A stretch of 64,000 nucleotides of DNA, taken from NCBI GenBank assembly GCA_028281535.1, contig JANQJS010000039.1:1-64000 (forward strand), written 5' to 3'. Numbering within the stretch: position 1 is the stretch's first letter; every line of letters starts with the position of its first letter. The notes beneath the pieces were generated by a model, which worked only from the letters and a program-made list of their open reading frames with translations, was not told where the DNA came from and did no database searches. This DNA is from Sedimentisphaerales bacterium (GTDB taxonomy: Bacteria > Planctomycetota > Phycisphaerae > Sedimentisphaerales > SM23-30). Below are positions 1 through 64,000 of this stretch, one piece after another. The position numbers and the translations under genes were made by a program.

Positions 1-133
1 CTGATTGTGCCGCTTGGTCAATGTCGACATCTATTTCAATGTTGACGATGATGTCTTGTTTTTTTGTGCGTTCAAAATCTTCGATACCAATGATTGTCCT
101 GAGGCGTAGGTTTTTAATGTAAATGGTTGCCAT
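1..133 (-). CDS. folX: FolX/FolB-like pterin enzyme (partial, N-terminus only)
   Basis: Only the first 44 codons are inside the window; the gene runs off its left edge. The ATG is at 133. The start reads MATIYIKNLRLRTIIGIED, which closely resembles the N-terminus of dihydroneopterin triphosphate 2'-epimerase (FolX) and, less closely, dihydroneopterin aldolase (FolB): both begin with a strand carrying IxIxxLxLxxxIGI. In the family this fold (T-fold) epimerises or cleaves the side chain of dihydroneopterin compounds. The gene lies 29 bases after a pteridine-reductase-type SDR on the same strand, and the pairing of FolX with the reductase FolM supports FolX over FolB. The catalytic residues lie outside the window, so the choice between the two is inference. 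Confidence 0.72.
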   Translation of the reverse strand, partial: MATIYIKNLRLRTIIGIEDFERTKKQDIIVNIEIDVDIDQAAQS

Positions 134-162
134 AAGTTAAAATCCAGAAATATAAAAAGTAG

Positions 163-900
163 TTAGAGGTTTTCTCCTCCGTCGACGTAGAGGATTTGTC
201 CTGTGACAAAATCGTTATCCAAAAGGTAGTGTACAGACTGTGTTATTTGTTCTTTGCTTCCTTGTTTGCTTAGAGGGATGCGATCAATGATTCGCTGAGA
301 ATCATGTTTGCTGGGGTCTGGTGGTGGAAGAATATAGCCTGGTGCAATACCATTAACGCGAATATTTGGGGCCAGATCAATTGCAGCCATTTTTGTCATC
401 TCTGCGAGCATTTTTTTGGTCAACGTATAGATGAAATAGTTAGGTTCATGACTTTGGATTCGTTGGTCCACGATGTTGATGACCTGGCCATGTTGAACTA
501 GCTTGGCAAAATCACGTGTTAGGAAAAACGGTGCTTTGAAATTGATTGCCATGTGTTGTTCAAAAAAATCAATCTCGGTCTCTTTTAGATGAGCGCTGAC
601 AAAAATCGACGCACTGTTAACTAAAAGTTGTAAGTTTGAAAAAGTATTTTTGACATTTTCAATTAAATCAGAGTATTGATCAATTTGGCTGAGATCTGCC
701 TGGAAAAGTTCTGCATGAACGCCAAGGTTGATGATGTCTTTTTGAACGTCAAATGCCTGGTCTTTAGACTGATTGTAGTGAATCGCTACATCATAACCTT
801 TGTTTGCTAAGGAAAGTGCAATGGCTTTTCCAAGGCGAATACCTGCCCCTGTGACTAAGGCAGCAGGGCGATTGGTTGATTCACTATTCTGTTGTGTCAC
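163..900 (-). CDS. folM: Pteridine reductase-type SDR (FolM-like)
   Basis: A 245-aa short-chain dehydrogenase/reductase, expected to reduce dihydropterins (dihydromonapterin or dihydrobiopterin) with NADPH in the cytoplasm. The nucleotide loop at residues 17-24 is TGAGIRLG, fitting the TGxxxRxG form of pteridine reductases rather than the usual TGxxxGxG of SDRs. The active site also fits: Asp145 in INIVDQR takes the place of the classical Ser, followed by Tyr158 and Lys162 in YTLTK. The C-terminus VTGQILYVDGG is standard for SDRs. The start codon is GTG at 900 with an AAGGA motif 7 bases upstream. It sits 15 bases after a zinc-ribbon gene and 29 bases before a FolX-like gene, so the three probably form one operon. 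The substrate is inferred from motifs and context. Confidence 0.8.
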   Translation of the reverse strand: MTQQNSESTNRPAALVTGAGIRLGKAIALSLANKGYDVAIHYNQSKDQAFDVQKDIINLGVHAELFQADLSQIDQYSDLIENVKNTFSNLQLLVNSASIFVSAHLKETEIDFFEQHMAINFKAPFFLTRDFAKLVQHGQVINIVDQRIQSHEPNYFIYTLTKKMLAEMTKMAAIDLAPNIRVNGIAPGYILPPPDPSKHDSQRIIDRIPLSKQGSKEQITQSVHYLLDNDFVTGQILYVDGGENL

Positions 901-915
901 TTAATATCCTTTTAT

Positions 916-1308
916 TTATTTAGACATTGCAAATATCGAATCATCGACAATTTCACCACAATAAATACATGCAGCATGTCGGGCAGATACGGTTCTTTTG
1001 CAGTTCTTGCACTCAACTGATTTACGTTGGTTTTTACCGTCGAGTTCACCGTCACGCATATCAATTTCATATAATTTATTCTCAAGGTCGTCCAGTTTTA
1101 AGCCTGCTTTGTCACGAAGCAATTCCCAGAGTGCTTCATGAATTAAAAAGGAACGATCCAGATATTCTTCCATCATGCGAATCCGGCGTTCCGTACTGGT
1201 TGCTTTGCGACTCGCTTCAGCACTTTTACTCATCGCCATAGAGGATGATATGGATTCTGGTTCCCCTCGTCCTATCGCATAACCAAATATAAGATCTCCG
1301 ATTGACAT
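916..1308 (-). CDS. Small zinc-ribbon protein, function unknown
   Basis: A 130-aa protein not assigned to a named family. Its C-terminus carries a zinc ribbon, CKNCKR followed 11 residues later by CIYCGE, a CxxC...CxxC pair as in rubredoxin-like and double zinc ribbons. The middle (about residues 30-80) is charged and helical, with a run of Ala/Ser/Lys/Glu that could form a coiled coil. No signal peptide or membrane segment is visible. The start is well supported by a perfect AGGAGG seven bases before the ATG. It is the first gene of the putative pterin operon, but nothing in the sequence ties it to pterin chemistry; a structural, regulatory or nucleic-acid-binding role is equally possible. 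Confidence 0.75.
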   Translation of the reverse strand: MSIGDLIFGYAIGRGEPESISSSMAMSKSAEASRKATSTERRIRMMEEYLDRSFLIHEALWELLRDKAGLKLDDLENKLYEIDMRDGELDGKNQRKSVECKNCKRTVSARHAACIYCGEIVDDSIFAMSK

Positions 1309-1425
1309 AATAAGCCTCCTATGATTTGTAACTTATCTAATCGATCTGTATTACTAGAAGATATTTTAGTCGAAAAAAGGAGTGATTTCAAATGAATCCA
1401 ATTGAAAAACTCACCCGGTCTTGGA

Positions 1426-2745
1426 TTATAGAGATGACGTTTCTACAGGGGGTTCTGGGTATTCAATGCGGTAGAGGTGTGTTTTTGTTCTTAGGTATAA
1501 CGCATTTCCGGAAATAGCAGGTGATGCCATACAGCCATCGTCGAGTTGGTTGTAGGTTAACATTTTAAAGTCTTTTTTGGGTTTAATGATTCTGGTACGT
1601 CCTTCGTCGTCGAAAAAATAGATCAGATTATTCACGCAAATGGGTGAAGAGTAAATATGACCTTTTATTCGCTTGCGCCACTTTTGTTCACCCGTGTTTG
1701 CATTCAGGCATGTAGCAATGCCTTTTTCGTTTGCCATAAAAAGTAGGTCGTTAGTAACCAGAACGGAACTCATCTTGGGAACATTTTTTCTATAGGTCCA
1801 CACCACTTTTGTTTGAGTAACATCGCCGCGACCATCAGGTTTAACGGCCATAAGCTGATTGTGGAGATAGCCAGTGGTTAAGTAGACTAATCCATTGGCA
1901 TACACAGGTCGAGGTGCATTGGACCAGCATTTATGACGAACATACCATAATTCTTCACCTGTCATTGGGTCATAAGAATAATTTGCCTTTGCTGCTGCAC
2001 TGATTAATTGATGTTGCCCATTAACTTCGATGATGATGGGAGTACTAAATGCTTTGCGAAAATCGCCATTGGCTTTAGGTTTTCCATTTTCTTCGAGATC
2101 ATTGTAGTAGTCAGATCGTTGTGTGCGCCAAATGGTTTTTCCAGATTTAGAATCTAATGCCACCAGATATTGGTTAAAGTCCATACCATCAAATGACAGT
2201 ATAAGCAAGTTCTTAAATAGGATAGGGGAAGATCCTGGGCCAACATAATGATTGCACTCCAGATCACGTCGCTGCCAGAGTATTTCAAACGTATTTGTAT
2301 CAATGGCTGCTGTGCCATAGCTGCCAAAATGGATATAGACTCGATCTTTTTCAATCACTGGGCTGGGAGATGCATAGCAGTTGATTTTATTTCTTAAATC
2401 ACCAGGGGTTTCATTTTCGAAGAATATTTTATCAAAAAGGATTTTTCCCGTTGTTTGATCCAGGCAGAGAACAGACATTTTTTTGCCATCTTCGGTTGCT
2501 GTGGTTAGCCAGATTTTGTTGTCATAGATTGCTGGAGTTGACCAGCCCATGCCATGAATAGCTGATTTCCATGTCACATGTTTTTCTTCACTCCAGGTGA
2601 CAGGTAGTTTCTTTGATTCGCCGTGGCCATTATGATTTGGACCGCGAAAATCAGGCCAGGGATTAGAGCCGGAGGCGGTGGTCAGCTTGAGGGTCGCTAT
2701 AATTAAGCAAGTAAAATAGGTAATGAAATGGCGTGACAACATCAA
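1426..2745 (-). CDS. Secreted PQQ-like beta-propeller protein
   Basis: A 439-aa protein with a signal peptide (hydrophobic segment at about residues 7-22, ending near TASG) followed by a beta-propeller of PQQ/BamB-type repeats. The repeats are visible as recurrent blades with W and G: WSTPAIYDNKIWLTTA, YASPSPVIEKDRVYIHFG, YSSPICVNNLIYFFDDEG. The mature N-terminus reads NPWPDFRGPNHNGHG, a beginning typical of a large planctomycete paralogue family. Such proteins are periplasmic or exported; some quinoprotein dehydrogenases share the fold, but the residues that bind PQQ and calcium cannot be confirmed here, so enzymatic activity is not claimed. It is divergent from the membrane/TPR fusion at 2923 and separated by 117 bases from the zinc-ribbon gene, so it probably has its own promoter. 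Confidence 0.85.
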   Translation of the reverse strand: MMLSRHFITYFTCLIIATLKLTTASGSNPWPDFRGPNHNGHGESKKLPVTWSEEKHVTWKSAIHGMGWSTPAIYDNKIWLTTATEDGKKMSVLCLDQTTGKILFDKIFFENETPGDLRNKINCYASPSPVIEKDRVYIHFGSYGTAAIDTNTFEILWQRRDLECNHYVGPGSSPILFKNLLILSFDGMDFNQYLVALDSKSGKTIWRTQRSDYYNDLEENGKPKANGDFRKAFSTPIIIEVNGQHQLISAAAKANYSYDPMTGEELWYVRHKCWSNAPRPVYANGLVYLTTGYLHNQLMAVKPDGRGDVTQTKVVWTYRKNVPKMSSVLVTNDLLFMANEKGIATCLNANTGEQKWRKRIKGHIYSSPICVNNLIYFFDDEGRTRIIKPKKDFKMLTYNQLDDGCMASPAISGNALYLRTKTHLYRIEYPEPPVETSSL

Positions 2746-2840
2746 TGCAAAACCTCCAATACATGATTGTTAAGTGAATCTTAATTGTACTTATCGTCTA
2801 TTATAGATTGAAAAGTTTATTCTTACTTTAGGGGTGAATC

Positions 2841-2862
2841 TCGCAACTTTGTTTTGTTGCGA
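2841..2862. promoter_or_regulatory. Inverted repeat in the divergent promoter region
   Basis: TCGCAAC and GTTGCGA form a perfect 7-bp inverted repeat with an 8-base T-rich loop, 60 bases before the ATG of the gene at 2923 and 96 bases before the divergent PQQ gene. It could be an operator or a leader hairpin. No run of T follows the stem, so a terminator is unlikely. Confidence 0.35.
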
Positions 2863-2922
2863 AAGAATCAGAGTTTTTATAAAATAGTGAGATAAAACCC
2901 TATTTACAAAGGATATAAAGAT

Positions 2923-5121
2923 ATGAGTCAGAAAAAAAACCTTTTAGTACCCTATATCACCGTTTTTCTCTCGAGCGGTTTTATTATGACATTGGAACTG
3001 GTGGCAAGTCGCTTGATTGCTCGATTTTTGGGCTCATCATTGTATACCTGGACAGCTGTCATAGGGATTGTGTTAACGGGGATCACGATCGGGAATTATC
3101 TGGGGGGACGGCTTGCTGATAAATATAATCCCAAAAAAACATTAACAATTCTATTTTTTATATCATCGATTACTTCCGTGTTTGTCGTTGTGTTAAATAA
3201 TATGGTAGGAAATTGGGAGTTTCTGGATTATCTGGATTTAATCGTTCGTATTTTTGTACATGTTACGATTATCTTTATTGTACCTTCCACATTTTTAGGA
3301 ATGATTGGGCCTGTCGTTGCAAAAATGGCATTAGACCAAGGCATGGCGACAGGTAAAACGGTTGGTCGAATTTATGCCTGGGGTACCGCGGGTAGTATTT
3401 TTGGAACATTTTTAACCGGGTATTACTTGATTGCGACTTTTGGGACTGTTGAAATTATTTGGAGCTTGTCAGCAATGATGTTAATTATGTCATTGTATTA
3501 TGGCATCAGTTTTAAGTTTAGTTATGTTTGGTTAGTTTTTCTATTAAGTGGTATATTCCTTTCTTCTTCATCTCAGTCTTGGGCAACCAATTTTGCCGTA
3601 TCCTGTTATCTTAAAGCCCCTAAAAAAGATTCTATTATCTATGAAGATGAAACCCCTTACTGCTATGTGTTCGTTGAACAGGAATCAAAAGAACCTGATA
3701 CGCGAAAGTTTCTCCAGGACACCTTGATTCATAGCAAAGTCAATATGGATGACAAAGATAACTTTTTATATTTTTATGGTAGGATTTATAGGTCCGTTAT
3801 GGAGTTTATCAGTGAAGAGAAAGAATCCTTGTCAGCACTATGTATTGGTGGCGGCGGTTATGTCTTTCCTGCATATATGGAGCGTCGATGGCCTGGTAGT
3901 CAGATAGATGTTGCCGAAATAGATCCTGGTGTGACAAAGGCCGCAAAAATGGCCTTTGGATTGTCTGAGGAAAGTTCAATTAATACCATTCAGCGTGATG
4001 CCAGAAATATCGTAGATGATCTTTATCGCGATAAGATGGCAGGTAAACAAGTTCAGCCTTATGACTTTATTTTAGGGGATGCCATTAATTCATTTACAGT
4101 ACCATTTCAATTAACAACACATGAATTTAATGGAAAAGTCAAGGAGTTGCTTGATGATGATGGCGTTTATATGTTTAACATGATCGACGTATTTTTGGTC
4201 GGTGAATTTCTTGGCGCTGTCATACATACCCTCCAGCAAACTTTTGATCATGTCTATGTTTTGATGGATTACAAAATGATTGATTTCTTATGGGATCGAC
4301 AAACATTTGTTGTCGTTTGTTCTAAAAAGCCAATAGATATTTCCGCGATTATTGCAAAGAATTATCGATCTGATCCATGTTGGATTTTATCTCAAGAGCA
4401 ATTAGAGTTTCTTGAACAAAAAGGAAAGCATTTAACGTTAACAGATAATTATGCACCGGTAGATAATTTGTTAAGCAAAGTGTATCGATTACAAAAAATT
4501 AATGAATTGGCAAGTGCCATGTACATCAATGCTGTTAATTTTATGAAAAATAGTGAGTTTGATAGAAGCATTGAATATTATCGTTATATGATGGAAATGA
4601 ATCCAGATACAACGGTGATGGCTCTAAATAATATTGCGACAATATTAGTAAGTCTGGGTGACTATAATAAAGCTGTAAAAACGTTCCAAGATGCCATAGA
4701 GTATAATCGATCATTTGGTTACATTTATGAACAAAGTCGAGTCTATTTAAATCTTGGTGTAACACTTTTAAATTTACAGCGTCAAGCTGAAGCTCGGACT
4801 AATTTTAATGAAGTCATTTTTCAAACAGATAAAATCTTAAAAGATAATTTCTATTCACCAAATACCCATAATCTCAAAGCTCAAGCACTCGTTTATTTAG
4901 GATTATATGATAAGGCTGAAGAGCATTATAAGCGAGGTATGGAGTTGAAACCTGACGATTTTCTTCGCATGTTTGAAACGGTGGATTTATTAAGGCGAGT
5001 TGGTAATAATGATCTAGCGAAGTCATTAGTTCAATATAATATCGATATATTAACACGCGAGGATAATGCGAAGGCTGCAGAGAAATTTGTAATATATCTA
5101 AATAAAATCACTAAAAAATGA
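2923..5121 (+). CDS. Multi-pass membrane/spermidine-synthase-like/TPR fusion protein
   Basis: A 732-aa three-part protein. Residues 1-230 form about seven membrane helices starting with LVPYITVFLSSGFIMTLELV, the membrane module often found in front of bacterial spermidine-synthase-like domains. Residues about 290-480 are a Rossmann methyltransferase-like aminopropyltransferase fold: the nucleoside loop GGGGYVFP begins at 309 and the acidic residue of the second strand is Glu332 (AEIDPG). The polyamine-synthase motif DxTDP is replaced by DAINS: Asp386 is kept, while the second Asp and the Pro are lost. Residues about 540-700 are tetratricopeptide repeats. Known relatives are poorly characterised; polyamine synthesis is doubtful given the changed motif. 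Start: AAAGGA 10 bases upstream of ATG. It ends in the terminator hairpin at 5121. Confidence 0.75.
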   Translation: MSQKKNLLVPYITVFLSSGFIMTLELVASRLIARFLGSSLYTWTAVIGIVLTGITIGNYLGGRLADKYNPKKTLTILFFISSITSVFVVVLNNMVGNWEFLDYLDLIVRIFVHVTIIFIVPSTFLGMIGPVVAKMALDQGMATGKTVGRIYAWGTAGSIFGTFLTGYYLIATFGTVEIIWSLSAMMLIMSLYYGISFKFSYVWLVFLLSGIFLSSSSQSWATNFAVSCYLKAPKKDSIIYEDETPYCYVFVEQESKEPDTRKFLQDTLIHSKVNMDDKDNFLYFYGRIYRSVMEFISEEKESLSALCIGGGGYVFPAYMERRWPGSQIDVAEIDPGVTKAAKMAFGLSEESSINTIQRDARNIVDDLYRDKMAGKQVQPYDFILGDAINSFTVPFQLTTHEFNGKVKELLDDDGVYMFNMIDVFLVGEFLGAVIHTLQQTFDHVYVLMDYKMIDFLWDRQTFVVVCSKKPIDISAIIAKNYRSDPCWILSQEQLEFLEQKGKHLTLTDNYAPVDNLLSKVYRLQKINELASAMYINAVNFMKNSEFDRSIEYYRYMMEMNPDTTVMALNNIATILVSLGDYNKAVKTFQDAIEYNRSFGYIYEQSRVYLNLGVTLLNLQRQAEARTNFNEVIFQTDKILKDNFYSPNTHNLKAQALVYLGLYDKAEEHYKRGMELKPDDFLRMFETVDLLRRVGNNDLAKSLVQYNIDILTREDNAKAAEKFVIYLNKITKK

Positions 5122-5154
5122 AAGCCCTAAATGCATGTGGCATTCAGGGCTTTT
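5121..5154. terminator. Bidirectional terminator hairpin
   Basis: AAAGCCCTAAATGC and GCATTCAGGGCTTT pair with a single mismatch around a 5-base loop, immediately at the stop codon of the upstream gene. TTTT follows on the plus strand; on the minus strand TTTCATTTTTTAG follows. It lies between two convergent genes and probably serves both. Confidence 0.8.
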
Positions 5155-5185
5155 GAGGTTTTGTTTGATTGATGAAATTGGGTGG

Positions 5186-6130
5186 TTAGGCCATCGCAGG
5201 TTCATTATCAAAGACTTTAGAATCTTCAACAAATCGAACCATACCTTCATCAGTGAGTGGGTGGTCAGCAACTTTTTCTAGAATCGGAGCTGGTACCGTT
5301 AAAATATCCGCTCCAGCCAGTAAGCATTCAGACACTTGGGTAAAGTTACGGAAGCTTGCTGCCAGGATTTCTGTGTGAATATCATAGTTGGTAAACATCG
5401 CAGAAATTTCATTGATCAGTCGAGATCCAATATCTTTGCGTTTGCCGCCTGAAGCAACAAATTCTGTATTGAATACGTTTTGGTCACCTTTTTCATTCTT
5501 GTGATCATCAATGTAATATAGAGAGTTGCCAGGAGCTTTTTCTACTTCATCATTCTTATAGGCATAATCTGCCAGGCGACCTAGGAATGGACTGATGTAA
5601 GTTGCACCAGCATTGGCTGCCCAGAATGCCTGTGTAGAATTAAAAATTAATGTACAATTGGTTTTGATATCTCGTTCCCACAAAGCACGAACGACTTTTA
5701 AGCCTGTATACGGATCAAAAGATGGATCAACTGCCTGATAGCCGCCGATGGGGACTTTGACAACGACATTGTCAGCCCAAGAGGCGAGCATTTCAGCTTG
5801 TTCCAGCATTTTATCAAATGTGAGTTCTGTTAATTCCAAACTAACGGGATTTGGATCCAGTAATTTGCAAATGCTTTGCGAAATTTCTTTGACCTGGTCC
5901 CAGTTTTTAGCGCCCGCTTTTTTCATCAGAGAAGGGTTCGTTGTAACACCGTTAATGATCCCTGCTTTATAAAGTGGTTCGATTTCACTGTAGGTTGCGG
6001 TGTCAGCAAAAATCCTTGGGGCTCTGGCAGATGGGTGAGCTAATTTTTTCCCTTTAGCTGTGGTATTTACCTCGGCCATGCGAACTCGTCTATTGTGAGC
6101 TCCAGCTTTGGTTTGTTGTACATCAAACAT
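5186..6130 (-). CDS. tal: Transaldolase family protein
   Basis: A class I aldolase of the transaldolase family, moving a dihydroxyacetone unit between sugar phosphates in the non-oxidative pentose phosphate pathway. Features: IFADTA with Asp43, NGVTTNPS, the Schiff-base Lys125 in VVVKVP, NCTLIFN, and AGATYISPFLGRLADY, all standard for the family. Length is 314 aa. The longest frame starts at 6169, but the ATG at 6130 has AGAGAGG five bases upstream, so I use it. About 30 residues precede the core domain, a short basic extension seen in few relatives. Alternative: a fructose-6-phosphate aldolase-like enzyme, although the length favours transaldolase. It shares the terminator at 5121 with the convergent gene. 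Confidence 0.85.
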   Translation of the reverse strand: MFDVQQTKAGAHNRRVRMAEVNTTAKGKKLAHPSARAPRIFADTATYSEIEPLYKAGIINGVTTNPSLMKKAGAKNWDQVKEISQSICKLLDPNPVSLELTELTFDKMLEQAEMLASWADNVVVKVPIGGYQAVDPSFDPYTGLKVVRALWERDIKTNCTLIFNSTQAFWAANAGATYISPFLGRLADYAYKNDEVEKAPGNSLYYIDDHKNEKGDQNVFNTEFVASGGKRKDIGSRLINEISAMFTNYDIHTEILAASFRNFTQVSECLLAGADILTVPAPILEKVADHPLTDEGMVRFVEDSKVFDNEPAMA

Positions 6131-6487
6131 GTAAACCTCTCTTTCTAAATAACTTATATGTTTTTTCACTAATTTCTATGTCGAAACCATATATCATATG
6201 GCTGAAAAAACTTAGAATCAAGATTAGAATTCCTAAGATTCGATTACTTAATACCATTATCGACCAAGATATCAGCTGGCTGGCCTAAGATATAGGCAAA
6301 TAACTTCTTCTTGGGACGATTCTTGTGGATGGGTTATAATATTTTATAATCTTTTAATATATATATAGTTATGATATAGAATTATTGACGCTCAAGATAA
6401 ATTTAGGCCTAAAAATTGATCTCTTGATAAATAAGGCCGATAATCGACATAGATATGGGTTCTAAGATGTTATAATTACGGGACTTT
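6131..6487. other. Intergenic region between divergent genes
   Basis: About 357 AT-rich bases with no protein-like frame. Holds the ribosome-binding site of the transaldolase gene, a short inverted repeat CCATAT-ATC-ATATGG at 6187-6201, and a possible promoter for the downstream prenyltransferase gene. Confidence 0.5.
6311..6340 (+). promoter_or_regulatory. Possible sigma-70-type promoter for the UbiA-family gene
   Basis: TTGGGA (6311-6316) and TATAAT (6335-6340) with an 18-base spacer, about 148 bases before the ATG at 6488. Found by eye in very AT-rich DNA, so a chance match is possible. Confidence 0.3.
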
Positions 6488-7399
6488 ATGAAAGAAAGTG
6501 ATTCAAAAATTCAGGCATGCTTTTCCATCCTTCGGATGCATCATTGGGTAAAAAATACCTTTGTAATCGCTCCGTTGATATTTTCCATAAGTTATAAAAA
6601 TGCAACGAGTTGTATTAATAGTCTGTTGGCATTTGTAAGTTTTTCGCTTATATCTAGTGCGGTTTATATCATCAACGATATTTTTGATATCGAGGCAGAT
6701 CGCCAGCACCCACTCAAACGCCACCGGCCACTAGCATCTGGAAGGATGTTAGCTAAGGAAGCATTTGTGCTGTGTGTTGTATTGGTTCTTATGAGCTTAC
6801 TGATTGGTTATAAGTTGGGGGGCTGGTTTACGATTTATGTTTTTGGTTACTTTATAATGAATATTCTTTATTCAGTTCGTTTAAAACATATTGCAGTTAT
6901 TGATGTTATGATAATTGCAGCTGGTTTTGAGCTTAGAATTATTGCTGGTAGTGTAGCGATTAGTGTGGTTCCTTCTCATTGGTTATTATTGTGTACTGTG
7001 ATGCTTGCCATGTTCCTCGGATTTACTAAAAGGCGTACGGAGTTAATTCGGATTTCAACGTCTCAGGATCAAGGAAGAAAGGTGCTCAAAGACTATAGTG
7101 CAAAATTTCTTGATCAAGTGATCGCCATGATTACGGCGGTAACTTTGGTCTGTTATTCATTATATGCAGTAGATGCCAAAACAATCTCGCAATTTAATAC
7201 ACAGGGGATGCTCCTGACGGTTCCCTTTGTGATGTATGGTTTATTCAGATATATCTATATTATTTACTATTTAGAAGAACAGGAAGATCCCAGCCAGATT
7301 TTATATAAAGATTGGCCCTTGATTATTAATATTATTTTGTGGCTGATAGTGGTATTTTTTGTTGTCAATTATGGCAGCAGATTTTTAGGTGGATTTTAG
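6488..7399 (+). CDS. UbiA-family prenyltransferase (DPPR synthase-like)
   Basis: A 303-aa integral membrane protein of the UbiA superfamily with about eight hydrophobic helices. The first Asp-rich motif is NDIFDIEADRQHPLKRHRP (NDxxDxxxDxxHPxKxxRP) and the N-terminus has the signature RMHHWVKNTFVIAPLIFS. This combination is most like 5-phosphoribosyl-1-pyrophosphate:decaprenyl-phosphate phosphoribosyltransferase, which attaches phosphoribose to a polyprenyl phosphate, rather than ubiquinone or menaquinone enzymes. The second motif is weaker: KRRTELIR with a later DYSAKFLDQ. In polysaccharide loci such enzymes may create a lipid-linked pentose donor; no arabinose-epimerising partner is visible in this window. 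It stands alone, with a 609-base gap after it. Family assignment is firm, substrate is inference. Confidence 0.82.
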   Translation: MKESDSKIQACFSILRMHHWVKNTFVIAPLIFSISYKNATSCINSLLAFVSFSLISSAVYIINDIFDIEADRQHPLKRHRPLASGRMLAKEAFVLCVVLVLMSLLIGYKLGGWFTIYVFGYFIMNILYSVRLKHIAVIDVMIIAAGFELRIIAGSVAISVVPSHWLLLCTVMLAMFLGFTKRRTELIRISTSQDQGRKVLKDYSAKFLDQVIAMITAVTLVCYSLYAVDAKTISQFNTQGMLLTVPFVMYGLFRYIYIIYYLEEQEDPSQILYKDWPLIINIILWLIVVFFVVNYGSRFLGGF

Positions 7400-8008
7400 A
7401 ATTAATTGATTCTGCTTATTCTTCTTGTGTTAGCTCAAATAATTCTGATAAATTTTTGTTTTTCTTTATTGGATCAAACGCTCTTAACAATTCCCTGTTA
7501 CATAACTTTTGTATTAACAATATGTAAAGTGATTCCTGAAAAGTATTTATCTTTGGTATGACCAAAATAAAAATGGTATTGCGAAACCTCTCTATCGTCC
7601 GATAATATTAAAAAGTGGATCTTGGATAATATTTAATTTGCGAAAACATCGAATTAGCATTATTACATATTAACACCCGCCGAGGGATCAGGGACGATCA
7701 ATAGAGATCTTTTCCCAAGTTTAGGTGATTATGATATTTAGGAGAATTCTTGTATAACCTAGCAACTTGGCCCCCGAATAAACGCGAAAGGAATATCCTT
7801 CCTTGTTTTAAATTATCATAGGAATGACGTCTGATTTTTTAGACTCCATTCCCCGATTAAAACCAATTAATGGTATTTAACGTTCTTTTTATAAGTGATT
7901 TATAACTTCTGTGAATTATCTTATAAAGCTGTTAACTATTTTCGCCGACTCCATGATTGGTATGATTGACTATTTTGATAAGCCTTTATAAAGCCAGGCA
8001 GTGAAATA
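7400..8008. other. Long intergenic region before the beta-helix genes
   Basis: 609 bases with no frame that resembles a protein: the longest plus-strand frames with ATG are under 20 codons or continue the shadow of the previous gene. No T-tailed hairpin follows the UbiA gene. A short palindromic stretch AAGGA-ATA-TCCTT lies near 7789-7801. The size suggests a long 5' leader or control region for the gene at 8009, but I could not match a riboswitch. Confidence 0.5.
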
Positions 8009-11000
8009 ATGGATTTCACCATAAAGACTCGCAGTTTTGCCTCTGTTGTCATATTGGGATGTCTCATCCTTTTATTAGGCTCTCCACGTCTATGCGCTAA
8101 GACACTTTATGTTAATACAAATATTGGTAATGATGATTGGACAGGGTCTGAGCCTCAGTTATTAGAAAATGGGGTTGCAGGACCTAAAGCGACCATTCAA
8201 GCAGCGGTCAATGTCGCTAACAGTAACGATGAAATAATCATTGCACCTGGTTTGTACAAAGGGCATGGAAACCGCGATATCAGTATTGAAAACAAGGTTC
8301 TTACGATTCGCTCTGAAAATGGATTAGGATCTGTAACCATTGATTGCGAGGGAACTAGTCAGGCGAGCCATCATGGATTCAATATATACAATGTCACAAG
8401 CCAGATGGTTCTTGAAGGGATTATCGTTATTAATGGTCGTGGTTTAAGAGGTGGTGGTGTCCATTGTATTAATAGCGATCTGAAGATTACTCATTGTATT
8501 TTTTCTGGCCATATCATGAATAGTGGTGGAGCCATTTATAGTAGTGGATCTGATGTTGTCATAGATCGATGTGGTATTTGGGGGAATCAAAGTTTGTATT
8601 CAGGGGGTGGCGTAGACAGTTGGTTCAGCAGGATAAAAATCAGTAATTCAGTGATTTGCGGAAATCGTGCATCTGATTATGGGGCTGGGGTTAGTAGCTC
8701 TGTAAATAGTGATGTAGAAATTGTAAATTGTACAATTAGCCAGAATGTCTCATCATTTTATGGCGGAGGTATCTTTGTTCGCCATGGCAGCACTATTGAG
8801 ATGGATCACTCAATATTATATAGCAATCGAGCTGAGTATGGCAATGAAATGGCATTAATAAATCGTTCAGGTAGACCCTCGTCAATTTCTGTTAAATATT
8901 CTGATGTCGAAGGGGGGCAAGAAAATGCGTACAGCGAAACAGGCACGGTTTTAGATTGGAAACTTGGAAATATTGATCAGGATCCATTATTTATTTCGCC
9001 TGGCTATTGGAATAATTCGGGGACTGAAGATAAAGAAGATGATCTATGGGTGGTTGGTAATATGCGATTGCAAGCGGAGTCGCCCTGCATTGATCTTGGG
9101 CATGCACTCTATCAACCAGAAATTCATATCAAGGATTTTAGTGGGTTTTCGCGTATGATCAATGGATGGGTTGATTTAGGTGCGCATGAATATCATTTGG
9201 AAGCTGATTGGGTGGTGGATGATGATGCAAGTTATGATCCAGGACCAGGTGATCCCGAAATCAGTTACGTTATAGAGGATGGTAGTATTAACTTTCCATT
9301 TGATACCCTGCAGGAGGCTATTGATATTGCACAACCTGGCGATCGGATATTAGTTCGCGATGGTATTTATACCGGGCCCGGCAATCGTGATTTGAAAATC
9401 ATTGAAAAGCCTTTAATGATATATTCTGAAAATAATGCGAAGCGATCCATTATAGATTGTGAGAATCTTGGACAGGGCTTTTTTGTGGATCAGTTAGGGG
9501 CGGAAGAACTATTAATTGATGGGTTAACTATTCGCAACGGATGGGCAAAACGAGGTGGTGCGATTTATAGTCGAAATTCATCGATTAATATACAAAATTG
9601 CCGTATTTTGAATAATCTTGCTATCTCCTGTGGAGGGGGAATTTATTGCGAAGGTGATAATCTTGAAAAAAGTTATCCATTGATTTTAAATAATGAAATT
9701 TCAGGGAATCGCTCTTACGGTCCTGGAGGCGGGCTTTATGTCTATTATTTCAATATCTATCCGAATATTATGAAGAATTTGGTTTCAGGAAATCACAGCC
9801 AGAAACGTGGGGGTGGTGTTTCTATTTTAGCTTTAAATAGTGATGCAACGATTATTAACAATACGATTACCAGTAACAAAGCGGATTCTGGTGGTGGTGT
9901 ATCATTCCATGCAAGTAATGATTCTGTGATGAAAAATTGTATCGTTTGGGGAAATCAGGCTGAGATTGGGGAAAATATTGAAATTCACCAGTTTGGGGAG
10001 CTATTTGCCAGCCAGGTTGCCATCGATTATTGTGATTTTGAGAATCTCGAAAGTAATGTACCTGTTTCAAATGATTCTGTTGTTGATTGGGGAAATAATA
10101 ATATTGCGAATGATCCCTGTTTTGTACAGCCTGGTTATTTCTTAGATAATGATACCCCCCAATTTGCTTTTGATGATATTTGGGTTCCAGGTAATTATCA
10201 GTTGAATTTTCGTTCAAATGCTATTGATAATGGAGATAATGGCCAATTTCTGGCTTCTGTTGTTGATCCTTTATCTGATAACCTCGTTTTTAATAATCGC
10301 ATTGACTTAGGTGCTTTTGAATATCAAGGGATTGATCCTGGTTTGTCTGCAAATCCACGAGAGATTGATTTGACAAAGGTTAGCGTGAAAGCAGGTAAAA
10401 AAGAAATTACGGATAGTTTTACTGTTGCAGGATTAATCGATACAACATTACAGGAAGTTGAGGTAGGTACAGATTTAACGATTCGTGTGGGGCCATTTGT
10501 AGAGACTTTAGCTTCAGAAAGTATCGACTGGAGCCGGACCGGCGATAAATTTAGTTATAAAGGTCGATCAAAAGAGGGTGTCAATTCGCTTAAGGTGGAT
10601 ATTAAAAAAGGTACCTTTCTGGTTTCAGCTAAAAATATCGATTTAACTGGATTGACAGAGCCTATGTTAGTGGAGTTTTCTTTTGGGAGTTACCGAGGTT
10701 TCGGTAGTGCTTTTGAAGATGTGATTAATGCAAAAAAAGTCGTGCCTATGTCTTTTGTGTCTGGTTTTTCAGATACATTGATTTTGAATTCTGTTGATTT
10801 AAAGAGCTCTCGCTCTCGAGGTGGAAGTAGGATGCCCGCCTGGACATTAAAGGGTGGAATTACGTTAGATGAATCGGTGGTCAACCTAAGGGATCATCTT
10901 GTCCATATTAAATGGGGAGATTTTGAGACGACCTTACAAGGTTGGATTATGAAAGATCATAAATCTGGGCAGCGTTTCCAATATAAAGGTAAAAAAACAG

Positions 11001-11176
11001 ATCAATTAGAGATAAAGACCCTGGAATTTGATTTTCAGAAGAATAGTTTTGAAATAGAAATCCATAAGAATATTATTCAATCATTCCCCATAGAGTTTCA
11101 GCTTACCTTAGAAGATCCTTTTGGTGGTGGTGTTTATTTTAATAAAACGCAACTTGTTGAATATCCATTAAAATAA
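8009..11176 (+). CDS. Secreted protein with two parallel beta-helix domains and two C-terminal modules
   Basis: A 1055-aa exported protein. A signal peptide (about 1-31, ending near LCAK) is followed by two right-handed parallel beta-helix domains at about 32-395 and 412-770. Each opens with the same elements: a strand, then ATIQAAVNVANSNDEIIIAPG or TLQEAIDIAQPGDRILVRDG, then GNRD, then repeated coils with GGG and N ladders such as SGGGVDSWFSRIKISNS. Each ends with SPCIDLG/NAIDNGD and DLGAHEY/DLGAFEY. Residues about 785-900 and 925-1055 are two copies of an unclassified module described among the findings. Such beta-helix domains usually bind or cleave polysaccharides; no lyase catalytic residues were identified. 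It is followed 88 bases later by a shorter paralogue, and no anchor or sorting tail is visible. Confidence 0.8.
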   Translation: MDFTIKTRSFASVVILGCLILLLGSPRLCAKTLYVNTNIGNDDWTGSEPQLLENGVAGPKATIQAAVNVANSNDEIIIAPGLYKGHGNRDISIENKVLTIRSENGLGSVTIDCEGTSQASHHGFNIYNVTSQMVLEGIIVINGRGLRGGGVHCINSDLKITHCIFSGHIMNSGGAIYSSGSDVVIDRCGIWGNQSLYSGGGVDSWFSRIKISNSVICGNRASDYGAGVSSSVNSDVEIVNCTISQNVSSFYGGGIFVRHGSTIEMDHSILYSNRAEYGNEMALINRSGRPSSISVKYSDVEGGQENAYSETGTVLDWKLGNIDQDPLFISPGYWNNSGTEDKEDDLWVVGNMRLQAESPCIDLGHALYQPEIHIKDFSGFSRMINGWVDLGAHEYHLEADWVVDDDASYDPGPGDPEISYVIEDGSINFPFDTLQEAIDIAQPGDRILVRDGIYTGPGNRDLKIIEKPLMIYSENNAKRSIIDCENLGQGFFVDQLGAEELLIDGLTIRNGWAKRGGAIYSRNSSINIQNCRILNNLAISCGGGIYCEGDNLEKSYPLILNNEISGNRSYGPGGGLYVYYFNIYPNIMKNLVSGNHSQKRGGGVSILALNSDATIINNTITSNKADSGGGVSFHASNDSVMKNCIVWGNQAEIGENIEIHQFGELFASQVAIDYCDFENLESNVPVSNDSVVDWGNNNIANDPCFVQPGYFLDNDTPQFAFDDIWVPGNYQLNFRSNAIDNGDNGQFLASVVDPLSDNLVFNNRIDLGAFEYQGIDPGLSANPREIDLTKVSVKAGKKEITDSFTVAGLIDTTLQEVEVGTDLTIRVGPFVETLASESIDWSRTGDKFSYKGRSKEGVNSLKVDIKKGTFLVSAKNIDLTGLTEPMLVEFSFGSYRGFGSAFEDVINAKKVVPMSFVSGFSDTLILNSVDLKSSRSRGGSRMPAWTLKGGITLDESVVNLRDHLVHIKWGDFETTLQGWIMKDHKSGQRFQYKGKKTDQLEIKTLEFDFQKNSFEIEIHKNIIQSFPIEFQLTLEDPFGGGVYFNKTQLVEYPLK

Positions 11177-11263
11177 GTGGCTTTCATTTGCAATTCGATT
11201 GATGAGATTCTACAATAACTCTTGAAATTGGCGTTTGTAAAATACAGGTCTGTTTGAGAAGCT

Positions 11264-13420
11264 ATGAGTATCCACCCTAAATTTATCCAAGTTTTGTCTG
11301 CTTTGGTATTGCTGTTGGGTTCTACGACTTTAGAGTCAAAAGAGATTCAGGTGCCATCACCTGGAATCACAGTCATTCAAGATGCCATTTTCCTGGCAGA
11401 TGCTGGCGATGTCATCATTTTAAGTGAGGGGATTTATACAGGGACCGACAATCGGGATTTGATTTTTTTTAATAAGGCGGTGACGGTCCGTAGCCAGGAC
11501 CCAAATGATCCTAATGTTGTACAAGCAACGATTATCGATTGCAATGGTTCTGAAGGTGATGAACATCGTGGGTTTATCTTTAATCAGGGGGAAACCAGTG
11601 ATTATGTCCTGGATGGTTTGACGATCAGTAATGGTTACCATAGTTCCGGTGGTGCTATTCAGTGTATCAATAGCAGTCCTACGATTAAAAATTGCCGCTT
11701 AATACAAAATACGACGACCGGATTTGGTGGTGGCATTTATTTAGAAAATAGTTCTAGTATCATTTCAAACTGCCATATTGTGTCAAATGTGGCTTTATCA
11801 CTTGATGGGAGTGGTCTGGCTAGCTTTAATAGTGACATTGAAATTAGCAATAGTATCATCAATAATAATCATGGGATGAGTGTCTTAGGCCGAGGCGGGG
11901 GGCTATATATTGAAACGAGTCAGCTAACCATTTCGGATAGTCAGATCAATGGTAATTCGTCAGGGTTTGGAGGGGGTTTTTATTTATTTGATGATAGTGA
12001 TGTTTTAATCGACCATTGCGAGGTTTCAGGTAATCTTGTGACCTCACATGGGGGAGGTGTTTATTGCCAAGATTCTGATGTTGATGTGATCAATAGCACC
12101 TTTCACTTAAATGAAGCTAGTGGGTTTGGGGGGAGTATTCGTTGTTTTACCAATGGTTTTGCAAATGTGCTTAATAGTATTTTCTGGGAAAATAATGCGA
12201 ATGATGGAAATAATTTTGCCTTAGTAGAGGGCGCCAACTTAACGGCGAATTATAGCAATTTCCTGTCAACGTCTAATGATATAAGTTTAGAAGTGGGCAG
12301 TCTATTTACGAATGGGCTGGGCAATACGCAATATGATCCCTTTTTTCAATCCAATGGCATGCGTAATTTAGGTACCTTGCCGGATGTCAGTGATGATGTT
12401 TGGATCGATGGCGATTATCAATTGCAATTTATTTCACCTTGTATTGATGCGGGCGACCCGCTGAGTCTTTTTTCTCAGGAACCGTCGCCAAATGGGGATA
12501 GAATCAATATGGGGGTTTTTGGAAATCGAGAAGGAGCTCAGGTTTCTTTAAGTAAAACGATTGTTTTGGATAAATCGAAAGTTAAACAGGGCAAATCGCG
12601 TAATGCTCAAGATCCTACTGATGCTTTATCGTTATCTGGTCAACTCTATGACTCTATCGGGCAGGCAGATATCAATGATATCGTTAATGCAAGTCAGGTC
12701 GTTGTTCGTTTAGTCACATTGGATGACTCTGATCTGGAGGTTAGTGAAATATTGGTGGATGCATTCGATGTGATTGTTGATCAAGATAAAGTGTTAAAGC
12801 GTCAAAAATATGATTATAAGCGTCCTAAAGATCAAGTTGGGGATGTTGAGAAGTTTGCCATTGATTACAAGAAGAATAGATTTTCAGTAGATTTTAAAAA
12901 TGTCGATTTAACAGGCTTGCAACTTCCTATTCAGCTAGAGATTCGGTTTGGGCAATATCTTGGGCGTACAATTTTTCGTTCTAGCCAGAATATCGGGTTG
13001 AAACAGCCCCTTCCGCTCTGTTTGCTATCTGGTGCATTTGATGCTATTGAAGTGTCTAAAGCGAAAGCGAAATCTGGCAAAAATGGTGACAGTTTAAGTC
13101 TTCAGGGAAATTTATCTGCTGCTATGACAGAAATTGATTTTACTACAGAGCAAGTTACGGTTCGCTGGGAAGGTATCGGAATATTTACAGAGACTCTCGA
13201 TATTGGTTCATTTACATCCAAAAAGAGCGGGGTGTTTTCTTATAAGAAGGCTAAAACAAGCAACGGGGATATAGATTCTATTTCGATCGATTTGAATAAA
13301 TGCAGTCTCAAGTTATCCATTAAAGATGCAATTTTATTGGATAAAACGGGTAGTGTCATATTTGAAATCACGACAAGCTCTGAGAATTTTTCGGCCTCTA
13401 CGACGGTTGAATTAGATTGA
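11264..13420 (+). CDS. Secreted single beta-helix paralogue with the same C-terminal modules
   Basis: A 718-aa exported protein, the shorter paralogue of the gene at 8009. Signal peptide at about 1-25, then one parallel beta-helix domain (about 28-420) opening with TVIQDAIFLADAGDVIILSEG and GTDNRD, with many coils of the type GGGLYIETSQLTISDSQ, and closing with SPCIDAGD. Residues about 430-575 and 590-718 carry two more copies of the unclassified module: DVDLTGL-like text appears as FKNVDLTGLQLPIQLEIRFGQY in the first copy in the sequence around 560. The start ATG has only a weak GAGAAG upstream. Probable function, as for its neighbour, is a cell-surface or matrix polysaccharide-binding protein; this is inference from the fold. 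It lies upstream of a polysaccharide export gene. Confidence 0.78.
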   Translation: MSIHPKFIQVLSALVLLLGSTTLESKEIQVPSPGITVIQDAIFLADAGDVIILSEGIYTGTDNRDLIFFNKAVTVRSQDPNDPNVVQATIIDCNGSEGDEHRGFIFNQGETSDYVLDGLTISNGYHSSGGAIQCINSSPTIKNCRLIQNTTTGFGGGIYLENSSSIISNCHIVSNVALSLDGSGLASFNSDIEISNSIINNNHGMSVLGRGGGLYIETSQLTISDSQINGNSSGFGGGFYLFDDSDVLIDHCEVSGNLVTSHGGGVYCQDSDVDVINSTFHLNEASGFGGSIRCFTNGFANVLNSIFWENNANDGNNFALVEGANLTANYSNFLSTSNDISLEVGSLFTNGLGNTQYDPFFQSNGMRNLGTLPDVSDDVWIDGDYQLQFISPCIDAGDPLSLFSQEPSPNGDRINMGVFGNREGAQVSLSKTIVLDKSKVKQGKSRNAQDPTDALSLSGQLYDSIGQADINDIVNASQVVVRLVTLDDSDLEVSEILVDAFDVIVDQDKVLKRQKYDYKRPKDQVGDVEKFAIDYKKNRFSVDFKNVDLTGLQLPIQLEIRFGQYLGRTIFRSSQNIGLKQPLPLCLLSGAFDAIEVSKAKAKSGKNGDSLSLQGNLSAAMTEIDFTTEQVTVRWEGIGIFTETLDIGSFTSKKSGVFSYKKAKTSNGDIDSISIDLNKCSLKLSIKDAILLDKTGSVIFEITTSSENFSASTTVELD

Positions 13421-13767
13421 AACAGGGGCTGATTAGCCCATGAATCTGGGATTGCATTCATGCCTATATTTTGGTAGATTAAACTCGATTTTGTACTGGC
13501 GGCCAGATCAGTGGGCGGCCAGAATATATAGAGCCAGGTCCTATATGAAAAGAATTATCGAGAAAAAATTGTAACTATTGATCGATGTAACTTCTTTTTT
13601 AAGTAATATTTAATTAATGAAAATGAATTGCCTGTTCATTCAGGCCGATATAAAATATAGAATCTAGAGGATTAAAGCTGGTAGTGTTCTCACTATATTT
13701 ATAGGACTTTTGAGATTTGCTGGCTATAAGACATTTAACCCATAAATATCAAAGCAGAGAGGCCAAG
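13421..13767. other. Intergenic region before the export lipoprotein gene
   Basis: About 347 bases. A short hairpin GGGCT-gatt-AGCCC (13426-13439) directly follows the preceding gene, then a weaker ATGAAT/ATTCAT pair, but no T-run makes it a clear terminator. A direct repeat lies at 13498-13523. The rest is AT-rich and featureless apart from the ribosome-binding site AGAGAGG at 13756-13762. Confidence 0.5.
13498..13523. repeat. Two 10-bp direct repeats, 16-bp period
   Basis: GGCGGCCAGA occurs at 13498-13507 and again at 13514-13523. The copies are GC-rich in an AT-rich spacer, about 245 bases before the export lipoprotein gene. A tandem pair of this kind could be a regulator-binding site; this is inference. 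Confidence 0.4.
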
Positions 13768-14514
13768 ATGATGAAATTAACTCAAATAGTTGCAGTAACA
13801 GGATTGCTATCAATAATGCTGGTTTTGAATATCGGTTGCCATGGCTCGTCTGCCAATGATATCGATTCATTTTTAAAACCTTATCAGAGAAGCGTCACTG
13901 AATCACGTTACATAATGATGCCACCCGATGTTATTGAGGTTCACTGCAAATATGTTCCTGAAATCAATTTGCAGGTTCAGCAAATTCGTCCGGATGGAAA
14001 AGTAAGTTTTGAAGGGATAGGTACATTTCAAGCGGCAGGTAAGACGCCTGAAGAATTAGCTGGCGATATTAAAACGAAAATTAGCGGTCTATATAAAATT
14101 GCTGGTGATTATCCTGTGGACATTCGTGTGAGTCATTTTCGCAGTAATGTTTATTATGTGATCGGTGAAGTTCTAGCCAGTGGGCCGAAAGAATTTAATG
14201 GACGTGTGACAGCCGTGACAGCGATTAGTTCTGCAGGATTGCGACCAACAGCTTGGAAAGGCCATATTAAAGTCATTCGTCCAACAGAAATGGTCGATGG
14301 GCAAGCAAAATCATTTGAGTTGAACTGGAAAGATATTGAAATGGGTGACTTATCCCGAAATGTCTTATTGCAGGAAGGCGATATCATTTATGTGCCGCCA
14401 ACTATTTTGGCAGCAATTGGAAATGTCTTTGCCGAATTTGCATATCCAATTACGCAGGTTGCAGCACCAGCCATTACCGTCCAACGTGCAACAACAGGCG
14501 GAACTGTACGCTAA
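13768..14514 (+). CDS. Wza-like polysaccharide export lipoprotein
   Basis: A 248-aa periplasmic/outer-membrane protein of the Wza/polysaccharide biosynthesis-export family. The longest frame starts at 13717; I use the ATG at 13768 because AGAGAGG lies five bases upstream and the protein then begins with a normal lipoprotein signal ending LVLNIGC (lipobox slightly imperfect at -3). The poly-export domain follows (about 40-130): SRYIMMPPDVIEVHCKYVP, then IRPDGKVSFEGIGTFQAAG and KTPEELAGDI. A soluble ligand-binding beta-grasp (SLBB-type) segment follows: NVYYVIGEVLASGPKEFNG, and QEGDIIYVPP. In Wza-type systems this forms the outer channel for polymer export with a Wzc partner; here the partner is encoded at 21642. 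It is relatively short, with only one SLBB-like domain. Confidence 0.85.
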   Translation: MMKLTQIVAVTGLLSIMLVLNIGCHGSSANDIDSFLKPYQRSVTESRYIMMPPDVIEVHCKYVPEINLQVQQIRPDGKVSFEGIGTFQAAGKTPEELAGDIKTKISGLYKIAGDYPVDIRVSHFRSNVYYVIGEVLASGPKEFNGRVTAVTAISSAGLRPTAWKGHIKVIRPTEMVDGQAKSFELNWKDIEMGDLSRNVLLQEGDIIYVPPTILAAIGNVFAEFAYPITQVAAPAITVQRATTGGTVR

Positions 14515-14538
14515 AGGATTTTTAGTTAAAGAATTTCT

Positions 14539-15345
14539 ATGCAGCAACGATTATTAAAACAACTGCACTTTTTTGGCACAGCATTATTTTTGCTAAGTGC
14601 CTTTTATATCTTTGTTTTGTCATTATTACAGGCTGGGGCAAAGTGGTGGTTAATTTTCACTTTGTCCGGCCCTTCTGCTATTGTGGCACTCTTTTTAGTG
14701 AGTGTCTATCTCTTTGCCATATTTCGAGGTGCTACTCGGGGCGAATATGAAATTGAACATCCTTTAACGGGTAGTTCGTATTATATGGTCTTTTATGATC
14801 TCAGTCCGCTATTGGGGTGTTTTGGTGGAGTTGTTGGGTTCAATTTTGATGGTGAGTGGTTATATAAAGACTTCTTCTTGAATGTTTCATATGGCATTTT
14901 ATTAGCAACCTTTCTTGTTTGGATTCTTGTTGATCCTTTTGTTAGTTTGCTTGAAAATGCTATGCCGCAAAGCCGTCGGCATCGTGCCTTACGCATTAGT
15001 AAAGCAAAATTACTACGTGAGAATAAACAAAAAGAGCGGCAAGTCTTATTGGAAAAAGTACAAGAGGATGCTAAGCGAGAACAACAACGTTGGGATGAAG
15101 TGTTAGAGCCTCAAGCTCAGGCGTTGGTACAATTATTTGATTCTGGAAATAGTGATGAGCAGGCTGAAAAGTCTGTTGTAGATATTGGTTTGACAGCCTG
15201 GAAGATGGGGGGGCTCAATTGCATGGAACATTTATATTCGATAGTTTGCCAAAAGCTTGGGAAAGATGGCGTTGGTAAGAAGAATTATATTTCTTTATGG
15301 TGGGATGGCATTGGAAATTGGCGTTACGATCCATTTGCCGTTTAA
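14539..15345 (+). CDS. Membrane protein with C-terminal coiled coil, function unknown
   Basis: A 268-aa protein I do not recognise. The first half holds about four hydrophobic segments: FFGTALFLLSAFYIFVLSLL, IFTLSGPSAIVALFLVSVYL, a segment near YDLSPLLGCFGGVVGFNF, and a final GILLATFLVWILVDPFVSLL. After these comes a highly charged, probably coiled-coil stretch (about 150-195, rich in RKE and Q) and a C-terminal region with several Trp (SLWWDGIGNWRYDPF). It begins 24 bases after the Wza-like gene and is probably co-transcribed with it, which suggests a role in polysaccharide export or its control; no motif confirms this. The gene is convergent with the LuxR-type gene downstream. Confidence 0.65.
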   Translation: MQQRLLKQLHFFGTALFLLSAFYIFVLSLLQAGAKWWLIFTLSGPSAIVALFLVSVYLFAIFRGATRGEYEIEHPLTGSSYYMVFYDLSPLLGCFGGVVGFNFDGEWLYKDFFLNVSYGILLATFLVWILVDPFVSLLENAMPQSRRHRALRISKAKLLRENKQKERQVLLEKVQEDAKREQQRWDEVLEPQAQALVQLFDSGNSDEQAEKSVVDIGLTAWKMGGLNCMEHLYSIVCQKLGKDGVGKKNYISLWWDGIGNWRYDPFAV

Positions 15346-15388
15346 TAAAATAGATTGTTTCTTGAACTTGGGAGTTAAGGTCGGATAT

Positions 15389-15712
15389 TTAATGTGTGGT
15401 CGTTGTCAGGTGGGTTGTGGCACCAGCTTCTTCTAGGAATTTTAGTAGCATCGAAATTTTATTATTCACCCATGTTTTACGATAAATATTTCGCACATGT
15501 GTTTTAACGGTGCCATGTTTTATGTTTAGGTCATCAGCAATCTGATCATTACTTAAGCCACGGCAAATTAGCTTTGCGATTTCAAGTTCCCTATTAGTCA
15601 TACGAAACCGTTGTTTCAAAAATGCCCATTGTCCTGCATTTAATAATACCAGGTCGGAGGGAGTTGTATTATGATTCATTTCGTGATTAATCCTATTTCC
15701 TGTTTGTGACAT
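15389..15712 (-). CDS. Small LuxR-type HTH regulator
   Basis: A 107-aa protein consisting almost only of a LuxR/GerE DNA-binding domain: MTNRELEIAKLICRGLSND, then QIADDLNIKHGTVKTHVRNI, the helix-turn-helix of this family. The usual N-terminal receiver or ligand-binding domain is absent; about 38 residues of unknown character precede the HTH. It is the last gene of the long minus-strand EPS/exosortase block, 15 bases after the giant TPR gene, with a GAGG ribosome-binding site close before the ATG at 15712. It may control the locus it closes, as small regulators at the end of EPS operons often do, but no binding site was identified. Confidence 0.82.
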   Translation of the reverse strand: MSQTGNRINHEMNHNTTPSDLVLLNAGQWAFLKQRFRMTNRELEIAKLICRGLSNDQIADDLNIKHGTVKTHVRNIYRKTWVNNKISMLLKFLEEAGATTHLTTTTH

Positions 15713-15727
15713 AACGACCTCTATATG

Positions 15728-18700
15728 TTATTGGATTTGTTCAAGTAATGTGTTAATGAGTTCAACATCAGCTTTTGTAAACGTGTTATTGCGTTCATGT
15801 AATGTCAGTGCCTGGCGAAGAATTGCCTGAGCTTTTTGATATTGTTCCAATGCAACCAGTGTTCGGCCATAATGTAAATGAACACCCGCGATATTGTTTT
15901 GAGACATATAATGTAATTTTAGGCATTTTTCATAGTCGTCCGCAGCTTTTTGATATTGTCCGAGTTTATAATAGATGGTGCCTCGTGTATCATATAAATC
16001 TGCGTAGAATTCATTCAGTTCAAGCCCTTTGGTGGCCAACGTCAATGCTTTTTGGTTTTCATTAAAGCTTTCGGATAAAATCCATGCTAAATTATTCAGT
16101 GATACAACATGGTTGGGTTGTATTTTTAAACTACTTTCTAGCCACTTTATCGCTTCAGATGGTCGATTGTTTTTCTGATGCAGATAAGCGAGTTGCCCCA
16201 TGATAGCTGTGTTGTCTGGTGAATAGGTCAGAAGCTTTTCTAGAAGTTTTTGTGCTATTTCTTGGCTTTCGTTACTATTTTGACTTGTAAGACCGCTTAC
16301 AAACTGCAAAAGAGGTTTGATAAATTTGGGGTGTTTCGATAGCCATTGTTCTGAGATGAGTAATACGTTATCCCATTTATTGTCGTGTGCAAGAAGTTTT
16401 AAATGTACCGTTAACAATTGTGGGTTGTTCGCATATTGATTTTTGACCCTGTCAATTTGCTTGTAGGCCTCTTCTTTATCAAATTTATGAAGGACTTGAA
16501 TTCGTTTTATTTCCAGGATAGCGAGATTTTGGTTGTTTTCAACTTCGTTAATTTCTTCGTTTAATAATTCCATTGCTTGTTGGATATTATTGTCTGCGAT
16601 GTGTAAATCAATAATCATTAAAAATATATTTATATCTTTTTCGTTTATGTCTTGGATACTGTTTAAGGTACTAATGGAAATTTTAGGTGACAAAATTGCC
16701 TCAGCTTTTGCTTTCAGTATGAGAAGAGGGACGTTGTTGTTAGCATTAATAAGGCCTTGGACTGCGGCATTTAATGCGTTGCCAGATTGTTTGTTTTTCA
16801 AGTACTGATTGCCAAGCAGTAACCATGCTTGAGTTAAATCTGATCGTTTTCTCGTAATCTGCTGTAGCAGATTGATTGCTTGATTGTGCGATTCCAGTGA
16901 ATTACTTGTTAGTAGTAATCTTGCTTTTAATAGTTGAGCTTCAAAGTCTGAAGGTGCTTTTTCCAGTACTTTTTCTAGGATGGATTCAGCCAGTTGAGTG
17001 TGTTTTTGATTTCTTGAATTGATCAACAGGTCGACACAATATTTTCGTATATTTAAATCTTCAGGGGCAAGTTCGACGGCTTTGAGTATCGAGGATACTG
17101 ATTCTTCATTGCGATTTATTTTATTATAAAAGTTGCTTTTTTCTATCCAGGCATTGGTGTCGTTGGGTGAGAGTTTGGTAGACTGTTCAATGTCTTGTAT
17201 GGCTAATTCCATTTGGTCTAGTGCCGCATATGTATTTGCTCGAATTCTATAGGATAAAGATGATTGGTAGTGTGTAATAAGTTTTTGGCAAATCTCTAAT
17301 GCTTGAGACCTGTTATTTTCTCTGAGAAAACAATCTATCATCATATTTGAAATTTGAATATTAAATGGTTCCTTCTGGATAAGAGTTTTGAGCATCTCTT
17401 TTGCCTGTGAAGTATTATTCAGGTCAAGATAAAGTTTTGCGAGCGTTGTTTTTAATTCAAGGTTTTTAGGCTCTTTTTTTATCAGATCTTTTAAGAGTGT
17501 TTCAGCCGATTGGTGTTCGCCTGCACGTAATTTTCTTTGTAGATGAAGGTAATCAAACCCAGGGTGGTTTAACTCTTTTTGTTGACTTACGTCTAAAAGT
17601 TTGTCGCCTTTGCTTGAATTACCTGTTAGGTAATAGAGGTGAATTGCCTGGTAAATCAAATCAGTATCATCTGGAAATTGTGATAATGCCTCTTCGCACT
17701 CCATTATGGCCAAGGATAATTTGTTTGTCTTTTTGTATGTTTCGATAAGTAATAGGCGTGAAGCTATATCATATGTATTGATTGCTAAGGATTCTTTAAG
17801 TAGACTAGTTATATTGTCGCTATGTTTTTGGAAATTGTTTTTGTTAAAAAGCAATAATGCTTCTTCGTACCGCCATCGGCTTCCGCTGTCACCTTCAATG
17901 TTTTTTAGTTCTTCAACTAATTCTTTTGCTTTTACCTCATCGTTGCGTATGGGGTCTGTTTTAAGCAACATTGCTTTAATTTTAATATCTAGGGGGTATT
18001 GATCTTTTAAGCTTGTTAGTAGGGCATATGCTTTAGAGCTTTCGTTCCATTTCTGGTAGCAACGAATAAGCATTAAGCTTAGTTTCTTTATGTCATCAGC
18101 ATTTTTTGTGCGTTCGATTGCTGATTTTAATATTGATTCACATGCTGTGTGGTCTTTTTCGTCTTGTAAAACATCAGCTAGTTTTATGTCGAATGCAATG
18201 GTTGTTGGGAAACGTTCGATTGCCTTCATTAGTTTGGATTTTGCTTGTTCACTTTCCTTTTTTGCTAGTAGCAGGTGAATTTCTGCCATTGTTGTTTTGG
18301 GTGAATTTGGAGCGATAGATTTTAGCTGGTCAATTATATTCTCCGCCTTTGAGAAATTTGAACGGTGGATTGCAAGATCAATCAATGTTGTATAGATCTT
18401 TGGACTTTCCGCTGCCTTGGCTTGTAAGGCAACCAGTCGTTTATCGATGTCATCAAAGAAATTTGAGTTTGAAGGCGTTTTTTCTTCAAGAAGAAAATTC
18501 ATTCTAGCTTTTAAGTATAAGAATTCAGCATTTAGATCGTTAGGGGCAATTTGTCGTGCTGTTCGAGCATGTTTTACTGCTTCTCTCCATTGTTGTGTTG
18601 TAATCATTAGATTAGCTAACTCTATATACCCACGGAATTCTGAGGGGTTTTCAGAGATTAAATTACGGAGTTGCTGTATGGCATCATAGGTGTTTCCAAG

Positions 18701-19924
18701 GCGTGAAGATATTCTTGCTATATTGAGTTGGATGTCAGTATTTTTATATCCCAGTTGCATTGCAGATCGCCAATGTCGAATGGCCTGCGTGTATTCGCCA
18801 TTAAGTTCTGCGATTTTACCTTCATAATTTTCAACTAAATGTGCTGCATAATTACGTTTTTTTATTTTTTGGATACCATCTCTGGCTTTGTCGAGTTGTT
18901 TAGCATTTATATAAAGTTCAACGGCATATGGTAAAAATTGCCATGGATAGTTTTTAAAAATTTCCAGACCCTGATCTGCGATTTCAACCTTTTTCTCATC
19001 TTCGAGATAGCTGGTGGCATAGAGTGCCCAGTATCTCCAGAGATTGTGACTTTGAGGGTCAATGGTTTGGGCTTTACTCAAATAGGTTTTTATCATGTCA
19101 GGGTTTTGAAGTTGGGTATAGATGCTTGCCAGTTTTAAATAAGATTCAAGTTCTTTCGATGTGTTTAAATCTTTTGATTTTACCAGGTCTTCTCTGGCTT
19201 TTTTGAATTCTCCCACTGATGTATAGTAATCCGCTCTGATAATATAGGCAAAAGCATCCTCAGGATTATTTTTAATCGCTTTGTCAAGCCAGGTGAGTGG
19301 GGATGTTGTAAATTCATCCGGTCTGAATTGTGCTAGTTTGCTAATGGCATCATAGGCTTGTATATCATTTGGGTAATCTTGTATAAATGATTCGTAGGCT
19401 TTGCCAGCTTCTTTATAATTACGTGTTTTTATTAAACAGAGCGCGTACAGTTTTTTGATTTCTTTGGTAGGATTGTTTGCCAGAGCTGTTTCAGCACGAA
19501 ACTTAGCTTCTTCAGGTGAATGTTTCAATAAATAGATTTGAATTAATTTTTCTTGCGCTAGCTTGGTATTTTCTGTAATCGATTTATTTTCGCGTTCGAT
19601 TTGTATCACATTCCGATATGCTTCAATGGCATAAGAACGATCCCCTTTTGAAATAGGAATGCGATTCATTTGTGATTCGGCATAATTCATTAAAATAGGG
19701 ATTTTTTCAATATTGTCAGGAGCCTTGGTGATATAGTGTCCAAGGAATTCGGCGGCTTGATCCCATCGCCCTTCTTCAAAAGCCTGTGTGCCTTTTTCCA
19801 GACCGACTTGGGCTTTGTTTGATCGATTTAATTTTCGTAGAACAATCGCAGTGACACCAAAAATGATGAAGCTGATTAAAACGACGAGAATTAATTTCCA
19901 GTTTACCCTGTTCATATTTACCAT
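15728..19924 (-). CDS. Giant TPR protein (PrsT-like, exosortase-associated)
   Basis: A 1398-aa protein with one N-terminal membrane helix (about residues 9-28, WKLILVVLISFIIFGVTAIV) and then almost continuous tetratricopeptide repeats to the C-terminus, for example AFEEGRWDQAAEFLGHYIT, and LYDTRGTIYYKLGQYQKAAD near the end. A protein of this type, called PrsT, is a common member of PEP-CTERM/exosortase EPS loci in proteobacteria, where it is thought to be a periplasmic or membrane scaffold; its exact job is unknown. The position next to the sugar transferase, Wzc and exosortase genes fits. The start at 19924 has AAAGAG upstream; an internal ATG (Met4) has no such site. TPR proteins diverge fast, so the PrsT label is from architecture and context. 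Confidence 0.75.
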   Translation of the reverse strand: MVNMNRVNWKLILVVLISFIIFGVTAIVLRKLNRSNKAQVGLEKGTQAFEEGRWDQAAEFLGHYITKAPDNIEKIPILMNYAESQMNRIPISKGDRSYAIEAYRNVIQIERENKSITENTKLAQEKLIQIYLLKHSPEEAKFRAETALANNPTKEIKKLYALCLIKTRNYKEAGKAYESFIQDYPNDIQAYDAISKLAQFRPDEFTTSPLTWLDKAIKNNPEDAFAYIIRADYYTSVGEFKKAREDLVKSKDLNTSKELESYLKLASIYTQLQNPDMIKTYLSKAQTIDPQSHNLWRYWALYATSYLEDEKKVEIADQGLEIFKNYPWQFLPYAVELYINAKQLDKARDGIQKIKKRNYAAHLVENYEGKIAELNGEYTQAIRHWRSAMQLGYKNTDIQLNIARISSRLGNTYDAIQQLRNLISENPSEFRGYIELANLMITTQQWREAVKHARTARQIAPNDLNAEFLYLKARMNFLLEEKTPSNSNFFDDIDKRLVALQAKAAESPKIYTTLIDLAIHRSNFSKAENIIDQLKSIAPNSPKTTMAEIHLLLAKKESEQAKSKLMKAIERFPTTIAFDIKLADVLQDEKDHTACESILKSAIERTKNADDIKKLSLMLIRCYQKWNESSKAYALLTSLKDQYPLDIKIKAMLLKTDPIRNDEVKAKELVEELKNIEGDSGSRWRYEEALLLFNKNNFQKHSDNITSLLKESLAINTYDIASRLLLIETYKKTNKLSLAIMECEEALSQFPDDTDLIYQAIHLYYLTGNSSKGDKLLDVSQQKELNHPGFDYLHLQRKLRAGEHQSAETLLKDLIKKEPKNLELKTTLAKLYLDLNNTSQAKEMLKTLIQKEPFNIQISNMMIDCFLRENNRSQALEICQKLITHYQSSLSYRIRANTYAALDQMELAIQDIEQSTKLSPNDTNAWIEKSNFYNKINRNEESVSSILKAVELAPEDLNIRKYCVDLLINSRNQKHTQLAESILEKVLEKAPSDFEAQLLKARLLLTSNSLESHNQAINLLQQITRKRSDLTQAWLLLGNQYLKNKQSGNALNAAVQGLINANNNVPLLILKAKAEAILSPKISISTLNSIQDINEKDINIFLMIIDLHIADNNIQQAMELLNEEINEVENNQNLAILEIKRIQVLHKFDKEEAYKQIDRVKNQYANNPQLLTVHLKLLAHDNKWDNVLLISEQWLSKHPKFIKPLLQFVSGLTSQNSNESQEIAQKLLEKLLTYSPDNTAIMGQLAYLHQKNNRPSEAIKWLESSLKIQPNHVVSLNNLAWILSESFNENQKALTLATKGLELNEFYADLYDTRGTIYYKLGQYQKAADDYEKCLKLHYMSQNNIAGVHLHYGRTLVALEQYQKAQAILRQALTLHERNNTFTKADVELINTLLEQIQ

Positions 19925-19946
19925 AAGTTATGCTCTTTAACGTTGA

Positions 19947-21620
19947 TTAGAAAAGGTTGTTTATAAATCGTACAAAAAGTTGTTTGACGGTTGCCCAGCA
20001 AATCCAAAGGTCTTTTTTAATAGAGATGTTTTTAACATATTGCGTGTCATAATAGACCCATTCCTGGAAGTCTTGTGATTGTTGTCTGGTGCGGCATACT
20101 TGCCAGAGCCCAGTAATTCCTGGGCGGACTGACAGTCGCGCATCTCGCCAGGGGGGGCATAAAGAATTTTCTTTTTCCGGCGAAGGTCGCGGGCCTACCA
20201 AGCTCATTTCACCCATCAAGACGTTGATAAACTGGGGGATCTCATCCAAGCATGTTTCGCGTAGAAAGTGTCCCACACCATTAATACGTGGGTCGTCTTC
20301 AATTTTGAATTGAGGTCCATCTACTTCATTAATAAATCGTAATGCGGCTTGTAAATCATCTGCGCCAACGACCATACTTCTAAATTTCCAGCATTTAAAT
20401 TCTTTGCCATGAAGTCCCTGGCGTTTATGGCCAAAAAAGACAGGGCCAGGGGATGAAATTTTAATCACCAGGGCAATGATTGGGATAATGGGCGAAAATA
20501 ATGTTAAGACAATAACAGCAGCGATAATATCAAAAAGACGTTTTAGATGGTTTTGATAGCATAGCCCTTTCCATGTACGGAAATTATTAATTTGCTCAAC
20601 TTTTGATACTGCCCGTGTATTATAAAGATAGCTGTGGTAATATTCCCCTTTGTCATCTTGGGGGTTTGTTACTTGATGTGTGTGGTCCTGTTCAAATACA
20701 AATTTATTTTCGATGATCATTTGATCATTGATCTGAGTATTTGATGGAATCATGGATGAACGAATGAGGGTATTTTCACCTATTTCAATATTGTTTCCAA
20801 TGATGGTTGGGCCCACAATAACGCTACCCTTTCCAATTTTAACGTTGTTGCCTATATAAACATCATCAAAGACTCTGACGGATTGATGAATATTGTTTTG
20901 ATAGTGATTGTTTTGTTGGGATTGAGATAAATAGCTGTTTTTTAGGTGATTTCTTAAAATGTTAAGTAAATCTGATTTAGAATTTAAATCCAATCGTGAA
21001 CCTGCAACATCCAGACTGATAATTTTCAAATCATTATTTTTACTATTTTCTATAAAACGATGATAGTCGAGTGGAATATTTTTCTCAGGAGAAATTTTAC
21101 TCACTTGACTAGGTTTAATATATAGCCTGTGTGGCCAGTTTGAACCAGGATCTGTTATACGGGCAGATGCATTGTATCGTCGACTGAAGCCTGCAATTTT
21201 ATCCTGTGTTGTAAATCTTACTTTTTCTCGATACGATAATAATTCGGGTGAAACATTGATTTCAATAATGTCAGCATCAATGTTTTTGAAAACTTCCTTA
21301 AGTATTGATTTATCAATATGTGTTCGATATTGACCATTGATTAACTGAATATAGGTTCCATTTGCGTTTATGGAATTAAGATCTAAATTAAATGAATCGG
21401 CCTTAGAATCAAATTTCGTAATGTGTTTGTTATTTTGGTTGTTAAAATAATCACAGGAATCAGGAATCAGAAGGTGTACAGGTTTTTTCTCTAAGCTATT
21501 GATTGAGGCTGTGATACGGTCCAAAACCATTTGGGTCATCAATGTGCAATGCTTTGCTAAGCGCATAAAGAGCCCGTTTGGGTTATCAATGAAATGATGA
21601 TGAAAAATGATATAATTCAT
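19947..21620 (-). CDS. Sugar transferase with N-terminal beta-helix domain (WcaJ/WbaP-type)
   Basis: A 557-aa protein. The C-terminal part (about 355-557) is a bacterial sugar transferase that primes polysaccharide synthesis by moving a sugar phosphate to undecaprenyl phosphate: a membrane helix (DIIAAVIVLTLFSPIIPIIA), then SPGPVFFGHKRQGLHGKEF, KCWKFRSMV, DEIPQFINVLMGEMSLVGPR and RPGITGLWQV, all conserved in the family. Instead of the usual membrane N-terminus, residues about 245-305 form a left-handed beta-helix of hexapeptide repeats (VFDDVYIGNNVKIGKGSVIV), preceded by about 240 residues without clear homology that may be a decayed nucleotidyltransferase. The same overall order (domain, hexapeptide repeats, membrane enzyme) occurs in the exosortase fusion at 23904. 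It follows Wzc in the operon. Confidence 0.85.
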   Translation of the reverse strand: MNYIIFHHHFIDNPNGLFMRLAKHCTLMTQMVLDRITASINSLEKKPVHLLIPDSCDYFNNQNNKHITKFDSKADSFNLDLNSINANGTYIQLINGQYRTHIDKSILKEVFKNIDADIIEINVSPELLSYREKVRFTTQDKIAGFSRRYNASARITDPGSNWPHRLYIKPSQVSKISPEKNIPLDYHRFIENSKNNDLKIISLDVAGSRLDLNSKSDLLNILRNHLKNSYLSQSQQNNHYQNNIHQSVRVFDDVYIGNNVKIGKGSVIVGPTIIGNNIEIGENTLIRSSMIPSNTQINDQMIIENKFVFEQDHTHQVTNPQDDKGEYYHSYLYNTRAVSKVEQINNFRTWKGLCYQNHLKRLFDIIAAVIVLTLFSPIIPIIALVIKISSPGPVFFGHKRQGLHGKEFKCWKFRSMVVGADDLQAALRFINEVDGPQFKIEDDPRINGVGHFLRETCLDEIPQFINVLMGEMSLVGPRPSPEKENSLCPPWRDARLSVRPGITGLWQVCRTRQQSQDFQEWVYYDTQYVKNISIKKDLWICWATVKQLFVRFINNLF

Positions 21621-21641
21621 TACAGGATTATCGTATCGAGT

Positions 21642-23876
21642 CTAGTTATCTTGTTTTGTGTTTTGCAGAAGTAGTGGTCGATTATCATCACTGCGACGGC
21701 GTTTTCCTCGGCCGGCACCAGAATAATACCCATAACCATAACGATGGTAGCCACTGCCTGTGTTGACACTATGTAAGACGGTACCAAGTACCCTTGCGTT
21801 GATTCTTGATAATCGTTGGTATGCTTCTTTGAGATCTGGCGCTGCTGTTTGACCAGAGTAGCTTACAAGTACGACCGCATCAGCCATTTTACTCCATAAG
21901 AGGGCGTCCGATGCTGCGAGTAGTGGTGCTGTATCGATAATAATATGATCGTACTCTTGGCTGATTTTTCGAATGATGTCTGCGGATTCTTTACGAGCGA
22001 TTAATTCAAAGGTGCCAGCAATATTAAATGGATCAGCAGTGAGGACATGTAAGCCGATTTCCTGTACAATGCTGACGGCATTTTCGATTTCAAGTGCCCC
22101 CATGAGTACCTTTTGGAGGCCACCCGGTTTTCCATTCAAAGACAAAGCTTGTCCAATATCAGGTTTCCTAAAGTCGCCATCAATCAATAATACTTTTTTA
22201 CCACCTTTAGCCATGCTGGATGCCAGGTTAATTGAGAAAGTTGTTTTACCTTCTTGGACGCCTGCACTGGTTACAATCAAGATGTCAGGAATACCCTCTC
22301 CTGCAAAGAGCCCCAGATTTGCTCGAATGGCCTGGTAATCATCGGCGACCTGTTGGGGTAATGCTTCCCTTTCCATTTGGTTCAAACCTGTTGTGGTTCC
22401 GAGAACCGGTAGGTCGACACAGCGTAAAACATCATCGGGTGTACGTAAGCTGGAGTCTAATTTGCTAAGTAAAAAGGCCAATAGCAACCCTAAGGCAAAT
22501 GATCCGGCCACGGCACCGCCCATCATTTTTTTGCGTTTATCAAATGGTCCGCTGGTATTGGCTTTGTATGCAATTGAAACTCGGGCTGGGCGTTTATCCT
22601 CTAATTCTGCTTGTTGAATGGCTTTATCAATTTGAGTTTTCTTTTCTTTTTCAAGTATTAGTTTGTCTTTCAGATCCTGAATTCGTAATTGAACATCACT
22701 AAGACCTTTGGTAGCACCTTCTTCTTCCGCTAGCATGTTGCGGTAGATATTAATAAATTCTGTTGTTTCTTCTATTTGTGTTTCAAGTTCTTTGATTTTA
22801 GATTCTTTGTTTCGAGATTGCTGTTTTTCCATCATTTGGGTAAATTCTTCAGCAACAGATACCTTCAGTTCAGATAAGTTTTTTTCCAATGAGTTGACTG
22901 TCTTGACGGCAAGTTGATAGTCCGGATGCTCTTCGTTAACCAATTCTCTTAGTCGTATCAAAGCTCTTTGTTCATCAGCAATTTCGCTGCTGAGATTCTG
23001 AATACGAGCGTCTGCGTTGATGTAGCTGGTTTGGCTTGCCATCATTTCATTGACGGAGATGGTGTGCTTGTCAATTTTATTAAGAATATTTAATTGAGCG
23101 GTTAAGTTGAATTTCTTAATTTCATTTCTAGTGACTTCGGACTGAAATGTTTTAATTTTCTCAAGGTTATTTGCCTGACGGCTTGTGAGCATGTCTTCCA
23201 TGCCATATTCACGTGCCAAGTCATTGATATCTTTTTGCTTTAGAATGATTGAATTCATCGTTGTATCTTGAAGTTCTTTCAACGTATTAAGCCTATTGCC
23301 TTCGCCTTGAGATTGATTTTCAATATCAACAGCAATATAGGCGTTGAGAAAAGCGTTGACCACTGCTTCGGATTCATCGGGTACGGTGGTGCTCATAATT
23401 ATTTTTAGGTATTCATTATTTTTGTCAGGAACAATATGAATAATTTCTTTGTCTATAAAGCTACGCAGGACCTGTACCGGGTTGCTACCTGGGGCGAAAA
23501 TTGAAAGTCCTTCATCGCGAAGAGAATCGGCAACACGTCGTAAAATAATATCGCGTTGGATCAGATCCGCCTGGGTATTTTTAAACATTTGATAGTTAGA
23601 AATTTCCCCAGAATCTTTGGCTCCAGTCAAAATGTTCGTTAGTATGGGTTTAATCTGGATTGCACCAACGGATGAATAGGTTGGTTTTGTTTTATGCCAG
23701 ATCAATGGTATTGCTGTACCGCTAACAACTAGCATCGTAAGAACAATGATGTACCATCGCCGCAAGACAGGACCAATGATGTCCATGATATTACCTTGCG
23801 GTTCCTCGGACGTGTTGTCCACAAAGGTATACTCTTCCGAGATAGGCTGTGGCTCGAATTTTTCGATGTTACTCAT
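21642..23876 (-). CDS. Wzc-like polysaccharide co-polymerase/tyrosine kinase
   Basis: A 744-aa inner-membrane protein that links polymer length control with autokinase activity. Order: cytoplasmic N-terminus, membrane helix (about 37-57, WYIIVLTMLVVSGTAIPLI), periplasmic Wzz-type domain, long coiled coil (about 190-430), second membrane helix (about 453-473, GAVAGSFALGLLLAFLL), then a cytoplasmic BY-kinase domain (about 520-700). Kinase motifs: Walker A in SAGVQEGKTTFSINLA, Walker A' VLLIDGDFRKPDIG, Walker B HIIIDTAPLL. The tail has a Tyr cluster (YHRYGYGYYSG), the usual autophosphorylation site, followed by a basic RGKRRR segment. A clear AGGAGA precedes the ATG at 23876. The outer-membrane partner is the Wza-like lipoprotein at 13768. 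Confidence 0.92.
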   Translation of the reverse strand: MSNIEKFEPQPISEEYTFVDNTSEEPQGNIMDIIGPVLRRWYIIVLTMLVVSGTAIPLIWHKTKPTYSSVGAIQIKPILTNILTGAKDSGEISNYQMFKNTQADLIQRDIILRRVADSLRDEGLSIFAPGSNPVQVLRSFIDKEIIHIVPDKNNEYLKIIMSTTVPDESEAVVNAFLNAYIAVDIENQSQGEGNRLNTLKELQDTTMNSIILKQKDINDLAREYGMEDMLTSRQANNLEKIKTFQSEVTRNEIKKFNLTAQLNILNKIDKHTISVNEMMASQTSYINADARIQNLSSEIADEQRALIRLRELVNEEHPDYQLAVKTVNSLEKNLSELKVSVAEEFTQMMEKQQSRNKESKIKELETQIEETTEFINIYRNMLAEEEGATKGLSDVQLRIQDLKDKLILEKEKKTQIDKAIQQAELEDKRPARVSIAYKANTSGPFDKRKKMMGGAVAGSFALGLLLAFLLSKLDSSLRTPDDVLRCVDLPVLGTTTGLNQMEREALPQQVADDYQAIRANLGLFAGEGIPDILIVTSAGVQEGKTTFSINLASSMAKGGKKVLLIDGDFRKPDIGQALSLNGKPGGLQKVLMGALEIENAVSIVQEIGLHVLTADPFNIAGTFELIARKESADIIRKISQEYDHIIIDTAPLLAASDALLWSKMADAVVLVSYSGQTAAPDLKEAYQRLSRINARVLGTVLHSVNTGSGYHRYGYGYYSGAGRGKRRRSDDNRPLLLQNTKQDN

Positions 23877-23903
23877 GAGACGATTCTCCTGTATATCAGC
23901 AAT

Positions 23904-25805
23904 TTAACTTAATGCTTCTTTTCTGACTAATATTTGATCCTGGTTTTTAGGTTCTGTTAGGATCAATTTATTTAGAAACTGAAATTCAAGTACGATAAAT
24001 AAGATGGCAAGCGGCATCATGGCGAAACCACCAAAATCATGAAACCATTTTTCCCAATCTGGCCCTTCTAGATAGGTAAACATGATTGCCGTTAATGTAA
24101 GCCTTATGGTATTACATAATAATGCGATAGGAATACATGAAAGCATACCTACAGCTTTATGCCAGAAAGGGCCTTTGTATATTAGAGTAACCAGTCCACA
24201 TACAACAAAAAATGCTGTGACCATACGTAGTCCATTGCAGGCTTCAGCAATGGCTACGCTGGTGTATTCTTCCTGCATATTGGATCGTAAATGGATAATA
24301 TTGCCCTGATTATTTACATCATAGCCGATCATTTCAAGTGTAAAGATGGACGATTCTGTTGCCCATGTTTGCAGTGGGGTTGTTATTGTTTTTTGGATGC
24401 TATTAGGAAGCGGGAGCATAAGAAATAAGAATAACATAATGGTTAATACTGTTTTAAATGCTTTCCAGCCCATGAACATCCAGAATAACACAATGATACT
24501 CAATACAAATGAGATGCGTTCCAATGATTGAAGCCATGTCCAGAGCCCATAAAAACGCAGGCCCTGCACTAATAGTAGCGCAAGACATCCCCATAGTAAA
24601 ATGGGTTTATATTGGTGCAATACGATTTGGTGGCGTCTTTTCCAAAAAACGACTCCAGCAATGATGGGCACCAAGGCGCCGCAAGCGTATTCATCATTAT
24701 CAAACCAGATATGGAAAAGGTCTTGTATTATTTTGGAGTATGAAAAGCTTACCGCAATAATTAAAAGTGTAAATCCGATCCATAGGTTTTTATGTAAAAC
24801 CATAGTTAAATTCTGTATGAGTGAAGGTCGTGGGCAAAGGATTGCTTTATCTTGTGCTAAAGTATTTACAGGTAATGTGACATTTTTGTCGATTAAACAA
24901 CGTTCTAAATGACAATTGTCCGAAATAATGGTATTGTCCCAGACGATACTGTGGTCTACGAGCGATTGTTGTTTAATCTGTGTTTTTTCATGAATAATAG
25001 CTGGGCCTAGTATTATGGCGTTTTCTTCAATGATGGCATTATTCATAATCACAGCTGGTCCAACGATTTTTGCATTGGGGTGCACCGTGGCGGAAGGATC
25101 TATCCAGACGTTTTCATTTGATTCAAGTGATTTTCTTTTCAAATAATCAGACATTGCGGCAAGGTAACTTTCTTTTTCACGAAAATTACCTAATGCATAG
25201 GGGAGTCGAACAATATCGATATGTTTGCCAGATCGAATTAATTCCGGAATCAGTGTTTCTTTGATATCGCAGTAGCCATCATTGGGAATGAAATCCATGA
25301 TATTAGGATTGCAAATATAAACACCGGCTGCTTCGCTGGAAGGTTTATATTCACTAACATTTGGATTGAGTGCCACTGTCATGGTTGAATGATGATGATT
25401 ATGCGGCTCTATTAATAATTGTATATCAACTTGGTTGACCATGCTTCCTTGAAAGATCACTAGTAAATCATTGGGGCGAATAGTTACCTGAGATTGTTCT
25501 ATTGCGTAGCGAATGCATCCAGCCGTTCCCATAGGTAATTTTTCCTCGAGGAATTCCAACTGCATACCATGATAATTTTTCAAGGATTCTTTTAGTGATG
25601 TTGGATCATCATAAGAGCATATAATGGCTTGCTTAAGACCCTGTTCCGACAGACTGTCTAATAAGCGGTGTAAAGCCGTTTTGTCTAATACTGGCCACAG
25701 TGTGGTCGGGAGATTAGAGGCGATAGGGCAGCGTCCAAAATCTTTCTTACCGATTAGGATAATGGCTATCATGTTTTGTGGATGATCTTTAAATTCTGAG
25801 TTCAT
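23904..25805 (-). CDS. Pseudo-nucleotidyltransferase/beta-helix/exosortase fusion
   Basis: A 633-aa protein with three parts. Residues 1-230 have the fold pattern of an NDP-sugar nucleotidyltransferase but appear inactive: the Gly-rich loop is LIGKKDFG (17-24) instead of LAGGxGTRL, the PKP motif reads PTT, and the metal-binding GD reads GS (120-121), while MGTAG (92-96) is retained. Residues about 232-310 are hexapeptide repeats of a left-handed beta-helix (VHPNAKIVGPAVIMNNAIIE). Residues about 335-620 are a polytopic exosortase, a transpeptidase-like sorting enzyme for C-terminal tails such as PEP-CTERM, with Cys523 in EACNGLR, Arg568 in CNTIRLT and His589 in FHDFGGF. The ATG overlaps the stop of rmlD (ATGA). 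Exosortases are normally only the membrane part. Confidence 0.9.
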   Translation of the reverse strand: MNSEFKDHPQNMIAIILIGKKDFGRCPIASNLPTTLWPVLDKTALHRLLDSLSEQGLKQAIICSYDDPTSLKESLKNYHGMQLEFLEEKLPMGTAGCIRYAIEQSQVTIRPNDLLVIFQGSMVNQVDIQLLIEPHNHHHSTMTVALNPNVSEYKPSSEAAGVYICNPNIMDFIPNDGYCDIKETLIPELIRSGKHIDIVRLPYALGNFREKESYLAAMSDYLKRKSLESNENVWIDPSATVHPNAKIVGPAVIMNNAIIEENAIILGPAIIHEKTQIKQQSLVDHSIVWDNTIISDNCHLERCLIDKNVTLPVNTLAQDKAILCPRPSLIQNLTMVLHKNLWIGFTLLIIAVSFSYSKIIQDLFHIWFDNDEYACGALVPIIAGVVFWKRRHQIVLHQYKPILLWGCLALLLVQGLRFYGLWTWLQSLERISFVLSIIVLFWMFMGWKAFKTVLTIMLFLFLMLPLPNSIQKTITTPLQTWATESSIFTLEMIGYDVNNQGNIIHLRSNMQEEYTSVAIAEACNGLRMVTAFFVVCGLVTLIYKGPFWHKAVGMLSCIPIALLCNTIRLTLTAIMFTYLEGPDWEKWFHDFGGFAMMPLAILFIVLEFQFLNKLILTEPKNQDQILVRKEALS

Positions 25806-26701
25806 TTTGCGATTTCATACTCATAATTATTTAAATAATGTTTCAATGTATCTTGCCAGCTGGATCGCGCCCAGCTTAGATGCTTATCTGTTTTATCACA
25901 ATTAAGGACTGAAAAACTCGGCCGAGGTGCTGGTCTGGGAAACTCTTCGGTAGTGCAGGGGTTAACCTCACACTTTATATTTGACATATTTATGGCCTCC
26001 AGAGCAAAATCATACCAACTGCATTCAGGACTATTGCAAAAATGAAACATCCCTTTTGTTTTATTGGCTGAAAAATCAATGATGCATTTGGCTAATTCGA
26101 CCGTATAAGTTGGACATCCTTTTTGGTCATTGACAATCTTAAGCTGGTCGTTTTTTCTGGCGAGATTTAGAATTGTTTTTATAAAGTGATTACCGTCGGG
26201 ACCATAAAGCCAAGCAGTTCGAATAATGGTCCAGCTTTTCGCGATGTCTTGTATTTTTTCTTCACCAATTAACTTACTACGTCCATAAGCCGATTGAGGG
26301 GCGACTGGATCCTCAGGTTGATAGGCAATTGTTGCTTGCCCATCGAAAACATAGTCGGTACTAATGTGTATCAGGTGACTATCTGACATATTGCATGCTA
26401 ACGAAAGATTTTCGGCGCCGGTTCCGTTAATCAGCGTTGCCAGTTCTTCGTTTTTCTCTGCGCCATCAACATCGGTATAAGCACTGCAGTTTATGATACA
26501 CTCAGGTTTTATCTGATCAATCAGATCAAGCACTTGTTGTTTATTGGTGATGTCAAGTGCCAGATGCTGTTCATGTTCAGGTTTCAATACTGATTGATAA
26601 AACGTTTGGTTTTTCTGTTTGAGTTGCTCAGCCACTTGGCTACCCAACATACCATCAGCACCGATGAGAAGGATGCCTTCTTTTTTTGCCATATTATCCA
26701 T
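25802..26701 (-). CDS. rfbD: dTDP-4-dehydrorhamnose reductase
   Basis: A 299-aa extended SDR that performs the last step of dTDP-L-rhamnose synthesis, reducing dTDP-4-dehydrorhamnose with NADPH. Motifs: nucleotide loop GADGMLGSQV (14-23), HISTDYVFDG (112-121), the catalytic pair Tyr139/Lys143 in YGRSK, and TAWLYGPDGNHFIKT. It overlaps the exosortase fusion by four bases downstream and rfbB by one base upstream, so translation is probably coupled. The 3,5-epimerase (rfbC) usually found with these genes is missing from the window, so the final sugar could be rhamnose with an epimerase elsewhere or another 6-deoxyhexose. Confidence 0.93.
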   Translation of the reverse strand: MDNMAKKEGILLIGADGMLGSQVAEQLKQKNQTFYQSVLKPEHEQHLALDITNKQQVLDLIDQIKPECIINCSAYTDVDGAEKNEELATLINGTGAENLSLACNMSDSHLIHISTDYVFDGQATIAYQPEDPVAPQSAYGRSKLIGEEKIQDIAKSWTIIRTAWLYGPDGNHFIKTILNLARKNDQLKIVNDQKGCPTYTVELAKCIIDFSANKTKGMFHFCNSPECSWYDFALEAINMSNIKCEVNPCTTEEFPRPAPRPSFSVLNCDKTDKHLSWARSSWQDTLKHYLNNYEYEIAK

Positions 26702-27717
26702 TAGCTGGTTTGTGTCCCATATTGTTTTTCATAATAATTCATGTATTCACCACTTTTAATCGCTGACCACCATGATGAATTATTAATATACCAATCAATT
26801 GTAGCTGGCAATCCTTGGTCAAAATTAACTTGCGGTTCCCAGCCAAGTTTTTCCTTCATTTTTGATGCGTCTATCGCATAGCGACGATCATGGCCAAGTC
26901 GGTCGGTGACATGTTCGATATATGTATCATCTTTGCCGAGATGTTTTAAGATCATTTTTGTGATTTCAATGTTGGGTTGTTCATTATTACCACCAACATT
27001 ATAAACTTCGCCTTCAATACCATTATCCATCACTGTGCGGATAGCACTGCAATGGTCATCAACATGCAGCCAGTCTCGGATTTGCATACCATCCCCATAT
27101 ACAGGTACTTTTTTGTCTTCAAGAAGATTCGTGACAAATAGGGGAATCAATTTTTCAGGAAACTGGTAAGGGCCGTAATTATTTGAGCATCGTGTAATAA
27201 CCACTGGAAAACTGTGAGTGTGAAAGTAAGCGAGTAGTAGTAAATCGGCAGATGCTTTTGATGCGCTGTATGGACTATTGGGTTTAATCGAAGTTGCTTC
27301 AGAAAAGAGCCCGGTTTTTCCGAGTGAACCATACACTTCGTCCGTTGAAACCTGGACAAACCGTGTGATATTATGTTTTTTTGCCGCATCTGCTAAAACC
27401 TGTGTGCCTCCGATATTGGTACGAATGAAGTCACTGCTGGAATGAATACTTCGATCCACATGACTTTCTGCCGCAAAGTTAACGACAATGTCAACCTCAG
27501 CCATCAATTGGTCTATAAAAGCTTCATCGCAAATGTCGCCTTTGACAAATGTATGACGATCATGATCATGATACCCATCTAGATTAGCCAGATTTCCTGC
27601 ATAAGTTAACGAATCTAATGATATGATTTTATCATCACAGCTCGCATCATCCAGCATCATTCGGACAAAATTTGAACCGATAAATCCGGCAGCACCGGTA
27701 ACTAAAATCTTTCGCAT
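26701..27717 (-). CDS. rfbB: dTDP-glucose 4,6-dehydratase
   Basis: A 338-aa NAD-dependent dehydratase that converts dTDP-glucose to dTDP-4-dehydro-6-deoxyglucose. Motifs: GAAGFIGSNF (8-17), the catalytic TDE triad in VSTDEVYG (Thr125, Asp126, Glu127), Tyr150 and Lys154 in YSASK, NNYGPYQFPEKLIPL, and VYGDGMQIRDWLHVDDH. AGGAAA lies before the ATG. Length and motifs are normal for the family. It sits between rfbA and rfbD, in the order A-B-D. Confidence 0.95.
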   Translation of the reverse strand: MRKILVTGAAGFIGSNFVRMMLDDASCDDKIISLDSLTYAGNLANLDGYHDHDRHTFVKGDICDEAFIDQLMAEVDIVVNFAAESHVDRSIHSSSDFIRTNIGGTQVLADAAKKHNITRFVQVSTDEVYGSLGKTGLFSEATSIKPNSPYSASKASADLLLLAYFHTHSFPVVITRCSNNYGPYQFPEKLIPLFVTNLLEDKKVPVYGDGMQIRDWLHVDDHCSAIRTVMDNGIEGEVYNVGGNNEQPNIEITKMILKHLGKDDTYIEHVTDRLGHDRRYAIDASKMKEKLGWEPQVNFDQGLPATIDWYINNSSWWSAIKSGEYMNYYEKQYGTQTS

Positions 27718-27740
27718 CTTACTTTCCTTTTGTTAATTTA

Positions 27741-28478
27741 TTAAATATCTAGCAAGTTGGCCCCACCATCGGACACAAGCGAATTGGCTCGTTGTAGTGA
27801 TTCCATCGTACCTGCATCGGTCCACCAGCCATGTAAAACTTCGCTGGTCATGTTGCCTTGTTCAATATAAGCATTATTCACATCTGTGATTTCCAGTTCG
27901 CCGCGACCAGAAGGTTTTAGATTCGAGATGATCTCAAAAACCTTATTGTCAAACATATAAATGCCAATGACCGCATAATTACTTTTAGGGTTTTCAGGTT
28001 TTTCAGCAATGCTCAGAACGTTACCTTGATCATCTACCTCTGCAACGCCAAAACGTTCAGGGTCCGAGACTTCTTTCAAAAGGATTTTTGCCCCTTCTTT
28101 TTGCGTGAAGAAATCACCTGCAGCTTTTCGAATATTACCTTCGATGATATTATCACCCAAAATAACAACAACTTTGTCATTGTCTACAAAATCTTTGGTG
28201 AGGCCCAGTGCTTCAGCAATCCCACCTGCACCTTCCTGGTAAGTATAATGTAATTCTTGCAGACCAAAGTCCTTTCCGTTACCTAAAAGTTCCAGAAAAT
28301 CGCCTGCTTTGTTCCCACCTGTTACAATCATAATATCTTTTATACCTGCATTCACCAGGCATTCAATGGGATAGTAGATCATCGGTTTATCAAATACGGG
28401 TAACAAATGCTTGTTGGTTACTTTTGTCAATGGTGACAGGCGTGTACCATACCCTCCAGCTAATATTACACCTTTCAT
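27741..28478 (-). CDS. rfbA: Glucose-1-phosphate thymidylyltransferase (short type)
   Basis: A 245-aa nucleotidyltransferase making dTDP-glucose from dTTP and glucose 1-phosphate, the first step of the deoxysugar pathway. The catalytic loop LAGGYGTRLSPLT (6-18), KHLLPVFDKPMIYYP, ILGDNIIEG and EITDVNNAYI are intact, in contrast to the degenerate domain fused to the exosortase. At 245 residues it is shorter than the classical RmlA (about 290), like a common short subfamily lacking the C-terminal allosteric extension. A perfect AAGGAGG precedes the ATG by 10 bases. Followed by rfbB at 24 bases. Nucleotide specificity is inferred from the gene cluster. Confidence 0.9.
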   Translation of the reverse strand: MKGVILAGGYGTRLSPLTKVTNKHLLPVFDKPMIYYPIECLVNAGIKDIMIVTGGNKAGDFLELLGNGKDFGLQELHYTYQEGAGGIAEALGLTKDFVDNDKVVVILGDNIIEGNIRKAAGDFFTQKEGAKILLKEVSDPERFGVAEVDDQGNVLSIAEKPENPKSNYAVIGIYMFDNKVFEIISNLKPSGRGELEITDVNNAYIEQGNMTSEVLHGWWTDAGTMESLQRANSLVSDGGANLLDI

Positions 28479-28508
28479 AAGAGTGAATCCTCCTTAAGAT
28501 AGTTAATA

Positions 28509-29021
28509 TCACAAATGGTTCGGTGATGTTCCGAATTTTAGTTGAGCTTGTTCATTCAAAAATAATTTAACACGATTGACGACATCTTGTTGTTGAGTCT
28601 GTCTTTGTTGTGGGTTAAAATTTTTAAGTTGCTTGATTTTTCCTGGTAAATCTTTTTCTTCTTCTGCGACCAGCATTAGTCCTAAACTTTCGAATTTGTT
28701 TGCGATGGCCACCTGATGATCATTGACTACTTCATTATGCTTTTTTCTTCTGGGCATGACAAGAAGAGGGATCTGGTTGTCAAATGCCATGGTAATCGTT
28801 CCCATTCCCGCATGACTGATGACACCTGAGGATTGTTTGAGCAGAGTGTCAAATTTGTCTTTTTCAAGTGAAGCCACTGCCTCGAAATGTTTGGGTTGAT
28901 ATTGCCCTTGTCCGGTTTGGGCAAATATCTCATCAGTAATCAATCCTGATTCACAGGCTTGATCAATGGCTTTGATGAGACGATCAAAAGAAAATTGAGT
29001 ACCTACCGTAACAAAAATCAT
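28509..29021 (-). CDS. Alg13/PssE-like glycosyltransferase subunit (catalytic half)
   Basis: A 170-aa protein matching the C-terminal, sugar-nucleotide-binding half of a GT28-type (MurG-like) enzyme: MIFVTVGTQFSFDRLI at the start, SSGVISHAGMGTITMAFDNQ (nucleotide-sugar site), and PLLVMPRRKKHNEVVNDHQV. In Alg13/Alg14 and bacterial PssE/PssD pairs this subunit works with a membrane-bound partner. The partner is the next gene upstream (29018), and the two overlap by four bases (ATGA), the usual arrangement for such split enzymes. It probably adds the second sugar of the repeat unit onto the lipid carrier; the sugar is unknown. Confidence 0.85.
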   Translation of the reverse strand: MIFVTVGTQFSFDRLIKAIDQACESGLITDEIFAQTGQGQYQPKHFEAVASLEKDKFDTLLKQSSGVISHAGMGTITMAFDNQIPLLVMPRRKKHNEVVNDHQVAIANKFESLGLMLVAEEEKDLPGKIKQLKNFNPQQRQTQQQDVVNRVKLFLNEQAQLKFGTSPNHL

Positions 29022-29482
29022 ATGACAGCCCCACAGTATTCTGCATTATCATATTTTTCAGCCAGTTCCGGCCATTGTACTAGAAAGACATCTGCAATAT
29101 GCCGAACCATTCTTCCTGACATGCTAAGTCGTTCAACGTTGGTAATACTATCTATCCAAAGAACCTTAGCGCCCAACATTTTTCCCAGGAAACAGCTGAT
29201 GCATCCTACAGCCGCACCTGTAGAAATGACAATGTCTGGACGATGTTTCAATAACACTTTTATAGATTTGAATAGAACTGAAAGAACTTTAAAAGGATGT
29301 TCTCGATTACACTCACCGACGACATAGACGGGACCATAGGTTTCAAGTTTTTTACGCGTTTCTTCTTTGGTTGTAACACAGACGATATCCTGATGTTCAT
29401 AGCTAGATGCCAGTTTCAATAACTGGCTCAGATGGCCTCCCGATGAAGCGGCGATACAGATTTTTAGTGTTTGTTGAGACAT
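29018..29482 (-). CDS. Alg14/PssD-like glycosyltransferase subunit (membrane-recruiting half)
   Basis: A 154-aa protein matching Alg14/PssD, the acceptor-binding half of a split glycosyltransferase: IAASSGGHLSQLLKLA near the N-terminus, RPDIVISTGAAVGCISCFLG, and GAKVLWIDSITNVERLSMSG with RHIADVFLVQWPELAEKY. In the family this half recruits the catalytic Alg13-like subunit to the membrane. It overlaps that subunit by four bases. A hydrophobic N-terminal anchor as in yeast Alg14 is not obvious; the short hydrophobic stretch CISCFLGKMLGAKVLWI may take part in membrane contact. Confidence 0.85.
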   Translation of the reverse strand: MSQQTLKICIAASSGGHLSQLLKLASSYEHQDIVCVTTKEETRKKLETYGPVYVVGECNREHPFKVLSVLFKSIKVLLKHRPDIVISTGAAVGCISCFLGKMLGAKVLWIDSITNVERLSMSGRMVRHIADVFLVQWPELAEKYDNAEYCGAVI

Positions 29483-29486
29483 ATTA

Positions 29487-30653
29487 TTAATTATGTTGAT
29501 TTAATTGATCTAGTATATGTTGGGCTTTGGCATCCCAAGTATAGGGTTGTACTCGGTTTTTTCGCTGTTGAATTTTCTCTGGGCAATCTTCATCGAGTCC
29601 CTGACGAATAGCATCCGAAAATTCTTGTGGCGTCTTTGCCTGATACACCACATCCGGGTAGTACTGCAGTTCGGTAAAAGGTGTGGTAACAATCGGTTTA
29701 CCTAATGCAAGATATTCTTTTAATTTAATAGGGTTGCAACCTTGAATCCATTCATTTTGTCGCCAGGGCATAATGGCAACATCAAAACACTTGCCATAAT
29801 GTGGGATTTCAGGGTAGTCCTTCTGTCCCAGCCAATAAACATTATCCCTGGCAAAGAGTTTACTACAATCCGAGGCTTGTTTACCAATTAAAACAATCGA
29901 CATATCTTTCAATGTGTCAGCCACTTCTTCAATTAATTCAACGTCCACAGTATTATTACCATTGATTGAACCAAAAAAACCGACAATGGGTTTCGGGATA
30001 TCTTTAATATCCTCTGGTATATATGAATCTTTTTCTGCTTGCGAAAACAAATCAAAATCCACGCCATGATCCAGGTAACAGGTTGTTTTGCATTGATCCT
30101 CTTCTTCGCCATATAATTTTTGATTTACAAAGACGGTAATGTCGGCATGGTCTTTGAGAGTTTTGTCATAATATTTTACCTGGTCGATATCAACATTCGG
30201 GTAGAGCTCATAGACGTCAGTGCGTTGATAGACCAATTTCTCTTTCGGCATTTTTACAGCTACCTCGGCAGCAGCAGGGCATGCAACCCAGACCAGTGGA
30301 TTTTTGATACCTAATTTGCGTTGTACCCAAAAAATCTGTAACCGCAAGCACCATTCATTCAGTGTCCTGGCACCTGGGATATGGTGAACTGGAAGGGAAA
30401 ATGGACTGTAGACCCAAAAACCAGCATCACTCATTTTTAAACCGGTCATAATGCTTTTAAGTTTCCGTTTAACTTTTTCCCAAAACCGTTTGCCTTGTGA
30501 CAGCTTTGGTTTTTGCATTACAATCGAATTAATATAAAGGGTCGTATCTCGCTGAGCAAAACGCTTCATTAATTGGAAGTCAATGTGACCGCGATTGTGA
30601 TACCACCAATCTTCGCCGCCAAAACAGACCACGGGTGTTTTATCTTTGTTCAT
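29487..30653 (-). CDS. GT-B glycosyltransferase (GT1/GT4-like)
   Basis: A 388-aa protein with a GT-B organisation. Signs: VWVACPAAAEVAVKMPKEKL followed by VYQRTDVYELYPNVD in the N-terminal half; YLDHGVDFDLFSQ; IVGFFGSINGNNTVDVELI and VLIGKQASD at the domain junction; and NPIKLKEYLALGKPIVTTPF, the C-terminal motif of glycosyl transferases group 1. No signal peptide, so it is presumably cytoplasmic and acts on a lipid-linked acceptor. It abuts the CapK-family gene (stop and start adjacent) and lies 4 bases before the Alg14-like gene. Donor and linkage cannot be read from the sequence. Confidence 0.85.
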   Translation of the reverse strand: MNKDKTPVVCFGGEDWWYHNRGHIDFQLMKRFAQRDTTLYINSIVMQKPKLSQGKRFWEKVKRKLKSIMTGLKMSDAGFWVYSPFSLPVHHIPGARTLNEWCLRLQIFWVQRKLGIKNPLVWVACPAAAEVAVKMPKEKLVYQRTDVYELYPNVDIDQVKYYDKTLKDHADITVFVNQKLYGEEEDQCKTTCYLDHGVDFDLFSQAEKDSYIPEDIKDIPKPIVGFFGSINGNNTVDVELIEEVADTLKDMSIVLIGKQASDCSKLFARDNVYWLGQKDYPEIPHYGKCFDVAIMPWRQNEWIQGCNPIKLKEYLALGKPIVTTPFTELQYYPDVVYQAKTPQEFSDAIRQGLDEDCPEKIQQRKNRVQPYTWDAKAQHILDQLNQHN

Positions 30654-31985
30654 TTAATTTAACTCGGAGACTAATAAATTCTTTTTGCCACTTTTAGTTT
30701 TATAAATTTCGTCCACACATTTGTAATCTAATTGCAATTCGGTTGGCATATGGTTTCGCATGTGGTTTTTAAATTCTTCTAAATCCTGCTCAGTGAATGA
30801 ATCGCTGGGAACATAATGTATCCATAAATGATCAATCGTGTCCTGGACAATTTGTGTTTCCAAAATATTATTACCCCCTTTACTAACTCGAGCGAGGAGG
30901 GTCGGTCCATATTGTCGACCCGAGGGGGTTTGGATAACATCGCCTGTACGGCCAACGATTGAGTCAATGACTTGGAAATGCCTGCCGCAATCACATGTGC
31001 GATCAGATAACGTAAAAACATCATTCGCATCATATCGAATGAGTGGCATGCCATAATTCCAAAACCCTGTTGCCACAAGTTTGCAAACATTCGGTTCGCT
31101 TTCATCAATTGGGATGAATTCAGATAGACCATATTCTGGATTCACATGATAGGATCCTTTTTCGCAGGTGAAGATATAGCAAACACGTTCTGCCGCACCA
31201 TAAAAATCGAATACCTGACAATGAAACGCTTTTTCAATCGTATCACGCATTTCTTTAGAAACCGTTTCAGAGGTTGTTAAGGCTGACCGTAGCTTGATGT
31301 CTAATCCAGCATCCAAACATACCTTTGCGAGGAAATATATCGAGGCCGGATAACCCACGATTCCTTTGACTTGATAGTCTTGCATCGTCTTAATGTAATC
31401 AACGGCTGTCTTTTTAGACAAATGGTAGGTCGACAAGATCAATTCTTTCATAAATGGATCATAAGCATGAAACGGACCTGTTTTTTTGTCTGGATCAACA
31501 ATGACGCGACCGGAAAGGTAAGCTGTACGATCGTTAAATCCAATGCCAGCCCAATCCCACTGTCGTCTCACAAAAGCGTGCTCGTTTCCTATCGATGCTG
31601 GATTGCGAGGCGTCACCAAAGGAGTTCCTGTTGTACCACCAGTACGTCCCTTGCTCATCGCCCAGCGAGGGTATTTGGTTGAGATGATTGAATCACCTGC
31701 TGCCAAAACGATTTTATTGTTTTGAAGCGGGAATTTTTTGATATCCTCAAGTGATTCAATTTTATTTGGATCGATTTGTTCAGCATCCATTAAGTTTTTA
31801 TAATAAGGAACTGTTTTATAGGCATGCCAAATCAGTTTTTTAAATAAATCCAATTGGACAGCCTGCAGTTCATTTGGGCTGAGCCATTGGGTTTCTTCAA
31901 GCCATTTTCGGCGTTTCCAAAAGGGGCCCATATACCGTTTGACCAGCAGATGTCTTAAACCAGATAATGAAACACTTAAATTCAT
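30654..31985 (-). CDS. CapK/phenylacetate-CoA ligase-family protein
   Basis: A 443-aa adenylate-forming enzyme of the PaaK/CapK branch. The ATP-binding motif SKGRTGGTTGTP is at residues 111-122; FDFYGAAERVCYI, the mid-domain motif, and GMPLIRYDANDVFTLSD with a following CDCGRH are also family features. The C-terminal part (VDEIYKTKSGKKNLLVSEL) holds the Lys-containing tail of the family. In polysaccharide loci CapK-type proteins are common but their reaction is not settled; they may activate an acid for attachment to sugars. The gene sits between a GT2 and a GT-B transferase in one operon. Confidence 0.85.
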   Translation of the reverse strand: MNLSVSLSGLRHLLVKRYMGPFWKRRKWLEETQWLSPNELQAVQLDLFKKLIWHAYKTVPYYKNLMDAEQIDPNKIESLEDIKKFPLQNNKIVLAAGDSIISTKYPRWAMSKGRTGGTTGTPLVTPRNPASIGNEHAFVRRQWDWAGIGFNDRTAYLSGRVIVDPDKKTGPFHAYDPFMKELILSTYHLSKKTAVDYIKTMQDYQVKGIVGYPASIYFLAKVCLDAGLDIKLRSALTTSETVSKEMRDTIEKAFHCQVFDFYGAAERVCYIFTCEKGSYHVNPEYGLSEFIPIDESEPNVCKLVATGFWNYGMPLIRYDANDVFTLSDRTCDCGRHFQVIDSIVGRTGDVIQTPSGRQYGPTLLARVSKGGNNILETQIVQDTIDHLWIHYVPSDSFTEQDLEEFKNHMRNHMPTELQLDYKCVDEIYKTKSGKKNLLVSELN

Positions 31986-31996
31986 AATAAGAGCTT

Positions 31997-32926
31997 TTAA
32001 TTTTTAAACGATAGGACTCGAAATATTCCAGCCCCATAAGCTTTAATTCTTAACCAGGTTTGTTTTCGATGCCCTTGGACAATCGAAAGTAATGCTAATA
32101 TGGGAATTCTCAGGGCAAAGAATAAAATAATTAATAAGCTTGCCAGGAAGTTCACCAGAATATTGTTATGCTTTCTAATAAATTGCAAAATTGCGATACG
32201 GAGTTGAATGACCATTTCGCCTTTGACGCGTTTGCTGCTCTGACCACCTAAGTGGATGATTTCTCCTACTGGAGAGAACATGACTTTCCATTGGCCTTTT
32301 TTAAATCGATAGCACCAGTCTGTTTCTTCGCCATACATAAAAAAGCGTTCGTCCATGCAGCCAACCTGTTTAACAGCATCATGTCGTACCAGCATAAAAC
32401 AACCTGTAACGACTTCGACTTCTCGAACATCATCACGGTTCCACCATGTCATTTTCTCACGACCAAAAAAAGGATTTTTAGGGAATAGTTTGTATAGATA
32501 ACTTGTAGATAAAATCATATTTAAAATAGATGGATACATAAAACAGGTTGGTTGTAGGGTTTTATCTGGATTCAAAACTCTGCAGCCCAAAACGCCAATG
32601 TCTGGATGTTTATCCGAAAATTGAACCGTTTTTTGTATGGCTCCATCAAGAATAATGGTGTCGCTGTTTAGTAATAGTAAATGCCGTCCTTGTGCAATTT
32701 CAATACCTTGATTATTTGCTGCTGCGAATCCTTTATTTTCGGTATTTTCGATAAGAACAACTTGTGGAAAATCATGTTTAATCATTGCCACAGAGTCATC
32801 GGAAGATGCATTATCAATAACAATGACCTCAAATTCGATGCCATGTGTTTGATCATATACTGAAACAAGGCAGTCGCGAGTGACCTGGCTTGTATTCCAG
32901 TTGACAATAATAATTGAAACATCCAT
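31997..32926 (-). CDS. GT2 glycosyltransferase (rhamnosyltransferase-like)
   Basis: A 309-aa GT-A-fold transferase of family 2. It begins VSIIIVNWNTSQVTRDCLVS and has IDNASSDDS, GFAAANNQGIEIAQGRHLLL, LNSDT (metal-binding DxD-like) and VTGCFMLVRHDAVKQVGCMD with FFMYGEETDWCYRFKKGQW. This set is typical of the WbbL/RfbF rhamnosyltransferase branch, and the Rml genes in the same locus supply a matching donor; the assignment to rhamnose is inference. A C-terminal hydrophobic segment (LVNFLASLLIILFFALRIPI) suggests membrane attachment. It follows the polymerase gene by two bases. Confidence 0.88.
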   Translation of the reverse strand: MDVSIIIVNWNTSQVTRDCLVSVYDQTHGIEFEVIVIDNASSDDSVAMIKHDFPQVVLIENTENKGFAAANNQGIEIAQGRHLLLLNSDTIILDGAIQKTVQFSDKHPDIGVLGCRVLNPDKTLQPTCFMYPSILNMILSTSYLYKLFPKNPFFGREKMTWWNRDDVREVEVVTGCFMLVRHDAVKQVGCMDERFFMYGEETDWCYRFKKGQWKVMFSPVGEIIHLGGQSSKRVKGEMVIQLRIAILQFIRKHNNILVNFLASLLIILFFALRIPILALLSIVQGHRKQTWLRIKAYGAGIFRVLSFKN

Positions 32927-32928
32927 TA

Positions 32929-34251
32929 TTATTTTGCTCGTCCTAGATTATGTGCAAGTTGTGAGTGATTGGGATGGCGATTCACTCGTTTTTTCTGAAC
33001 TCTCGATTTAGCGGGAGCTGGTTGTGATAATGATTGTTCGTAGATAAATCCAGCTATTGCGAGCGTTAAATAAAATAGCATCATAATTTGCCCAAAATAG
33101 GCAACGCCGATAAATGATAAACAATGGCCAAGTATCGAAACACATATTGACCATATAAACCATTGCCACTTTCTTGGCATTGGCCTGAGTGAATATCGTC
33201 CCACTGTTTTTACTGCAATGGTTAGTACAGACACAAATAAAATGAGTGTTAGAAATCCGCCACGTACACCTTCTAAAATATAGTGATTCGTGACATCTTC
33301 TAGGCCCCATCCCCAATAAGCGGTGCTTTTAACGCCAATCAAGCACCAGTCACCGAAATGGCTTATCGCATTATCAATCAAGTGATATCGGTGCCAACCT
33401 GTAGAGCCGCCAATACTGTTGGCTCTGGCAATCAAGTGCCAGACAGGTGCTTCCATGATAAAATGTAAAATGGTTAACATGAAAATTAATCCATATACCA
33501 TGATTTTTCCATATTGCCGGTAAGCAAAAACAGGTAAAAAGACCAAGCAAAATAGCCAGGTCGATAAGGGAGTACTTGAAGCCGTTCCCGCAACAACAAA
33601 AGTTGCAGCACCCGTCGCACACCAAAAGAACGTTTTGTGTGCTCCCATCCGAGCCAGCCCAATAAATATCGGTACAACAGATGCCCAGAAAACCCCCAGC
33701 ATAATGGCATGTGGGAAAGAGGCTTGGCAACGAAAGCGTCCTGCACGGACTTTTGTAACCACAGTACCCAATACGGCAAAAGGATTTTTGCCACTCGTCC
33801 ATTCGATACCAACCATAAATGCCATAAAAAAGGCACACGAGCCAAAAAAGATCATGGTCATCCGAATGTCATCCCAGCTTTTAAGTTGCTGTCTAAAAAT
33901 CCAATAGAGTCCAACAACATCAAACAGAACACCGCATCGATTGATGAGTGCTCTTGAATCTAGGTATTGGATGACATAAATGATGGCTCCGCAAACACAC
34001 CAAGTTACGACAAGTTTATCAAAGGTGTTCCATTTGATATTTCGTACTTCACCTCGCATAAACAATCGGCTCACTCCCACCAGGACCAGGATGCGCATCA
34101 CCGTAAAATCAAGACCTCCAATAACGAGGCGTTGATCCGTTGGAACAATACATGCTGTCAGCACAAATGGCAGAATGAAATATTTCCGTGGCAAGGCCAG
34201 GGCCAAAAGGGCTATGACTAATGTAATTGCAAGTGTTTCAGGTCTAAGCAC
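32929..34251 (-). CDS. O-antigen polymerase/ligase-like membrane protein (Wzy-like)
   Basis: A 440-aa protein with about ten to twelve membrane helices, for example LAITLVIALLALALPRKYFI at the N-terminus, and a larger periplasmic loop with ANSIGGSTGWHRYHLIDNAI and DWCLIGVKSTAYWGWG, resembling the conserved loop of WaaL/Wzy-type proteins. In a locus with flippase, co-polymerase and priming transferase it most likely polymerises the lipid-linked repeat units in the periplasm. Polymerases have low sequence conservation, so a ligase role is a real alternative. The C-terminus is a basic cytoplasmic tail (KSRVQKKRVNRHPNH). Confidence 0.78.
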   Translation of the reverse strand: MLRPETLAITLVIALLALALPRKYFILPFVLTACIVPTDQRLVIGGLDFTVMRILVLVGVSRLFMRGEVRNIKWNTFDKLVVTWCVCGAIIYVIQYLDSRALINRCGVLFDVVGLYWIFRQQLKSWDDIRMTMIFFGSCAFFMAFMVGIEWTSGKNPFAVLGTVVTKVRAGRFRCQASFPHAIMLGVFWASVVPIFIGLARMGAHKTFFWCATGAATFVVAGTASSTPLSTWLFCLVFLPVFAYRQYGKIMVYGLIFMLTILHFIMEAPVWHLIARANSIGGSTGWHRYHLIDNAISHFGDWCLIGVKSTAYWGWGLEDVTNHYILEGVRGGFLTLILFVSVLTIAVKTVGRYSLRPMPRKWQWFIWSICVSILGHCLSFIGVAYFGQIMMLFYLTLAIAGFIYEQSLSQPAPAKSRVQKKRVNRHPNHSQLAHNLGRAK

Positions 34252-34260
34252 TGAAAAGTC

Positions 34261-34821
34261 CTATTGTGTCTCTTTAAATTGTTTAATAACTTTCGCTGGA
34301 ATGCCCGCAACCACAGAAAATGGTGGAACATCTTTAGTGACGACGGCATTCGCCGCTACGACGGCACGTCTACCAACGGTGACACCTTTTAAAATCACAC
34401 ATCCTTCTCCTAGCCAGCATTCATCTTCAATCACAACTGATTTGGAGATCAGTTTTTTATTATCCATTGGGCTGCAATCTGGATCATCAAAGCAGTGGTC
34501 ATGATCTGTAATATAAACCCTGCCGGCAATGAGAACTTTTTTGCCAATAATAATTGATTCAGCTGCTCCACAATGAAAATAAAATTGAATCGCGGTGTCA
34601 TCTCCAATGACTAACTTGGGAGAGTTTGATGGCTCACCGACAGATTCCAGTCGTGCTCCTTTTCGAATTTGAACACGCTGGCCGATACTGATATTTTTGG
34701 GATTCGTTAGCATGTCACATCGGCCCAGTCGTGACTTCCAGCCAAATGTATGGAAGCGACAACGCCAGTAAGCAGCATGCCAAAGAGCCGTCATTAAATT
34801 ATAACCGCGTTTTATTATCAT
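34261..34821 (-). CDS. Hexapeptide-repeat acyltransferase (WcaF/WbbJ-type)
   Basis: A 186-aa protein with left-handed beta-helix hexapeptide repeats: [37 protein letters not shown] with the active-site His of the family in TDHDH, and a C-terminal series [18 protein letters not shown] then VAGIPAKVI. These features mark an O-acetyltransferase that uses acetyl-CoA to decorate a sugar of the polymer. The ATG overlaps the stop codon of the GT2 gene upstream by one base, so the two are translationally coupled. Confidence 0.9.
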
Positions 34822-35747
34822 TATATAGGTTTAACGTCCATTTCAGGATGTCGCATTCGTGTGAGTTTATCGCGTAAGCGTATAATGGGTTTGCAACTTT
34901 TTCCCAGTGACTTTATCAAAGCATTAGGGTGCTCCAGCCATGTTGCCACACGGATATTAAAATCAAACTGTCGTATATAAAATTTGACTTTCGAGATAAG
35001 ATTGTCGTCATTGTTAGAAAGTCGTTCTAGAGCATTCAAATAGATTTTTTGTCGTGATTGTTGGTGCATCACGGGTTTTGATTTTGCTGATTCTGACAAA
35101 CTATGTTCAGAGCCATGTTGCCACATGACCAATGGTTCACAGGTATAGGCCCAGGGGCCTTCAAGAGCTAACGATAATGCCAGATCGTGATCTTCCAATA
35201 GCCATAATGATTCGTCAAATCCTTTTGCATTATTAAGGGCTTCTTTACGTACCATGATGGCTTGATTAAATAGAATAAATCGTGATAGTAATACTTCAAA
35301 AACGTTGTGCCAAATCCCTTCCTGGTAAGGCGGGACAAGATTAGCGATTTCAAATGAATTCTTATTCTCTGCGGTATAGCCATCCATCGTTGAATTGCAA
35401 ATACAACAGGGAACCTCTGGACCAGCTTTGATAAGAAGCTCAACTTGCTTCTCGATTTTCTCGGGTTTCCACAAATCATCAGAATCCAGGAATGCAATAA
35501 ACTCGCCTTGCGCTTCTTGTATCCCTTTATTTCGCGCCGCAGAAGGCCCCGCATTGTCCTGATAGATATATTGTATTCTATCTGCGTAGGATTTCAGTAC
35601 GTCTTGTGTGTTATCTGTTGATCCATCATCCACAATAATGAGTTCAATATTTTTGTACGTTTGATCTAAAATAGAATCAACCGTTTTCGTAATATTTCCT
35701 GCACGATTATAGGTTGGGACAACTATGGAGACTAATGGGTTTTTCAT
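34821..35747 (-). CDS. GT2 glycosyltransferase (tandem member 3)
   Basis: A 308-aa GT-A-fold transferase. It begins [20 protein letters not shown], followed by [34 protein letters not shown] and FLDSDDLW (metal-binding DxD). Then comes [13 protein letters not shown], the ED-type acceptor motif of the family. It overlaps the following GT2 gene by four bases and is similar to it across the N-terminal catalytic part, pointing to tandem duplication. Sugar and linkage unknown. Confidence 0.9.
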
Positions 35748-36661
35748 TGTGCTTTCGTAAACCAGGGTAATACCAAAACGCGCAAAGCACGTAAAGTAGT
35801 TCGCAGGCTTTCACTATATCGAATGGCTTTCATTGCGTCACGTCGTGCGTTTGAATAGGCACGATCTGCACAATAAAACATGGCTCTTAGTGAAAGGTAG
35901 TGACTTAATATATGTTTCAGTTTATGTTGAATATGCTGGTCTTTATTTAAAGAGTGTTGATAGGCCATATCCGCGATCTCAATATGAGTGTCACAATAAA
36001 GTCTACGAGTCTCGAAGGTTGGAGAACTCAATCTGACCGTTTCTTCGCTACGATCCAGCAATAATAAAGGTTGGTCGATGTAAATAAAGGGGATTTCCAA
36101 AGCTAATTGATAAATCAAATACGTGTCTTCTGCGACTTGATAGCCTTCATTAAAACCACCCATTTTTGAGATTAATTCTTTTTTTACCAGAACAGTTTGA
36201 ATATAAAGGGCAAAATTGTCCTGCAATATTAGATCAAAAGGCTCATTGTATTTAATAGAATTATCAGAAGTCAAATTAACATCATCAGCCATACGTTCGC
36301 TAGATATATTCGTAAAACAAATGTCTGCATTGTGTTTTTGAATGCTTTCAATTTGTAATGAGAGCTTTTGCGGATGCCATGTATCATCTGAATCTAAAAA
36401 TGCAATCCAGTTACCTTTAGCCTTGCGAAGCCCATGGTTGCGAGCCGCTGAAACGCCTGCATTGTCTTGGTGAATGTATTGTATTTTTCTTTCATACGAT
36501 TTTAACACCTGAGCTGTATCATCCGTTGAACCATCATCGATAACTAAAATTTCCAAGTTGTTGATGTTTTGCGCCAAAACACTATCAATCGCATGGCAAA
36601 TTAGATTTGCGCGATTATAGGTTGGGATAATAACGGATATTATTTCGTTTTTGATTGACAC
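35744..36661 (-). CDS. GT2 glycosyltransferase (tandem member 2)
   Basis: A 305-aa GT2 protein: ISVIIPTYNRANLICHAIDS, VIDDGSTDDTAQVL, HQDNAGVSAARNHGLRKAKG, FLDSDDTWHP, and VAEDTYLIYQLAL near the acceptor site. The N-terminal catalytic half is clearly related to the next gene downstream (34821), with which it overlaps by four bases. The C-terminal third differs and is rich in His, Tyr and Arg, probably the part that selects the acceptor. Forty bases separate it from the third GT2 at 36701. Confidence 0.9.
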   Translation of the reverse strand: MSIKNEIISVIIPTYNRANLICHAIDSVLAQNINNLEILVIDDGSTDDTAQVLKSYERKIQYIHQDNAGVSAARNHGLRKAKGNWIAFLDSDDTWHPQKLSLQIESIQKHNADICFTNISSERMADDVNLTSDNSIKYNEPFDLILQDNFALYIQTVLVKKELISKMGGFNEGYQVAEDTYLIYQLALEIPFIYIDQPLLLLDRSEETVRLSSPTFETRRLYCDTHIEIADMAYQHSLNKDQHIQHKLKHILSHYLSLRAMFYCADRAYSNARRDAMKAIRYSESLRTTLRALRVLVLPWFTKAQ

Positions 36662-36700
36662 TGATTGAATAAATGACTGAAAAGATTAATACTTTTGAGA

Positions 36701-37621
36701 TTACTTTTTGCCTGGTAGTAATCTTGAAGCGAAATATTTAATCTTGGTTTTTAAATAAAGCATCCAGAAATTGTTTGTTTTGGGATATTCTTTTAATATA
36801 TTTCGTACGCCGATATGATCTTGATCCGTCATGCGGTGCCAGAGAGCGATTAGTGCGTAATAATCGATTAAGCCATCAAGATAAGGTTTTAGTTTTTCAG
36901 GGCAATGATGATAAATAGCCTTGGGGTCAAAAACATGTGGCGGCACAGGATTAGGCGTTTCCCGCCCGACACCCAGTTCAGACGCTTCGGTATGATACCA
37001 GGTTAATGGTTCTGGGTTGAAGTAGGTGGTATGTCCTACAGCAAGTTGTAGCCAAAAATGTGTATCTTCACCGAAAACACATTTGTTTTCATAAAAACCA
37101 TCCACGGATTCAATCGCTGTTCGATCACACACGACAGAACTCATTTGGTAACAATCCATCAATAATATTGTTTCATTGACCGGTCGATCTGTTGGGATCT
37201 GCCAGGGCCCTTCCGGGAAATGAACTTGTTCGTGTGGTGGTTTCCAGCAGATTTTATCTTCTGTTCGATAATGTCCACACACAGAAATTTTACATTCCGG
37301 ATATTCCTTTAGATGCTGAATCGATGTTTCCAAAAACGTTGGCATCATCTCGTCATCAGCATCAAGAAAATTAATGTAAGTTCCGTTACTTTTTCGGAAG
37401 CCATGATTTCTTGCTGCGCCAGGTCCTGCATTTTCTTGATGATATAAATGGATGCGCTCATCATTATATTTTTCCACTACAGCAATGCTTTGATCTGTCG
37501 AACCATCATTGACGATAATAATTTCTATATCAGTAATCGTCTGGTTCAAAATGGAATCGATTGCGCGAGCAATATATTTCTCTTTGTTGTATAATGGAAT
37601 AATAATGCTGGCGATCGGCAT
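36701..37621 (-). CDS. GT2 glycosyltransferase (tandem member 1)
   Basis: A 306-aa GT2 protein: ASIIIPLYNKEKYIARAIDS, IVNDGSTDQSIAVVEK, NAGPGAARNHGFRKSNGT, FLDADDEMMP, and FGEDTHFWLQLAV. It is more distant from the next two than they are from one another. It sits 26 bases after the flippase gene. The C-terminus (about 230-306) is rich in His, Tyr and Trp and of unknown role. Confidence 0.9.
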   Translation of the reverse strand: MPIASIIIPLYNKEKYIARAIDSILNQTITDIEIIIVNDGSTDQSIAVVEKYNDERIHLYHQENAGPGAARNHGFRKSNGTYINFLDADDEMMPTFLETSIQHLKEYPECKISVCGHYRTEDKICWKPPHEQVHFPEGPWQIPTDRPVNETILLMDCYQMSSVVCDRTAIESVDGFYENKCVFGEDTHFWLQLAVGHTTYFNPEPLTWYHTEASELGVGRETPNPVPPHVFDPKAIYHHCPEKLKPYLDGLIDYYALIALWHRMTDQDHIGVRNILKEYPKTNNFWMLYLKTKIKYFASRLLPGKK

Positions 37622-37647
37622 TTGAGCTCCTTACAGTGCGATCAATC

Positions 37648-39219
37648 TTACTTTGGTGCTAGTTGCTTTAAAACCGGGATAGATGTTAGGAGACGATTCA
37701 TTAATTTTCGCAAATCGTCATCTGCAGGTTTTTGCAAACAAAATGCAAACATAATCATGACATAGACAACCATCCCCGCAGTTATACATCCTAATACAGC
37801 CGCTAGTGACGATGGTTGGAACAGTTCTTTTAAGCAGTATAAAAATAGGATACCGCCGATAGTTGGCATGAATCCTGGTACGAATGTTTCTCGAACCCAG
37901 TCTGTGAATTTTACTTCAGCTATTCGCAGTCCTAGAGGTGTTAAAAAAATTATTTCACCCAAAAGGACGCACAAAAAGAGCGACAGTCCAGCAGACATTG
38001 CACCATTTTGAAATAATTGAATTAAAATATAGGTGACGACAAGGTTGACCACCTGAACACCAAAGCCGAGCAATGCCCAGGACTTTACTTTGTTTTTTGC
38101 AAATGCTAGTTTGCTTAGCATTAAATTGCCATATTGAGAGGGAAGGCATAGTAATAAGATAGCCATCACAGGTGCAACGACAAGCATCTCTTCTTTTTTA
38201 AGCCATAGTAATATGAGTTCATCATTAAAAACAATGATGGGTGCGACAATAAGCATGATCATCCAGAGACCCAATCGCCCACCACGAATAAAGACACGCC
38301 CTAACCGTGAGGCTTGATTTTGAGCATGCATACTCATGAGTGCTGGTCCTAGCGGACGCATGGCAATAAATTCGAGCGATTGCAATTTACGGTAGGGCAA
38401 TGCTGCTAAAAACAGGTAGTTTGATTCTGCAACCATCCCCATCATATTCAGCATGATGACGCCAACGCTGGTGAGCATTTTGTCACTCACGTTTACTAAA
38501 AGCATCCATGATCCAAATTTGGTCAGTTCGCCCGCAATGGACCAATCAATGGATGAACGTTTAAATCGTAGAGAGGGCAACATACGCATCGAGAAAAAGA
38601 CGATGGTGAGCAATGATGCGACATTCGCAATAAACATCGCCGTTGTTACCCAGATGACCCGTGTGTTAATCCCAAATAAGAAAATAAATAGTAATGCGAT
38701 TCGCAGGAGCTCAAAGCCAAGGCGAATGCCGTTCATGGCGATAAATTTTTGTTTAACGTAAAATCCATTACCAAATAAAACCAATGTAATCTGCAACACA
38801 AACAAAATAAACAGCATGGCCATCATGATTCTGGCCTGCCAAAGATTGTCTGCAGGGATCGTGAAAATATAATCAATATACCAGCTGATGATGCCACCAG
38901 CTAATAGTAGAATCGCTCCAACCACAAGAAATATAGGTAAAAGTGTTGAAACTATTTGTGTAATCTTTTCATGGTCCCCTTCAGCATAGGCTTCCATGAT
39001 GAAGCGACCCTGGCCACTGGTTAAAATCGCCGTCAAAATGGGCGAAAAGGCCATCACGGTCATGACCATGACATAAATGTTATATTCAGATGGATCAATT
39101 CGGTTGACGAGAAAACTATGCAGCCACAGCATCACCGTCATTTGGATAAACTGTGTGAGTAGCGAGCTGGCAGAGTTTATCAGTACCAGTTTCTTTTTGA
39201 TTTCAACTTTATCAGGCAT
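37648..39219 (-). CDS. Wzx-like oligosaccharide flippase
   Basis: A 523-aa membrane protein with about twelve to fourteen hydrophobic helices, beginning LVLINSASSLLTQFIQMTVM. Segments such as NIYVMVMTVMAFSPILTAIL, TSGQGRFIMEAYAEGD and the many helices to LGCITAGMVVYVMIMFAF fit the polysaccharide transporter (MOP superfamily) class that flips lipid-linked repeat units to the periplasm. The family is diverse in sequence, so the call rests on architecture and on the cluster. It follows the giant secreted protein gene by 58 bases. Confidence 0.85.
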   Translation of the reverse strand: MPDKVEIKKKLVLINSASSLLTQFIQMTVMLWLHSFLVNRIDPSEYNIYVMVMTVMAFSPILTAILTSGQGRFIMEAYAEGDHEKITQIVSTLLPIFLVVGAILLLAGGIISWYIDYIFTIPADNLWQARIMMAMLFILFVLQITLVLFGNGFYVKQKFIAMNGIRLGFELLRIALLFIFLFGINTRVIWVTTAMFIANVASLLTIVFFSMRMLPSLRFKRSSIDWSIAGELTKFGSWMLLVNVSDKMLTSVGVIMLNMMGMVAESNYLFLAALPYRKLQSLEFIAMRPLGPALMSMHAQNQASRLGRVFIRGGRLGLWMIMLIVAPIIVFNDELILLWLKKEEMLVVAPVMAILLLCLPSQYGNLMLSKLAFAKNKVKSWALLGFGVQVVNLVVTYILIQLFQNGAMSAGLSLFLCVLLGEIIFLTPLGLRIAEVKFTDWVRETFVPGFMPTIGGILFLYCLKELFQPSSLAAVLGCITAGMVVYVMIMFAFCLQKPADDDLRKLMNRLLTSIPVLKQLAPK

Positions 39220-39277
39220 ATATGCTGTGGAGCTTACTTAATCAATAAAGATTCTTGAAATTCGCGATGTTCTTAAA

Positions 39278-42200
39278 TTAGGGTTGATAATCCAATACAA
39301 TAGTATTCGAGGTTAAACCCGTTTTTCCGGAACCATCGACGCAGGTAGCCATGATGTAATTAAAGCCATCATTGCTTCCTGAATTAGTTAACGTGATAGG
39401 GATGTCAACACTTCCACCAGCTCCGATCGTTGCAGAATATTCTCCAATTGCAACAGCTTTATTCGCTTCGAATGGATCTAAATCAAATCCACCGCCCGGT
39501 ACGCCTGCCACGTAGAGACCACACTCAAGTACCAGAACTCGAACATCGGTATTTGCTGGTCCTGTGATGTGTACTGTTTGGCTGGCGTTATTCACAGTGA
39601 CGGGTGTCACTGCCTGGCCAACAATTGAAATGGTAGGGCTAGGCAATGGATTGGAGACCACTGTGGTTTCAGACGCCAGCACGCTGGATGGCACCATAAA
39701 TAAATCATTCGTTAAGATCGTTGCATCATCAAATTCTAATGTGATGGAGCTTCCGGTTAGTTCCAAGCCATTAATACTTCCAGAATGCGATGGGCCTGGC
39801 GGCGAGGATCCTTGGATACTGGTTGGGTCGGTGTCGCTGGAAAATTTAATCGACTCGCCCGGGTCAAAATCATTAAATGTGATTTCGATGGTATCAAATC
39901 CATTGTCATGGAAATCAAGGAACTGATGGCCTAGCAGGCCAACGCCATCATCGCCATCAACATCGAAAGCTTTTGGGGTTCCTGTATCGCCTGCAATCGC
40001 ATTAGGGTCAAAAACAGAATCAGGAAGTATTGCACCACTCAGGTTTAATCGAGCTCTTACTATTTTCTGGCCACCTGTTGATGTATTGGTAATCATAAAT
40101 GTTTCCGGGTTGAATGTGCTGCTATCTTCCAATCGGATGGGACCGCCAGCTCGACTGGTATCTATGCTCATATATCCTTCGGCACCATTTCCAGGTGTTG
40201 TTTGGAAGAGATATCGAAAAGCTTCGGTAAATGTGTTTTGCCCTGCATTGGTTGTAACTTGAACATCGACGAGACTCGTAGTTGGAAAAGCGTTTGCTGG
40301 AATGATTCCACGAATACGAGTAGGGCTAACTGATGTCAGAGTCGCTGGAAGGCCTCCGATCGTGACAGACGTTGTCGCCAGGGTTTCAAACCCAACACCT
40401 GAAATTACAAACTGGGCACCACCTGTAGCAGGAGCTCGCCATGGGAAGATGTCAAATACTTTCAGTCCCACAGCACTAATGTCATTAGGGATCGCTGCAA
40501 TAACATAGTCTTGCGAATAATCAATACCAATCAATGCTCCGCCAGGCCCGGTCAATAAGTCGAGCGAATCGATTTCATTAAATAAGAGAGCATAGGAATT
40601 CGTTACCGTCAAATGATCTTCGGATAATTCAAGACGATAGGTTTGCGCATTCCATTTTTGTACCAATAGATCACCACGCATTTGGCTATCAAAGGCAGCA
40701 GATCGATATTCATCGATACCATTGATCGATGATGGAAATGTCACAATGGCAGCGTTGATAATACCTGGGAACGATGAATTTGCGGTATAATAAACATTTT
40801 GTCGTGGATCTGTTCGACCCCGATTACGGTTTGGATGGCCATAATAATTACCTTGAATAATCCGATCTACCGAATCGATATCTTCTTCGCCTGGTGTGAG
40901 TGTTTGCGTGTCTGGGCCTGTTGATGCGGCACCATACCCAGCACCAGAATCATTATCGGTTGTGTAGATATCTCCCCAAGTTGTATAGACCAGATCAAAT
41001 GAATTTCGAACACCAGGAGCAAAAACTTCAACATCAATTCCGGGTGCTATATCAACGGTTTCACCAAAGACCTGGTCATTATTAGGAAGACCATTTGGAT
41101 CCAGATAAGTAATTGTGCCATTGAAATTCTCACGGCTAACATAAGCGATGACAACGGCGGCACTCAGCGGTGTTTCTGGCAGACCACCAAGTTCACAGCT
41201 TACAACACCTGCATTTGTATTACCACCGACACAGAAGAGCATGTCTCCATCATTATTAAATTCAATACTTGCTACGCCATGATCATGATTTGAAACCGGC
41301 AGGCCGGTGATCAGTGGCTCATAAGTGTCAAAGTTGGGGCCGGTTAATACAGATATTTGGCCATTATAAGGCATGACTTGTCCTTGTGGTAATCCAATGC
41401 AATTCTCATGAGCTGCGTCAAATACTTCGACAGCAAATAATTGGGTATGTGCTACATAGATTTTTACCGGGCCAGTCACTTCATATGGATTAAAGCCAAT
41501 CCCTGTCACTTCATGATTTGATAATCCTGTTAACGTCGTGATCGTTTGTGTATTAGTTAGATTATAATCATCATCAAATGTATATGCTTCGATAATACCA
41601 TCACGTGTGCCGACATATAATCGACCGTCTGGGCCCCAGGCACCTTGAGTGACATTGTCAATGTTACTTGCCAACGTTTTGAAATTAAACAGAATGGGTG
41701 GAGGCCCACCTAGTATATATGTGTAAGGAACACTATTGCTGACGCCATTCGGCGTTTCGACGGTAACGTTAATTGTTCCAGTGCCAGGTGGTGTAAGAAA
41801 ATTGATGCCTGTAGGGGAAACAGTTAGGCTTGGACCCGTTAAGTCCTCAGCTCCCCAATGTACAGTAACTTGATCTGATGGGAAAAAGCCCAGGCCTGTA
41901 ATAGTTGTTGGTATTCCTCCGGTATCAGATCCTTCTGTAGGTAACGAGTTGATGACCGGAATCATATTCGACTCATCATGCGTAATAATAGAAGAATCTA
42001 TAGGAACTGTAAAGCCGGTACCAATTGCATACTCGATGCTAATAGGCAGCTCTGTATTTGAAAGAACCGCAAATCGAGCATCAAGGGTATGTCGTCCAGG
42101 ATTTAAAAAGATGGATGATGATGTTTGCAGTCCATTAACGAGCAAGAGAGAATCGGCACCGCCTGTCAGAGTAAATGTATAATCATTGGCCTGTGTAATG

Positions 42201-45200
42201 TCTATCTGTGCGACGATACGCACCAAAACATCAGAGACAAAATTGGAACTACCGATCGTTCCAAGAGGATTTTCTAAAACTAATGTTGGAATACGTTCTA
42301 CAAAATCTGATTGAGCCGGTACTGGATCAAGTTGATAGGTTGGTGATTGTACCAGGTCATCATAGTAGAAGACAAAAGCACCAGGGACACAATTAGGGTC
42401 AACCACAGAAAATGTACTTGAAAGCGGTAATGATTCTGGTGGAATATTATCATCAAAAATCGTGAGTGAAACCGTATGCTCGCCAGTCGCAAAGTTTGTT
42501 GTGACATTTGGCGTGGTAGCGAACAATATGCCCTGTTCTCGCCATTCAAAATTGGTTAGATCGTGACCGAATTCATGAGTATGCGATTCGTCACCTTGGA
42601 GATAAACTGTTTCCATGCCATCTAAATCATAATCGACAAAGAATGGATCATGGCTAATCACGGTATGTAAGAATGGGTGGCTTGGGGCTTCCCCGGTACC
42701 TGCTCCAAGTAGCTGGATGCTTTGTGGCTCAAAGTTACCTGAAAACTGCAAGGTGACATCATTTTCTGAAACCTCTGTTGGTAAAAATTGTACCGGTAAA
42801 ATCTGTGATTGACCGGGTGGGATGGTTACATTCGTTGGCATTGTCGTATTGCTATGACCACCAACAAAAGTCTGGCCACCAATGGTTAAGGCAAAATCAT
42901 GTCCAACCCCAGCATTAAGAATCGAACTGACCTGTGAAACATTGATAGGTGTGATTCCAGTGTTTGTTAAGGTAATTTGTTTGACATCGCCTGGTTGATC
43001 AACAAGAACATGGCCCCAGTTGTGTAAAGCAGGGCTGACATTTAAAACACCTGCATCGCCCGGATACTTTAAGACTTCAATGGCAGATATTTTGGGGTTG
43101 TCTGCGTTTGGCACATGTAAGAATTGAATATTAAGAGCGCCGGTGACATTCATCTCAAATTGACGAATGTGAGCATGTTCAAAACCGGCAACGGCAAAAA
43201 TATCATAATCATCTAGTATGAGATTGCCTTCAATTTCTACATCAAACAATCGAGCGCCAATCGATGCTTGAAATGGTGATATTTCAGCAAAATGAAGAAG
43301 GATACGATAAAGTCCATCTTCTGGGATTGGAATATTATATGACATTTCAACACCGGCAGGATGGTCATAGCGTTCCGTTTGATATAGCAGATCCATGCTC
43401 GTTCCAGAAATTGGATTTGTACTCGGTGTCGCCACGCGTCCACCATTATAATAGGTGTCAGCAATCCAAAGGTTGCCATTTGGATCTGTATAATCAGAAC
43501 CTCCACAATTAATACGAGCTACTACTTCAAATAAAGGGGTGGGTGTTGGGTCAATCGCGATACCTGAAAGCGGTACATGAATATGTTGGTTATGGTTATC
43601 AAAGTGTAGTTTAAGATCTGTACTTCGTATGCCTTCAAAGAGTGGCGTAAATTGAACTTGAAGATCTACCATTTCACCTGGGTTGAGTGTTATGGGTAAG
43701 TTGGGCTCATTGATGAGTGCAAAATCAGTAGAGCTGCCCCCAATGAGTTCGGCCATCATAAATTCATGGAAAATAGAATCATTGTTTTTTAAGGTCACGG
43801 TAGCTACGGTGCTTTGACTGCCTACGAGCGTATCTGAAAATGTGACGCTGGTAGGATTGACTTGCAGGTCATTGACTGGAGTGCTAACGCCTTGGCCAGT
43901 TAATGCAACATGAACATGGATCGCATGATTGTCAAAGTGAAGTTTAAGATCACCATTTAACGTTCCTTCAAGTTCAGGTTGGAAAGCAACCGAAATTTGG
44001 GTAGATTGATTTGGGTCCAGGTTAATGGGTAAATTAGGTTCCTGGATGACGGAAAAACTATTAGGATCAATTCCTGTCATTTCAATCATAAATAAATTAT
44101 GTGGCACCACGTCAAAGTTTCTTAATGTGACGGTCACCGGTGGACAATTTTGCCCAACCAAGGTATTTGCAAAATGTATATTTTTTGGGTTCGTTTGAAG
44201 ATTAGGTTGCCCCGTCGATATGCCGTTACCCGTTAAATCAATCGTTGGTTGGAACGCTGAACTATCAAAATTCAGTTGTACTTGTGCTTGATGCGCTTTG
44301 GATGACAGTGGCGTGAATGTTACATTAAAGCTCGTGTTCTCGCCGGGATTTAATGTCAATGGAAGTAACGGTAAACCTAATGTTGAAAAACAACAATTAT
44401 CTGTTCCTATGATTGAAACGCTATCAAAGGTATGTGGCAGACTGTCATTGTTCGTGATCGTAATTGTTGTGAATGCAGAGGTCACTCCCAGCAGTGTATC
44501 ATCGAATGAAATGGCACTTGGGGTAATCTCAATGTTTTGCGTGCCTTGGGGTAAAGAGCTGCCGCTAAGAATAACAGCTTGGGATCCCGCAGGATCATCA
44601 GACAGTATTTCAAGGCTGCCACTTAACGTGCCAGGAGATTGTGGCGTAAATGTTGCATCAAAATTTGCGTTACCGCCAGTCGGGGCCAGAACAATACCAT
44701 TTGGATCTGGTAAAATAATGATATCCGAAGCCAGTGTTCCAGTTAAATTAAAACTATCGAGCGTGATAGGATCAGGACCATTATTAGTAACGATAAAATT
44801 AATTGGACCTGCTGAATTATACTGCACAAGTGAACCGAAATTAAGTGCAGCAGGATTCACAGATAAACTCGATTGTTGACCAAACACCTGGTCGACTTCG
44901 ATGCCATTGATTTTTGGATTTTCTATACCATGGATGAACTCAATATCCAATGAAGAGTCATTTACTGTGACAATGAATTCTTTAATTTGTGCCGTTAAGA
45001 ATCCAACTTCGTTGAAAATATCGTAATTGGTCAGAACTGGTAAGCCTTCAATATTCACATCAAAAACACGTTGGCCTGCTCCAGTTATACCGGTATAGAG
45101 TTCTGCAAAGTGAAGTCGAACTCGATATTGCCCAGATGAAACAGGAAAGCTGTAAATTAATTCTGATCCGTTTGATGGATCCCATCGTTCCTTTTTATAG

Positions 45201-45946
45201 ATGGGGTCATCAACCGTACCTGCAATTGCTTGTGGAGTAGAGCCTGTAAAACCGGTATTAAAGTTTGAATCGGTAGCCCAGAGGTTACCTTGTGAATCCG
45301 TAAAAGGATTATTGAATTCTCCACAATTGATTCTAAAGAGATTAACAAATGCTGGTTGGTTACCCGTTCCAGATAAAGGTATGATCACATCCCCAAAAGA
45401 GTTGTCAGATTGGATAACGATTTGAGAAGAAAAGACACCTGCTTGGGTTGGTGTAAAACTTGCATTAAATGTAAACGTAGCATTTGGATCAGATGGGATA
45501 ACCGCAGGTAACCCGCCATGTGTGACCGAAAAAGCATTAGGGTCATTCCCCGATAGAAGAATATTTGAAATCGTTAATTGAGTAAGACCCACATTGGTCA
45601 AGGTCACTAATGAATCAGCACTGGATTGGCCGACCTCGATGGTGCCAAAATCAATATTTGCCACATCGGCTATAAGCTGACCTGCAAGGTTCGTACAATT
45701 GTTTCCTGCAGGATCGGTACATTCAAGCCATTGGGATGCAAACGTAATGATTTCGGTAACACTGTTCGGTTCAAACGAAGCAAAGTCAAGGATATTGACC
45801 TGGCAATCCTGGTTTAGATCACTTTCGAAATACCCGAAATCGCCACACGTTTGGCCGTGAACGTTTGCGATTGGCAGAATATTCACTGCCAATAAAAGGA
45901 GGATCGAATAAATGTACGTAATTGATAATAGTGACTTCTTCTTCAT
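39278..45946 (-). CDS. Giant secreted protein with dockerin-like, malectin, choice-of-anchor-D, IPT and propeller domains
   Basis: A 2222-aa exported protein with a signal peptide (1-32, ending NVHGQ). Order, from sequence patterns: a dockerin-like segment at 33-84 (DLNQDCQVNILDF, an EF-hand loop, then FASQWLECTDP); a choice-of-anchor-D (SPD-2/Hydin-type) repeat at about 90-200; a malectin carbohydrate-binding domain at about 200-352 (INCGEFNNP ... VRLHFAELY); four more SPD-2-type repeats at about 355-800 (VNPTSVTFSDTLVG pattern); a second malectin at about 808-960; another SPD-2-type repeat to 1085; a PKD-like region; a PA14-like region at about 1190-1310; IPT/TIG domains at about 1320-1415 and 1825-1920; and a beta-propeller-like region between them (GAWGPDGRLYVGTRDGIIEA). 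Probably binds surface or matrix glycans. No sorting tail at its C-terminus (IVLDYQP). Confidence 0.82.
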   Translation of the reverse strand: MKKKSLLSITYIYSILLLLAVNILPIANVHGQTCGDFGYFESDLNQDCQVNILDFASFEPNSVTEIITFASQWLECTDPAGNNCTNLAGQLIADVANIDFGTIEVGQSSADSLVTLTNVGLTQLTISNILLSGNDPNAFSVTHGGLPAVIPSDPNATFTFNASFTPTQAGVFSSQIVIQSDNSFGDVIIPLSGTGNQPAFVNLFRINCGEFNNPFTDSQGNLWATDSNFNTGFTGSTPQAIAGTVDDPIYKKERWDPSNGSELIYSFPVSSGQYRVRLHFAELYTGITGAGQRVFDVNIEGLPVLTNYDIFNEVGFLTAQIKEFIVTVNDSSLDIEFIHGIENPKINGIEVDQVFGQQSSLSVNPAALNFGSLVQYNSAGPINFIVTNNGPDPITLDSFNLTGTLASDIIILPDPNGIVLAPTGGNANFDATFTPQSPGTLSGSLEILSDDPAGSQAVILSGSSLPQGTQNIEITPSAISFDDTLLGVTSAFTTITITNNDSLPHTFDSVSIIGTDNCCFSTLGLPLLPLTLNPGENTSFNVTFTPLSSKAHQAQVQLNFDSSAFQPTIDLTGNGISTGQPNLQTNPKNIHFANTLVGQNCPPVTVTLRNFDVVPHNLFMIEMTGIDPNSFSVIQEPNLPINLDPNQSTQISVAFQPELEGTLNGDLKLHFDNHAIHVHVALTGQGVSTPVNDLQVNPTSVTFSDTLVGSQSTVATVTLKNNDSIFHEFMMAELIGGSSTDFALINEPNLPITLNPGEMVDLQVQFTPLFEGIRSTDLKLHFDNHNQHIHVPLSGIAIDPTPTPLFEVVARINCGGSDYTDPNGNLWIADTYYNGGRVATPSTNPISGTSMDLLYQTERYDHPAGVEMSYNIPIPEDGLYRILLHFAEISPFQASIGARLFDVEIEGNLILDDYDIFAVAGFEHAHIRQFEMNVTGALNIQFLHVPNADNPKISAIEVLKYPGDAGVLNVSPALHNWGHVLVDQPGDVKQITLTNTGITPINVSQVSSILNAGVGHDFALTIGGQTFVGGHSNTTMPTNVTIPPGQSQILPVQFLPTEVSENDVTLQFSGNFEPQSIQLLGAGTGEAPSHPFLHTVISHDPFFVDYDLDGMETVYLQGDESHTHEFGHDLTNFEWREQGILFATTPNVTTNFATGEHTVSLTIFDDNIPPESLPLSSTFSVVDPNCVPGAFVFYYDDLVQSPTYQLDPVPAQSDFVERIPTLVLENPLGTIGSSNFVSDVLVRIVAQIDITQANDYTFTLTGGADSLLLVNGLQTSSSIFLNPGRHTLDARFAVLSNTELPISIEYAIGTGFTVPIDSSIITHDESNMIPVINSLPTEGSDTGGIPTTITGLGFFPSDQVTVHWGAEDLTGPSLTVSPTGINFLTPPGTGTINVTVETPNGVSNSVPYTYILGGPPPILFNFKTLASNIDNVTQGAWGPDGRLYVGTRDGIIEAYTFDDDYNLTNTQTITTLTGLSNHEVTGIGFNPYEVTGPVKIYVAHTQLFAVEVFDAAHENCIGLPQGQVMPYNGQISVLTGPNFDTYEPLITGLPVSNHDHGVASIEFNNDGDMLFCVGGNTNAGVVSCELGGLPETPLSAAVVIAYVSRENFNGTITYLDPNGLPNNDQVFGETVDIAPGIDVEVFAPGVRNSFDLVYTTWGDIYTTDNDSGAGYGAASTGPDTQTLTPGEEDIDSVDRIIQGNYYGHPNRNRGRTDPRQNVYYTANSSFPGIINAAIVTFPSSINGIDEYRSAAFDSQMRGDLLVQKWNAQTYRLELSEDHLTVTNSYALLFNEIDSLDLLTGPGGALIGIDYSQDYVIAAIPNDISAVGLKVFDIFPWRAPATGGAQFVISGVGFETLATTSVTIGGLPATLTSVSPTRIRGIIPANAFPTTSLVDVQVTTNAGQNTFTEAFRYLFQTTPGNGAEGYMSIDTSRAGGPIRLEDSSTFNPETFMITNTSTGGQKIVRARLNLSGAILPDSVFDPNAIAGDTGTPKAFDVDGDDGVGLLGHQFLDFHDNGFDTIEITFNDFDPGESIKFSSDTDPTSIQGSSPPGPSHSGSINGLELTGSSITLEFDDATILTNDLFMVPSSVLASETTVVSNPLPSPTISIVGQAVTPVTVNNASQTVHITGPANTDVRVLVLECGLYVAGVPGGGFDLDPFEANKAVAIGEYSATIGAGGSVDIPITLTNSGSNDGFNYIMATCVDGSGKTGLTSNTIVLDYQP

Positions 45947-46341
45947 TTTATTCTCTTGTTTTCCCTATCTAAGAATCCCTTGGGTGTTTTGAATGTTTTC
46001 TTCCCTGAATTTTCCTGCTCAGCACTAGGATGTGCTATATTCTATTGTTGAGACACATATGTAAAACGGATGTTTTATGCTAGTTATACTATTCTACGCA
46101 ACAAACTTCTTATGAGTTCTGTGCTGCTAAAATTGTAAACGATAATTTGATTATAGCGAGTTAGAAACGATATAGGATGCGTTTTTGTTGTTCCTAAATC
46201 GCATTAAAATATTGCCCTAAATAAACGCAGATAGACTCCGTCCCCGTCAACGACAATTAAAAAAATTGTAATTGATTGAGAAAAAGTCAGTTATAGTTTT
46301 TTGTTTTGTGAAGCTTCAATCAGCCTCAACATATGTCAATA
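45947..46341. other. Intergenic region between the EpsI-like and giant-protein genes
   Basis: About 395 AT-rich bases with no protein-like frame. Holds AAGAGAA, the likely ribosome-binding site of the giant gene, and an AT-rich inverted repeat ACAATT-aaaaa-AATTGT at 46253-46269. The latter could act as a weak terminator for the EpsI gene, although it lacks GC pairs. A promoter for the giant gene may lie here; none was identified with certainty. Confidence 0.5.
46253..46269. repeat. AT-rich inverted repeat
   Basis: ACAATT-aaaaa-AATTGT, a perfect 6-bp inverted repeat 73 bases after the EpsI-like stop codon. Role unknown; possibly a weak transcription end or a protein-binding site. Confidence 0.3.
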
Positions 46342-47082
46342 TCAGTCATCTGTGTCGTAGATGATTTCTTTAGGTTGAGCTTCAACATGTCCCTGCTTGT
46401 CGGGGAAATATTGAAGAATCAAATCCGTAAAATCGATCGCGGCTTTTCGGGCCGCAGACTCGTAGTCTGCTCTAATTTGGACCTGTGCAACATAGTGGGC
46501 AATTTCTCCACTTATGTTGGGAGCTCGAAAATTCAAACCAGAAAATCCCTTCTCATTATTTACGATCGCACCATTCAAAATATAATAATTAAGGACCACT
46601 ATTTGATCCACACGGGGCGATGGTTGCTGAAAATAATGAAGCAAGCAGGGGATATATTGTCCCCCTTTCGTTGTGAAATCAGTATGGCTTGTATTTAGAT
46701 GATTAAATCCGCCTCCGGTATAGCATTCTTGTGGATTATGGCCCAGCATGTATCTTGGCTGTGCTGTAAAAGCAATGTATAGATAAACAGGGTGGCCTGT
46801 TTTGGCATGCTTATAAGTTCGACTCAAAAAGTCATCATTTCTCGCCACTCTTTGAATGTTTTCAGGAATAGGAATTTCCTTGCCCATCCATTGATTGTGC
46901 ATCATGGGAAAATCACTCAATGGCACAGGTAATTTTGTGGGATTTTCTGTATATCTATCCAGCATATTTGCGACAACACGATAGGCATAGCCACTACTTA
47001 GAAATAAAATAATTCCAAGCAACAATCCTAAACCTATTTGTCTACGAATCTGGAGATCTAGTCGTTTTGAAAATATTGACAT
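46342..47082 (-). CDS. EpsI-like exosortase-associated protein
   Basis: A 246-aa protein with one N-terminal membrane helix (about 16-37, IGLGLLLGIILFLSSGYAY) and a periplasmic domain of the EpsI/DUF3485 type. The family signature is HNPQECYTGGGF at residues 115-126 (HxPxxCY), with the preceding WMGKEIPIPENI and LYIAFTAQPRYMLG also typical. EpsI is a partner of exosortases, encoded beside them or fused to their C-terminus in other bacteria; its function is unknown. Here it lies 20 kb away from the exosortase, at the 5' end of the same minus-strand block. The ATG at 47082 has no strong ribosome-binding site. Confidence 0.85.
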   Translation of the reverse strand: MSIFSKRLDLQIRRQIGLGLLLGIILFLSSGYAYRVVANMLDRYTENPTKLPVPLSDFPMMHNQWMGKEIPIPENIQRVARNDDFLSRTYKHAKTGHPVYLYIAFTAQPRYMLGHNPQECYTGGGFNHLNTSHTDFTTKGGQYIPCLLHYFQQPSPRVDQIVVLNYYILNGAIVNNEKGFSGLNFRAPNISGEIAHYVAQVQIRADYESAARKAAIDFTDLILQYFPDKQGHVEAQPKEIIYDTDD

Positions 47083-47173
47083 TACAGCGGCTCAGCCTTC
47101 AATTATTACAGGCAAATCAGAACTCCATTTCCTTTAACTGGTCCGATAATTTATATCATACGGATTGCACAAA

Positions 47174-47199
47174 AGCGTATAGTCCATTATGCATACGCT
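47174..47199. promoter_or_regulatory. Inverted repeat AGCGTAT/ATACGCT
   Basis: A perfect 7-bp inverted repeat with a 12-base loop, 92 bases before the EpsI-like start codon. On the minus strand it is followed by TTTT, so a small terminator or attenuator is possible; equally it may be an operator. Confidence 0.4.
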
Positions 47200-47649
47200 A
47201 TTAAAATAAGTATTTCATAAGTATCTCATAAAAAAAGAGTTAAATATGAAAAAAAGGTCGTTACCGACGTAGTAATAAAATCGGCACGATAGATTGACTA
47301 CTTTGGCATAAAACGCCTTTTACCCCAAAACTTCTCATCCCTATGTTTAATTATAATCCGCATTAACAAGCCATAATTATGAATGATTCTGGTAGCAGAA
47401 CAAGCAAAAATTGCGCTAATTTTCAAAATTTTCACCGCTGACGTATTGTTAACATCTGGATATTAAACCTGACCATTAAGCGGGTCGATAAATATTATGT
47501 AATATGTTTGTAAGTATGTAAAAAATATGTGTTTATGGTCGACAATGGGGTTGTTTAATCCATAAATTAGCCTATATTATTAATAAATTGTAATGACGTA
47601 ACAGGAGTGGACGTCCTATAATATCCAGCGTATGATTCAATTGGGTCAT

Positions 47650-47667
47650 AGTCTTGTGATAAAGACT
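47650..47667. promoter_or_regulatory. Inverted repeat AGTCTT/AAGACT
   Basis: A perfect 6-bp inverted repeat with loop GTGATA, about 140 bases upstream of the giant gene at 47807. Likely in its promoter or leader; role not known. Confidence 0.3.
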
Positions 47668-47806
47668 TTCCAATAGAGTTGATTTAAGTTTCTATATTAA
47701 AGAAATTTAACTTTCCAATTTGCCTTACCATGAGTTATATCTTAATTTTGAACATAGCGGAAAATAGATAAAAACTAACAGTTAGATCAACGAGGGAGAT
47801 TAGGCG

Positions 47807-50800
47807 ATGAGACGACATCATGGTCAAATCATTAGAAAACCTAATTCAATGAGATTGCAGCATCGATTTGTAAGCATGTTTGTCTTTATGGCTTCACTAA
47901 TGATTAGTCATAATATATATGCCGCAACGCAAGTATCTCAACATGGGATTACCTGGACTTTCTCAACAAATGCTCAAGTGGGGCAATTTATTAATGGCGA
48001 CTGGTATGTTATCGGACCTGTGACGGTCACCTCTGTCTCTCCTTCTCCTACATCTAGCAAACATGGATCTGTGGTTAACCCGCAAGCTGTTTATCCGGCA
48101 GTGCAAGGTTATGATTCACAAGTCCGAGCGTTTGATGCAAGTGTAAGAGTGAATTATCCATTAAATTTGAATCCAGGAGATTCACTGGTTTCATCAGTGA
48201 GTTGGGATGTTAATCAAAGCCGTACAGATTTAATTGGTTTAAATGTGACCGCTTCGAATCATAATTTAAAGACAGTTGCGGTTCTTACTTGTTTGGGACA
48301 AACTCCACCAGTTGATGCTTTTCGTCCGCCATATGCTGGAACGAATAAGCCACTCTATAGAAAAAGTCAGATTCAATATGACAAATTGCCTCGAGTAACA
48401 CCTCCTCAAAAACAAACCAATCCAAACTATAATTATGATGATGTCCAAGCAGGGCTCAAAGGTAGAGATTTCAATAAGACTGTCGCAACGCAATTTGCTA
48501 GATACTTTGAGCGTCCCTGGATTTTACACGTGGACGACTGGCAAGGTAGATCCTCTCATCCAACCGAAAATATGCCAAATTATCACGTGAATGTTTATGA
48601 AATTATATCTGAAGCTGCTGTTTTATTGACAACCGACCTTCCGGATATTGATAATCTATTAATACCTTATATTCAGTTGGGGATTGATAGTCATTATATT
48701 ACCTTAAGCGGTACAAGCAGTGCCGATAGTTCTATTCATAAATGGCCCATCCTTTTTGCAGGGATTATGCTTAATGATTCGGCGATGAAATCCAATAGCT
48801 ATACGTTTCGTACTGATTGGATGACCTATTTCGTTCAAGATCGCGAAAGTACTAATTCAAGCGGCATTGTTCCTTCGACGCAAGGTTGGACCGGGTCTCC
48901 AGCGTTGTTCAGACAAGATCCTGGAAATATGGAGCATGAGCACTTGCACCCATCCGAATGGGATATCGTTCCTAATGGTGGTGGGATCAAGCGGGAAAAA
49001 TATAGACGATTAAATACGCCCACTTGGCCCGGGGTTGCTCTGGCGGCCAAGTTGACCAGTGGAGGGCAAGAAGCTTGGGATCATCCAGCCTTTTTTGCCT
49101 ACGTAGATCGTTGGATGACAGAACCTGATGCCAGCAATAAAACCTACCTGGAAAATACATTTAATGGTGGGGCTTCCATTGGTTCCGGTGGAGGATGGAC
49201 CAGATCTTCTTTTATTACAGCTATGTATGAGGCCTATAGTGGTGTAACGCCTCCTCCGCCACCTGGTGAAGATACTGTTGCACCTAATGCACCAACGAAT
49301 TTAACAAGCTCATCACAAACATCTACTTCAATTCAATTAAATTGGTCGGCACCATCAGCGGCGTCTGATGGTGATACAGCCGTTTCTTATGCTGTGCATC
49401 GCAATGGAACCTTTTTGACGCAAGTTGTTTCTACAAATTATACGAATAGTGGTTTAACCCAAAACACGAGTTATAGTTTTGAAATATATAGTATCGATGA
49501 TGCAGGAAATTCAAGTACTTCAGCAGCAACAGGAACCTACTCTACTGAAGCTGGTGGAGGCGATCCGCCACCACCGCCGCCAAGTGGATTTACCAGTAAT
49601 TCATCATCATGGATGAATCAAAGTATTGCATCACAAACGGATACATTTCAATTTGAATTTGATGCGACTCCTTTGGGCAGCAATATAGATGGTGTAACGG
49701 GGCTTTCAGATATTATTCCTGACAGTTATAGTGATTTAGGTGTCACTGTACGATTTAATATAAATGGAATGATTGATGCTCGTCACGGCAGTATTTATAC
49801 CGCACAGTCGTCTGTTCCATATCAATCGGGAACAACTTATCATTTCAGACTAGTGATTAATATACCCAACCATACCTATGATATTTATGTGACGCCAGCA
49901 GGGTCATCAGAACAAACGATTGGTACAGGGTATGCCTTCCGCAATGGCCAGGAAACCACTTCAATATTGTCACAAATTGGTCTTGCGCCAGGCGGGCCAC
50001 ATACTGTTGCAAATATTGTTGCATCGCCCATTGGTGGTCCTGTGGATACCAATGATCCACCCGTCATCAATTCAATTAGCTCGCAATCAGCTACTGAAAC
50101 TGTTGCTATAAGCTTTAATGTCTCAGCGACTGATCCAGATGGAGATTCACTAACCTATTCAGCAAGTGGTTTGCCAACAGGTGCCTCTTTTTCTGGACAA
50201 ACATTTAACTGGGTGCCTCAAATTGGCCAAGCGGGAAATTATACCGTAAATGTAACGGCAAGTGATGGTCAGTTGCAGGACACGGAGTCTGTGACGATTA
50301 ATGTCGCACCTAAGCCAACATCTGGTCCAACGGTGGTGTCATTAACATTATATAATGCCGATACCAATTCTCCGATTAGTGGTTTTAATCCCATGCCGAC
50401 GAATGCGGAGATTAATTTAACGGAATTGCCAACTCAAAATTTAAACATTGTTGCCAGCACGTCACCAGCGATTGTTGGTTCTGTTAGGTTCAGTTATGAT
50501 GGTAACAATACATATCATATCGAAAATGCCGCACCTTATGCCTTGGCAGGAGATGTTCAAGGGAATTTCAGCCCATGGACACCTTCATTGGGTCAGCATA
50601 CGTTGACCGTGACAGGTTACAGTGCTTCAAATACGGGCGGTGATGCCGGTAATCCATATACCATTTCTTTTAATGTAACCAATACCACAAGCGGTACGAA
50701 TAATCGTGCTCCTGAGTTGTCCCCGATCGGAGATCGCTCAATTGGTGAAAATCAAAGTTTGGTTGTTGGTATCAACGGCAGTGATCCAGATGGTGATTCG

Positions 50801-53800
50801 ATGAATTACTGGACCTCGACATTGCCTCCAGGTGCTGCTTTTGCCAACCAGGCTTTTACGTGGATGCCTACATATGATCAGGCTGGCGTTCATTCAATAA
50901 CGTTTTATGTTAGTGATGGTAGTTTGTTAGATTCAGAAACGATTGACATTACAGTGACCAATATCAACCGTCCACCTATTTGGAATAGTTTGCCCAATCA
51001 ACAAGTTGCAGAGGCTCAGTTGTTAACTTTTAGTGTTTCTGCTACTGATCCTGATGGTGATACGATTAATTATTCGGTAGAAAATTTACCTGCGGGTGCC
51101 ACATTTGTGAATCAAACATTTAGCTGGACTCCCGGTAATAATGCTTCTGCAACGAATTTGGTTACGTTTATTGCTGATGATGGTGAAGATGAAGATTACT
51201 TGCCTATTAATATTACCGTTGCCCAATCGAATCAACCTCCTGTGTTAGAACCAATTGGAAATAAAGTTGTTAATGAAAATGAAGCGGTGGGTATTACCTT
51301 GATTGCGACGGATGGTGACAATGATGATTTAAGTTATCATATTGGTGAGTTACCTGAAGGCGCTGTATTTGAAGGTAATGTTTTTACCTGGATTCCAAAT
51401 TATGATCAAGCTGGAGAATATGAAATTGGATTTGGTGTTTTTGATGGTCAGGTCTTTGATACTGAACAAATTACCTTGACGGTTAATAATACAAATAGAA
51501 GTCCTGTTATGAGTGAGATCGATAATATTTCTTCATTAGAGCAGGATGCCATTTCTATAACGGTTAATGTGGTAGATGATGATGGTGATGAGTTAAGCTA
51601 TTCTGCTGAAGGCTTAAACTTTTTGCCAGGGGCTCTTTTTGAAAATAATGAATTTACCTGGACACCAGATTATGATGCCGCGGGGGTATACCAAGTTACT
51701 TTTAGTGTGACCGATGGTAGTTTGTCAGATAGTCAAGCAGTTACTTTAACGATAGCTAATCTAAACCGGCCACCCGTTTTTGAAGATGTTTCAAATCAGC
51801 AAATTGGAGTTGACCAGCCCTTTACCTTATCCCTTTCTGCGACAGATCCCGATGATGATCCTATCGTTTACACGGCAGAAGGATTGCCATCTGGAGCACA
51901 ACTAATCGGTAATCAATTTAGTTGGACGCCTCAAGCAGGTGATGTTGGTAATCATCCAATTCAATTTATTGCAGGTGATGGTGTTGATGAAGAGAAAATG
52001 TTAGTGACAATATCTGTGGAAAATGGCAACATTGCCCCGGTATTTGAGCCGATTTCCTCTCCAGTTATTAATGAAAATGAAACAATCAACTTTAGTGTCA
52101 TGGCGATAGATGCCGATGTTGTGACTTACTCAGTACAGAATTTGCCAGCAGGTGCTAGTTTTGTGGATCAGATATTTTCCTGGTCACCTGACTATGATGC
52201 CGCTGGAACGTACTCTGTCACCTTTGTTGCCAGTGATGGTGAGTTTGACACACTGTTTCCTGTAACGATTACGGTTAATAATACCAATCGTGCACCAGAA
52301 TTTACGCCTGTTAACAATCAATTTGTTGATCAGTTTTCAACCTTGACTTTGCCGCTGACAGCGATAGATCCAGATGGTGACCCGGTTGAATTGACCATGG
52401 AAACGATTCCCTCAGGGGCAAGTTTTAATTCTGGACTATTTACCTGGACGCCAGGAGAAGATCAAAATGGTCAAACGAAATTAACCGTTAAAGCCAGTGA
52501 TGGTGAGCTGGAGTCACAAACGACATTTGACGTTTATGTACTTGCGGTTAACCTTGATACCATTGCACCTGCAGTAAGCCATGTTTCTCCAGAAAATGGT
52601 GATATACAGGTGCCACTTAATAGTCTGGTAGTGGTTGATATAGCTGATTCTGGTAATGGTGTTGATAGTGATTCTGTGATCATTCGATTAGATGGTCAGA
52701 CCATTTATCAGGGAGGGGCTGAGACCTATACCAGTGAATTGGGTAAGACGCGTCGTGCTGGAAGCTCTGTGTTGTATAAATATACTTTTCAACCCTCAAT
52801 TGTTTTTGACAATGATCAAACTCTCACATTAACGGTTGAAGCAAAAGATCAATCTAATAATGCCATGGAAACGTTCGAATCATCTTTTGTTTCTGAAATG
52901 CAGACCTTTGGCAATATTTCTGCGGTGCATGCTATTGATGATGCCAGCCTGCAATCTCAACCGGAAACGGCGCATGATGGTCAAGGTTCTCAATGGTTTG
53001 TCTGGGCGACTGGTGATGAAGGTTCACGAAATATCTCTGTTACGCGTTCGGTCGATGGTGCTATTCAAAATGTGGTTGGGGTTGCAAATAATGCTAATGA
53101 CCAACTCAATCCTGATATTGCGATCGATGCCTCTGGTAGAGTAATAGTCTGTTGGCAGGAGAATATTTCTGGTAGATGGGCTGTATTTACCTCAAGTTCT
53201 ACTGATGGCCTAAGTTGGTCCACTCCTAAAATAATTCGAGAATCAGAAAATGATCAAGTCAATCCTGTTATCGCTTCGAACTCAATCTTAAATAGCAATT
53301 TTGCAGTAGCCTATCAGGAAAAAAATAGTGGCGTAGAGCAGATTCATGTTATTAGAACCACTGACGGTTTTACGACAATGACTCATGACGTTGTCACAAG
53401 TAACCCACAGCAGCATGTAGATCCTACCATCGCATTTACTAATAATGTGATCTATCTTGCCTGGACGGATTTGAGACATTCAACTGCAGCGATTTATGGT
53501 GCAAACTCATCCGATGGTTGGGTCAATAGAGCTCTTGTTAATTTACCCAGCAATCAATCAGAACCCGACCTGGTTGTTACAACTAATACGAACACTATGT
53601 ACCTTGTTTGGACCGATGATCGCTTTGGTCATCAGGATGTCTTCTATGGCGTATCTTCTAATGGATTTTCTGATGTACCATTACAAGGTGTTAATGTCGT
53701 TGACGATACCACACAGAGAGATCAACATTCTGCTAAAATAACATGCTATGAAGATGGTAATAATACAGATGTTTTCACCTGCTGGCAGGATTCGAGAAAT

Positions 53801-54538
53801 TCTGGTATTGAAAGTGATTTAGATATTTACTTTGCTAAACTAAGTTCTCAATCGAAAACCAATGTCTTGGTGACCGCCGAAGCAAAGAATGCTAACCAAA
53901 CTGCTCCTGCTATCGGTATCGATAAAATGGGTGATCCTTACTTGATTTGGGTGGATGCCAGAAATTCTGATCAGGATATATACTATGCAGGTGCAACCAA
54001 CATTTTTGGCGTGCAAGTTGCTCAGCAAGAAATAGAGACCAGTCAGGGCGGAATCGTTGGAACAGCTTTTGAAGATATTAATGATGCCCAGGATGTGGGT
54101 GTTCAGGTGCCAGCGGGTGCTTTTTGGGAAGATGTCACTCTGACTGTTTCGCAAATCACGAATCCAACATCAGATGGTACTTTAAAAGATGTTATACAGG
54201 CATATGAATTTGGTCCAAGTAGTGAGTTAGAATTTGCTCAGCCTGTAACGATTACGATACCTTATGAAGTCGCCAGTGCAAGTAACAATGTTTCGAATGA
54301 TGTTTTTTGGTATGATCCCCTTAGTGGCGAACTAAGTCAAACGGGTATTTCAAATGTAGAAGATATCAAACTGAGTCCAACGTTGAGAGTCATTAGATTT
54401 ACAACGACACATTTTTCACAATATCTGGTTGGTCAGGTTGATCAAGAAAATACCCAGAATAATGGTGGTCGTAAAGATCGCAATAAATGGCAGTATCATG
54501 AATCCTTCAGAACGGTTAGTTCAAGAAGCCAAAAATAA
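47807..54538 (+). CDS. Giant secreted protein with FN3, eight cadherin/Ig-like repeats and propeller
   Basis: A 2243-aa exported protein with a long basic signal peptide (to about residue 40). Residues about 41-480 are not recognised. Then: a Pro-rich linker (PPPPPGED); a fibronectin type III domain at about 488-580; a lectin-like beta-sandwich at about 590-745; one cadherin/putative-Ig repeat at about 747-840, a further Ig-like segment, then seven repeats at about 965-1580. Each repeat follows the pattern DPDGD...Y...LP.GA.F....F.WTP...AG...V.F...DG. Next a Big-type domain, a sialidase-like propeller at about 1700-2060 with repeated LVWTDDRFGHQD-like blades (AWTDLR, VWTDDR, CWQDSR), and a ZU5-like domain at about 2065-2215 (GGIVGTAFEDIND...VPAGAF). 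Probably a secreted adhesin or matrix protein. No sorting tail at the C-terminus. Confidence 0.8.
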   Translation: MRRHHGQIIRKPNSMRLQHRFVSMFVFMASLMISHNIYAATQVSQHGITWTFSTNAQVGQFINGDWYVIGPVTVTSVSPSPTSSKHGSVVNPQAVYPAVQGYDSQVRAFDASVRVNYPLNLNPGDSLVSSVSWDVNQSRTDLIGLNVTASNHNLKTVAVLTCLGQTPPVDAFRPPYAGTNKPLYRKSQIQYDKLPRVTPPQKQTNPNYNYDDVQAGLKGRDFNKTVATQFARYFERPWILHVDDWQGRSSHPTENMPNYHVNVYEIISEAAVLLTTDLPDIDNLLIPYIQLGIDSHYITLSGTSSADSSIHKWPILFAGIMLNDSAMKSNSYTFRTDWMTYFVQDRESTNSSGIVPSTQGWTGSPALFRQDPGNMEHEHLHPSEWDIVPNGGGIKREKYRRLNTPTWPGVALAAKLTSGGQEAWDHPAFFAYVDRWMTEPDASNKTYLENTFNGGASIGSGGGWTRSSFITAMYEAYSGVTPPPPPGEDTVAPNAPTNLTSSSQTSTSIQLNWSAPSAASDGDTAVSYAVHRNGTFLTQVVSTNYTNSGLTQNTSYSFEIYSIDDAGNSSTSAATGTYSTEAGGGDPPPPPPSGFTSNSSSWMNQSIASQTDTFQFEFDATPLGSNIDGVTGLSDIIPDSYSDLGVTVRFNINGMIDARHGSIYTAQSSVPYQSGTTYHFRLVINIPNHTYDIYVTPAGSSEQTIGTGYAFRNGQETTSILSQIGLAPGGPHTVANIVASPIGGPVDTNDPPVINSISSQSATETVAISFNVSATDPDGDSLTYSASGLPTGASFSGQTFNWVPQIGQAGNYTVNVTASDGQLQDTESVTINVAPKPTSGPTVVSLTLYNADTNSPISGFNPMPTNAEINLTELPTQNLNIVASTSPAIVGSVRFSYDGNNTYHIENAAPYALAGDVQGNFSPWTPSLGQHTLTVTGYSASNTGGDAGNPYTISFNVTNTTSGTNNRAPELSPIGDRSIGENQSLVVGINGSDPDGDSMNYWTSTLPPGAAFANQAFTWMPTYDQAGVHSITFYVSDGSLLDSETIDITVTNINRPPIWNSLPNQQVAEAQLLTFSVSATDPDGDTINYSVENLPAGATFVNQTFSWTPGNNASATNLVTFIADDGEDEDYLPINITVAQSNQPPVLEPIGNKVVNENEAVGITLIATDGDNDDLSYHIGELPEGAVFEGNVFTWIPNYDQAGEYEIGFGVFDGQVFDTEQITLTVNNTNRSPVMSEIDNISSLEQDAISITVNVVDDDGDELSYSAEGLNFLPGALFENNEFTWTPDYDAAGVYQVTFSVTDGSLSDSQAVTLTIANLNRPPVFEDVSNQQIGVDQPFTLSLSATDPDDDPIVYTAEGLPSGAQLIGNQFSWTPQAGDVGNHPIQFIAGDGVDEEKMLVTISVENGNIAPVFEPISSPVINENETINFSVMAIDADVVTYSVQNLPAGASFVDQIFSWSPDYDAAGTYSVTFVASDGEFDTLFPVTITVNNTNRAPEFTPVNNQFVDQFSTLTLPLTAIDPDGDPVELTMETIPSGASFNSGLFTWTPGEDQNGQTKLTVKASDGELESQTTFDVYVLAVNLDTIAPAVSHVSPENGDIQVPLNSLVVVDIADSGNGVDSDSVIIRLDGQTIYQGGAETYTSELGKTRRAGSSVLYKYTFQPSIVFDNDQTLTLTVEAKDQSNNAMETFESSFVSEMQTFGNISAVHAIDDASLQSQPETAHDGQGSQWFVWATGDEGSRNISVTRSVDGAIQNVVGVANNANDQLNPDIAIDASGRVIVCWQENISGRWAVFTSSSTDGLSWSTPKIIRESENDQVNPVIASNSILNSNFAVAYQEKNSGVEQIHVIRTTDGFTTMTHDVVTSNPQQHVDPTIAFTNNVIYLAWTDLRHSTAAIYGANSSDGWVNRALVNLPSNQSEPDLVVTTNTNTMYLVWTDDRFGHQDVFYGVSSNGFSDVPLQGVNVVDDTTQRDQHSAKITCYEDGNNTDVFTCWQDSRNSGIESDLDIYFAKLSSQSKTNVLVTAEAKNANQTAPAIGIDKMGDPYLIWVDARNSDQDIYYAGATNIFGVQVAQQEIETSQGGIVGTAFEDINDAQDVGVQVPAGAFWEDVTLTVSQITNPTSDGTLKDVIQAYEFGPSSELEFAQPVTITIPYEVASASNNVSNDVFWYDPLSGELSQTGISNVEDIKLSPTLRVIRFTTTHFSQYLVGQVDQENTQNNGGRKDRNKWQYHESFRTVSSRSQK

Positions 54539-54923
54539 GTTGTAGATGCAGGCTTAATTATCCGGACTTTGTCGAGAAATTACAAAAATTAACGCTGGGC
54601 GGTATAAAATTCATAGACAGCCATCTGAAGGTTTCTTAATTGTAGCGTCCTGATAAATCTGCATTTTTCATACTGATAATTTGGTTGGTTCGGAAAATTA
54701 TGATCTTGAAAACCAACAAACGTCATTCCTGGGGGCAAGTCATATACTGTAGGATTTTTCATCGATCAACTTCCTATAAGTCGCCTTAAGTTCATTCCTT
54801 TGACATACGATAAAACGTTTATAGACAAAGACTTTATGCTTGATGTGCGCATAAAGTTGCCAGGGAATCTGAGCCGGAGATCAAGCGGTATCTCGGTTGA
54901 GAATTTCAATGTGACAACATGGA
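54539..54923. other. Intergenic region between the giant gene and gspC
   Basis: About 385 bases. It contains a possible 57-aa gene on the minus strand (54589-54762). On the plus strand a frame without start codon stays open from 54710 to 54970 and overlaps the start of gspC. No terminator is seen after the giant gene. Confidence 0.5.
54589..54762 (-). CDS. Possible small protein, 57 aa, unknown
   Basis: An ATG at 54762 opens a 57-codon frame to TAA at 54589-54591, below usual size limits. It starts MKNPTVYDLPPGMTFVGF and has a balanced composition with several aromatic residues, ending AVYEFYTAQR. A well-placed AGGAAG lies seven bases before the ATG. It faces the giant gene upstream and is divergent from gspC. 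No homology, signal peptide or membrane segment can be recognised. It may be a real small gene or a chance frame; a competing plus-strand frame overlaps its beginning. Confidence 0.4.
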   Translation of the reverse strand: MKNPTVYDLPPGMTFVGFQDHNFPNQPNYQYEKCRFIRTLQLRNLQMAVYEFYTAQR

Positions 54924-55769
54924 ATGCGGTTGGCCAAAATGAATATAAGAAAAACGTTGATAACGAGTAATGTCTTGCTGTTGGCAATATTTATCATTGT
55001 CGTAGCTAAGATCGTACCTTGGGCTCTATCTAGCACACAAGGCCCGGGGCCAGCCAAAGTGAATGCACACCTGATGCCACGCGATGATATTTCTAAAGAA
55101 TCACCTAATCCCACAATCGATTACTCAACACTGGCTGATAGTAATTTGTTTACAGAATTTTCGCAAACATTGGTATCTAAGCCTGCGGTAATTTCCATGC
55201 CAAAACACCTTAAACTCATTGGGACGGTAGTTGGGCATAAGGATGTATCGAGGGCTATTATCAAAAATACTGAATCTAAATCAGTTAAATTTTACAAGAT
55301 CGATGAAACCGTGGAAGGTGCCGTCGTAACAAGCATTGATCGAGACGTGATCTTGTTGACAAAAAATGGACAACAATTCGAATTAGGCATGACTCAGGAT
55401 CGAGATCATGAGAACAAAACCTCATCTGAAATATCAGAAAAAAAGATGATTCCTATTCCTATTCAAACACCAAGAAAGATATCGATTCAACAAGCCAGTG
55501 GTATGCAATCTATTTTTCGGATAGCAAACTTGTCACCTGTGGAAGTTGATGGTACTAACCAGGGGTTGAAAATTACCGGGATACAATCCTTTCCACTTGC
55601 CAAAGAATTAGGTCTGAAAGAAAACGATGTGATTCAATCGATTAATGGTCACATGCTTAGTAGCAAACGACAAGGGTTTCAAGTGTTACAAAAAGCCAAA
55701 ACACAACCCGTTATTGAAATGAAACTTATTAGAGATGGCAAAAATAAAAACTTTACGATTCGCCAATAG
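54924..55769 (+). CDS. gspC: T2SS inner-membrane protein GspC
   Basis: A 281-aa protein with one N-terminal membrane helix (about 14-36, SNVLLLAIFIIVVAKIVPWAL), a periplasmic HR-type domain (about 90-155, with LKLIGTVVGHKDVSRAIIKN and VKFYKIDETVEGAVVTSID), and a C-terminal PDZ domain (about 205-281, GLKITGIQSFPLAKELGLKE and NDVIQSINGHML). GspC connects the inner-membrane platform with the secretin. The order GspC then GspD is normal. Two possible starts (Met1 and Met6) lie close together and neither has a clear ribosome-binding site; I keep the first. Ten bases precede gspD. Confidence 0.88.
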   Translation: MRLAKMNIRKTLITSNVLLLAIFIIVVAKIVPWALSSTQGPGPAKVNAHLMPRDDISKESPNPTIDYSTLADSNLFTEFSQTLVSKPAVISMPKHLKLIGTVVGHKDVSRAIIKNTESKSVKFYKIDETVEGAVVTSIDRDVILLTKNGQQFELGMTQDRDHENKTSSEISEKKMIPIPIQTPRKISIQQASGMQSIFRIANLSPVEVDGTNQGLKITGIQSFPLAKELGLKENDVIQSINGHMLSSKRQGFQVLQKAKTQPVIEMKLIRDGKNKNFTIRQ

Positions 55770-55778
55770 TAGACAATT

Positions 55779-58022
55779 ATGAGAAAACAACAAAAAATAA
55801 TAAGTAGGATATGGTTTCTTGGTTGCGGCCTTGCTATGGCCATGGTATTGGGCTGCCATTCTGATCAAGAAAAAGTTTCAAGCAAACCCCAAAAAGAGAC
55901 ATCGGTTCAGTCGCAGGCATCCTCTTCCAAAGTTGAGAGTGCTGAATCTGATTTTAGTGATACAGGTAATCGTTCCCAAGGAAACGATGTTCAGCAACTA
56001 GAAGCGATGCTCAAGGAAGAATTTTCACGTTTGGAAAAACAATCGACACCAACTAAAGAAGACATCGTAGAAGAAGTCCTTGCGTCAATCAAGAAAACAC
56101 CAGCAGCGGTTAAGATGGCCCCTAAAAAAGCAACTCCTAAAAGTCAACCTTTACAATTAGTTGATATGCCGGCATTATCTGATCCGCAATTAAGACAGAC
56201 GCCCATATCGCTCAATTTAGGGCAGGTTGACATTGTTTATGTTATCCAACTGGTAGGTGAATCAACGGGTATTAATTTTGTTTGGGGCGAAGAAATCACC
56301 GGCTCCATATCAGTCAATTCGCCTACAGAAATTAAAATGGGCGAACTCTATCATTTTCTGGAAACCGTATTAGAGCTCAAAGGGTATGCAGCGGTTCCTT
56401 CCGGAAAAATGGTTAAAATTGTCAAACGCAGTCAGGCCAATCAGGAAAACCTTCAAGTAAGAATTGGCAGTGATCCAGACACGATTGCATTAACCGATAC
56501 GGTCATTACTCAAATCATTCCATTGGAATATGCGGATGCCCAAGAAGTCAAAGCGATTATCAATTCACGCAAATCTGAAAGTGCATTGCTTGATGTGAAT
56601 AATCGTAGCAATAAAATAATAATCACAGATACATCTGCAAATATTCACCACATGGCAAAGATCATTGCCCAGTTGGATATCCCTGAAGCCAAACCGCAGA
56701 CAGTCGTTTATCCTTTAAAGCATGCGTCTGCCCAAATGCTCAGTCGTCAAGTCAGCCAAATAATGCAAAAACAGCAGGCACTAGGGCCTAATGTACGACG
56801 ACCCAATGGTGCGTCTCTACCAACATCAGATTTAAAGGTTCAGCCTGATCAACGAATCAATGCATTAGTCGTCACGGCCAATACTATGGACCTGGAAATT
56901 ATTGAAGCCTTGATCAAAAAATTGGATATCGAAAAGCCTACTGGCTATGACAATGTCCATGTTGTTTCGTTAAAAAATGCCTCGGCAGATAAAATGGCTC
57001 AATCACTTTCCCAGGCGCTAGCCAATCTTCGTGGCGTGGTTGGTGAAGGTGTTCAGCAGCCGACTGTCACGCCTGATCTGGATACCAATTCATTGATTGT
57101 CTCAGCCACTCAACAGGATTTTTCTGTGATCTCAAAAATTATCACTCGATTAGATGTGACTCAAGAAATGGTTTTGGTTGAAGTGAAGATTATGGAGATT
57201 ACTGAAAAAGATCTTGTCGAAATTGGTATTGATTGGGCCACACTTGAAAAAGCGGTTGAAGATTCTGTACGTGGTTTTGCCTCTTCAAGTTTTGGTCCCA
57301 GACCAGGATTTATCAATGGATCTAATGGAGGCCTAAGTTTAGGACTATTCAAGGAAATTAATGGTGAAGTGACGATCGGTTCTGTCTTACAGGCATTGGA
57401 GGAAAATCAAGGAATTAACTTTCTTTCCACGCCATCGGTCGTGACGCGCAATCATCAGGAAGCCATCTTTATTGCTGGTGAAAACGAACCTTTTGTAGGC
57501 CAATCAAAAATTACCGAGGATGCTGATCCCATCACACCTACCGTTGTGCAAACCTTCGATTATCGTGATGTGGGTGTTACCTTAAAAGTAACGCCACACA
57601 TTAGTCAATCAGGTACAGTGATTATTGATGTGCATGGTAAGTTTACCTCTATTGTTGATGGAAGACCCGGCCAGTCGGTCAATACGCCCAGTACTTCAAT
57701 ACGTTCAGTCGATTCATCCCTTGTTTTGTCAGATGGCCAGACGTCTTACATCAGTGGTTTGATGCGTGATGATCTTGTGACTTTAGATCGACAGGTGCCG
57801 TTGTTAGGCGATATACCATTGCTTGGTGAAATATTTAAATGGAAGCGAAAGCAAAACCAGAAAACCAATCTTCTGATTTCTATCACACCGCATGTGATTT
57901 CAGGACAATCGCAAATGGCGGATAAAACTAATGAGAAAATCGAAGAGATTAATAAAGTGTATCAAGAAGTGAATGCATCGGATGATGTTGCTAATGAACC
58001 ATCAAATTCGATCTGGAAATAA
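55779..58022 (+). CDS. gspD: T2SS secretin GspD
   Basis: A 747-aa outer-membrane secretin. It starts with a lipoprotein signal ending MVLGC (Cys26). After a Ser/Lys/Gln-rich linker (about 27-135) come the N0 domain (about 145-210: PISLNLGQVDIVYVIQLVGE) and N1-N3 repeats (about 230-460: IIPLEYADAQEVKAIINSRK, YPLKHASAQMLSRQ, VSLKNASADKMAQSL). The secretin core follows (about 480-715: MVLVEVKIMEITEKDLVEIG, NFLSTPSVVTRNHQEAIFIA, VGVTLKVTPHIS, VPLLGDIPLLGEIF, LLISITPHVI). The protein forms the 12-15-meric channel through which folded proteins leave. The linker before N0 is longer than usual, and the lipoprotein signal suggests self-piloting. Confidence 0.95.
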   Translation: MRKQQKIISRIWFLGCGLAMAMVLGCHSDQEKVSSKPQKETSVQSQASSSKVESAESDFSDTGNRSQGNDVQQLEAMLKEEFSRLEKQSTPTKEDIVEEVLASIKKTPAAVKMAPKKATPKSQPLQLVDMPALSDPQLRQTPISLNLGQVDIVYVIQLVGESTGINFVWGEEITGSISVNSPTEIKMGELYHFLETVLELKGYAAVPSGKMVKIVKRSQANQENLQVRIGSDPDTIALTDTVITQIIPLEYADAQEVKAIINSRKSESALLDVNNRSNKIIITDTSANIHHMAKIIAQLDIPEAKPQTVVYPLKHASAQMLSRQVSQIMQKQQALGPNVRRPNGASLPTSDLKVQPDQRINALVVTANTMDLEIIEALIKKLDIEKPTGYDNVHVVSLKNASADKMAQSLSQALANLRGVVGEGVQQPTVTPDLDTNSLIVSATQQDFSVISKIITRLDVTQEMVLVEVKIMEITEKDLVEIGIDWATLEKAVEDSVRGFASSSFGPRPGFINGSNGGLSLGLFKEINGEVTIGSVLQALEENQGINFLSTPSVVTRNHQEAIFIAGENEPFVGQSKITEDADPITPTVVQTFDYRDVGVTLKVTPHISQSGTVIIDVHGKFTSIVDGRPGQSVNTPSTSIRSVDSSLVLSDGQTSYISGLMRDDLVTLDRQVPLLGDIPLLGEIFKWKRKQNQKTNLLISITPHVISGQSQMADKTNEKIEEINKVYQEVNASDDVANEPSNSIWK

Positions 58023-58045
58023 TTACAAATAGGATAGCATAATAA

Positions 58046-59779
58046 ATGTATACCAGATTGATTGGAGAAATATTAATCGAATCCACCTCACTAACTCAGG
58101 AGCAGTTAGATGAGGCAATCGATATGCGCCAGCAGAAAAAAACACGTCTTCCTTTGGGACAATTTTTAATCCAGGAGAGTTTGATTACACCCACAGAGTT
58201 AGCCAAAGGTTTGGCTCAGCAGTGGGATTTAACCTATCTGGATTCGATTGATGCCAATCAAATCGATGATAAGCTCGTCAAGGCTTTACCATTTGAATAC
58301 TTGAAAAAACAATTGGTCTTGCCCGTTAAACTGGACTCACAAACCATTGCCGTTGCCATGGCGGATCCGATGAATGTGGAATCCTATGATGCGGTGATGA
58401 TGCGTTTAGGTCAGTTTGCACAGCGTGTCGTAAGTACGCCCAGTGTGATCGAGCAAGCGATCAGTCATTACTACTATAAAGAAATGACCTCACAGGGTAA
58501 TGCTTCTGATGAGAATTCTGAAACAATAGATCAAACGTTGGATGATTCTCAACCTGAAGATCTATTAAATATTGCCAATAAAGCCCCTGTTATTAAGCTG
58601 GTAAATAATATTTTCTTTCAAGCGGTTCATGCCCGTGCCAGTGATATTCATATCGAACCTTATGAAGATGATGTGAAAGTGCGTTTACGTATTGATGGTG
58701 TATTGCATGATTTGTCCAGCCTGCCGCGTCAACAACTTGCTGCATTGGTTTCACGACTAAAGATTATGTCAAATCTCGATATTGCAGAGCGACGTTTACC
58801 TCAAGATGGTCAAAGTCGAATTCGTATCGGTGAAAAAGAAATGGATATTCGTTGTTCTGTTGTGCCAACGTCAGGTGGCGAACGTGTCGTACTTCGTTTA
58901 CTAGATAAAAGTGGTCAATCACTTGATCTAGAGTCGCTGGGCTTTATGCCAAAGGTGAAAAAACAATTTCTGGAATTGATTCATCAGCCCCATGGGATTT
59001 TTCTGGTCACAGGTCCCACGGGTAGTGGTAAAACAACAACGCTCTATTCCATATTAAACACACTGAATAATTCTCAGCGAAACATCTTAACGGTTGAAGA
59101 TCCCATCGAGTATCAGCTCAAAGGGATTGGTCAAATGCAGGTGAAACCAAAAATTGACCTGACCTTTGCTAACTCCCTTAAACATATACTTCGTCAGGAC
59201 CCGGATGTTGTCATGGTAGGTGAAATACGCGATGAACAAACCGCTCGTATTGCCATTCAAGCATCTCTTACCGGCCACATGGTTTTAAGTACGCTTCATA
59301 CAAATGATGCACCTTCTGCATTTTCACGGTTGTTAGATATGAAAATCGAACCCTATCTTATCTCTTCATCTGTGGTTGGTGTCATGGCACAAAGATTGGT
59401 TCGTTTGATCTGTCAAGATTGTAAAATCATTCACGAACCGGGAACTGAACATAAATCGCTGCTTAAAAATACGCAAGAGTCTTTTTATATTGGTAGTGGT
59501 TGTGATCACTGTTTGGATACAGGTTATTTGGGTCGTACTGGAATTTTTGAATTGCTGGTTCCCGATGATGAATTGCGTGAGTTGATTAATCAAAAAGCAC
59601 CAGCCCATGATATTAAAACAGCTGCGTTAAATAAAGGGATGGTTTCATTGCGTGACTGCGGATTATGGAAAGCGGTTTCTGGTTTAACATCTCTCCAGGA
59701 AGTAATGAGAGTCACCCAGGAAAGTTCACAAGAAGTTCAAACAGCATTGAATGATGAGATATTCCATGTTGAAATTTGA
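58046..59779 (+). CDS. gspE: T2SS ATPase GspE
   Basis: A 577-aa cytoplasmic ATPase that powers pseudopilus assembly. The N-terminal T2SSE_N domain (about 1-150) has LGQFLIQESLITPTELAKGL. The ATPase core follows: Walker A GPTGSGKTT (323-331), the Asp box NILTVEDPIEYQL, Walker B DPDVVMVGEIRD, and the His box in ASLTGHMVLSTLHTND. A four-Cys zinc site is present: Cys456/Cys459 (CQDC) and Cys486/Cys489 (CDHC). Length and motifs are typical. It begins 23 bases after gspD and overlaps gspF by 29 bases. Confidence 0.96.
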   Translation: MYTRLIGEILIESTSLTQEQLDEAIDMRQQKKTRLPLGQFLIQESLITPTELAKGLAQQWDLTYLDSIDANQIDDKLVKALPFEYLKKQLVLPVKLDSQTIAVAMADPMNVESYDAVMMRLGQFAQRVVSTPSVIEQAISHYYYKEMTSQGNASDENSETIDQTLDDSQPEDLLNIANKAPVIKLVNNIFFQAVHARASDIHIEPYEDDVKVRLRIDGVLHDLSSLPRQQLAALVSRLKIMSNLDIAERRLPQDGQSRIRIGEKEMDIRCSVVPTSGGERVVLRLLDKSGQSLDLESLGFMPKVKKQFLELIHQPHGIFLVTGPTGSGKTTTLYSILNTLNNSQRNILTVEDPIEYQLKGIGQMQVKPKIDLTFANSLKHILRQDPDVVMVGEIRDEQTARIAIQASLTGHMVLSTLHTNDAPSAFSRLLDMKIEPYLISSSVVGVMAQRLVRLICQDCKIIHEPGTEHKSLLKNTQESFYIGSGCDHCLDTGYLGRTGIFELLVPDDELRELINQKAPAHDIKTAALNKGMVSLRDCGLWKAVSGLTSLQEVMRVTQESSQEVQTALNDEIFHVEI

Positions 59780-60929
59780 CAAAAATATAACAATGGATCA
59801 GGAATTGATCTCAACGGATTTGGTCGATAAGCCAACGACGTTACAGAGTCAGTCTAACCCATCACAGACTGAGTTGGATCCTGAGTGTCAGGAACTCCGA
59901 GTCAGTTTAGCACAATTATGCGTGACGACACAACAGCTGGCCACCTTGCTAAAAGGGGGCATGAATCTCGTGCCCGCGCTCACAGCCTTAATCGATCAAC
60001 TGGACGAACATCCTTTTGCCAAAAACATCACGGCCATTCGTGATGATGTCAATTCAGGTTTGTCGTTTGGAGATGCTTTGGAGCGACATCCAAATATCTT
60101 TTCAAAATTATATGTCAGTATTGTTCGTGCAGGCCAGAGTACTGGCACACTTGACAGGGTATTAATGAACCTGGCAGCTATGTTAGAAAATCGACAGCGA
60201 CTGCAAGGAAAGATAAAGTCCGCGATGGTCTACCCGGCGATCATGGCCTGTGTTGCCATCTCCGTAGTCATGTTTCTCATGGCGTTTGTCGTACCGAGTA
60301 TTAGTAAAATATTTTTAGATATGGATCAAAAACTACCTGCGATAACTATCGCGCTAATCAGCATAAGTGAAATCATACATCACTATTTTTGGCTGATCAT
60401 CGCATCTGCTGTTGGATTGATGGTTGCGATTAAGTTCTTTCTAAAAAGTTCCAAAGGGCGATTTTGGTGGGATCAACATAAATTAGTGATCCCTTTTTAT
60501 GGTGATCTCAGCCTTAAAATTGAAGCCGCCCGCTTATGCCGATCATTAGCAACCCTTCTTTCCAGTGGAATATCAATTTTAAATGCATTGGCCATGACGA
60601 AAGATGTTGTTCAAAATAAATATCTTGCCCAAAAAATAGAGCAGGTTGGCCATTGGGTCTCTGATGGAAAATCGATTGCTCAATCGTTTAAAGAGACGCA
60701 TCTGTTTGAACCTATTCTTTTTCATACCATCTCAGTGGGTGAAATGAGTGGGAATCTGGAAGATGGATTAGGCAATATTGCCGCAGCGTATGAGAATCAA
60801 GTTGACAATAAAACCAAAACCTTAACGACTCTTTTAGAGCCCATGATCGCAATCGCAATGGGATTGGTCGTTGGTTTTATTGTCCTGGCAATTTTGCTAC
60901 CCATATTTGAAATTAATCAAATGATATAA
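59751..60929 (+). CDS. gspF: T2SS inner-membrane platform protein GspF
   Basis: A 392-aa polytopic protein with two related GspF domains: the first at about 60-185 (QLATLLKGGMNLVPALTALI, SFGDALERHPNIFSKLYVSI, RAGQSTGTLDRVLMNLAAML) and the second at about 265-385 (LCRSLATLLSSGISILNALA, SIAQSFKETHLFEP, SVGEMSGNLEDGLGNIAAAY). Three membrane helices: MACVAISVVMFLMAFVVPSI, YFWLIIASAVGLMVAIKFFL, and AIAMGLVVGFIVLAILLPIF at the C-terminus. It is the inner-membrane core that works with GspE. The start is uncertain: ATGs lie at Met1, Met2, Met6 and Met15, none with a strong ribosome-binding site. About 30 residues precede the first domain, more than in many homologues. Confidence 0.93.
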   Translation: MMRYSMLKFDKNITMDQELISTDLVDKPTTLQSQSNPSQTELDPECQELRVSLAQLCVTTQQLATLLKGGMNLVPALTALIDQLDEHPFAKNITAIRDDVNSGLSFGDALERHPNIFSKLYVSIVRAGQSTGTLDRVLMNLAAMLENRQRLQGKIKSAMVYPAIMACVAISVVMFLMAFVVPSISKIFLDMDQKLPAITIALISISEIIHHYFWLIIASAVGLMVAIKFFLKSSKGRFWWDQHKLVIPFYGDLSLKIEAARLCRSLATLLSSGISILNALAMTKDVVQNKYLAQKIEQVGHWVSDGKSIAQSFKETHLFEPILFHTISVGEMSGNLEDGLGNIAAAYENQVDNKTKTLTTLLEPMIAIAMGLVVGFIVLAILLPIFEINQMI

Positions 60930-60940
60930 TTGGAGGAGTT

Positions 60941-61363
60941 ATGAAAAAGAAACAACAAGGTTTTACCATCATTGAACTGATGATTGTGGTTGTGATTCTA
61001 GGTGTTCTTGCCACGATGATTATACCCAAAATATTGCATCGTCCAGACCAGGCAAAGCAGACGAAAGCCAAAATTGATATCAAGCAAATTGAATCAGCTT
61101 TGGCATCGTTTCGAATTGATACCGGCCGTTTTCCTACCACCTCGGAAGGTCTTGAAGTGTTGGTCAAAGATACTGGGATCAAAGATTATGCACCAGGCGG
61201 TTATTTAGAAAAAGTACCTAAAGACCCTTGGGGTAAACCTTATCTCTATTTAAGTCCTTCCCGCCATGGTAAAGACTATGACCTTGAATCCTATGGCAAA
61301 GATGGTGAAGATGGTGGTGAAGGTTATGATGCGGATATCGAAAACTGGAATATGGATGACTAG
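60941..61363 (+). CDS. gspG: T2SS major pseudopilin GspG
   Basis: A 140-aa pseudopilin. The prepilin signal is short: cleavage after Gly7, then FTIIELMIVVVILGVLATMI with Glu12 at position +5. The C-terminal part carries the calcium-binding loop of the family: SYGKDGEDGGEGYDADIENW. Also seen: RIDTGRFPTTSEGLEVLV and VPKDPWGKPYLYLSP. GspG builds the shaft of the periplasmic pseudopilus. A GGAG ribosome-binding site lies before the ATG, and its stop overlaps the GTG start of gspI by one base. Confidence 0.97.
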   Translation: MKKKQQGFTIIELMIVVVILGVLATMIIPKILHRPDQAKQTKAKIDIKQIESALASFRIDTGRFPTTSEGLEVLVKDTGIKDYAPGGYLEKVPKDPWGKPYLYLSPSRHGKDYDLESYGKDGEDGGEGYDADIENWNMDD

Positions 61364-61761
61364 TGAGACCGTACCGAAAACAAATGGGATTGACGTTAAT
61401 CGAAGTCCTCGTTGCACTGGCTGTTGTGGCGACCGTGATGATAGCTATTGTACGCTTGCATCTGGTCAGTTTAAATCTTTCGAACCAATCATCCCAAGTA
61501 ACGCAAGCGAGTTTACTGGCAAGTAGTAAGTTGGAACAAGCTTTGTCGGTTGGTTTTCCAGAAATTGGAACCAAACAAGGCACCGAAACCATTGATAATA
61601 TCCAGATGCACTGGAAAGTGGATGTGATAGATAAAACGATATCTCTGAAATCTGACAAACCGCTCGAGCAGTTGCGGTCGGTGAAAGCAACAACGTCATG
61701 GAAGCAGGGACAAAAGAAAAAACAAGTTGAGTATGAAACATGGGTCACTAAACGGAACTAA
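61363..61761 (+). CDS. gspI: T2SS minor pseudopilin GspI
   Basis: A 132-aa minor pseudopilin. GTG start at 61363 in the TAGTG overlap with gspG. The prepilin helix is QMGLTLIEVLVALAVVATVM, with cleavage after Gly9 and Glu14 at +5. The remainder includes LLASSKLEQALSVGFPEIG and a typical small beta domain with MHWKVDV. It forms the tip complex with GspJ and GspK. A separate gspH is absent between G and I. The LIEVLVALAVV pattern and the position fit GspI better than GspH. Confidence 0.88.
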   Translation: MRPYRKQMGLTLIEVLVALAVVATVMIAIVRLHLVSLNLSNQSSQVTQASLLASSKLEQALSVGFPEIGTKQGTETIDNIQMHWKVDVIDKTISLKSDKPLEQLRSVKATTSWKQGQKKKQVEYETWVTKRN

Positions 61762-61762
61762 G

Positions 61763-62428
61763 ATGAACATTATCAAGCGACAATCTGGTTTTACCTTGAT
61801 CGAGTTGCTCATCTCGATGGTGATGATTGCGCTGATTCTCTCTACCGTTTATGGCACCTGGACTGCTACCGCCAGGCAGACTGGACGAATCCAGCAGCAA
61901 GGTCAGCTCGATCTTACAGGTAGGTCATTCGTTGTGCAAATGGCAAAGCAAGTGCGTAGTTCATATGCTGATACTCAAAAAATCCCAGACGATAATATTC
62001 CTGAAAGTCGTTGGTTTAAAGCCTCCAGACACAATGCGAATCTACCCTTCCTGGAATTGATCTCAACAGAAACACTGTATTATGGTCAAAACAGCAATGT
62101 CGGTTTAATCAAGGCTGAGTATAAATATGATGCCTTTTCCGGAAAAATATATTATCGCCAAACCCCTATAGTCAAAACCGAAAAATTATCATCAACTCCA
62201 TGGGAAATGATCTCTGATAATATTACTCATCTGAGCTGTTCTTATTATGATGGTTCCGAGTGGCTTGACTATTGGGATCAGACAAAACAACCTTTGCCAA
62301 CAGCAGTGAAAATTGATGTAGAAGTTTCGCGTCAAGATAATAATAAACGATATTCGATCACAACGAATTGTATGAATGTGATTGACATACCTGACCTTCA
62401 GTCACAAGGAAAACAAAATGCGAAATAA
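61763..62428 (+). CDS. gspJ: T2SS minor pseudopilin GspJ
   Basis: A 221-aa minor pseudopilin. The longest frame begins at 61727, but the ATG at 61763 gives a normal prepilin start: MNIIKRQSGFTLIELLISMV, cleavage after Gly9 and Glu14 at +5. It begins one base after the gspI stop. Downstream features typical of GspJ: LPFLELISTETLYYGQ, and ITHLSCSYYDGSEWLDYWDQ followed by LPTAVKIDVEVS. It overlaps gspK slightly, with the gspK ATG at 62418 lying inside it. Confidence 0.9.
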   Translation: MNIIKRQSGFTLIELLISMVMIALILSTVYGTWTATARQTGRIQQQGQLDLTGRSFVVQMAKQVRSSYADTQKIPDDNIPESRWFKASRHNANLPFLELISTETLYYGQNSNVGLIKAEYKYDAFSGKIYYRQTPIVKTEKLSSTPWEMISDNITHLSCSYYDGSEWLDYWDQTKQPLPTAVKIDVEVSRQDNNKRYSITTNCMNVIDIPDLQSQGKQNAK

Positions 62429-63389
62429 CCAAAAACAATATGGTTTTGTTCTGGTCGCAGTTCTCTTTGTGATCGTGCTAATGATCTCCTTGATCTTAGG
62501 TGTCAATCTGCAAAGCCGCTTGCAGGCTCGTCAGACAACAGATTTTACCTCTGCCCAGCAATCCCTTTTCACGGCAAGAGCAGGATTAAATGTCGCCATG
62601 TCTGCTATTAAGCAGGCGAATGATTCTTTTGCTGAAATGTTAAATCATCCTATGACGATAACACTTGGTAAACATAAATGTGAGATTTTAATTGTCGATG
62701 AAAACAGCAAGATAAATATTAACAAACTCATCAGCGGACAAGGCAAGATGGATCGTAATCGTGTTGACCAATGTCTTAAGTTGATTGATATTCTAAATCG
62801 CGATAGTCAATCGGAAGAGATGTTCAAGTATTCTTTAATCGCTTCCATCATTGATTGGGTGGATGGCGATGATCAGGTAACTTTCTTTGATTTTGTAACT
62901 CATCATAATCGAGGAGCGGAATCTGATTATTATCAATCTCTAGATCAGCCATACAACTGTGCCAATCAGCCCATGTCATTAATAGATGAATTGCAATATG
63001 TTAAAGAGGCTTCGTTTCTATCAGAGGGGAATAGAATATTGGATCAATACCTGACGGTTCATGGCGATGGGTTAATCAATATAAATACCGCTTCAAAAGA
63101 AGTTCTTGAATCACTATCAGAAAAAATGACACCTGCGTTGGTTCAAATGATTATTGAGCTTAGAAACCAGAGACCTTTTGGTCATATACAAGAATTGAGA
63201 GATTTGCCAAGTCTAGATAATAATGCCTTTAATCAATTTTCACATATGATTACGGTGCAGCCTGAGGATAATGTTTATAAAATTAAAACGTCAACAGACG
63301 TTAATGGTATCGAAAAAATCATTACCACTGTGGTCGAGAAAAAGCCTCAGGCAGATGTCATTAAAATGGTTTACTATAAAGAGTCCTAA
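62418..63389 (+). CDS. gspK: T2SS minor pseudopilin GspK
   Basis: A 323-aa pseudopilin. I use the ATG at 62418 because AAGGA lies just before it; the longest frame starts 12 codons earlier. Prepilin helix: YGFVLVAVLFVIVLMISLI with cleavage after Gly9; the +5 residue is Ala and not Glu, the normal state in GspK, which caps the pseudopilus tip. The large alpha domain is present: VDENSKININKLIS, ASIIDWVDGDDQVTF, and LINININTASKEVLESL-like text in its helix-hairpin part (GLININTASKEVLES) with RNQRPFGHIQELRDLPSL. Longer than the other pseudopilins, as expected. Confidence 0.92.
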   Translation: MRNNQKQYGFVLVAVLFVIVLMISLILGVNLQSRLQARQTTDFTSAQQSLFTARAGLNVAMSAIKQANDSFAEMLNHPMTITLGKHKCEILIVDENSKININKLISGQGKMDRNRVDQCLKLIDILNRDSQSEEMFKYSLIASIIDWVDGDDQVTFFDFVTHHNRGAESDYYQSLDQPYNCANQPMSLIDELQYVKEASFLSEGNRILDQYLTVHGDGLININTASKEVLESLSEKMTPALVQMIIELRNQRPFGHIQELRDLPSLDNNAFNQFSHMITVQPEDNVYKIKTSTDVNGIEKIITTVVEKKPQADVIKMVYYKES

Positions 63390-63407
63390 ACTAAAGGTTC
63401 TCATATA

Positions 63408-64000
63408 ATGTCAAAAAAATCGATTGGAATTGATATCACTCAAGACAAGCTATATGCTGTTCAGGTCGCCCTGGATAAGGATAGCTATTGTGTGGAGAAG
63501 TGTCTGGACGTACCGCTTCGTCGCCAAAGTGATCGCTTGGAAGATATTCTTAATTCGTTGACAAGTGAGCATGGTTTTGACAAAAAAGCAAAAACAGCAT
63601 GTGCACTCTCCGAATCTCATATTTTATTTCGGAATATAGACCAACAAATCGTTGAGCAGCGATTTGACCAGGAAACCCCAGAGTGGGTAGATGAATTTCC
63701 TTTTGAGTCCGATGAAATCGAGTTGGAAGGATATAATTTTCATCATCAATCAGAGCAGGCCAATGTCTATCTTATGGCCGCGGCTGAAAAAGAGGTGCTC
63801 TTACAAAAGGCACGTGCGTTTAAGCAAAGTCAACTCAAGCCTCAGTTAATGGATTCACCCATTTCAGCCCTCATTTCATTGTCAAGATTTCAATGTCCTG
63901 AATTAATGAAGGAGGCTGCTATTCTTCTTTATCTGGACCAACAATGGTTGAATATGATTATTCTAAAGAATGATGAAGTAGAATTGGTCAGGCGATTTCC
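63408..64000 (+). CDS. gspL: T2SS protein GspL-like (partial)
   Basis: Begins with ATG at 63408, 18 bases after gspK, preceded by AAAGG, and stays open for 197 codons to the window end. It starts MSKKSIGIDITQDKLYAVQV, an actin-like ATPase fold opening as in PilM and the cytoplasmic domain of GspL, with LYLDQQWLNMIIL further on (a beta-strand pair of the same fold). GspL anchors the ATPase GspE to the inner-membrane platform. The membrane helix and periplasmic domain would lie beyond the window. Placement after GspK supports GspL over PilM. Confidence 0.8.
   Translation, partial: MSKKSIGIDITQDKLYAVQVALDKDSYCVEKCLDVPLRRQSDRLEDILNSLTSEHGFDKKAKTACALSESHILFRNIDQQIVEQRFDQETPEWVDEFPFESDEIELEGYNFHHQSEQANVYLMAAAEKEVLLQKARAFKQSQLKPQLMDSPISALISLSRFQCPELMKEAAILLYLDQQWLNMIILKNDEVELVRRF

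Follow-up and report, generated by a model that had tools for sequence, protein, structure and literature searches.

Two adjacent genes of a Sedimentisphaerales bacterium encode proteins that each close with two copies, c1 and c2, of a module that, judged by our searches, is an uncatalogued sequence family, absent from the libraries and the literature consulted. The c1–c2 pair lies where bacteria carry the tags that settle the destination of secreted proteins and is probably a new type among them. Our computations define the family, its fixed c1–c2 order, a single old duplication, its C-terminal position, the unrelated passengers (N-terminal parts) to which it is joined, the alternative tails that paralogues carry in the same slot and a confidently predicted all-beta fold.

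A module pair at the end of two adjacent genes

The two genes lie in the window, the 64,000-nucleotide stretch of DNA that was analysed, and encode proteins 1 and 2 (Table 1). As the original prediction had described by eye, both proteins end with two module copies: all six pairwise local alignments among the four copies beat 1000 of 1000 shuffles (z 7.1–15.3), and the motifs that had been quoted are found in the sequences. The module is real, but its measured length is about 127–150 amino acids rather than the ~120 first proposed. The N-terminal parts of both proteins are likely beta-helices by sequence, with only weak Chlam_PMP, DUF1565 and NosD-like profile matches in the Pfam and NCBIfam scans. 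In the NCBIfam scan, the choice-of-anchor Q model NF041518 scores 39.4 bits in protein 1 against a cut-off of 25; two stretches of the protein exceed this cut-off, and Table 1 gives the coordinates of the better one. We take the name of this domain to imply that varying anchors follow it. The c2 copy of protein 1 is the most divergent c2 in the genome, that of the leucine-rich repeat protein L021 excepted. Proteins 1 and 2 are encoded directly upstream of an exopolysaccharide and exosortase region (window positions 13717–47082) with genes for a polysaccharide export protein, a PrsT-like TPR protein, a sugar transferase, a tyrosine-kinase-like protein, glycosyltransferases and an EpsI-like protein.

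Table 1 Coordinates of the two genes and their features in the window
Feature	Window positions	Strand	Protein residues	Remarks
Protein 1 (1055 aa)	8009–11176	+		Hydrophobic, signal-peptide-like N-terminus, two beta-helix-like stretches, C-terminal c1–c2 pair
Choice-of-anchor Q domain (NF041518), protein 1	9059–9193	+	351–395	Closes the first beta-helix stretch
Module copy c1, protein 1	10340–10720	+	778–904	From profile places and tree
c1–c2 connector, protein 1	10721–10753	+		Conserved connector with proline before c2
Module copy c2, protein 1	10754–11167	+	916–1053	Ends 2 aa short of the protein end
Protein 2 (718 aa)	11264–13420	+		Hydrophobic, signal-peptide-like N-terminus, one beta-helix-like stretch, c1–c2 pair
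Module copy c1, protein 2	12536–12985	+	425–574	From profile places and tree
c1–c2 connector, protein 2	12986–13021	+		Conserved connector; includes KQPLPLC
Module copy c2, protein 2	13022–13417	+	587–718	Reaches the last residue; predicted 10-strand all-beta domain

The earlier statement that the module belongs to no named domain held in every library searched by sequence, with single copies or with pairs. No Pfam model covers the module region in the full proteins or in 31 single copies (E ≤ 1), no NCBIfam model covers it in the full proteins or in 15 pairs, and PDB chains searched by sequence contain no match to it. Literature searches likewise returned no description of such a domain.

Two unequal halves and a predicted all-beta fold

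The two copies in each protein are not equivalent repeats; they are the two distinct halves of one unit. When the copies of 38 proteins belonging to two families are placed in one tree, the 38 c1 and the 38 c2 sequences separate exactly into two clades, with support of 100 and 98. The split requires one label change, compared with about 25 in shuffles, and was recovered in 200 of the 200 bootstrap trees examined, in a tree built from few columns and with many unresolved inner forks. On the simplest reading of this clade split, one old duplication would have produced a two-domain unit, with the pair then inherited as a block. The connector is conserved as well, with a proline just ahead of c2 in 37 of 38 pairs. 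First copies share, among other positions, a D, a G and the L-x-G-L element of KN-D-L-TGL, and second copies share an invariant G, a W-G and a D-x-x-K-C. The KN(I/V)DLTGL motif had correctly been noted in two of the four copies; both are the first copy of their pair, because the motif belongs to the first copies, which form their own clade.

Most conserved positions hold small, hydrophobic or turn residues, with no universally kept catalytic-like set. A cysteine in the PLC form of the connector, as at window positions 12986–13417, occurs only where the KC-turn cysteine of c2 also exists (10 of 10), and in the genome 10 pairs have both cysteines and 5 have neither. This pattern hints at a possible disulfide in c2 between the two, the rows being related and the comparison hence confounded. 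Lysine makes up about 8% of c2 and about 2% of the passengers; the net charge of the module is near neutral, and we make no argument for a basic patch.

AlphaFold2 models, computed with alignments of window and named-relative sequences only, reached a pLDDT of 74.7 for the pair and, for a single second copy, a pLDDT of 86.9 and a pTM of 0.82, with a 10-strand all-beta domain. Foldseek comparison of a single module with the PDB yielded nothing beyond Ig-like sandwiches of a generic kind (best E-value 0.0018, TM-score about 0.4), and the whole pair found only loose antibody matches (TM 0.2–0.3), probably driven by its two-sandwich architecture; a fold search of a viral structure library with the whole pair gave no better match. 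The module is thus predicted to fold, probably, as a beta-sandwich. Its resemblance to Ig-like domains in Foldseek is remote and general, with no family-level match and no E-value below 0.001, and no closer structural relative is visible to Foldseek in the PDB. The last element of the pair is predicted to be a beta-strand, and a terminal hydrophobic helix is lacking.

Passengers, distribution and other C-terminal tails

The module recurs elsewhere in the window genome (4.44 Mb in 67 contigs), where a search with a profile of the copies located 32 places in 17 proteins. A close pair is present in 15 of these, ending 0–10 residues before the stop codon in 14. Across the genome and its relatives, the distance from the end of the pair to the stop is at most 4 amino acids in 34 of 40 close pairs and at most 15 in 38 of them. 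There are exceptions to these rules: the FecR-type protein L019 (2904–4328, minus strand) bears a single c1-type copy and falls outside the pair rule, L021 continues for 348 amino acids after its pair, the distant L082 continues for 215, and the pair of L096 is divergent.

The N-terminal parts of the 15 pair proteins, all from one genome, fall into 10 groups without mutual BLAST similarity (E 1e-5), and they include glucose/sorbosone dehydrogenase, cyclophilin, lamin-tail/CotH/LamG, GLUG with CHRD, TIG and leucine-rich repeat proteins. Beta-helices are one of these ten unrelated groups, and a domain limited to beta-helix proteins is rejected on this passenger diversity. Most passenger proteins have signal-peptide-like N-termini. 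In L071, a GH3 glycosidase of a relative, solved GH3 homologues match to about residue 703–708 and the pair occupies residues 746–1021; because the GH3 homology stops before it, the pair is here an added tail. The window also encodes two very large predicted exported proteins that lack the pair (39278–45946, minus strand, and 47807–54538, plus strand; 2222 and 2243 amino acids); malectin, Cep192/HYDIN-like Ig and TIG domains occur in one of them and tandem-95 repeats in the other.

Within the family of the window genome the module is present in 13 of 13 genomes. Elsewhere in the order it has a patchy distribution: genus g240 (family f7) carries it in 4 of 4 genomes, genus g21 (family f6) in three genomes and not in a fourth, and g239 gives one weak match. 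The pair profile matched no further genome in a 298-genome sample of the class. The single-copy profile matched 20 genomes of a 294-genome phylum sample; beyond the order these matches were for the most part weak and limited to one or two copies per genome. A scan of named genomes gave no match with copies from the window genome as query and six named loci with the copies of relatives; the named relatives that carry the module are metagenome-assembled genomes of Sedimentisphaerales and Phycisphaerae. One protein of phylum-mate G162 (L078:1196–2014, minus strand) combines several CxxCH haem-binding-like motifs with a single c2-type copy at its end.

The place occupied by the pair is filled differently in other proteins of the same cell. 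The genome encodes many further proteins with similarity to the beta-helix region of protein 2. Among 16 such paralogues without the pair, inspected by eye, 14 close with a short tail that resembles a dockerin and has the pattern GDxNxDGxxNxxDxxxxxxxWL, and 2 stop right after the beta-helix. Pfam finds Dockerin_1 in seven of eight such tails (seven of the eight from the window genome), two of them above the curated cut-off. A regular expression for these tails proved unfit, missing clear cases and firing on two ends that are not dockerin-like. Dockerin type I-like tails and the pair share the C-terminal slot on homologous beta-helix passengers in one genome; the former are short EF-hand-like repeats with no sequence relation to the module. 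Genome-wide there are 30 Dockerin_1 matches and no Pfam cohesin. PEP-CTERM is matched at 36 places and exosortase at three, including one in the window. No pair overlaps any of the PEP-CTERM places, little overlap being expected at such numbers anyway. The genome has at least three types of C-terminal tail on probably exported proteins.

Neither of the two machineries tested across genomes of the order, exosortase and the type II secretin GspD, co-varies with the module: both occur in nearly all genomes, with or without it, and co-occurrence with such near-universal components is uninformative. In the window, type II secretion is represented at 54924–63998 (plus strand) by GspC, by GspD (above the NCBIfam cut-off) and, by appearance, by GspE, GspF and pseudopilin-like proteins. 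The N-terminal half of the window exosortase (23904–25805, minus strand) is a sugar nucleotidyltransferase with hexapeptide repeats. Exosortase matches lie in open frames of 636–691 amino acids in 17 of 31 genomes of the order, and the nucleotidyltransferase–exosortase fusion, its N-terminal half examined in the window protein only, is probably conserved there.

Possible roles of the pair

The original prediction had proposed attachment, binding or a role in secretion on the ground that the module follows beta-helices. That link was wrong, yet the class of function is the best supported, indirectly, by the C-terminal position, by diverse passengers with signal-peptide-like N-termini and by the dockerin-like tails of paralogues in the same slot. 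We favour, at about an even chance, c1–c2 as an attachment or sorting unit, most likely for non-covalent retention at the cell surface. The reasons are its place at the very C-terminus, the lack of relation among its passengers, its presence behind a complete enzyme, its inheritance as a block and the alternative tails in the same slot. Passengers would leave the cytoplasm, probably via Sec, and the folded pair would then most likely hold them on or near the cell surface by binding non-covalently to an envelope polymer or protein; we infer export, surface location and the non-covalent mode alike. Against attachment stand the single c1 on L019, a protein expected by its family in the inner membrane, the long extensions after the pairs of L021 and L082, and the lack of co-variation with exosortase or GspD. 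Plain ligand-binding domains that do not serve as anchors are, moreover, found at the C-terminus of many enzymes and adhesins.

Among known systems, PEP-CTERM tails were recognised by the same kind of argument as is used here for the pair (PMC1569441). Like the pair, the PEP-CTERM/exosortase system, which is present in the window genome, involves a C-terminal homology region on unrelated exported proteins. PEP-CTERM tails are about 25 residues long, with a PEP motif, a membrane helix and a basic end, whereas the pair consists of two folded domains of about 130 amino acids with neither the motif nor the end helix. Type IX secretion CTDs of Bacteroidota, beta-sandwiches of about 80–100 amino acids or more, form the very C-terminal end of secreted proteins that are otherwise unrelated. 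The pair has this position on unrelated passengers, but it always comprises two non-equivalent domains and occurs in a different phylum, and type IX CTD families gave no match in Pfam for 31 copies or in NCBIfam for 15 pairs (E ≤ 1).

Its strict position, unrelated passengers and inheritance in one block would also suit a recognition domain for outer-membrane export, analogous to a type IX CTD and served by a dedicated secretion apparatus, and the patchy distribution in the order is what a system open to gain or loss would show. We consider this quite unlikely, given the missing CTD family match, the absence of a co-varying apparatus among the two tested, the internal pairs of L021 and L082, and the single c1 of L019, whose expected inner-membrane location hints that at least the first half serves for binding and not as a signal for export. 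The predicted all-beta, sandwich-like domain and the enzymes or adhesin-like proteins among the passengers would instead fit an ordinary ligand-binding tail, for example a carbohydrate-binding one, directed to an external substrate and not to the bacterium's own cell; a role in binding is likewise suggested by the dockerin-like tails that take the same slot. Such a tail is unlikely but deserves some weight, as cyclophilin, FecR, GLUG or leucine-rich repeat passengers have no obvious common external substrate and binding modules are usually not restricted to the last residues of a chain.

A structural cap or folding aid for long extracellular proteins, acting without a specific partner, would account for the lack of a universal catalytic-like set, for the mostly small, hydrophobic and turn character of the conserved residues and for the long repeat proteins among the passengers. 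It has a slim chance in our estimate, since complete compact enzymes such as GH3 carry the pair without needing a cap, and a generic cap would not require c1 and c2 to stay distinct and in fixed order. The 30 Dockerin_1 matches in a genome without a Pfam cohesin might point to the pair as an unrecognised cohesin substitute that receives the dockerin-like tails of the same cell; cohesins resemble the module in size and all-beta make-up, and among 11 genomes of the order they occur only in two that lack it. That split involves two genomes only, and the profile comparison makes the idea highly improbable: hhalign gave a probability of 0.1% against cohesins of the order, and PF00963 matched 0 of 31 copies (E ≤ 1), which rejects the module as a divergent cohesin. 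More speculatively, and with a probability we put quite low, c1–c2 might be the signal of an undescribed surface-sorting or export pathway of the order, operating beside exosortase and the dockerin-like tails, with different jobs for c1 and c2 such as recognition and retention.

The c1–c2 attachment or sorting unit that we favour is a variant among known C-terminal sorting and attachment domains, unusual in its tandem of two non-equivalent domains and in the presence of two other tail types in one genome. How proteins are placed on the unusual planctomycete cell surface is poorly known. The pair offers a profile with which a set of probably exported proteins of this order can be searched for, shows three C-terminal tail types side by side in one genome, and renders the question of protein placement testable.
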